Part shown: piece by piece, positions 1-22,566 of the stretch
How the letters are laid out: every line of letters begins with the position of its first letter
Numbering within the stretch: position 1 is the first letter of the stretch
Source: a virus
IMG/VR virus record: IMGVR_UViG_3300032177_000076
Span: 1 to 22,566 of that record
Direction: 5' to 3' (one strand)
DNA: 22,566 nucleotides
Notes under the pieces: generated by a model
What the model saw: the letters and a program-made list of their open reading frames with translations, nothing else
What the model was told of the DNA's origin: nothing
Databases searched by the model: none
Program-made: the position numbers and the translations under genes

Positions 1-137
1 CCTGCCCCTGCTCCAGGCGGTTGGCTGCATAGACCGCTGTACGCGGGCAGTCAATGTGGCGGAGAGCGGGACCAAATGCTAAAAACCGAAGTTCGCCGGG
101 AAATCGTGGGTCCGGGGGTCAGGAACGCGGTTTTTGA

Positions 138-164
138 GGGGCGGGCGAGGGGGGATGGCCGGGG
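138..164 (+). other. Putative G-quadruplex motif
   Basis: Four G-runs of at least three (138-141, 143-145, 149-154, 161-164) are separated by loops of 1, 3 and 6 nt, which satisfies the usual G3+N1-7 definition. Two more G-runs sit just upstream at 108-110 and 114-118. Function is unknown; the motif is a direct reading of the sequence. Confidence 0.5.
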
Positions 165-461
165 ATTTCAATGTGGCGGAGAATGGCGATTTTGGGTCAT
201 TTTCGACAAAGTCTCTCAAAAGATGGCGGAGACGGGCCGGGGCGTTAAGAAGTCGTTAAGGGGTATTTAATACTAGACTTATGATCGGGAAAATCACCCA
301 AAACGGCCAAAAGCTGCGAAAGTTTTTTGCGAAACTCGAAAGTAGTTGCGAAAGTGTTTTTTCGATTTTTTCGATATGGACAAAAAATCCCTGGCCGGAT
401 TCCGGGGTTGGGTTTTCCGAAATCTCCGGTTACGCTATTAACTTGTCAATCAAATTGCGGC

Positions 462-513
462 GGTCCGCACGGAAAGACACCGGATTTGACTGGTGACGGC
501 GGACCTTATTTTT
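462..513 (+). terminator. Possible plus-strand intrinsic terminator
   Basis: GGTCCG (462-467) pairs with CGGACC (500-505) and encloses an inner stem CACCGG/CTGGTG (478-483/490-495, one G-T wobble). The outer arm is followed directly by TTATTTTTA. The internal loops make it imperfect. It would stop transcription coming from the left before it runs antisense into the phage late genes. Confidence 0.35.
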
Positions 514-514
514 A

Positions 515-532
515 CCGCTGCCGGGGCAGCGG
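515..532. repeat. Perfect 8-bp stem hairpin at end of late gene cluster
   Basis: CCGCTGCC and GGCAGCGG are perfect inverted arms with only two bases between them, 22 bp beyond the stop of the HNH gene. On the minus strand the hairpin is followed by A-rich, not T-rich, sequence, so it is not a classical intrinsic terminator for the late operon. It could protect the 3' end or act as a symmetric binding site. Confidence 0.4.
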
Positions 533-554
533 GTAGTTGACGATCATTTACTTT

Positions 555-1403
555 TTAACCGGTACGCTCCAGGCGGCCGGGCTTTCTTAGGATTGACAGC
601 GAGTTACACTTGGGGCAGCGCGGCGGTCGATCTTCCCCGGGGAATTCACCGCCGCAAACCGGGCACTCCCAGAGGAGGACTGCCTGAGACGCCTTCATTT
701 TCCTAAGCCTCCTCGCCCAGGAAGCCCGAAGCGATTGGCTGCGGCGACGATTAACGCCTGGTTTTTTATTGGCCTTCGCACGGTTCTCCCGCATCCGGAC
801 CACGATGCCAGGGTCGCGGCTTTGTTGCAATTGAACGTGACCTTTGCGGGTCACGGCGACGAGATTCGACGGATCATCATTGAGCGTGTTACCATCTTTG
901 TGAACTATAAACATACCTTCGGGGACCGGGCCGTTGGCCTGCTGCCAATTGTGCCTGGCCAGGGGTATATACTTCTGGCTGTTCGGACCATGGCCCTGTA
1001 TCTTGATATAGCGGTATTGATTGCCGCTCTTATCATTGTGGATCATAATGGAGCCGACCGGGCGATACTTTCGAGCGGCATTGCCACAGATGTGACCTTT
1101 TTGAAACTGAGTGGCGATTGAGCCGGGGTAAGAGATTCCTTTGCGGCCCTTGTTCCAGGCCGAATGACCTTTTTTGAACCGGTGTTTTTTGCCGCCGGCC
1201 GCAAGGTTTCTCTTGACAATCAGGAGCCATTCATCCATCGGAATTACGGATAGTATAGCCTTACTCATCACCTCATGGTTGCAATGGTATTCTTCCAGCA
1301 ACGCGGTGACGGTTACCTCGCCCTCCCGTAGCCGCCGGGCGATCTTGGGCGAATCGGCCATTATCTTGTCATAGTTCGCATTTTTACATCTATTGCCTGT
1401 CAT
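555..1403 (-). CDS. HNH homing-type endonuclease with C-terminal zinc ribbon
   Basis: Predicted phage HNH nuclease of 283 aa. The HNH_3-like core reads RHNW...ANGPVPEGMFIVHKDGN, then LNDDPSNL and VAVTR, in the middle of the protein. It is preceded by two FKKGH/FQKGH boxes, the first with WNKG, that are typical of phage HNH proteins. The C-terminus adds a CPVC...CPKC zinc ribbon. The open frame extends further upstream, but the ATG at 1403 is chosen because a GTGGAG Shine-Dalgarno lies 7-8 nt before it and it follows the upstream stop by 4 nt. It is the last gene of the minus-strand cluster, whereas in many cos phages the HNH gene sits next to the terminase; here it is at the opposite end. It could be a free-standing homing endonuclease or a packaging helper. 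Confidence 0.8.
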   Translation of the reverse strand: MTGNRCKNANYDKIMADSPKIARRLREGEVTVTALLEEYHCNHEVMSKAILSVIPMDEWLLIVKRNLAAGGKKHRFKKGHSAWNKGRKGISYPGSIATQFQKGHICGNAARKYRPVGSIMIHNDKSGNQYRYIKIQGHGPNSQKYIPLARHNWQQANGPVPEGMFIVHKDGNTLNDDPSNLVAVTRKGHVQLQQSRDPGIVVRMRENRAKANKKPGVNRRRSQSLRASWARRLRKMKASQAVLLWECPVCGGEFPGEDRPPRCPKCNSLSILRKPGRLERTG

Positions 1404-1407
1404 TTTT

Positions 1408-1665
1408 TTAGCTCCACTGAAACCAGCCGGCCACGGCCAGTATGGTAAATATCGCATCCCGAACCGCCAGACCCCACAGCCTGGCTCGAATATGATACCC
1501 CAGGCTGATCACGTTGCTAACGAACCACAACGGGAAACACCAGCGAATCCGCGAGTTGTTGAGTAGCACCCCACCAACCGCCAACACCGTAGCAACCCAC
1601 TGCCCCCAGCTTACTATCCCCCATTGGGTGATTTTCTTACCAGTGGTTGTCATAATTTTGTTCAT
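1408..1665 (-). CDS. Small membrane protein, function unknown
   Basis: An 85-aa hydrophobic protein with about three membrane segments: residues ~17-35 (WGQWVATVLAVGGVLLN), ~43-58 (FPLWFVSNVISLGYHI) and ~65-83 (GLAVRDAIFTILAVAGWFQW). The arrangement of a Gly-rich first helix ending in Asn, an FPLWFVSN motif and a terminal GWFQW resembles small single-domain membrane proteins often found in phages, distantly like PnuC/SWEET-type bundles. I cannot assign a substrate. Its place after the tail genes would also suit a holin, but the three-segment layout is not diagnostic. AGAGGAAG lies immediately before the ATG. The next gene (HNH) starts 4 nt after its stop, so they are probably cotranslated. 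Confidence 0.65.
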   Translation of the reverse strand: MNKIMTTTGKKITQWGIVSWGQWVATVLAVGGVLLNNSRIRWCFPLWFVSNVISLGYHIRARLWGLAVRDAIFTILAVAGWFQWS

Positions 1666-1677
1666 TCTTCCTCTTTT

Positions 1678-2157
1678 TTATTGCGTAAGGGTTAAGACCA
1701 GCGTGTCAGTGGTTTTGTTGTAAGAGCCAAAGGCCAGGCCTGTCGGCGGCGGAGGGGCAACGTGGACGCTGGCGGTGACCTCCTCTGGGTCGCCCTCGTG
1801 CAGGTTGCCGAGCGAATCGTAACAGGCGAAGGCACACACGTAATCGCCGCATTCGGTTACATCAACGTAATCCTCCACGATGGCCGTGCCGTGGCCCCAA
1901 GGGAAGTGACCCCAGGGCAGGTGGCCAAAGCCTGTGGGACCATCGGACCATGCGTGGCCCCAGGGGAAGTGACCCCAGGGTGCGTGGCCAAAGCCGTGGA
2001 TGCCACGGCCGCCCGGGAACAGCGGTAACTGCCGGCCGGTTGCCGGGGTGGCCCAGTCGATGCCCGTACCACTTGCATTATCGGTGTGGAGCACGGCGTA
2101 ATCGCCGGGTACGTAGCCGCTGGGCACTACAAACGATACTGTTATGCGGGCGGGCAT
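1678..2157 (-). CDS. Tail-associated protein with His/Trp-rich GFGHxPWGHFPWGH repeats
   Basis: A 159-aa protein. The N-terminus (~1-45) looks like beta structure. Residues ~48-88 contain two copies of a 14-residue repeat GFGH(A/L)PWGHFPWGH, spaced 21 residues apart. The remainder, after a PPPPTGLAF linker, looks like a fibronectin/Ig-like strand set. The ATG at 2157 is preferred over an upstream in-frame ATG because TTGGAGG sits just before it; this Shine-Dalgarno is in the loop of a perfect hairpin (2156-2171). Its 5' end overlaps the methyltransferase gene by 16 bp. Location beside the tail hub suggests a virion tip or displayed protein. The regularly spaced His could bind metal, which is inference. 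No family recognised. Confidence 0.75.
   Translation of the reverse strand: MPARITVSFVVPSGYVPGDYAVLHTDNASGTGIDWATPATGRQLPLFPGGRGIHGFGHAPWGHFPWGHAWSDGPTGFGHLPWGHFPWGHGTAIVEDYVDVTECGDYVCAFACYDSLGNLHEGDPEEVTASVHVAPPPPTGLAFGSYNKTTDTLVLTLTQ
1890..1995. repeat. 43-bp direct repeat, period 63 bp, inside the His/Trp-repeat gene
   Basis: Copies at 1890-1932 and 1953-1995 match at about 39 of 43 positions. Each encodes one GFGHxPWGHFPWGH block. High DNA identity indicates recent tandem duplication or ongoing homogenisation. Confidence 0.8.
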
Positions 2158-2942
2158 ATTGCCTCCAATATTCTTTTGCCAAGCCATTTAGCCACTGGCG
2201 CCGTCACTCCGTTTCCAACGATTCGTTCGCGAGCCGTGTGAGGTACTCCCTCAGTCCATCCAGTTGGCCATCCCTGCAGTCGTTCCCGCTCGGCATGTGA
2301 CAGGCAGCGTAAGCCCCGCTGCGGTCCTTCGTAAACCAGAGTGTCGCGAAGATCCATTCTGTGCCGTCGCGTAGTAAGACATTGAAGCGGTGTCCCCAGC
2401 CGTTCGTCTTTCGCCAGCAACTTCTCTTCGCCAGTCCTTGCACGCCCCGAGCACTCATCGCACGCTCGGACAAACCGATCAAGGGTGTCTTGCTGATCGA
2501 ATCCCACCACCCACTCACGTGATCGACGCTGACCTGTAACCGCTGCGGAGTTTGTCTTGACAATAATGCAACGGTATCCGAGCACTTCCAGTCCTTGTTG
2601 GAACTCCACAACATCAGGTGCAATAACATTTTCGCGGAGAACCCATTGTGGTTTGCATCTTGCCACCATTGCGAGAAAGTATCCAGACAGGTCCGGGTTG
2701 CTTGACCCATGAATTTTTCCAGCAACGCTTCGTACGGGGCAAGGGTCTCCACCCACAAGTCCATCGCAGGGTCCGATTTTGTTTCGCCTGATATCAGGGA
2801 ACCTTTTTTGTAAAATAGCGATACAGTGTTTGTCATTTTCTACCTGCCAGGCACATTTCATGCCGGCGGCCTCCAGGCCCATATCGGCCCCGCCGCCACC
2901 GGTAAACAGGCTCCCAAACATAACTTTGCCGGTATTATCCAT
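2142..2942 (-). CDS. DNA (cytosine-5) methyltransferase
   Basis: A 266-aa orphan C5-MTase. Motif I is SLFTGGGG (11-18, AdoMet binding). Motif IV is GGDPCPVRS (64-72) with catalytic Cys68, the phage-style variant of GGPPCQ. Motif VI is RENV (103-106), motif VIII GQRRSR (137-142), motif IX RCLSHAERERLQGWP (202-216), and motif X IVGNGVTAPVAKWLG (231-245). All catalytic motifs are present, so it should be active. The target-recognition stretch between VIII and IX is only about 60 residues, short for the family. No restriction partner is nearby, so it probably protects phage DNA or shifts host methylation. It lies inside the tail module, between the hub-like protein and the repeat protein, and has no obvious Shine-Dalgarno before its ATG, starting 17 bp after the upstream stop. 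Confidence 0.93.
   Translation of the reverse strand: MDNTGKVMFGSLFTGGGGADMGLEAAGMKCAWQVENDKHCIAILQKRFPDIRRNKIGPCDGLVGGDPCPVRSVAGKIHGSSNPDLSGYFLAMVARCKPQWVLRENVIAPDVVEFQQGLEVLGYRCIIVKTNSAAVTGQRRSREWVVGFDQQDTLDRFVRACDECSGRARTGEEKLLAKDERLGTPLQCLTTRRHRMDLRDTLVYEGPQRGLRCLSHAERERLQGWPTGWTEGVPHTARERIVGNGVTAPVAKWLGKRILEAICPPA
2155..2172 (-). promoter_or_regulatory. Shine-Dalgarno in hairpin loop, His/Trp-repeat gene
   Basis: On the transcript, ATATTG-GAGG-CAATAT forms a perfect 6-bp stem (equally, a 5-bp stem with hexaloop GGAGGC). The loop holds the GGAGG ribosome binding site and the 3' arm runs into the first two bases of the start codon. Folding should limit translation or present GGA to an RNA-binding protein such as the CsrA-like product encoded at 19725-19913. 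Confidence 0.55.
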
Positions 2943-2959
2943 GTCATTTATTAATCGCT

Positions 2960-5107
2960 TTATATTGTCACCTGAGCGAACCGCAGGTCGCGGGTGATTA
3001 ACTGGGTTTTTTGGGTTTCGGGAAAAAAAACGATTTGGCAGATCTCGGGATATATTTTTGCAGCGCCGTAAGAAGCGGATAAGTCATAGCTGCGACCTGT
3101 AATAGAGGCGATGGAATCGCCGAGCTTAAAAGGCATATCTCCGCTGCCATCGCCGAGCCAGAGCCGCTCGAGCGTAAACGAACCGCAGATGCTCATATCC
3201 TCATTCGCATCACGTATAGCGTTAAGGTGAGCATCGAAGGCGGGCGTTGGGTTGACGTCCCAGGCGGATAAATCACCGCCGTAATAAGTACTCGACTGGC
3301 AGCGGTGCATGATGCCGTACTTATCGGCGAGATTGTAGCAGGCAACCTGCTCGAAGGCCGAGCCGCTGTTGGCGGTGGGCGTGGCCCAGCGGGTGAGCCG
3401 CTGATCCATCTGGAGCGATGCGGTTACTCGCACGCGGGTCTTCCACTGGCCGGTCTTGAAGACGCGAGAGTTTAGCTTGTCATCGGCCAGGCTGGTATAT
3501 AAGTTGAGCGGGATACCGTCGAGCGTGCCGCCGGAGATAACGGCGGCTGACTGGTCGGCAAGCTCGGCCAGGTTGGCCTCATCTATATAGATGCCCGCTT
3601 CTGAAGATAGTGAACTGATCGCGGCGGGGATGGATTGCCACGTGGCGCCGCTGTCGAATGAGAACTCGACTTTAATGGGGACGGAATTGAGCGAGTCTTT
3701 TTGCATGGTCAAAGGCTCAAGCAGTTGACGATCGAACGGGGCATAGAGCCGCCGGCCGGTTTCGTTGTCGAGAATATAATTGGCGTCGATGGTTGTTCCG
3801 AAATTGAACGGGACGCCGCGATCGTAGGGGGTCGGCGAGTAGCGGCCGGATTCGTTGAGCGACCAGCGGCGGCCGGCATCGCGGACGAACTGGCTGCCAC
3901 GCGGGTGATATTTCTTGTAGTAGGTTTTTGAGTTAGGGTCGGTCATATACTGGATGTCGGCATCGTAAAAGAAAAGATTAGCGTTGGATTCGGAGGTGTC
4001 GGGGACCAGGTCGGCATCCTTCCAGGCCGGGACCAACTCGGCGGTGAGCTCGAAACGGTCGGGCGCACCGAGGCCGACGGGAGAGTTTACGATGGCGGAG
4101 ATATCCTCGGCCAGGTCCATCGCCCAGAGCATCTTTGCGCCCTGAGCGACGGCAGCGGCGATTGATTCGCCTACTGCGGGTGCGTGGAGCGTGTGGAGGA
4201 TGACCGGCTCGGATTCGCTGCGCGAATAAACCGAGGCGGCGCCGGGCTTGTAAAAGGTAAACATCGGGTTGCCAGCGACATCGTAATCCTCACGAAAAGT
4301 AAAGCCGATATTGCCGCAAACGCGATCGATAGCCGCCAGCGGTGACAGGCCGTCGATGCTGACCGATGAGGGGGACTGGTCGAAGCCGGGGTGGTCGAGG
4401 CCGGGGAGTGCGGAGGGATCATCAATTGGGAAAAGGTTGTAAACGGTATTATTGAGAGGTGAGAGGATGTACTCGATCATCTGCCGAGCGGTCCAGTCAA
4501 CGGCCAAGTAGGGGGCGGAGAAGATAGGGGTCGCACAAAGGACCGTCTCATCATCATCTCCCAAAACATCAAGCAGGTCCGGGTCGCGGTTGGGTTGGCC
4601 GGCCTCGTTAAAGATGGTGCGCCTGCCGGTAAGCTCGGTATATGAGTAGTCCTGCTTTGGCTCCTGGGTTGGGGTACCGTAATTGGCGTAGTCGTCCGGG
4701 CCTCTCGCGGCCATACCGTAAAACGGGGTCGCAACGCTCAGCAGCCAGCGATGATCCTTGCACACGACGGCGTTGTGCTCGAAAGCGCCGCCCTTTTCGG
4801 TGCCGCCGGAAAAACTGGACAGGTAGCTTACCACGAACCCGGAAAAGATGATGGTCTGGGCTGCCGGGTCTGGCTCGGCGGTGCGGATGCGGATGCGATC
4901 GCACCATACGAGATTGTGCGATTCGTGCCAGCGGAGCGAGGGGAACCACAGCTTCGCTACGGACGGCCGTGCGCCGGCGTTAAGCTCGATGTGGTCAACC
5001 TTGGCGTCCCAGACGATCTGCCAGCTCGGCGGCGAGCCGTGGGCACGCTTGAACTCGACGATAAGCATCTGAGCGGTGCGGTCTAGTTGTAGTTGATCGT
5101 TGTACAT
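2960..5107 (-). CDS. Large tail protein, probable baseplate hub / distal tail protein
   Basis: A 715-aa structural protein encoded two genes after the tape measure, where siphophages encode the distal tail and hub proteins. The N-terminal ~110 residues read as beta-rich (DRIRIRTAEPDPAAQTIIFSGFVVSYL). A segment around residues 200-300 (ARQMIEYIL...SIDGLSPLAAIDRVCGNIGFTFREDYD) resembles the late-gene/hub pattern seen in gp27-type proteins. No enzymatic motif is evident. The assignment rests mostly on position, length and composition. The ATG at 5107 lacks a Shine-Dalgarno; the sequence immediately upstream is a dispersed hairpin repeat (5120-5147) that may have displaced the original leader. 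Confidence 0.65.
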   Translation of the reverse strand: MYNDQLQLDRTAQMLIVEFKRAHGSPPSWQIVWDAKVDHIELNAGARPSVAKLWFPSLRWHESHNLVWCDRIRIRTAEPDPAAQTIIFSGFVVSYLSSFSGGTEKGGAFEHNAVVCKDHRWLLSVATPFYGMAARGPDDYANYGTPTQEPKQDYSYTELTGRRTIFNEAGQPNRDPDLLDVLGDDDETVLCATPIFSAPYLAVDWTARQMIEYILSPLNNTVYNLFPIDDPSALPGLDHPGFDQSPSSVSIDGLSPLAAIDRVCGNIGFTFREDYDVAGNPMFTFYKPGAASVYSRSESEPVILHTLHAPAVGESIAAAVAQGAKMLWAMDLAEDISAIVNSPVGLGAPDRFELTAELVPAWKDADLVPDTSESNANLFFYDADIQYMTDPNSKTYYKKYHPRGSQFVRDAGRRWSLNESGRYSPTPYDRGVPFNFGTTIDANYILDNETGRRLYAPFDRQLLEPLTMQKDSLNSVPIKVEFSFDSGATWQSIPAAISSLSSEAGIYIDEANLAELADQSAAVISGGTLDGIPLNLYTSLADDKLNSRVFKTGQWKTRVRVTASLQMDQRLTRWATPTANSGSAFEQVACYNLADKYGIMHRCQSSTYYGGDLSAWDVNPTPAFDAHLNAIRDANEDMSICGSFTLERLWLGDGSGDMPFKLGDSIASITGRSYDLSASYGAAKIYPEICQIVFFPETQKTQLITRDLRFAQVTI

Positions 5108-5119
5108 TATTTTTTTTAT

Positions 5120-5147
5120 CTGGATTCCCGCTTTCGCGGGAATGACA
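5120..5147. repeat. Dispersed ATTCCCGC hairpin repeat, copy A
   Basis: CTGGATTCCCGCTTTCGCGG followed by GAATGACA contains ATTCCCGC-TTTC-GCGGGAAT, an 8-bp perfect stem. It is identical over 28 bp to copy B. Such elements, familiar as the RESGNP/FAGMT artefact in translated databases, are dispersed intergenic repeats in many Gram-negative genomes. Confidence 0.85.
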
Positions 5148-5155
5148 CACTTGTG

Positions 5156-5548
5156 TTAAATCAACGAGCGGGCCTGGCATACGAAATCAACGTAAACATA
5201 ACTGGCGGTCATGTGGAATGTCTTGCCCGTGTTGTCTGAAATAAGCCGGATGGAATCGAAGACTATAGAGTTGTATGTGGTACCCGCGAATGAATAATCG
5301 CCAGGCAGCCAGCCGGGCAGGTAGCTTAAGGCATTGATGCCGGTTTGCAACGTGGCCCGGGCGACGGCGTAGGAGGCCCCCGTTGCACGCAGGCGGCCGG
5401 ATATGATCAGCGGATAGCCCCGCGTGCCCATCCACATGCCAAGCAGGCCGTTCGCACCGGGGAAGGCGGTGTAGTTGCGATGATGGATCCACGGCTGGGC
5501 GGCCACGCATATCTCAGAACCAAAAATATCTGTCAGGGCGGTTGCCAT
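5156..5548 (-). CDS. Minor tail protein, function unknown
   Basis: A 130-aa protein between the tape measure and the hub-like gene, starting MATALTDIFGSEICV and rich in aromatic and beta-type residues (PWIHHRNYTAFPGANGLLGMWMG, broken here by no known motif). Position suggests a distal tail or baseplate component, or the partner joining tape measure and hub. I do not recognise a family. No Shine-Dalgarno precedes the ATG at 5548. Two extra copies of its first bases, each with an AGGTGA-type ribosome binding site upstream, lie at 5619-5651 and 5767-5799, so the present start region appears rearranged by repeat insertion. Confidence 0.7.
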   Translation of the reverse strand: MATALTDIFGSEICVAAQPWIHHRNYTAFPGANGLLGMWMGTRGYPLIISGRLRATGASYAVARATLQTGINALSYLPGWLPGDYSFAGTTYNSIVFDSIRLISDNTGKTFHMTASYVYVDFVCQARSLI

Positions 5549-5580
5549 TTATTCGATTATCTTTTCGTTTTATTGTTTTA

Positions 5581-5651
5581 CTGGATTCCCGCTTTCGCGG
5601 GAATGACATACTTATTGTTGTCAGGGCGGTTGCCATGTTTATCGGTCACCT
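5581..5651. repeat. Dispersed hairpin repeat copy B plus duplicated gene start
   Basis: Copy B of the ATTCCCGC-TTTC-GCGGGAAT element (5581-5608) is fused to a copy of the downstream gene's start, TGTCAGGGCGGTTGCCAT on the plus strand (5619-5636), and its leader ATCGGTCACCT (5641-5651). Read on the minus strand, this gives an ATG at 5636 with TTAGGTGACC before it and a dead 40-codon frame beginning MATALTTIS. Confidence 0.8.
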
Positions 5652-5696
5652 AAAAGCAAACAGCAGGAAACCGCCTGCGGCGGAAGCCATTTTATG

Positions 5697-5799
5697 CTGG
5701 ATTCGCTATCGCGGCTCTCCGCTTCACTCCGTGTCCCGCTTTCGCGGGAATGACATACTTATTGTTGTCAGGTCGGTTGCCATGTCTTATCGGTCACCT
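5697..5799. repeat. Dispersed hairpin repeat copy C plus second duplicated gene start
   Basis: Copy C is interrupted: CTGGATTCGC at 5697 is separated from the TCCCGC-TTTC-GCGGGA core by about 30 bp. From 5734 to 5799 it repeats copy B almost exactly, including TGTCAGGTCGGTTGCCAT (5767-5783 region) and the leader ATCGGTCACCT. It abuts the 3' end of the tape-measure gene, so it probably marks the ancestral start site of the 130-aa tail gene. Confidence 0.75.
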
Positions 5800-5800
5800 T

Positions 5801-7342
5801 TTAATTTTCAATGTCGCTGCGGCTGACACGGGGAGTGGGGTCAACGCCAGGCCGTGCGAAGATCATTTCGTTATGATAATTGATCGTGATCCCGGCCTGG
5901 TTTTCCAACGGTTCGAGCATCGCATTCGCCCTGCCAACCTTGGCAGGTGACATCGCTGCCAATCTTGGCTTCATGCTAAAAATAGACATTCCCATCTTGT
6001 CAATTTCTTCTTGTTTGTCCTCTGGAAGCCTGCCTTCGGCTATATCACGCCGCAACGCTTCATATCGCTGCCATAAAGGTTCCCATACTGTTTCATAGGA
6101 GATTTCTTCATCTTCAAGCCGGGTCATCGTCCCTCCCCTGTCCCCTTTGATACGTTTCCACTCCGCCTCACCGGCGTCTATTAAAGCCTGGCCCTTTTGT
6201 TCTTCCGGCGTGGCGGTTGCACGGGCACGCACAGCCTCGGCTTCTATCGCTTCGACCTGGCCTGGTGTGGTTTTATTCCATACATCCGCCTTGGCCTGAA
6301 ATTGCGCTTCGGTGGTACGCATGAACCGTTCTTGCGACTCTTGAATGCGTGGCAATTGAGCGGGGCTGTAGATGGTTTTCAACTGGCCAACTTGTTCGGG
6401 GGAGATACCGGCATCCATAAGCTGCTGTTTGCTGGACCCGGCAACCCACTGGCCGAAGGCGGTTATCTGTTGATCGTAAGGCAGGTCGGCAAAGCCGCCG
6501 CCGATAGCCTTTGCTACCCCAGGTTGCAGTAGCATGGCGGAGGTCTGATCGGTCACAGAAGCGAATCGCTCGGAGGGCTTTAAAACACGCAGGGCGGATG
6601 CAAGCTGAGCCATAGCCATTTCCGGGCTTGCCCCGGCGCTAAGGGCGGGCATAATAGACTTGATAGCGACGGGCATGAAGGCATCAAAATCACCGACCCC
6701 GCTGATTTGCTGGGCGGTGGATAGCTGCTCTAACCGCCGCTGGGCTTCCTGCTCGGTTTTAACACCCATAGCGCCCAGGAGCTTAAATATATTGCCGAGA
6801 GAAGATGTGCTAACATCTCCTCTTTGAGTAAAGCCCGCAACGGAACCGGCGATGGCTAATTGCTCCGGGGTGAGCAATTGACCTGAAGTGCCAAAGGCGG
6901 CATGGGCGGAGACGGCGACACCCTCGGCGGCCTCGAACGAGCCGAGATTGCCGGCCGTCTGTATCTGTAAGATTTGCTTTCGTGCGGCTTCGACGCCGCC
7001 GGGCACACCCTGTACATCAGCCTGGTTTGCCAGCGACTTGGCGGCCTGGTCGAGAGATTTGGTGGATTCGACAAGTTCCTTTTGGGCTTCGGAGATTTTA
7101 TCGATATAGTCGAGCCATTTTTGGAAGAAGGACCATAGACCGCTTATGCCGATGAAGCCCAGCAGGTAGCTCTTTAGCGAATTGACGGCGTTGCCGAGCA
7201 GGTTCATCTTGCCGGACGCACCCTCGGCATGGCCGCCGGCTTCGCTGACTTTTTTACCGGCGGAGTCGATCGCGTTGCCGTACTCATCGACCTTTTGCTT
7301 ATCGGTCTCGGTAGTTATATGGACATTTATTTCTTTTGCCAT
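5801..7342 (-). CDS. Tail tape measure protein (short)
   Basis: A 513-aa protein encoded between the tail tube and distal tail genes. Residues ~8-50 are helical with heptad-like spacing. A hydrophobic segment follows at ~53-75 (LKSYLLGFIGISGLWSFFQKWL), then long Ala/Gln/Glu-rich helices. The C-terminal tail TINYHNEMIFARPGVDPTPRV is of the kind seen at tape-measure C-termini. It should set tail length; at the usual ~1.5 Angstrom per residue this implies a short tail. The first codons have no clear Shine-Dalgarno. No tail-assembly chaperone frame separates it from the tail-tube gene, which is unusual. Confidence 0.8.
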   Translation of the reverse strand: MAKEINVHITTETDKQKVDEYGNAIDSAGKKVSEAGGHAEGASGKMNLLGNAVNSLKSYLLGFIGISGLWSFFQKWLDYIDKISEAQKELVESTKSLDQAAKSLANQADVQGVPGGVEAARKQILQIQTAGNLGSFEAAEGVAVSAHAAFGTSGQLLTPEQLAIAGSVAGFTQRGDVSTSSLGNIFKLLGAMGVKTEQEAQRRLEQLSTAQQISGVGDFDAFMPVAIKSIMPALSAGASPEMAMAQLASALRVLKPSERFASVTDQTSAMLLQPGVAKAIGGGFADLPYDQQITAFGQWVAGSSKQQLMDAGISPEQVGQLKTIYSPAQLPRIQESQERFMRTTEAQFQAKADVWNKTTPGQVEAIEAEAVRARATATPEEQKGQALIDAGEAEWKRIKGDRGGTMTRLEDEEISYETVWEPLWQRYEALRRDIAEGRLPEDKQEEIDKMGMSIFSMKPRLAAMSPAKVGRANAMLEPLENQAGITINYHNEMIFARPGVDPTPRVSRSDIEN

Positions 7343-7360
7343 TATTTAACTTTCAACTTT

Positions 7361-7388
7361 CAGACATCAGACTTCAGACTTCAGACTT
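7361..7388. repeat. 7-bp tandem repeat (CAGACTT x4)
   Basis: CAGACAT followed by three perfect CAGACTT units lies in the 53-bp gap between the tail-tube stop and the tape-measure start, in the tape-measure leader. The array is slippage-prone and could change leader length. Confidence 0.85.
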
Positions 7389-7395
7389 CTAACCT

Positions 7396-8295
7396 CTAAG
7401 CGATTGTGATGATCTTGTTGGCGCCGGCGAGCGTTAACGGGGTGCCGGTTAAATTGGCCACATCGAATCTACCGGTGTGTTCGGTAAAGCCCAGGCCGCC
7501 GCCGCCGGAGGAGTCGAACGAATTGAAGTCCGCGTTGGCAATTGTGAGGGTCTTACTGGCCGCGCCCTGGCCCTGGCGGATTGACAGGACAAGGGCGGCG
7601 GGAGCTGCGACCGTCAGCCGCTGAGCCAGCAGGGTAGCGGTTGCGATGGAGGAATCCTGGAAGGTGATCGAGCCGGCGGCGGTCATGGCGTCCAGGTCGG
7701 CGTCAACGCAGGTGTAGCCGACATCGCCATCGTTGCACGCCTTGCTGAGCGGGATGGTGAGCGTGAAAGAAAAGGCGGTTACGTGGTAGATCGGCACGGC
7801 GGCGTGCAGTGCGGTGAGGATTCGAAGGCCGCCCCACGCGGCGGCAAGATAGCTGGGCTTGGCCTGGCCGTCGAGCAGCGCCCACATATCGGCGATACCC
7901 TTGGTCTCATCGGCCGCCCGGCACTCGAAGTCGTACGAGCAGACGGCGTAACCCTCCTTGGTTAAGGTGATGGTTACGTTGTGGATGACCGGCTTGGTTA
8001 TGGTATGCTTTATGTAGCCGGTGGTCTCGGCGATCCCGGCCCGTCGTTCAAAAAAAACTTTCGTACCGACGGTCCCGGTCAGCAGGTCAACCGCGTGGAC
8101 CCAGTCCTGGGTTACAATCGTGCCACGGACGAACTGGCACTCTTTATCCTTAACGGGCAGGGCTAGCCCGTCCGGGGTGGATTTGGCGATTACATCATAG
8201 CCGCTGTTTATTCGGGCGGTCATAACGCCGCCGACGTCAACTCCGTTAACGACTACGCCCTGCGGGGTCTTGACTCTTTGATTTACGGTAGCCAT
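7396..8295 (-). CDS. Major tail tube protein
   Basis: A 299-aa protein directly upstream of the tape measure, the usual place of the major tail protein. The first ~200 residues are beta-rich and suit a tail-tube fold (VTITLTKEGYAVCSYDFECRA, AFSFTLTIPLSKACND). The C-terminal ~90 residues, with GGGGLGF and NLTGTPLTLAGANKIITIA, look like an added Ig-like decoration. AAGGAG lies 8 nt before the ATG, in the loop of an A/T hairpin (8299-8314). Assignment is by position and fold type; I do not recognise a named family. Confidence 0.75.
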   Translation of the reverse strand: MATVNQRVKTPQGVVVNGVDVGGVMTARINSGYDVIAKSTPDGLALPVKDKECQFVRGTIVTQDWVHAVDLLTGTVGTKVFFERRAGIAETTGYIKHTITKPVIHNVTITLTKEGYAVCSYDFECRAADETKGIADMWALLDGQAKPSYLAAAWGGLRILTALHAAVPIYHVTAFSFTLTIPLSKACNDGDVGYTCVDADLDAMTAAGSITFQDSSIATATLLAQRLTVAAPAALVLSIRQGQGAASKTLTIANADFNSFDSSGGGGLGFTEHTGRFDVANLTGTPLTLAGANKIITIA

Positions 8296-8298
8296 TGT

Positions 8299-8314
8299 TT
8301 AAACTCCTTTTTAA
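8299..8314 (-). promoter_or_regulatory. Shine-Dalgarno in hairpin hexaloop, tail-tube gene
   Basis: On the transcript TTAAA-AAGGAG-TTTAA forms a 5-bp perfect but A/T-only stem with the ribosome binding site in a hexaloop containing GGA. The stem is weak, so this is the least certain of the four such sites. Confidence 0.4.
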
Positions 8315-8322
8315 GCAGATAG

Positions 8323-8808
8323 TTAGCCGGTTCGGTCGGCGGTAAAGTTCATCTGGATTTGCCGGACTTTCGGCCGGTCGATTACTAACGTTGTGCCCTG
8401 GAATTTCAGGTCATCGCATTTAACGGTCGCATCGGACGGCCGCTCGTGATCGATCGCGGCGATAACGAGCTGCTCGATCTTATTTGTTCCGAGGTGGGTG
8501 GGATCGCCGAACCGGGCGACGCCCGGGCTTGTACTGATGACGCCGATGGCTACCGCGAATTCGAGCGGCTGTCGCAGGTCATCGCCGCCCTCGCGAAAGG
8601 CGTACTGGGGGACGTAGGCTACGAAGGCGAACGGCGCGTAACGGATAAACGCCTCGGCGCCGGATTGGTCGGCGGAGACCTGACCAGTCCACAGTTCGGC
8701 GGTCTTGAAGACCTTGTTGCCGGCCAGTGAAGAGCCGGAGTTGGTCAGGGCCGCGAGCGTGTCGGCGATCCATTGTTCGATAATCGAAGTTTCGCTGCCA
8801 TCGTGCAT
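8323..8808 (-). CDS. Tail terminator / head-tail joining protein, Mu gp37-like (DUF1834-like)
   Basis: A 161-aa protein between the gpG/gp10-like gene and the tail-tube gene, where tail terminators are encoded. The layout resembles Mu gp37-type proteins: an N-terminal amphipathic helix (IIEQWIADTLAALTN), a strand AFVAYVPQYAF, a central VAIGVISTSPGVARFGDP segment, a helix LGTNKIEQLVIAAIDHE, then terminal strands. It should cap the tail tube and join it to the head. The sequence similarity I can judge by eye is modest; the gene order is the stronger argument. Confidence 0.55.
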   Translation of the reverse strand: MHDGSETSIIEQWIADTLAALTNSGSSLAGNKVFKTAELWTGQVSADQSGAEAFIRYAPFAFVAYVPQYAFREGGDDLRQPLEFAVAIGVISTSPGVARFGDPTHLGTNKIEQLVIAAIDHERPSDATVKCDDLKFQGTTLVIDRPKVRQIQMNFTADRTG

Positions 8809-8809
8809 T

Positions 8810-9403
8810 TTAGTTTACATCCTTTATCTCGGAGATCGAATCTTCAATGGCTTTGCCGATATCATCGAGCGATTCCATGACACCATCGTAAAGCGCGCCT
8901 GTGCCCTGGACGAATACGCTGGTGACCAGGACGAATAGCGGGCGGAACTTACCCCGCTTGCCGTTTCTGCGGCCAAACAGGAGCTGGCCTTTGCTCTCCA
9001 CAAAAAAACCATCTTCCACCTGGCGGGGCGATGAGTATTTGGGGACGCCGGCGCCGGTGAGGTTCTCGCCGATCGGGATCGCAAGGAACCTGCCTGTTTT
9101 CGGGCGAATGGTCATCTGCTCATCGCCGAGCAGCCACTTGTATCGGTCAACTGTCGAGCCATCGGGTACGCCGACGACCAGGTGGAGAGGACCGGTCATC
9201 CAACTGGCAAGCTCGCGGGCCAGGCCGCCGCTGCGGCGTTTGAGCGACTGGCCGGAAAGGTAGTCGCGGGCGGTCTTGCCAACGGCGATCTTCCCGCCGG
9301 TCGCCATACCTTTGGAGGCAGCGGCCTCGATGTCGCGGCCGAGCGCGAGTAGCTCATCGCGGACGCGATTATATTCGGGGCCGAGTTGTATCGTAATCAG
9401 CAT
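8810..9403 (-). CDS. Head-tail connector / virion morphogenesis protein (gpG/HK97 gp10-like)
   Basis: A 197-aa protein with an N-terminal helix, then GKTARDYLSGQSLKRRSGGLARELASWM, a loop with TIRPKTGRFLAIPI, and SSPRQVEDGFFV. This IRPK..G..LAIPI pattern with a following PR is characteristic of phage minor structural proteins in the gpG/HK97-gp10 group, which join the head connector to the tail. The start overlaps the end of the upstream connector gene by 7 bp and its stop abuts the next gene, so the three joining proteins are translationally linked. Confidence 0.7.
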   Translation of the reverse strand: MLITIQLGPEYNRVRDELLALGRDIEAAASKGMATGGKIAVGKTARDYLSGQSLKRRSGGLARELASWMTGPLHLVVGVPDGSTVDRYKWLLGDEQMTIRPKTGRFLAIPIGENLTGAGVPKYSSPRQVEDGFFVESKGQLLFGRRNGKRGKFRPLFVLVTSVFVQGTGALYDGVMESLDDIGKAIEDSISEIKDVN

Positions 9404-10356
9404 AACGGATGCTTTATGTAGTTGGCCAGGATATCCTGGACCATGGGTAATAATTGCATGGGCGACGATTTGGCGATTGAGCCGCCGGTGTAAGAGACGG
9501 CCGTAAGGCCGATATCATCTTTACGTTTGAAGATAAAACATGATTGCTCGATGGCCGCCTCACGCAGGTCGTTTGGCAGGGCGGTTTCCCCGACGCCCGG
9601 GACCTGGCCGGCAGGGCAATAGCCGCCGCGATATATGACCTGGATTGCATCATCGACCATCGGCCACGCGAGGCCGAGGCGGTAGAGGATGCCGGTGGAT
9701 CCGCCGGTGATGAGGCGGTATTCGGTATTGGCGACCAGGGCGGCGGCGGAATCGAAAGCCCAGTCGATGGCGATCTTGACGCTCGCGATGGAGGCGGTTG
9801 GGTAATAGTTAAGCTGGAGCCGCGTACCGTAACCGCCGAAATATTCGGTTACATTGGCGGCGGTGATGATCAGCGGCCGGGCTATGTGCGATTCGAATAC
9901 CGATGTGACAGATGTAATTATACGGCCGATGGTCTGGTCGTTATCGGTATCGGCGGCGGCGATGCCGAGCCGGTCCTTGACATCGGTCAGCGTCGCGAGC
10001 TTACCGGTCGAAGTGGTCGCTGTGAGCTGGGCGGTAGCGGTGGTATCTTTATCCCCGGCGCAGACGGCCCGAACACGAACGAACGCGGCCGACTCCGTGA
10101 AGGTCCCTACCGCCGCCTTGCCAGTAGAGATCGGGACGGCTGGGACGCCGGCGTGCTGATCGGTGAGGATGGTTGTACCACCATCGGAAGAGGTGTCGAT
10201 CTGGATATCGGTAAGGTCGTCGGCGCTGCCGCCGCCGGCGTTGGCAATGGTCAGCGTAAAACCGCTGACAGCCTCAATATTGGTCCAGTCGATAAGCGTG
10301 GCGAGCGAATCGCCTACGGTTGCCGGGGCGGATGTCATTGCTACAAGCTCAGGCAT
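9397..10356 (-). CDS. Head-tail connector (HK97 gp6-like) with extra N-terminal beta domain
   Basis: A 319-aa protein. The C-terminal ~200 residues, from TLTDVKDRLGIAAADTDNDQTIGRIITSVTS onward in two helices, match the gp6-like connector pattern: an N-terminal DVKxRL helix, a long second helix ending IARPL, strands EYFGGYGTRLQL, and a terminal LREAAIEQSCFIFKRKD helix. Normal gp6 proteins are ~100-200 aa. The first ~115 residues are an additional Thr/Ala/Gly-rich beta domain resembling an Ig-like or surface-exposed module. AGGGAAA lies 8 nt before the ATG. It should form the ring below the portal. Confidence 0.75.
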   Translation of the reverse strand: MPELVAMTSAPATVGDSLATLIDWTNIEAVSGFTLTIANAGGGSADDLTDIQIDTSSDGGTTILTDQHAGVPAVPISTGKAAVGTFTESAAFVRVRAVCAGDKDTTATAQLTATTSTGKLATLTDVKDRLGIAAADTDNDQTIGRIITSVTSVFESHIARPLIITAANVTEYFGGYGTRLQLNYYPTASIASVKIAIDWAFDSAAALVANTEYRLITGGSTGILYRLGLAWPMVDDAIQVIYRGGYCPAGQVPGVGETALPNDLREAAIEQSCFIFKRKDDIGLTAVSYTGGSIAKSSPMQLLPMVQDILANYIKHPLC

Positions 10357-10418
10357 AAGTGCTTTCCCTAATAAAATCAGAAGTCAGATATTAGTTTTAT
10401 AACGCTTTTTTTCGGTAG

Positions 10419-11096
10419 TTAGCTCCCGGATGAAACTGTTTGTCCGCCGGCGTTGTCTGCATCTTCCGGCCCACTGTCGGCTGGGGCTGAGTTGTCGGCA
10501 GGGGCTTCGCTGACCGGTTCATCTTGTTTTGGCTGATCATCATATTTGGATAGCTCCTGTTTGGCCTGGTTGGCGGCCAGGCGGGCATCTTCGGCGGTTC
10601 TGGATTGCAGGTCAACTTCGGCCTCGGCGGCCATGTACAGACCGTTCAGCTTCATAGTCGTCAGCCTGGCGGTTTCCACTTGCTTGTTCAACTCTTCGAG
10701 CCTGGCGGTTTGCCTGGCAAAGCTGGCGATGGCTTTGTTGTTTGTTTTACCCGCGAGTTTAGTGACTGTATTCTCGCAATCACTTTGCTCTTCGAGCAGC
10801 GTTTTGTGGCTACTATATGCTGTGTGATATGCCTGCTTTGCATCGCAAGCGATCCTTACTGCGGTGGCGACCTTGTCGGCGGCGAGGATGGATTCCTGCT
10901 GGAGTCGCAGGAATGTTTGCTGGGCCTGCTCGCGGTCGCGGGCGGCCTGGTCAACGCCGGCCTCCCAGGGCGAGACGGCTGGCTCGTAAACATCCGCAGG
11001 CAAACTATCAAGAGCATCTTCGGTCACATCGCGAAGCTCACCCTTGAGGTACATATTGACGCCTTGGTTGCAGGTTTTCATGATTCTTATCCACAT
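10419..11096 (-). CDS. Coiled-coil structural-region protein, function unknown
   Basis: A 225-aa protein. Residues ~45-190 are a long Ala/Gln/Glu/Lys-rich coiled coil, and the last ~35 residues are a Pro/Asp/Ser-rich, probably disordered, acidic tail. It lies between the candidate decoration protein and the connector. The ATG at 11096 has AAAGGA 8 nt upstream; a second ATG five codons later is also possible. It could be a scaffold-like or head-completion protein, but head phages with a capsid delta domain normally need no separate scaffold. No family recognised. Confidence 0.7.
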   Translation of the reverse strand: MWIRIMKTCNQGVNMYLKGELRDVTEDALDSLPADVYEPAVSPWEAGVDQAARDREQAQQTFLRLQQESILAADKVATAVRIACDAKQAYHTAYSSHKTLLEEQSDCENTVTKLAGKTNNKAIASFARQTARLEELNKQVETARLTTMKLNGLYMAAEAEVDLQSRTAEDARLAANQAKQELSKYDDQPKQDEPVSEAPADNSAPADSGPEDADNAGGQTVSSGS

Positions 11097-11146
11097 AGTT
11101 TTAGTCCTTTATTTCTTATCGTTTGATATATAGCGGTTTAACAAGA

Positions 11147-11191
11147 GTCACGGGGGACGCAGGTGCGTAGGATGCTCTGCGCCCCCGTGAC
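11147..11191. terminator. Long hairpin (15-bp stem) between head genes
   Basis: GTCACGGGGG-A-CGCAG (11147-11162) pairs with CTGCG-CCCCCGTGAC (11177-11191), perfect except for one bulged A, around a 14-nt loop. It occupies the 107-bp gap after the candidate decoration gene on the minus strand. On the minus strand it is followed by only a weak T-rich stretch (TCTTGTT), so it could act as an attenuator, an RNase III site or a 3'-end stabiliser for the abundant capsid mRNA. Confidence 0.6.
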
Positions 11192-11203
11192 ATACAATTC
11201 AAA

Positions 11204-11656
11204 TTACACGACGATCAGCTCGGTCAGACCCTGACCGGCGGCGTTTGCCGGGCCGTTGCCGTCGGGCCGCGAGAGTACGGCCTCGATGCACAAGTTGGCA
11301 CCGTTGGTCCCGTCGCCGGCGTGCGGGACATTGACCTGCATGTACCTCTTGTGAGTTTTGGTCAGGTCAATATCGATCGCGAAAATTTTGTCATCTTCCG
11401 TGGCGGCAATCGCGTCCGCCAGGGCGGCGCCAGTAACGGCGGTGTAGGTGCCGCCGGTAGTGTCGCACTCCTCTACGTACGGGGCGGTGCCTTCGGCGGT
11501 TGAGCCGATGGCGGCGTCCAGGGTTCCCACGAGGAACTTAACGCGAAGATGGCCCCAGCCGGCGGTGTCAACGTAGGTGTTGCCGGCGAAGTCTCCGTTG
11601 TCCTTTAACTGCGGGGGCAGCAGTAAGGCGGATTTCGTTTGCTGTGTCTCGATCAT
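11204..11656 (-). CDS. Candidate capsid decoration/stabilisation protein
   Basis: A 150-aa, beta-rich, Thr/Gly/Ala-rich protein directly after the major capsid gene, the typical place of decoration proteins. Stretches such as GHLRVKFLVGTLDAAIGSTAEGTAP and KRYMQVNVPHAGDGTNGANLCIEAVLSRP (quoted only in part as motifs) suggest a jelly-roll-like virion protein seen in many phages. The ATG at 11656 is chosen over an upstream TTG because TTTGGAG lies 9 nt before it. The function is inferred from position and composition. Confidence 0.65.
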   Translation of the reverse strand: MIETQQTKSALLLPPQLKDNGDFAGNTYVDTAGWGHLRVKFLVGTLDAAIGSTAEGTAPYVEECDTTGGTYTAVTGAALADAIAATEDDKIFAIDIDLTKTHKRYMQVNVPHAGDGTNGANLCIEAVLSRPDGNGPANAAGQGLTELIVV

Positions 11657-11744
11657 TTCTGATATCTCCAAATAAAAGTAATGTTTTTTTAGTGACTTTT
11701 AACGACTGGTTAACCGGCCGTTAAACACTCATTTGTCAACCGCA

Positions 11745-13073
11745 TCAAGATGCGGCGGTGATCAGGCCGCAGATCGGCCCGGCATTGGTCGTATCGCCGA
11801 CCCCGTGAACGGTTGGGGCGACCCGCTCGGTGCCACGAATGCCGATCTGGTCCGAATCGAAGTATCGCTCGGTCGAGCGGGTGATAGTGATCTTTCTCCG
11901 GTCGCCCAGGTAAGACCCGAGCTTGAGATTGCCGAGAATCGAGCATATCTGGCTGTTGGCCTCAACCTTGGGCATGGCGGAGCAGAGGCGGACCGGGTAG
12001 CCCAGGAAGGTCCTCTGGCGGGTGACGGACCCGGTGAGAATCTCATTTGCGTTGACCCCGCCGGCGGCCAGGGCGAGCCGGACCATGACGCTGTAATAAA
12101 TCTTGCGGGAATTGTACCACTTGAGATTAATGCCATCATCGGCATAGTCCGGGACGATGGAAAGAACATCCTCAAAGTTGGCCAGGGTCAGCTCACTGTA
12201 GAGGTTGCCGGCGCCGACAACGAGTGACTTAATGTTGGCGATGGTCGCAGATACCTTCAACAAGGCGCCGGTGATGCCTACGTGGCCAAAGTAGGTGCTG
12301 CTACCATCACCTGAAAATCCGCAGAGGTCTTCCTGCTTGGCGAACGCCATGCCGATCAGCGTGCCGATCAGCTCGCCTATGGCGATGGCCGAATCTTCGT
12401 TCAGTTCCGAATCGATGGCCGTCAGGGTGATCCATTTCTTGGCGTTCATCCCGACGGTCTGGAAGCCCGGATCGGAAAGGGTGGGGACGACGCCGGCGCC
12501 AGGACAATAAACAGTAAGGCCCGACGCGAGGTTGGGTGCGATGGCGCTGTCGGAGGCCATTGGGTACTCGATAGATTCCTGCCGGAAGATTCCGTATTTG
12601 TCGATCAGCAGGATAAGGTTGGGGATAAGCTCGGTGGGGACAAGAATGCCGCCGGTCGAGCCGACATCCTCGCCCATTGCCTTTTCATTTTTTTCGCAGA
12701 ACTGTTTAAGTTCGACTCCATTGCTTTCCAGCGCAGCCTTGGCGGCCACGTGGCCACAGGAGGCCAGGACAAATAAGCCGGCCAGCCTGGCGGTGTCCAG
12801 GCTGCCCCAGACCCCGTTGTACGCCCCGTCCGGCGACTTAATGGCGGCAAAGCGGTTGGACCGGAGGTGCTTGATCTGGCTTTGCAGATCGTCGTTATAC
12901 TTCTTGATCTGTTCTATCTCGGTTGTGGCGGTCTGGAGGGCCGCTTTATTCTGGGCCACTGAGTCGGCTATCGCATCGTCGATGGCTTTTCTAAGCTCAC
13001 CCCTGGTAGCCAGGCCCTTGGCGGTGTCACGCAACATAAGTTCTATCTTTTGCTGTAGTTCTAGATCGGTCAT
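11745..13073 (-). CDS. Major capsid protein, HK97 fold
   Basis: A 442-aa HK97-type capsid protein. Residues ~1-75 are a helical, coiled-coil delta (scaffolding) domain. A protease cleavage region is expected near GEDVGSTGGILVPTEL (~134-149). The mature part contains the E-loop/P-domain style sequence YGIFRQESIEYPMAS, the long spine helix ELIGTLIGMAFAKQEDLCGFSGDG, and the terminal SYLGDRRKITITRSTERYFDSDQIGIRGTERV segment typical of the A and P domains. It follows the prohead protease and precedes the connector genes, the standard HK97 order. AAAAAGGA is upstream of the ATG. Confidence 0.95.
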   Translation of the reverse strand: MTDLELQQKIELMLRDTAKGLATRGELRKAIDDAIADSVAQNKAALQTATTEIEQIKKYNDDLQSQIKHLRSNRFAAIKSPDGAYNGVWGSLDTARLAGLFVLASCGHVAAKAALESNGVELKQFCEKNEKAMGEDVGSTGGILVPTELIPNLILLIDKYGIFRQESIEYPMASDSAIAPNLASGLTVYCPGAGVVPTLSDPGFQTVGMNAKKWITLTAIDSELNEDSAIAIGELIGTLIGMAFAKQEDLCGFSGDGSSTYFGHVGITGALLKVSATIANIKSLVVGAGNLYSELTLANFEDVLSIVPDYADDGINLKWYNSRKIYYSVMVRLALAAGGVNANEILTGSVTRQRTFLGYPVRLCSAMPKVEANSQICSILGNLKLGSYLGDRRKITITRSTERYFDSDQIGIRGTERVAPTVHGVGDTTNAGPICGLITAAS

Positions 13074-13112
13074 GTCAATTATTCCTTTTTGTTTTTCGCG
13101 GGGTCGAATCCC

Positions 13113-13134
13113 AATCGCAACACGTGTTGCGATT
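13113..13134. repeat. Perfect 22-bp palindrome between protease and capsid genes
   Basis: AATCGCAACAC followed by its exact complement GTGTTGCGATT, with no spacer, overlaps the protease stop codon. It lies in the 59-bp gap before the capsid gene. It has no T-run, so it is either an RNA hairpin boosting capsid mRNA or a dyad DNA-binding site. Confidence 0.7.
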
Positions 13135-13942
13135 ACGATAATAAGTTGAACCCACTTTTGAGGTTACTAACTATTGTTTCTAACATTTTTTCCAACTGCC
13201 GCTCGGTTATGTCCTCATTGCCTGCAGGGACGGGCCGGTCGGGAGAGTCGCCGAGCATTAACTCTCTCGCAAGCTCGCCATGGTCATGGCAAAGGAGCGA
13301 TTTGATTTCTTCGAGATCATCGTGAATCTGAATGATGGTTTCGTTCTCGTTAAGCCAGATGGTGATCTGGCCTTTGATTGCGTCGGCGACAGTATCGGCG
13401 ACAGCCTTGACATCGAGCGGGGCGTTATCGTCGAGTATCCATCCTTTTTTGGCGAGTGCCTCGCGATTGGCCCCGATGAGGACGCAGGATATCTCGACCA
13501 GCTCGAGCTTGGTTATGATGAATATATGCCCGTTCTTCTCGGTCTGCTCTTCGTGCCCATCGAGCGGGATAAAGCCAATGGAGACCGCTCGCATGTGTTT
13601 GTCCCGGTACAATATCCAATACTCTTCCGCCAGTTCGGTCGTGGCGAAGATAAGGTCCATCTCGCAGATGTGCGCGGTAGCGCGGAAGGAGTCGGTATCC
13701 CACGAGCCGACCACGGGAGGCATCCCATTTTCAAGTTTGAGTTTGTGGCAGGCGGGGCAGATGGGATTTTTGGCGAAGTCCTTGATCGCCGCCGCGATAG
13801 CGGGCATCTCGATTCGCTCGTTGTCACGGTCGATTTTATCAGATGAGATAACGAATCGGATGGTGCGAGTTTCCGTATTGATGCCCTTCTCGGCAACGTA
13901 GCCCAGGAAGTGCCGAACATCTTTTGTGTTTAAAGGTTGCAT
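13133..13942 (-). CDS. Prohead protease (HK97/U35-type)
   Basis: A 269-aa serine protease that cleaves capsid delta domains during head maturation. The fold begins with RTIRFVISSDKIDRDNERI. A likely catalytic His is His66 in NPICPACHKL, with PPVVGSW following. The catalytic Ser is Ser121 in MRAVSIGFIPL, the family's hallmark VSIGF motif. Conserved strands LELVEISCVLIGANREAL follow. Residues after ~165 form a helical C-terminal extension. It starts one base after the portal stop codon, giving tight coupling, and is followed by the major capsid gene. Confidence 0.92.
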   Translation of the reverse strand: MQPLNTKDVRHFLGYVAEKGINTETRTIRFVISSDKIDRDNERIEMPAIAAAIKDFAKNPICPACHKLKLENGMPPVVGSWDTDSFRATAHICEMDLIFATTELAEEYWILYRDKHMRAVSIGFIPLDGHEEQTEKNGHIFIITKLELVEISCVLIGANREALAKKGWILDDNAPLDVKAVADTVADAIKGQITIWLNENETIIQIHDDLEEIKSLLCHDHGELARELMLGDSPDRPVPAGNEDITERQLEKMLETIVSNLKSGFNLLS

Positions 13943-13943
13943 T

Positions 13944-16301
13944 TTATATATCCTTTTTCGTTGGCTGGTTTTTGCGCATAAGATCGTACGAGTAAAATGT
14001 CATGGCCGGGTAGCGAGCCAGCCCGAGGCCCTTGCCATCTTCGATCGCCGCCGCGATCTCCAGGCAGCGACAGTTGGCGATGTTTTTCGCCGACCCGCTG
14101 GGATCGCCGGGGTAGGCGAGTGCCTCACCATCGACGAAAAATGGCTGATCGAGCGGGATGGGTTTGGCGTAGGTCGCCCCGGCGGCTTTGTGCGAGTCGC
14201 GGACATGGTCATCCCCGGAAGTGATCCAGGACTTGCCAGCGACCGTGGCGTGGCGGAATGATTCGTGCCGACCGGTATTGATCGCACCAGCGGTCTGGGT
14301 GCGGGCGATGGTCAGGGCACGGTCTCGAAATGCGTCGAATGTGCCCGCGACCCGGTCGGTAAGCTGGGCGAGAGACTCACCCTTATCCAGTCCCTCGGTT
14401 AACTGTTGGGCTACCCGGTCGCGGGTTATCTGATTGACCTTGGCGAGCCTGATGTTGGAGACAGTACGTTTGTAGCCGATACGCGATGATCGTTTGACCT
14501 GCTCAACGGCGGCATCAAACGCATCGCCGGCCAGGCCTGCCGATTCGGCCAGGCCCTGGCGGACGCCAAGCTCGGCTGCCCTGCCGTAAAAGGTATTATT
14601 GATAACACGCAGCTTACCATCTTCCACTCGCAGGTCAAAGACTACACGGGCGATGATCTCATTTGGATCGGCCTTGGTGGAGATGGCCTTTTGATTTTTA
14701 AGGGCAGCCTTCAGTTTGGCGGTGAGCAGCCGCTGCTGATGAACAAAGAATAAGCGGATGGCCGAATTATATTCACGCTCAAGTCCGGCCCAGGAGATTA
14801 CCCAGTTTTTCCACAGGCGCAGCCGCTGCTGCTGGTCGGCTTTTTCGGTTTTCTGTTCGGTCAATAAACCCGCCAGCCCACGGGCTGTCTGCGAGTAGTC
14901 CTTGCCCTGATCTCCATCGCCGGTCTCATCTTCAACTTCGCCTTCAGGCAGCGAAGGGCTGAGGATACCTTCGGGTCCGGCCTCGGTGATGTAAGAGGCC
15001 GGGACCTGGCCCATGGGTATCCACCATTCATCGCCCCAGGGGATTTTGGCTACATCATAAGGCAGATCGTGGGCCTCGATGAGCTGATTGAGAGGGACGC
15101 CCGCCTGGGTGAACTTGAGGGTCTTTTCCGCCACCTCGCGGATGGACTCCTGTACGGTCGGATGCTGGTCGGTGTCAAACCAGAGGAATACCCTTTGCCG
15201 GCCGGCGATGGCTTTAGTCCTCGCGGCGCGGTAACAACTTTTTTTCGCGGGACTGGCGGGGCCGTGGTAGGTCTTGGCCGATAACGGAGTGACGCCGGGC
15301 GTGTCGGAGGCGTAGAAACGAGATAAGATGCCGCTGGCGATGTTGCCGGCGAAGAGCTGGCTTAGCGGGATGATCGTGTTAAAGATAAAGTCACGCTGGG
15401 CCGGGCCGTGGGCGTACTGGGCCTCGGTGACGAGCCCGACCAGCTCGGGCGGGACGGAGAATGTGGAGCATAACTTAAGGTCGGTCATCCGAGAGATTTC
15501 GGCGACCTGCATATCGACCATTTTTAACGCCATGGTTTTTACATCCATGCCGCCGGTGAGGATGACTGTGCGCTTGGTCTTGCGGGGGCCCCTGTGGCGG
15601 GAGTCGATAGTGGAGCGAACGAGGTTGACTTCTTCCGGCGTCGGCCGTCCGGGCATGGTAAGGATTAGGCCCGGCTCAGCTCCGTTCTGAAGAGCGGCTG
15701 AGTTGAACATGCTGGCGGCGTAACCGTAGTTGATCGATAGGCTGGCCGCATTGAGCGGGCCGAGGCCGTGGAACCGGCTGTAGGGATTGAAATTTTTCCA
15801 CTGGTGGACCTCGTCGAGGTCAAAGACGGCTCGCTGGCCGCCTTGCCCGCGAAATTCCCAGCCGGTTAACTGGCCTGAATCGGAGCCGTTGGATGTTACT
15901 GGGTGCATCTGTGAGCCGGGTACGACCATGATCTCCTTCGGACGGCGGCCGTCCATCTCGGTGAACAGCCAGAAGACGTCACGGCCGAGGGCGTAGTGGC
16001 CGATGGTCGAGGTGACGAACTGCTCCCAACTCAGCCTTGGGTTGTCGAACAGCAGATTCCAGGCTGAGCCGGACTCGATGATCTTATCGTCAAAATCGGA
16101 GATTACGGGAAAGAGGCCCGCTATTCCATCGATGAGCTTGTTAACGCAGGCAAAGACCAACTCTACCTGGCTGTAAGGCCTGGTGGGGTTGTCGGCGGCT
16201 AGATCAGTATCGGATTCGTCCAGCCTATTGTCCCATGCGTAGGCCAACGCGGCGCCGAATGATTTGGTTATCCATGATTTTATTGTACTTTTAAAGGACA
16301 T
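13944..16301 (-). CDS. Portal protein fused to a Mu gpF-like (MuF) minor head domain
   Basis: A 785-aa fusion. Residues ~1-400 are an HK97-family portal: YSQVELVFACVNKLIDGIAGL near the start, GRDVFWLFTEMDGRRPKEIMVVP, FNPYSRFHGLGPLNAA, and a wing/stem segment ISRMTDLKLCSTFSVPPELVGL. After an acidic linker (~455-475) and a helical region, residues ~640-755 form a MuF domain: TIARTQTAGAINTGRHESF, W-(x)4-DDHVRDSHKAAG, YPGDPSG and NCRC. The portal is the DNA-entry ring; MuF proteins are minor head or ejected proteins, normally a separate gene. The Shine-Dalgarno is weak (GAGAAAA inside an A/T stem). Confidence 0.9.
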   Translation of the reverse strand: MSFKSTIKSWITKSFGAALAYAWDNRLDESDTDLAADNPTRPYSQVELVFACVNKLIDGIAGLFPVISDFDDKIIESGSAWNLLFDNPRLSWEQFVTSTIGHYALGRDVFWLFTEMDGRRPKEIMVVPGSQMHPVTSNGSDSGQLTGWEFRGQGGQRAVFDLDEVHQWKNFNPYSRFHGLGPLNAASLSINYGYAASMFNSAALQNGAEPGLILTMPGRPTPEEVNLVRSTIDSRHRGPRKTKRTVILTGGMDVKTMALKMVDMQVAEISRMTDLKLCSTFSVPPELVGLVTEAQYAHGPAQRDFIFNTIIPLSQLFAGNIASGILSRFYASDTPGVTPLSAKTYHGPASPAKKSCYRAARTKAIAGRQRVFLWFDTDQHPTVQESIREVAEKTLKFTQAGVPLNQLIEAHDLPYDVAKIPWGDEWWIPMGQVPASYITEAGPEGILSPSLPEGEVEDETGDGDQGKDYSQTARGLAGLLTEQKTEKADQQQRLRLWKNWVISWAGLEREYNSAIRLFFVHQQRLLTAKLKAALKNQKAISTKADPNEIIARVVFDLRVEDGKLRVINNTFYGRAAELGVRQGLAESAGLAGDAFDAAVEQVKRSSRIGYKRTVSNIRLAKVNQITRDRVAQQLTEGLDKGESLAQLTDRVAGTFDAFRDRALTIARTQTAGAINTGRHESFRHATVAGKSWITSGDDHVRDSHKAAGATYAKPIPLDQPFFVDGEALAYPGDPSGSAKNIANCRCLEIAAAIEDGKGLGLARYPAMTFYSYDLMRKNQPTKKDI

Positions 16302-16314
16302 TTAATTTTCTCAG

Positions 16315-17682
16315 TTAAATTAAGATACATTCGGGGGTAACTGCCGGCTGCCAGGCGGCCTCGTTGCAACACGCGCATGCCCAAAACTCATCGGCGTGAC
16401 CTTCGTCCGTTTGGGCCGCATCGTAACGGACGTTGCCGGAAATCGTGACGGTTTTGCGAATCGAATGGAAGCTCTCCCTGATCTGCGGATCGTCCGGGAC
16501 GCGGATAAGTTTATCCTCAAACCGGCCGAGAGTGATGGAGGCCAGGTGCTCCTTAACGGTCGAAGTGAATTTGATTTTCTCAACGCGATGCTCGCCAAAT
16601 TCTTTTTGCAGCGACTCGACGAGCATGTCGCCAATTCCCGTGGCGTCGATACAAGCGCGGGCGATGTTGCGATTAAGCAGCAGGTCGCTTGCGACCTTGA
16701 GCTGGACATGATAAGGGGTTTTTTTGAGCCGGATGATCTTGCGGGCGATGAGTACATCGCCGGCCAGCTCGGCGATCCAGAATACGGTCAGGTGCTTTTC
16801 GCGACCGATATCGCCGCCCAGGTAATAAGTGCGCTGGCCCACGGCGTGGGGGATAAGGTCGCGCAGGCAGTCGGGACTTTCGCACGATTGATACGTGTCG
16901 TAAGAAATAAGCGTACTGGCGGCGGCCGAGGGGACGCACATATATTCCTGGTTAAAGGCATCTTCGCTTCGGCAGCGTGCCCGGCAGTCGGCCAGGAACT
17001 CCCGGCGAACAGCCGGGTCGATGTGGTCGAGCTTGCGTATCTTTTCGGCCAGGCCCTGCTCGACCGCTACGGTGATCGGGGTAAGATGATAAGACCAGTT
17101 GAGCGTTTTTAACTCGCGGGCGGTAGCCAGGCCGTCGGCTATCTTGCGGGCCTTCTTAACGAGATTGTCAAACTCGGAGCCCTCGCCGTTGCGAGTGGTG
17201 AGTATCTTGATATCATAGCCCCATGTGGTCGCGGGCAGGGCGGCGTCAAGCATCAAACCGGGCGAGTCGTGCCAGTCGAACTCGTCCAGGCAAACATCGC
17301 CACCCTTCGAACGGAACCGGCGGGGATTGCTGCTCATGCAATTGATTCGCGAACCGTTGGGGAACTCGACTACGTAGTTGTTGTATTTATAGCCTTTGTC
17401 ATCTTCAAGAGATTCGGTGAACTCTTTGACGACGGTCTCTATCAGCTCGCACCATTGACGACAGTACGCGGCGAACTCCATAGCGGCCGATTCATCGGCA
17501 CTGCTAAACCAGTAGTCGCGGCGGTGGTCGATCTTGTTACGCAAACCGCAGGCGGAGTAAGATTCAGCGTAGGTGGCGCCGATACGACGTGACTTGTCCC
17601 ATAGCTTGCTGGCAGAGCCATCCTGTATCCAGGCCCGCTGGTAAGGGAGGAAGTATTTATTTGATAACAATAAGTCGGTCAC
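16315..17682 (-). CDS. Terminase large subunit (Mu gp28-like)
   Basis: A 455-aa packaging ATPase/nuclease. The start YFLPYQRAWIQDGS leads into Walker A KSRRIGATYA (30-39); Walker B is LDEFD (132-136), with a coupling motif ILTTRNG (~160-166). The RNase H-like nuclease carries GGDIGR (Asp291), CIDATGIGD (Asp346) and GHADEFWA (Asp431), so all three acidic residues are present. The wording of the ATPase motifs (YQ...D...KSRRIG) is that of Mu-type gp28 proteins rather than HK97 TerL. The start codon is GTG, overlapping the TGA of the small subunit (GTGA), with AGGAG 10 nt upstream. Confidence 0.93.
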   Translation of the reverse strand: MTDLLLSNKYFLPYQRAWIQDGSASKLWDKSRRIGATYAESYSACGLRNKIDHRRDYWFSSADESAAMEFAAYCRQWCELIETVVKEFTESLEDDKGYKYNNYVVEFPNGSRINCMSSNPRRFRSKGGDVCLDEFDWHDSPGLMLDAALPATTWGYDIKILTTRNGEGSEFDNLVKKARKIADGLATARELKTLNWSYHLTPITVAVEQGLAEKIRKLDHIDPAVRREFLADCRARCRSEDAFNQEYMCVPSAAASTLISYDTYQSCESPDCLRDLIPHAVGQRTYYLGGDIGREKHLTVFWIAELAGDVLIARKIIRLKKTPYHVQLKVASDLLLNRNIARACIDATGIGDMLVESLQKEFGEHRVEKIKFTSTVKEHLASITLGRFEDKLIRVPDDPQIRESFHSIRKTVTISGNVRYDAAQTDEGHADEFWACACCNEAAWQPAVTPECILI

Positions 17683-18248
17683 GTTGCGGCGACTCCTAAA
17701 TGAGCGTCAACGATCTCCTGGATTAATTTGCGATCAACTCCCGCCTTAGTGAGTTTTTGTTTCGTACTGGCGGCGGCGGCTTTGGCCCTGGCGGCGGTCC
17801 GGTCCTGGAGGTATTTATCAGCCGTGATAGACACGTAAGCACAGTCCTTACAGGTTTTGGCAAGCTCGGATATCTGCTTTGGCGTAAGGTCATTGGATAT
17901 CGCCAGCTCGATGGCCTGGGCGGTGATCAGCTCAACCACTGCTTTTTGCGTCTCGCTTGGCGTTTGATCATCGAGGGTAGTCATAATGTTTCGCACTATG
18001 ACTCCCTTGTGCTTCATCATCCCCAACACGACGAACGGCTGAGCCCAGCGGCCTATCGCGGACTCAGAGATGTTATGACCTTTTTGCACACAATAAGCGG
18101 CCAGGTCCTCGTAACGCGGCTTGCCCTGTCGCTCGCCCGGCCCGTCGAAATCCGGCGGCCACTGGCCATCCACGACCATGCGGACCAATATATCACGCAG
18201 GTCGGCGGGCAGTGTGTCAATAGTGCTATGCGATCTTCTTTTTGCCAT
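17679..18248 (-). CDS. Mu gp27-like small terminase subunit (DUF3486-like)
   Basis: A 189-aa protein beginning MAKRRSHSTIDTLPADLRDILVRM, the opening characteristic of DUF3486/Mu gp27 proteins: Arg-rich, SxIDxLP, then a helix. An HTH-like region follows (YEDLAAYCVQKGHNISESAIGRWAQPF; 'S.S.IGRW' is typical). The C-terminal half is helical and Ala/Lys-rich. It recognises phage DNA and assists the large subunit, encoded next with a 4-bp overlap. Its own leader has only TTGGAAA far upstream, so it may depend on coupling with the preceding gene 7 bp away. Confidence 0.85.
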   Translation of the reverse strand: MAKRRSHSTIDTLPADLRDILVRMVVDGQWPPDFDGPGERQGKPRYEDLAAYCVQKGHNISESAIGRWAQPFVVLGMMKHKGVIVRNIMTTLDDQTPSETQKAVVELITAQAIELAISNDLTPKQISELAKTCKDCAYVSITADKYLQDRTAARAKAAAASTKQKLTKAGVDRKLIQEIVDAHLGVAAT

Positions 18249-18255
18249 GATGGTT

Positions 18256-18561
18256 TTATATTTCCAAAGCCGGGTCGGTCATGGTACCCTCGGCGATCTC
18301 CTTGCCCCTGTCCGTCAAGATGACGACCTTCTCGTCAAAAGAAACCATGCCGCCGATCTTGTCATCGATGAACGCGATGTAGTTTTTTTGCTTCAGGTAA
18401 AAAATATCTTTGAGGAAAAGCTGTTTATCGTAAGTTGGATCGCCGCACAATGTGCGATATAGCGTGTCGAGCCGGACGGGCGTGGGGTAAAAGTGGCCGA
18501 GGTTGAATACAACCATGCCTCGCTGTTGTTTGATCTTAATCGCTTGCAGTGATTTATCCAT
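18256..18561 (-). CDS. Mu gp26-like winged-helix phage protein
   Basis: A 101-aa protein with helix-turn-helix character. A segment ending RLDTLYRTLCGDP is followed by a helix LFLKDIFYLKQKNYIAFIDDK, a beta wing MVSFDEKVVILTDRGKEIAEG and an acidic end. This is the pattern of the small family encoded between the DUF2730 and DUF3486 genes in Mu-like phages (Mu gp26 position). Its exact role there is not known to me; location suggests a part in packaging or its regulation. AAAGG lies 8 nt before the ATG, and the start overlaps the preceding gene by 8 bp. Confidence 0.75.
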   Translation of the reverse strand: MDKSLQAIKIKQQRGMVVFNLGHFYPTPVRLDTLYRTLCGDPTYDKQLFLKDIFYLKQKNYIAFIDDKIGGMVSFDEKVVILTDRGKEIAEGTMTDPALEI

Positions 18562-18949
18562 TGTTGTTGCCTTTCTGGAATTTGGCCGCTATTTGGCTGG
18601 CGATCTGGCCGCAGATATCCGGCAGCTTCTCGATGATCGTGAGTTGGCCTTCCATTCGGTTTAGGATGGATGTAACGGTCTTTAGCTCGCTGCGTGAGAC
18701 GGCCTCGCCACGAACCCAATCTTCCTTTGAGACCGTAGTACGATTGCAATCAACTTTGCAGTCGGAGATTCGCTGGGTTATCTTTTTTAACTCATTTTCG
18801 GATTCAGCGATACGGCTGTCCTGCTGATCGATTCGCTGGCTGAAAACAGCCAGGCCCTGTTTGATGGACCGCAAGTAGATTATTATCATGCCGCCGATTA
18901 TTGACAGTAAGAAGTTGACGATAATGTCCCAACTCATTTGGTTTTCCAT
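18554..18949 (-). CDS. Mu gp25-like membrane-anchored coiled-coil protein (DUF2730-like)
   Basis: A 131-aa protein with an N-terminal membrane segment at ~9-26 (IIVNFLLSIIGGMIIIYL) followed by a coiled coil and a terminal helix (SELKTVTSILNRMEGQLTIIEKLP). This is the layout of DUF2730/Mu gp25, encoded just before the gp26-gp27-gp28 packaging genes, as here. The function of the family is unsettled. The ATG has AGGAG 4 nt upstream, and a second GGA occurs 11 nt further back (CAAGGAACATCAAGGAG), but I see no stem around it. Confidence 0.8.
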   Translation of the reverse strand: MENQMSWDIIVNFLLSIIGGMIIIYLRSIKQGLAVFSQRIDQQDSRIAESENELKKITQRISDCKVDCNRTTVSKEDWVRGEAVSRSELKTVTSILNRMEGQLTIIEKLPDICGQIASQIAAKFQKGNNNG

Positions 18950-19000
18950 AGGGCTCCTTGATGTTCCTTGCTTAAAAGTTTACGGTTTATGCAAATTCAA

Positions 19001-19678
19001 CTAGGCCTCCGGGGCCAGGGCTACCGGGACCACGGGCGTCGGCTGGACGATAACAATCTGTCGCTTGATCGGGATACGCTCGGCGTTGACGAGCAGCTCG
19101 GTTTGAGGCGATTGAACGGACGTTTGAGCGGCCTTGAATGTGTTTAGCTCGGCGGTTTTGCCTTGATCGCGGAGGTATTGAGCAAGTAGCTCGTTGCCCT
19201 GGACTACCTCCTTTAATGCATCGCTCTTCTGGCGGGCCAGGGCGATCCAGTCGATGAGCTTCTTGCCGCCGATACCGGCGCCGCCAAAACCGAGGGCGAT
19301 GATTAGCTGTGATGCGAGCGAGAGGCCGCCCTCGGCGGCGTTAAACACATCCTGGGCGGCCGGCCGACGGGCCGCATCGGCGGCGGCCTGAGCGGCGGTA
19401 GTATCGTAGTCGGCGATCTCGGGGGTTTGAGGCATACCGCTATAAGCAAGCGAGGCGGCGGTGCCCACAACTATTTGTTTGGCGGCCTCGGAGCCGGGCT
19501 CCAGCCCTAAGTCGGCGGCGGACCGGGCGGCCTGGTGAGTGGCAAAGGCGAGCTGCTTTTGCGATTCGGTGGGGGCAAACCGTAGGCCGCCGCAGCCGGG
19601 CAGGGTAAACGCCAGGGCCGTGAAGATACAAAGGGATAACAACGCGGGAAAGATTTGGCGGGATGGATTGATGTTCAT
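19001..19678 (-). CDS. Predicted lipoprotein, possible lysis-region protein
   Basis: A 225-aa protein with a signal peptide and lipobox (hydrophobic ~9-25, then LPGC with Cys29), so probably anchored in a membrane. It carries a second hydrophobic stretch at ~125-145 (LSLASQLIIALGFGGAGIGGKKLIDWI), a helical region after it and a Pro/Val-rich end. In Mu-type genomes the genes preceding gp25 encode lysis functions (endolysin, holin, Rz/Rz1), so a spanin- or holin-like role is possible, but no endolysin is visible. The ATG at 19678 is chosen because AAGGAA lies 8 nt upstream, inside a perfect hairpin (19681-19698), and because it gives a good signal peptide. Confidence 0.65.
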   Translation of the reverse strand: MNINPSRQIFPALLSLCIFTALAFTLPGCGGLRFAPTESQKQLAFATHQAARSAADLGLEPGSEAAKQIVVGTAASLAYSGMPQTPEIADYDTTAAQAAADAARRPAAQDVFNAAEGGLSLASQLIIALGFGGAGIGGKKLIDWIALARQKSDALKEVVQGNELLAQYLRDQGKTAELNTFKAAQTSVQSPQTELLVNAERIPIKRQIVIVQPTPVVPVALAPEA

Positions 19679-19680
19679 AG

Positions 19681-19698
19681 TTATGGTTCCTTCCATAA
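19681..19698 (-). promoter_or_regulatory. Shine-Dalgarno in perfect hairpin hexaloop, lipoprotein gene
   Basis: On the transcript TTATGG-AAGGAA-CCATAA forms a perfect 6-bp stem with hexaloop AAGGAA carrying the ribosome binding site, two bases before the ATG at 19678. A GGA in a hexaloop over the Shine-Dalgarno is the form of site bound by CsrA-family repressors, and the upstream gene encodes a CsrA-like protein. Confidence 0.6.
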
Positions 19699-19724
19699 TC
19701 AGGTGACTTAACAGGCTTCCGAGC

Positions 19725-19913
19725 CTATTGTTTTTTTTTGGCGTTAGACCTTACGATTGTGATATTGGCAGGACACTCCAAAATGATTCTGATAAACGAA
19801 CAACGGTCGCTCGGATGTAATTGTATCGATCCGATAGCGGTCGGGTGTCCTGGCACTCCAAGGAAAACTTTTTCGTGTTTGTATAGCGTAAGTGTAAGCC
19901 GTTTGGTTCGCAT
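19725..19913 (-). CDS. csrA: CsrA-like RNA-binding translational regulator
   Basis: A 62-aa protein of CsrA size. Its pattern matches a CsrA subunit: RLTLTLYKHEKVFLG (CsrA: LTRRxGExxxIG), then an extended loop, SFIRIILECPANITIVR (CsrA: VRIGIEAPKDVSVHRE), ending NAKKKQ. The RNA-contacting Arg equivalent to R44 is kept (Arg55), but the N-terminal LTRR pair is LTLY, so half the classical binding surface differs. CsrA dimers bind GGA in hairpin loops and block or stabilise mRNAs. The ATG at 19913 is preferred over one five codons upstream because GGAGGT is 7 nt before it. It is the first gene of the minus-strand cluster. The family call is by eye; an unrelated small beta protein is the alternative. 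Confidence 0.65.
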   Translation of the reverse strand: MRTKRLTLTLYKHEKVFLGVPGHPTAIGSIQLHPSDRCSFIRIILECPANITIVRSNAKKKQ

Positions 19914-19918
19914 GATAT

Positions 19919-19932
19919 GTACCTCCATGTAC
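19919..19932 (-). promoter_or_regulatory. CsrA-type GGA hairpin over the csrA-like gene's own Shine-Dalgarno
   Basis: On the transcript GUAC-AUGGAG-GUAC forms a 4-bp stem with the Shine-Dalgarno GGA in a hexaloop. The 12-mer GUACAUGGAGGU matches the published CsrA SELEX consensus RUACARGGAUGU at 10 of 12 positions by my count. It suggests autoregulation. Confidence 0.6.
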
Positions 19933-19945
19933 GTTTACTCAGTCA

Positions 19946-19961
19946 GCCCGGTCCGCCGGGC
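19946..19961 (-). promoter_or_regulatory. Second GGA-loop hairpin in the csrA-like leader
   Basis: On the transcript GCCCGG-CGGA-CCGGGC forms a very stable 6-bp GC stem with tetraloop CGGA, about 28 nt upstream of the Shine-Dalgarno GGA. CsrA dimers commonly bridge two such GGA sites. The same DNA read on the plus strand has a TCCG loop. Confidence 0.5.
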
Positions 19962-19984
19962 CGATTTTAAGCATGGAGGCGGGC

Positions 19985-20031
19985 GCAAAAAAAGCCCGCC
20001 ACCGGTATCAAAGAGTCTCGGTCAACGGGCT
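19985..20031 (-). terminator. Possible minus-strand intrinsic terminator
   Basis: On the minus strand AGCCCG pairs with CGGGCT across a loop of about 25 nt and runs straight into TTTTTTT. The alternative local pairing GGCGGGC/GCCCGCC (19978-20000) encloses the T-run in its loop, so the two folds are mutually exclusive, as in attenuators. It could isolate the csrA-like cluster from genes to the right. Confidence 0.4.
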
Positions 20032-20220
20032 GATTAAGCACGTTTGTGGAGATGCAACTCCACGGGAATTTTATCAAACAAACACAGGATATAAATAAGC
20101 CGCCGATTTCGCAAGGGGAAAAATGGGAATTTGTAAAAAAAATGTTTGTGGTAACGCATTGCAAAATAAGGAGTTATGATGTGAGTCGAAAAAAATATGT
20201 AATTTTTGCAAAAAAACAGC

Positions 20221-20249
20221 TTGACAAGCTATGCGATATATCGTATAGT
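20221..20249 (+). promoter_or_regulatory. Strong sigma70-type promoter with operator-like palindrome
   Basis: TTGACA (20221-20226) and TATAGT (20244-20249) are separated by exactly 17 bp. The spacer contains the perfect palindrome CGATATATCG (20234-20243), extended imperfectly to ATGCGATATATCGTAT, an operator-like dyad. It would drive the gene at 20306. Confidence 0.7.
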
Positions 20250-20270
20250 ATTATATAGTGATAGTTAAGC

Positions 20271-20308
20271 GTTGAAACAAAAACAAAAACGAATGGAGAA
20301 AAAAAATG
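20271..20308 (+). repeat. Twin leader, copy 1
   Basis: A 38-bp segment ending in the ATG at 20306 matches 20601-20638 at 35 of 38 positions: GTTGAAACAAAAACAAAAAC then GAATGGAGAAAAAAAATG. It is an A-rich, G-poor, probably unstructured leader with GGAG 8 nt before the start. Confidence 0.85.
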
Positions 20309-20548
20309 AAAGCCAGGAAAAACAAAAAACACCGACTGGGAAACTTTACGGGCAGGCAGGCATACAAACAACTGATCAATAATGATTTGGATTGGTACAT
20401 AGTGCAATACACCGATGGCTCTTTTGATTGCACACATCGGACGGGCCTGTCTAGCATACTTGAGTGCGGAGCCGACCCGGCAGATTATGATATCTCGGAG
20501 TTGTATCAATGTTGGAACGGCCAGGCACTGGGTGAGTGCCCGTGGTAG
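20306..20548 (+). CDS. Small protein of unknown function
   Basis: An 80-aa protein starting with a basic stretch (MKARKNKKHRLGNFTGRQAY), then a central WYIVQYTDGSFDCTHRTGLSS that looks like two beta strands, and an acidic Tyr/Asp-rich C-terminal half ending ALGECPW. No family recognised. It lies 57 nt after a strong promoter with an operator-like dyad and has a GGAG ribosome binding site, so expression is likely. It is probably an early or immunity-region gene and shares its leader with the HTH gene downstream. Confidence 0.65.
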   Translation: MKARKNKKHRLGNFTGRQAYKQLINNDLDWYIVQYTDGSFDCTHRTGLSSILECGADPADYDISELYQCWNGQALGECPW

Positions 20549-20600
20549 TTGCCGTTAACCTTGGGGTCGCGTCGTCTGCGGTCCCGAACTTGTGTTAGTG

Positions 20601-20638
20601 ATTGAAACAAAAACAAAATTGAATGGAGAAAAAAAATG
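20601..20638 (+). repeat. Twin leader, copy 2
   Basis: Near-identical to 20271-20308, with differences only at the first base and at two bases before GAATGG. It ends in the ATG of the HTH gene. The duplication covers the leader and ribosome binding site but not the coding regions. Confidence 0.85.
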
Positions 20639-20860
20639 CGCAATCACACCACTCTCCGCCAGGCGGTCCTGGCGGAGCTTGCCAGGCGTAAAGAGCAGGG
20701 CAAGCAGCCCGCTACGGTTAGCGGGCTGGCCCGGGCCATGCACAATGAGGGGCACATGGCAGCCAGCACCGTACACTACTGGCTGCGCGGCCAGGGGCGG
20801 ATCAGCGATGATAAGGTCGATGCGATTTTTAAAAACCTTGGGCTGCAAGTTAAAAGATAG
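20636..20860 (+). CDS. Small helix-turn-helix DNA-binding protein (XRE/Cro-like)
   Basis: A 74-aa protein. Residues ~27-66, ATVSGLARAM...MAASTVHYWLRG and ISDDKVDAIFKNLGL, fit the XRE/Cro HTH plan: turn helix, recognition helix STVHYWLRG, then the helix that begins with ISDDKV and ends in the LGL motif common in small phage and plasmid repressors. It is probably a transcriptional repressor acting on the nearby promoter at 20221 or elsewhere. It has the same leader as the 80-aa gene upstream and would be cotranscribed with it. Confidence 0.8.
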   Translation: MRNHTTLRQAVLAELARRKEQGKQPATVSGLARAMHNEGHMAASTVHYWLRGQGRISDDKVDAIFKNLGLQVKR

Positions 20861-20902
20861 CGATAAACACCATCCATTGGCGGGGATAGAGGAGGTTGTC
20901 GT

Positions 20903-21394
20903 TTAGCTTTTCTTGGAGGGGCTATCTCTTTTTTTTAGGTAAAAGGTGATCTCGGCCAGATGATTGATTATCGAACCGAAAGCGAACAGGACCATAGAGA
21001 GCGAGAATGCAAAAAAGAAAAAGATGCCCGACAGGCCCAATGCAAGAAGAATGCCGGCAATTAAAATGATCACGGCGAGTAGGTGGAACCAGTTGCCGGG
21101 TGAGGCAGCGGATAAACGGTTGAGCCCGGGGACGGTGTTGAAGTGAAGACAGCGAGGGCAGGGGTAGAGTTTGCCAGCAAGGGATTCGGGGGCATTTATT
21201 ACCCCGTTGCATCGCTCACACAAGAACTTGATTTTGGGGGAGTTATCAGATGGGGGCACGGTTGGGTGGAGGATACTGTCAGGGTTGGGGACCTTTTCGT
21301 GCAACTTACATTTAGGGCACTGGATGGCCTGGCCGGCCATAGAATCGGGGGCCTCAAGGGGTTCTGAGCACTTGGTGCATCTGAAGTTTATCAA
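20903..21394 (-). CDS. Double zinc-ribbon membrane protein
   Basis: A 163-aa protein with two zinc ribbons, C6/C9...C26/C29 and C59/C62...C79/C82, each of the form F.C..C...(L/I).AP.S.AG....CP.C. They are followed by two membrane segments at ~102-143. This architecture is common in planctomycete genomes, function unknown. The start is TTG at 21394, chosen because it overlaps the TGA of the preceding gene (TTGA), implying translational coupling, and because the first ribbon begins immediately. It may be host DNA or a phage cargo gene. Confidence 0.8.
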   Translation of the reverse strand: MINFRCTKCSEPLEAPDSMAGQAIQCPKCKLHEKVPNPDSILHPTVPPSDNSPKIKFLCERCNGVINAPESLAGKLYPCPRCLHFNTVPGLNRLSAASPGNWFHLLAVIILIAGILLALGLSGIFFFFAFSLSMVLFAFGSIINHLAEITFYLKKRDSPSKKS

Positions 21395-21588
21395 TAGATT
21401 TTCCCCGGGAAATTGGGGTTTATATTTGGCAGGCCGACGGCCTTGCGGGCGGCCTCGACGGAGCGATAGTCGGCGATGAGCCGATCCCGGGCATCGAGGG
21501 TCTCCAAGAGGGTAAGGAGATATTCCCGCCAGGGTGAAGGGGCATCATGGGCCTGTTGCCTGATATTATCGATAACTTGTGAATCCAT
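21391..21588 (-). CDS. Small helical protein, function unknown
   Basis: A 65-aa, mostly helical protein, MDSQVIDNIRQQAHDAPS then WREYLLTLLETLDARDRLI. No family recognised. Its stop overlaps the start of the zinc-ribbon gene, so the two form an operon. AGGA lies about 13 nt before the ATG, a long spacing. Its first 15 bases are nearly the same as those of a plus-strand frame beginning at 21730. Confidence 0.6.
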   Translation of the reverse strand: MDSQVIDNIRQQAHDAPSPWREYLLTLLETLDARDRLIADYRSVEAARKAVGLPNINPNFPGKIY

Positions 21589-21729
21589 TAGTCTAAATTA
21601 TCCTCAAAAAACGCTTTACATCAAGTTTTATTTTGGTATTATCTTTAACATACGGGCGGAACCGACTGAGGTCCAATGGGGACACGTCAAACCTAAACCT
21701 GGAGTTTCCAAATAGTTAGAGGTGTCGTT

Positions 21730-21918
21730 ATGGATTCTCAAGTGCATTTTTCTGCTAATATAAGTCTAATTGGAATCGAGACAATCATTCTGGATTATGC
21801 CCGTTATAATTCAAAAATACTCAATCCTTTTGACCTTGCTTACTCTTTTGGTGTTTCGCAAGGGCTTGGCCAGCTTTACGGCCATCCTCAATCCTTGTGT
21901 CCACAATCTGATGAATAA
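21730..21918 (+). CDS. Doubtful small frame with good ribosome binding site
   Basis: A 62-aa frame beginning MDSQVHFSANIS with AGAGGTG 5 nt upstream. Its second half lies antisense to the end of the 99-aa gene at 21821-22120, which is better supported. It could be a short real gene, or a fossil of the same gene start used at 21588 on the other strand. No family recognised. Confidence 0.3.
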   Translation: MDSQVHFSANISLIGIETIILDYARYNSKILNPFDLAYSFGVSQGLGQLYGHPQSLCPQSDE

Positions 21919-22120
21919 GCTCAATAAAAGCTATTTCGGATAGTGACCGGTTCATAAGTCGTGCTTGAATTTCTTCCGGAAGGCTTGTCCATAGTCGAAC
22001 GGCGGCCGCTAATGCTGATTTTTTTACCTGCCCACGGGTGTCCGCTTGACTTGTAAAAGCATCGACTATTTCAGAATCCATCATTCCGCCTAAATTTTTT
22101 TTGGAAATTTTCTGCTGCAT
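21821..22120 (-). CDS. Probable ribbon-helix-helix-type regulator
   Basis: A 99-aa protein. The central part (QVKKSALAAAVRLWTSLPEEIQARLM) resembles the helix pair of small RHH proteins or related DNA-binding proteins in which a segment S(A/L)xxA(V/A)xLWxSLPxE follows a short strand. The C-terminus is basic and helical. The start is uncertain: the ATG at 22120 has no Shine-Dalgarno, and internal ATGs near 22084 follow AGGCGGA. It is transcribed divergently from the RHH-like gene at 22263. Confidence 0.55.
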   Translation of the reverse strand: MQQKISKKNLGGMMDSEIVDAFTSQADTRGQVKKSALAAAVRLWTSLPEEIQARLMNRSLSEIAFIELIHQIVDTRIEDGRKAGQALAKHQKSKQGQKD

Positions 22121-22170
22121 AACATCATTTTTAACAATAACTTACGGGTATTCAAAAACATTCCGCTATA

Positions 22171-22250
22171 TTTTTCTGTAGAATAATATTGACAAACGCC
22201 GAAATCTCCTGTATATTTCTGTATTAGACAAGTGTAAACTACAGTAATTA
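22171..22250. promoter_or_regulatory. Repeated CTGTA operator-like boxes
   Basis: CTGTA occurs at 22176, 22209 and 22219, with the inverted form TACAG at 22240. The 22209 and 22219 boxes are 10 bp apart and the inverted box starts 21 bp later, so several lie on one helical face, overlapping the promoter at 22189-22217. RHH repressors such as Arc/MetJ bind phased boxes of this kind. Confidence 0.45.
22189..22217 (+). promoter_or_regulatory. Sigma70-type promoter
   Basis: TTGACA (22189-22194) and TATATT (22212-22217) with a 17-bp spacer, 46 bp before the ATG at 22263. It is the second near-consensus promoter in the right-hand region. Confidence 0.65.
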
Positions 22251-22262
22251 GGAGTTTCAGAT

Positions 22263-22451
22263 ATGCCAAACATTTATGTCACTGACACAACTCGCAAAAA
22301 GTTGAATTATTTAACGCGGATCGAAAGACGATCATTAAGCCTTCAGATTGACTTCCTTTGCGACGCGAGGCTGAAACAGTTAGATATCCAGAAACAGGAT
22401 AACCCGTTAAATAATGCCAACATCCAAAAGTCTCAGTCAGCGACTGGCTGA
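22263..22451 (+). CDS. Ribbon-helix-helix-like small regulator
   Basis: A 62-aa protein. MPNIYVTDTTRKKLNYLTRIERRSLSLQIDFLCDARL follows the RHH plan: a short N-terminal strand (NIYVTD), helix 1 (TTRKKLNYLTRI), a turn with RSL, and helix 2 (LSLQIDFLCDARLKQL), with a polar C-terminal tail. It probably binds DNA as a dimer, and the CTGTA boxes in its own promoter are candidate operators. AGGAG lies about 8 nt before the ATG. Confidence 0.7.
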   Translation: MPNIYVTDTTRKKLNYLTRIERRSLSLQIDFLCDARLKQLDIQKQDNPLNNANIQKSQSATG

Positions 22452-22475
22452 TGTTTATAAATAGGAGCAACTGCC

Positions 22476-22566
22476 ATGAACGATCGACATATAGTAGCCG
22501 TACAATTTCAAGCCGACCAAATCACCTGGATGCAGAAGGTTGCTAAGGAGACGTTCAGGATGCGTG
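22476..22566 (+). CDS. 5' part of a gene cut by the window end; RHH-like start
   Basis: ATG at 22476 with AGGAG 8 nt upstream opens a frame (MNDRHIVAVQFQADQITWMQ...) that runs off the window after 30 codons. The strand-helix beginning resembles another ribbon-helix-helix protein. It follows the RHH-like gene by 24 bp, so probably the same operon. Confidence 0.6.
   Translation, partial: MNDRHIVAVQFQADQITWMQKVAKETFRMR

Follow-up and report, generated by a model that had tools for sequence, protein, structure and literature searches.

The window, i.e. the whole stretch of DNA analysed here, is a complete linear viral record of 22,566 bp. Its longest open reading frames (ORFs) lie on the minus strand and span positions 555-19,696, and its right edge is reached before a transposase gene. 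The following features were assigned.

1-37, no strand: DNA outside the left phage end at 38, presumably host flank; with 37 bp too short to identify.
38-60, plus: left transposon-like end, TGT N13 A[AT][AG]TGGC; the same outward-facing motif occurs near the contig ends of relatives.
2960-5107, minus: probable tail-tip protein, placed by position; 48-72% identity in long relatives, no family match.
5801-7342, minus: probable tape measure protein of a short tail, from its place in relatives; no family match.
7396-8295, minus: probable major tail protein, from position and conservation; no family match.
9397-10356, minus: head-tail adaptor (phrog_442, 6.5e-20).
11204-11671, minus: conserved head-region gene with no role assigned (phrog_5707, 1.4e-9; matched in 21 of the 22 records, of which the window is one).
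11745-13073, minus: major capsid protein of the HK97 fold whose N-terminal region is delta-like (PF05065, 7.9e-19, residues 141-419).
13133-13942, minus: prohead protease of the S78 family (PF04586, 9.6e-8); its translation contains a VSIGF motif.
13944-16301, minus: fused portal-MuF protein, 785 aa (PF04860 and PF04233; structure model).
16315-17682, minus: large terminase of the Mu gp28/B3 type (Pfam Terminase_6N/6C).
17679-18248, minus: small terminase of the Mu gp27 type (PF11985, Mu Gp27, 7.1e-15; phrog_426, 1.2e-17).
18256-18561, minus: gp26-like protein (hhalign 96.9%, E 1.7e-10).
18554-18949, minus: protein in the gp25 position (hhalign probability 18.6%; phrog_462, 3.3e-6).

The five ORFs from 13944-16301 to 18554-18949 named in the original prediction were found at these positions, all on the minus strand; the S78 protease and capsid genes lie just beyond the interval 13944-18949 that it had considered.

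Each half of the 785-aa protein was searched by profile. Pfam places a PF04860 portal domain at residues 49-326 (8e-35) and a PF04233 MuF domain at residues 629-746 (3.4e-11), both within one intact ORF, which establishes the portal-MuF fusion as genuine. In a structure model calculated with 22 sequences (mean pLDDT 73.6, pTM 0.45), the portal extends from about residue 46 to 427 and is followed by a disordered, low-confidence linker (428-485) and by a mostly helical MuF part (about 486-780). The fold of the portal half is closest to the portals of the gene transfer agent (GTA) and of HK97, with that of JBD30, a Mu-like phage, ranking 25th. A profile search of solved structures with the fused protein retrieved portals only, aligned along its front part. 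No match to PF06074 (Portal_Mu, the DUF935 family) was obtained in the window or in six long relatives, in comparison with strong matches in B3, Lsp-JY19, ThpS-P1 and RhkS_P1. The claim that the portal half is not of the DUF935 type is thus upheld, and a Mu-type identity is rejected on the PF04860 match and the absence of PF06074. MuF was found in each of the 22 related viral records, of which the window is one; these records are not fully independent because two pairs are near-identical. In 21 of them the fused ORF is open over 763-838 aa; in the 22nd it comprises 373 aa and begins inside the gene at the contig edge.

The original prediction had read the packaging genes as gp25-, gp26-, gp27- and gp28-like, in the order of Mu-type phages. 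For three of the four this reading is supported: gp26 by an hhalign profile comparison against the gp26 proteins from ten known Mu-like phages, in which swapped controls reached 0.1%; gp27 by PF11985; and gp28 by Terminase_6C/6N and by phage B3, the top phage match of the large terminase (38% identity), whose protein is annotated as similar to phage Mu gp28. The gp25 label is positional only, as hhalign revealed no homology of the 18554-18949 product to gp25 (18.6%). Behind these Mu-type terminases the HK97-type head module follows in the order PF04860 portal, S78 protease with its VSIGF motif (PF04586) and HK97-fold capsid with its delta-like region (PF05065), just as had been proposed. The order of the structural genes is conserved among the relatives, and the transposase arm is directed away from them. 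The tape measure candidate varies between 479 and 678 aa across relatives but keeps its location and has a similar N-terminus.

MuA and MuB had been expected past the right edge, and the relatives bear this out. Mu-transpos_C (PF09299), which does not occur in the window, is present in 9 of the 22 related records; the same nine records encode Gam, and all nine reach the early genes. The transposase of G010 matches both PF02914 (DDE_2) and PF09299 and adjoins a MuB-like gene (phrog_296, 8e-44); MuB-like genes occur in all eight long viral contigs compared. GemA is encoded by eight of the nine transposase-bearing relatives and was not found in G013. A late activator of the Mor type was detected in none of the nine, in a search that recovered the B3 control but also missed the annotated Mor of the Sinorhizobium phage Aussie. 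Leptospira transposable prophages likewise lack Mor/C, according to part of a published account (PMC8705779). In terms of the features of the 'Saltoviridae' at the family level, a DDE transposase of the MuA kind, a MuB-like ATPase, GemA and TGT...ACA ends with inverted motifs that resemble transposase sites are present, and Mor and PF06074 are absent. An excerpt of the description of that family counts the portal among the four proteins common to all members (PMC7761591).

The transposon-like end was first noticed by eye in printed end sequences and afterwards converted into a pattern. Shaped on six contigs, the window among them (G000, G004, G010, G013, G019 and G021), the pattern was found 13 times in 21 contigs. 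Twelve matches face outward and lie no more than 1,200 bp from a contig end, ten of them within 150 bp, whereas no inward-facing match occurs near a contig end; one match is interior, in G011. The contigs used for shaping do not constitute independent tests. The ends of G006, G008, G020, G255 and G071b, the last two being contigs of bacterial genomes, were not used for the pattern. In 60 Markov-resampled sets there were no matches within 150 bp of the ends and on average 2.5 in total. The pattern was not found in G012, G135, G071a, L062, L137, G025 or L133, nor at the ends of G011, and no clear signal came from comparing contig ends for inverted 11-mers. At the right ends, a second similar site lies about 20 bp further inward. 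The motifs are putative inverted sites resembling those recognized by a transposase. The most economical reading of the sequences is that the contigs stop at these ends since the DNA outside would vary between molecules, as it does in Mu-type virions or among scattered insertions.

The DNA outside the phage end is long enough to be read in G006, where 1,138 bp encode NusG and ribosomal protein L11 (nusG, rplK) and the phage end lies 12 bp ahead of the nusG start codon. When 397 genomes from the class to which the Sedimentisphaerales MAG G022 belongs were searched with this NusG, 372 had a match, the best of them at 86% identity. By analogy with G006, the 37 bp at the left edge of the window presumably are also of host origin. 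In D3112-type phages, as far as described in part of PMC5977238, the genome starts with TGT, ends with ACA and carries 31-36 bp of host DNA at its left end. The deposited genome of Aussie begins with TGT and finishes with ACA. No 5 bp shared between the left and right flanks were found in G013 and G019, the two contigs in which both flanks are long enough, as would be expected if the two flanks of each contig were derived from different molecules. In the distant chromosomal prophages G267 and G096, a search for equal 5-mers combined with TG/CA yielded many candidates but no standout end or 5-bp duplication. Transposon-like ends with flanking DNA are the sequence evidence in favor of a Mu-style mode of packaging, the question that the original prediction had raised.

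The host probably belongs to the Phycisphaerae (Planctomycetota). With high confidence we assign the window to a transposable, Mu-like tailed planctomycete phage that combines Mu/B3-type terminases with an HK97-type head and a MuF-fused portal; the window would cover roughly two-thirds of its genome, counted from the left end. Speaking against this reading are the absence of MuA from the window, the lack of 5-bp duplications at the flanks, the failure to detect Mor in the nine relatives and the use of the window's own end in defining the motif. The lineage is a real, conserved mosaic among the Mu-like phages of these bacteria.

Terminase type, transposition genes and transposon-like ends make it likely that the phage packages its DNA in the Mu style, with host DNA at the flanks. 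The phage copies would multiply through replicative transposition, the gp27/gp28 motor would start near one phage end and a headful would be packaged through the HK97-type portal, with host DNA taken from both sides. Flexible linkers would suspend about twelve MuF domains from the crown of the portal inside the head, and there the domains may help to order or eject the DNA. The count of one MuF domain per portal subunit, which the original prediction had derived from the fusion, and hence of about twelve in all, would require that the protein remain unprocessed. Alternatively, the phage might be transposable by descent and yet package phage DNA exclusively, either as pac headfuls on concatemers or from cos sites, and thus lack host flanks. 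Such a mode would fit the HK97-type head module, as heads of this type generally serve pac and cos phages, and the record of the Microcystis phage Mwe-Yong1112-1, in which the protease gene is at the end, the capsid gene is in the middle and an integrase is listed besides MuA/MuB. Arguing against this possibility, which we consider improbable, are the gp27/gp28 type of the window's terminases, the several contigs that end just past transposon-like ends and the finding that such ends bound the deposited Aussie genome.

The mosaic and its gene order recur in a few deposited genomes of transposable phages, namely Aussie, StopSmel and Mwe-Yong1112-1. The Sinorhizobium phages Aussie (OR786373; isolated on Sinorhizobium meliloti) and StopSmel (OR786374), whose genomes are deposited as complete, resemble the window in encoding a gp27-like small terminase, a gp28-like large terminase, an HK97 portal-MuF fusion and an S78 protease; a PF05065 capsid in the same order was read in Aussie only. 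In Aussie, transposases A and B as well as GemA are annotated, and its large terminase is 35% identical to that of the window; unlike in the window, its early genes are located at the left end and most of its genes point in one direction. Mwe-Yong1112-1 (MZ436628) likewise combines gp27/gp28-type terminases with an HK97 portal-MuF fusion and an S78 protease and has an annotated transposase and MuB. It differs from the window in its capsid and tail block, which is opposite in strand to the terminase and portal, and in the additional annotation of an integrase. Neither Aussie nor Mwe-Yong1112-1 contains PF06074, in agreement with the window. The fused portals comprise 702 aa in Aussie, 691 aa in StopSmel and 688 aa in Mwe-Yong1112-1. 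The Pfam MuF matches of Aussie (3e-5) and Mwe-Yong1112-1 (6e-6) are significant, just under the Pfam cut-off; in StopSmel, MuF was flagged by a home-made profile that had Aussie and Mwe-Yong1112-1, not StopSmel, among its members. Pseudomonas phage B3, a transposable siphovirus, shares gp26 and gp27 homologues with the window and has the closest terminase among the phage records, but its portal is of the Mu gp29 type (PF06074) and its gp30 gene is separate. Geobacillus phage GBK2 and Bacillus phage Silence carry the HK97 portal and MuF in one gene; unlike in the window, no terminase matching the gp28-type profile was seen in the part of their genomes that was read. In Microbacterium phages, fusion of the HK97 portal to MuF has been described for clusters EA3, EA5, EA8 and EB in the portion of PMC7302621 at hand.

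The fusion is therefore not unusual in itself, contrary to what had been suggested, and neither the fusion nor the mosaic is unique to the window. Given the related head swaps in deposited virus genomes, the window adds a further member to a type already on record and comes as no surprise. In the open-licence literature, judged by titles and the beginnings of abstracts, no paper was encountered that draws attention to portals of the HK97 type or to portal-MuF fusions among transposable phages, and the available parts of PMC8705779, PMC7761591 and PMC6776037 do not mention them.

It had also been proposed that Mu's own MuF domain survives in the fusion. Since portal-MuF occurs as a unit in non-Mu phages, this proposal is not upheld, and the fusion was most likely acquired together with the HK97-type head module instead of arising through capture of the F gene of Mu. 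In the opposing scenario, the fusion was made within Mu-like phages, which kept their gp30/F gene and welded it to an incoming HK97 portal. Such a weld would be easy, as MuF-type genes adjoin the portals of Mu-like phages, and the fusions of Aussie and Mwe-Yong1112-1 are on a very long branch separate from that of the window; however, the fusion tree is dominated by long branches and hence unreliable. Since the same fusion exists in the non-Mu phages GBK2, Silence and those of Microbacterium, and every HK97-portal match in a scan with home-made profiles had MuF in the same ORF, we hold a weld within Mu-like phages to be unlikely and favor arrival with the head module. In the 397 genomes of the class, fusion-profile matches were obtained in 33, many covering one half only.

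On the terminase tree (47 rows: 28 HK97-MuF, 15 Mu portal, 4 neither, as assigned via home-made profiles built from these sequences), the HK97-MuF label requires seven changes, at least six of which are forced by well-supported branches. To judge from this tree, phages with Mu-type terminases have exchanged their head module on several occasions. The tree was calculated without L069 (truncated), L063 and G025 (duplicates) and L009, and L011, L016, L017 and L021 were never entered, such that the phage of G008/G020 is missing. In G135, G255 and G071, the fused portal is 39-54% identical and the terminase only about 30% identical.

The Mu-type portal is in use as a marker of transposable phages, according to parts of PMC8705779 and PMC7761591. 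Searches with this marker would miss the lineage of the window. Since a Mu-type motor has taken on different portals time and again, it becomes possible to test which contacts between terminase and portal constrain headful packaging. By their transposon-like ends, such phages and the true limits of their genomes can be recognized among contigs of uncultured planctomycetes.

Exchange has also occurred within the fused gene. Nucleotides 13201-15188 of the window are 95% identical to G001, and the proteins, compared per 50 residues, are 88-100% identical after residue 400 and 30-66% identical before it, indicating that the front of the portal was exchanged independently of its end, of MuF and of the greater part of the protease. 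One might envisage the fusion as a delivery device that sets twelve MuF domains in the head together with the portal, from which the S78 protease would cut them loose at the conserved start of the linker (consensus EAGxEGLTGPSLPEGE), thereby yielding a free internal protein at a fixed dose. We consider this doubtful. If it were true, the portal C-terminus, MuF and protease should evolve as one unit, which is suggested by the identity of the 13201-15188 block to G001, not shared by the portal front and the capsid gene.

An origin of the fused gene in a sequencing or assembly artefact, such as a frameshift that joined two genes, has virtually no probability, since the fusion is intact in the relatives, where an unbroken match spans both halves in one open frame at 20 of the 21 related viral loci and the remaining one starts at a contig edge. 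Synthesis of a separate MuF product from an internal start is rejected, as the linker contains no conserved start site with a Shine-Dalgarno-like sequence across the 20 members examined out of 22. Weak Shine-Dalgarno-like sites occur in the linker of scattered single members.

The fused gene that encodes the HK97-type portal together with the MuF domain is, judging from the sequence comparison of the window with its relative G001 (locus L002), the probable site of a recent recombination. This is concluded because positions 13201-15188 of the window, a block that spans the C-terminus of the portal, MuF and most of the protease, are 95% identical to G001, in contrast to the front of the portal and the capsid gene, which have diverged between the two phages.

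In the related phage G006 (flank at L036 1-1138), the phage end lies within an essential operon of the host, 12 bp upstream of the start codon of the host's nusG. Because of this site, the position of the end would suit an insertion during the lytic phase, or a packaged flank, better than a stable prophage.

The tail-tip genes of another relative, G071b (L123/L124, 21434-23946), are found at the transposase-arm end, on the strand opposite to that of the remaining structural genes, a placement not shared by the other relatives. It would be explained by the inversion of a large segment or by faulty assembly. In Microcystis phage Mwe-Yong1112-1 (L113, 1276-2538 and 25099-28020), the terminase and portal are encoded on one strand and the capsid and tail block on the other; the deposited record annotates an integrase alongside MuA/MuB-type genes.

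A Phycisphaerae MAG contig contains half of a large terminase gene (L069 10001-10669) with 61% identity to the query. Both the HK97-MuF and the Mu portal types were searched for at this locus and neither was detected. The locus probably represents either a decayed or an interrupted prophage.

Two further features are located towards the left end of the window:

1408-1665, nicotinamide mononucleotide transporter piece of 85 aa (PF04973, positions 1-67 of 175)
2142-2942, C5-cytosine DNA methylase gene (PF00145), between the left end and the tail genes

The methylase gene has a match in only two of the 22 related viral records, the window included. The transporter piece overlaps with a gene for an HNH endonuclease and appears to be a remnant.

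Follow-up and report, generated by a model that had tools for sequence, protein, structure and literature searches.

In a 22.6-kb virus record of the Mu/B3 kind (the window, by which we mean the whole stretch of DNA analyzed), a hairpin stands directly 5' of a lipoprotein gene and carries the gene's Shine-Dalgarno (SD) GGA in its loop. This raises the question of whether the hairpin is a regulatory site and, if so, which protein would read it. The initial annotation described it as TTATGG-AAGGAA-CCATAA ending two bases before the lipoprotein ATG, which is exact on the minus strand by direct reading: TTATGG occupies 19698-19693, the AAGGAA loop 19692-19687, and CCATAA 19686-19681, followed by CT and the ATG at 19678-19676. 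The arms form six perfect Watson-Crick pairs, and the loop holds the SD GGA.

The minus-strand order is leader, csrA-like gene, lipoprotein gene, DUF2730-like gene, small winged-helix-like gene, gp27, and large terminase, the last being 38% identical to its counterpart in Pseudomonas phage B3. The features concerned are as follows.

19681..19698, minus strand: SD-presenting hairpin of the lipoprotein gene, UUAUGG-AAGGAA-CCAUAA, an ANGGAN hexaloop (direct reading, fold, and co-variation in 32 leaders)
19725..19913, minus strand: csrA-like gene, 62 aa, a divergent CsrA-family candidate
19001..19678, minus strand: lipoprotein gene, 225 aa with a signal peptide and the lipobox LPGC, first after the csrA-like gene; relatives in L001, L002, L005, and L006
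18554..18949, minus strand: DUF2730-like gene, downstream in the same operon (phrog_462, E 3.3e-6)
18256..18561, minus strand: winged-helix-like gene, 101 aa, an anchor for finding relatives
17679..18248, minus strand: Mu gp27-like small terminase gene (PF11985, E 7e-15; phrog_426)

The gene at 18554..18949 is taken to be DUF2730-like from its position.

The SD hairpin of the lipoprotein gene

The predicted fold of the 18-mer has -4.0 kcal/mol; that of the 57-nt leader (19735-19679, minus strand), which runs from the csrA-like gene's end up to the lipoprotein start codon, consists of exactly two hairpins (-13.6 kcal/mol, z -2.2). On both strands of the window, this hairpin is the only A-N-GGA-N hexaloop closed by at least six Watson-Crick pairs. 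A chance figure of 1 in 4,000, proposed in the initial annotation, is too strict; under a composition-aware null that kept GGA in place and shuffled all else, 2.0% of trials gave a GGA-containing loop closed by 6 bp or more, and this single-leader figure applies at about 25 genes per window. Such odds, together with the ordinary fold energy of the 43-nt context (z 0.06), favor the view that this is a single pretty palindrome arisen at one gene by chance. Taken singly, the hairpin is modest evidence, and the statistical weight comes from its relatives.

An in-frame ATG (19696-19694, minus strand) falls within the hairpin's 5' arm; with a start there, the lipoprotein would be six residues (MEGTIT) longer. 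This ATG is not conserved and lacks an evident SD.

Shape and register are conserved among related phages

Relatives were collected via the lipoprotein, gp27, and the winged-helix protein. The sample comprised 32 leaders, 28 from lipoprotein genes and 4 from csrA-like genes, in about 28 related phage records, which are fragments, and 135 other genes of the same loci served as controls. The idea that GGA loops recur was written down from the first dozen leaders, and further leaders were gathered afterwards. As the nearest relative (L001), which is without the csrA-like gene, has a different SD hairpin, GTAC-ATGGAG-GTAC, the letters of the hairpin are not conserved. A first look at this GTAC hairpin had suggested that the TTATGG hairpin itself is not conserved, which was wrong, as the letters differ and the structure is kept.

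Sites were aligned on the SD GGA, an anchor that fixes the register and cannot create complementarity between the arms. In the A-N-GGA-N hexaloop register, the mean perfect Watson-Crick stem round the SD GGA is 2.50 bp, against 0.51 bp for the other genes (n = 135; Mann-Whitney p 1.8e-10, this and the other p-values being guides rather than exact, given the kinship of the leaders and the automatic gene calling). Other registers and loop sizes give stems of 0.03 to 0.66 bp, save for an 8-nt loop, in which the stem is identical but for its opened first pair. Taken alone, the 21 later-found leaders also differ from the other genes (p 1.1e-7), and the SD stem averages 0.55 bp in genes with an upstream gap of at least 40 nt and 0.45 bp in host-class genes.

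The pairing also belongs to each leader individually. With their own arms the leaders reach 2.5 bp, compared to 0.95 bp when 3' arms are swapped among them, and none of 5000 permutations equaled the 2.5 bp. When the 32 sites are aligned without gaps, covariation scores 0.601 versus 0.222 after shuffling (0/500), with 70.6% of cells paired versus 47.5%, and sliding the partner by 1 to 3 columns brings the covariation to 0.19 or less. The arms thus co-vary in homologues by both the swap and the covariation tests, which is the check that the initial annotation had named for its hairpin. An A two bases 5' of GGA is found in 32/32 leaders versus 59/135 other genes (p 1.7e-10). A prophage included in none of these counts (L141) carries UCCCGA-UGGA-UCGGGA together with a 7-bp hairpin, UUUUUGC-AUGGAG-GCAAAAA.

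In many leaders the SD stem is short (2-3 bp) or absent, and in many the SD reads GAAAGGAG, an extended SD. The extended SD accounts for part of the loop by itself, but not for the paired TC side; seven other genes with the same GAAAGGA SD have a mean stem of 0.86 bp. Judged from these alignments, the SD hairpin keeps its shape, not its letters, across a family of probable Planctomycetota phages, and this shape is precisely that of a CsrA docking site. Family-wide co-variation and register specificity, which extend to the leaders found after the hypothesis, already refute a chance palindrome, and we give that explanation hardly any credence.

Both genes carry a second, upstream GGA hairpin

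The initial annotation further proposed that the operon holds two linked targets. This is borne out in the window, because both the csrA-like and the lipoprotein gene have a GGA hairpin at the SD and another upstream.

19710..19729, minus strand: upstream GGA hairpin of the lipoprotein leader, AAUAGGCU-CGGA-AGCCUGUU, overlapping the csrA-like stop codon
19943..19964, minus strand: upstream GGA hairpin of the csrA-like leader, UCGGCCCGG-CGGA-CCGGGCUGA, 25 nt before the SD GGA
19919..19932, minus strand: SD hairpin of the csrA-like gene, GUAC-AUGGAG-GUAC

The upstream CGGA loop of the lipoprotein leader lies at 19721-19718, and its GGA is separated from the SD GGA by 27 nt. That of the csrA-like leader lies at 19955-19952, upstream of an SD loop that reads AUGGAG, and an inner G-C pair of this upstream hairpin is A-U in L001. 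The 14 letters of the csrA-like SD hairpin are also found 5' of the lipoprotein gene in L001, L013, and L093, and they agree at 10 of 12 positions with the CsrA SELEX consensus RUACARGGAUGU (PMC7652899).

GGA is the commonest loop triplet among all 64. GGA-loop hairpins of at least 4 bp occur at -60 to -20 in 11/25 lipoprotein leaders versus 10/121 other genes (Fisher 5e-5), and at the SD in 13/25 versus 15/121 (Fisher 4e-5). Of the 18 leaders collected once the idea had been written down, 12 have at least one GGA-loop hairpin (null mean 4.0; 0/1000). The upstream hairpin stands 18 to 32 nt from the SD site (GGA to GGA) in 15/32 leaders, including both in the window; about half of the leaders have no detectable one, and its loop is often CGGA, without the preferred A. 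CsrA dimers bridge sites 10 to 63 nt apart, with an optimum above 18 (review PMC7652899).

A proposed CsrA-type two-site leader

On comparative grounds, we think it likely that the leader puts translation under CsrA-type control through two sites and that the SD hairpin supplies the one at the Shine-Dalgarno. One face of a CsrA-family dimer would hold the upstream CGGA hairpin (19710-19729) and the other the SD hexaloop (19681-19698). Such bridging would keep ribosomes off the lipoprotein gene, which heads the late packaging operon, for as long as the regulator is neither titrated nor inactivated. As the csrA-like start has the same pair of sites, the csrA-like and lipoprotein genes would be repressed together. 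The model builds on the observed sequence, on structural conservation, co-variation, register, spacing, and gene specificity, and on the operon order and the class-level presence of host CsrA; binding, repression, direction, and timing are the steps that we infer from it.

This arrangement resembles CsrA repression of Escherichia coli glgC, in which a dimer bridges an upstream hairpin site and an SD site (PMC7652899). In both cases one GGA lies in a hairpin loop just upstream and a second lies over the SD, within bridging distance. Unlike glgC, the phage leaders belong to a late operon in probable Planctomycetota hosts, and in several of them the SD site, too, forms a hairpin, with a hexaloop and covarying arms. 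Likewise, the RsmE/RsmA hairpins (hcnA, RsmZ) are A-N-GGA-N hexaloops on a short stem, which RsmE is seen to recognize in NMR structures (PMC7652899). The phage leaders have the same ANGGAN hexaloop hairpin as RsmE/RsmA sites, whereas they are known from comparison only, come from a different phylum, and precede a phage gene.

A protein-free device, in which a weak stem tunes or thermally gates ribosome access, would suit the short stems (2-7 bp) round the SD as well as the alternative sequestering folds of the csrA-like leader described below. It fits poorly with an SD that lies in the loop rather than the stem, with a loop size and register fixed at ANGGAN with an invariant A, and with a second GGA hairpin that recurs 18 to 32 nt upstream; we consider it quite unlikely.

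The probable host class and its CsrA

One relative is a prophage in a Sedimentisphaerales MAG (L019), of the class Phycisphaerae and phylum Planctomycetota. Relatives of the winged-helix gene are found in 49/347 Phycisphaerae genomes, and most of these class genomes (G005; e.g., L144-L159) hold Mu-like prophages of a remoter kind, which lack the lipoprotein leader. Phycisphaerae is the probable host class of the phage family. In this class, that of the prophage-bearing MAG, Pfam CsrA is present in 54/61 sampled genomes.

The regulator in most relatives is probably host CsrA, as suggested by the distribution of genes and sites. Host CsrA is the more general candidate because most relatives are without the csrA-like gene, yet many keep the sites. 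In the five records that have this gene, the csrA-like protein may replace, assist, or antagonize host CsrA.

The csrA-like protein is a probable divergent relative of CsrA

The gene that the initial annotation had picked out as csrA-like is real and conserved, being found in five records including the window and each time immediately upstream of the lipoprotein gene. Its relatives in the four other records share 31-45% identity and surfaced only among 37 syntenic loci; a single-sequence scan for close relatives gave none, and comparison of the protein with annotated phages gave no meaningful relative. The gene is absent from 26/31 searched records, large ones included, and many of these keep the hairpins.

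The assignment to CsrA was examined by profile and by structure. The Pfam CsrA model (PF02599) scores the protein at 12.5 bits (E 0.15), below the gathering cutoff of 27 bits, and the best E value among the family members is 0.021. With hhalign, a four-sequence profile aligns end to end with CsrA (columns 6-63 to CsrA 2-52), so that the likeness seen in the initial annotation extends over the entire length of the protein; the score is 23.8 (P 1.8e-4), with a probability of only 48.5%, and none of 300 column shuffles reached it (maximum 18.4). Of the RNA-contact residues of CsrA, Arg44 has an invariant equivalent, R55, in the csrA-like proteins, and the position of L4 is L8 or I8 in four relatives. 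An AlphaFold2 model has five strands in the CsrA order (pLDDT 84-85). Searches of two models with Foldseek and VIA gave no significant match and no CsrA chain standing out, and a sequence search of the PDB matched nothing. The RsmN structure 4krw, at rank 33-39 with E 3.2-3.5 and 22% identity, was not counted as a match. The csrA-like protein is thus probably a divergent CsrA relative, not a proven member.

That this phage protein is itself the regulator, binding its own and the lipoprotein leader as an autoregulated two-gene timer, is possible although doubtful. The conserved place of its gene just 5' of the lipoprotein gene in five records, the GGA hairpins in the leaders of both genes, a CsrA profile match beyond that of 300 shuffles, and the invariant Arg44 equivalent all point to this role, while the lack of the gene from 26/31 records, many still with hairpins, and the score under the Pfam cutoff speak against it. 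Phage counter-regulators are common, and the csrA-like protein, small, divergent, and encoded first in an operon presumed to be repressed, could instead be an antagonist, which would free the late genes by competing with host CsrA, by forming nonproductive dimers with it, or by shielding the sites. The invariant R44 equivalent suggests that the protein binds RNA and is no dead decoy, and we hold antagonism to be unlikely.

We offer a broader picture only tentatively: a family of Mu/B3-like phages of Phycisphaerae may keep its late operon under CsrA-type control, with a subset encoding a new, highly divergent CsrA subfamily of its own. This protein would either time the operon, regulating itself as well, or work against host CsrA, tying lysogeny or late expression to the carbon and energy state of the host.

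Relation to CsrA proteins on phages and other mobile elements

CsrA/RsmA genes have been reported on 30/2517 phage genomes, e.g., RsmM, their role being untested there (PMC7366521). The window shares with them a CsrA-family-like gene on a phage. Unlike those clear homologues, the csrA-like protein is far more divergent (12.5 bits versus a cutoff of 27) and has a longer beta2-beta3 segment, and its gene sits beside a candidate target. RsmN of Pseudomonas aeruginosa is a family member in which an insertion alters the fold, with ANGGA binding through Arg62 (PMC3791407). The csrA-like protein similarly has an insertion, with 22% identity in the weak structural match to 4krw, whereas its insert is a loop rather than a predicted helix and the match is not significant. 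CsrT, as described where it is cited in PMC7366521, is a CsrA paralogue of Legionella integrative elements that is thought to act on the element itself. By that description, and not by sequence, it is likewise a CsrA-type gene on a mobile element, one that is conjugative and not a phage. Overexpression of csrA lowers Salmonella prophage release through cI (PMC12371270).

In the papers that we searched, there was no report of conserved CsrA-type sites in a phage late-operon leader. The parts are of known kind, and what is new is their combination in such a leader. Phage CsrA genes have been cataloged on about 1% of phages without known targets, and the link between CsrA and prophages is indirect only. 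Here, one phage family combines a candidate target site and its covariation with a CsrA-like gene in the same operon, so the use of CsrA by phages becomes directly testable. If the reading is true, it would reveal a post-transcriptional switch in phages of Planctomycetota, bacteria about whose phages little is known.

The lipoprotein and its neighbors

At E 0.001 the lipoprotein has no lysis-family match (spanin, holin, or lysin) in Pfam or PHROGs, and no relatives were found among annotated phages. The position of its gene resembles the lysis/spanin slot of Mu, by synteny only. No support emerged for a part in lysis, which the initial annotation had raised as a possibility. The lipoproteins of L083, L089, and L075/L076 are very different in sequence from those of L001 and others, with the leader architecture kept. 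The regulatory element looks as if it were a cassette for the operon head, not for one protein. Two relatives encode short hydrophobic holin-like proteins next to their lipoprotein and DUF2730-like genes or in the space between these (L002, 574-858; L099, 2809-3135).

The leader 5' of the csrA-like gene

Further structures precede the csrA-like gene.

20046..20063, minus strand: leader hairpin 1, GUGGAG-UUGCAU-CUCCAC
19987..20031, minus strand: terminator-like hairpin with a T-run, conserved in L001, L013, and L141 and less exactly in L005 and L012
19972..19980, minus strand: GCCTCCATG, which in folds pairs with CATGGAGGT (19921-19929) in an alternative fold that sequesters the SD of the csrA-like gene

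The stem pairs of hairpin 1 change together in L001, L013, and L141, the arms in L001 being GCGGAG/CUCCGC. From sequence and predicted fold, hairpin 1 and the terminator resemble an attenuator of transcription placed where the late operon begins; no Rfam family matched at the leader. Directly 3' of the terminator (19979-20000, minus strand), GCCCGCC could pair with the terminator's GGCGGGC, and this pairing may form an alternative hairpin. The arrangement fits a simple pattern in the leaders of 5/25 relatives (L001, L013, L067, L091, and L096). Pairing of GCCTCCATG with the SD appears in the folds of the window and L013 and, by eye, with one mismatch in L001. Only L001 and L013 share, in exact form, the full leader pattern of terminator, anti-SD, and GTACATGGAGG.

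On the plus strand, a 37-nt direct repeat with 95% identity is found at 20272-20308 and 20602-20638 (TTGAAACAAAAACAAAA..GAATGGAGAAAAAAAATG), and two plus-strand genes, divergently placed, have its copies as their ribosome-binding regions.
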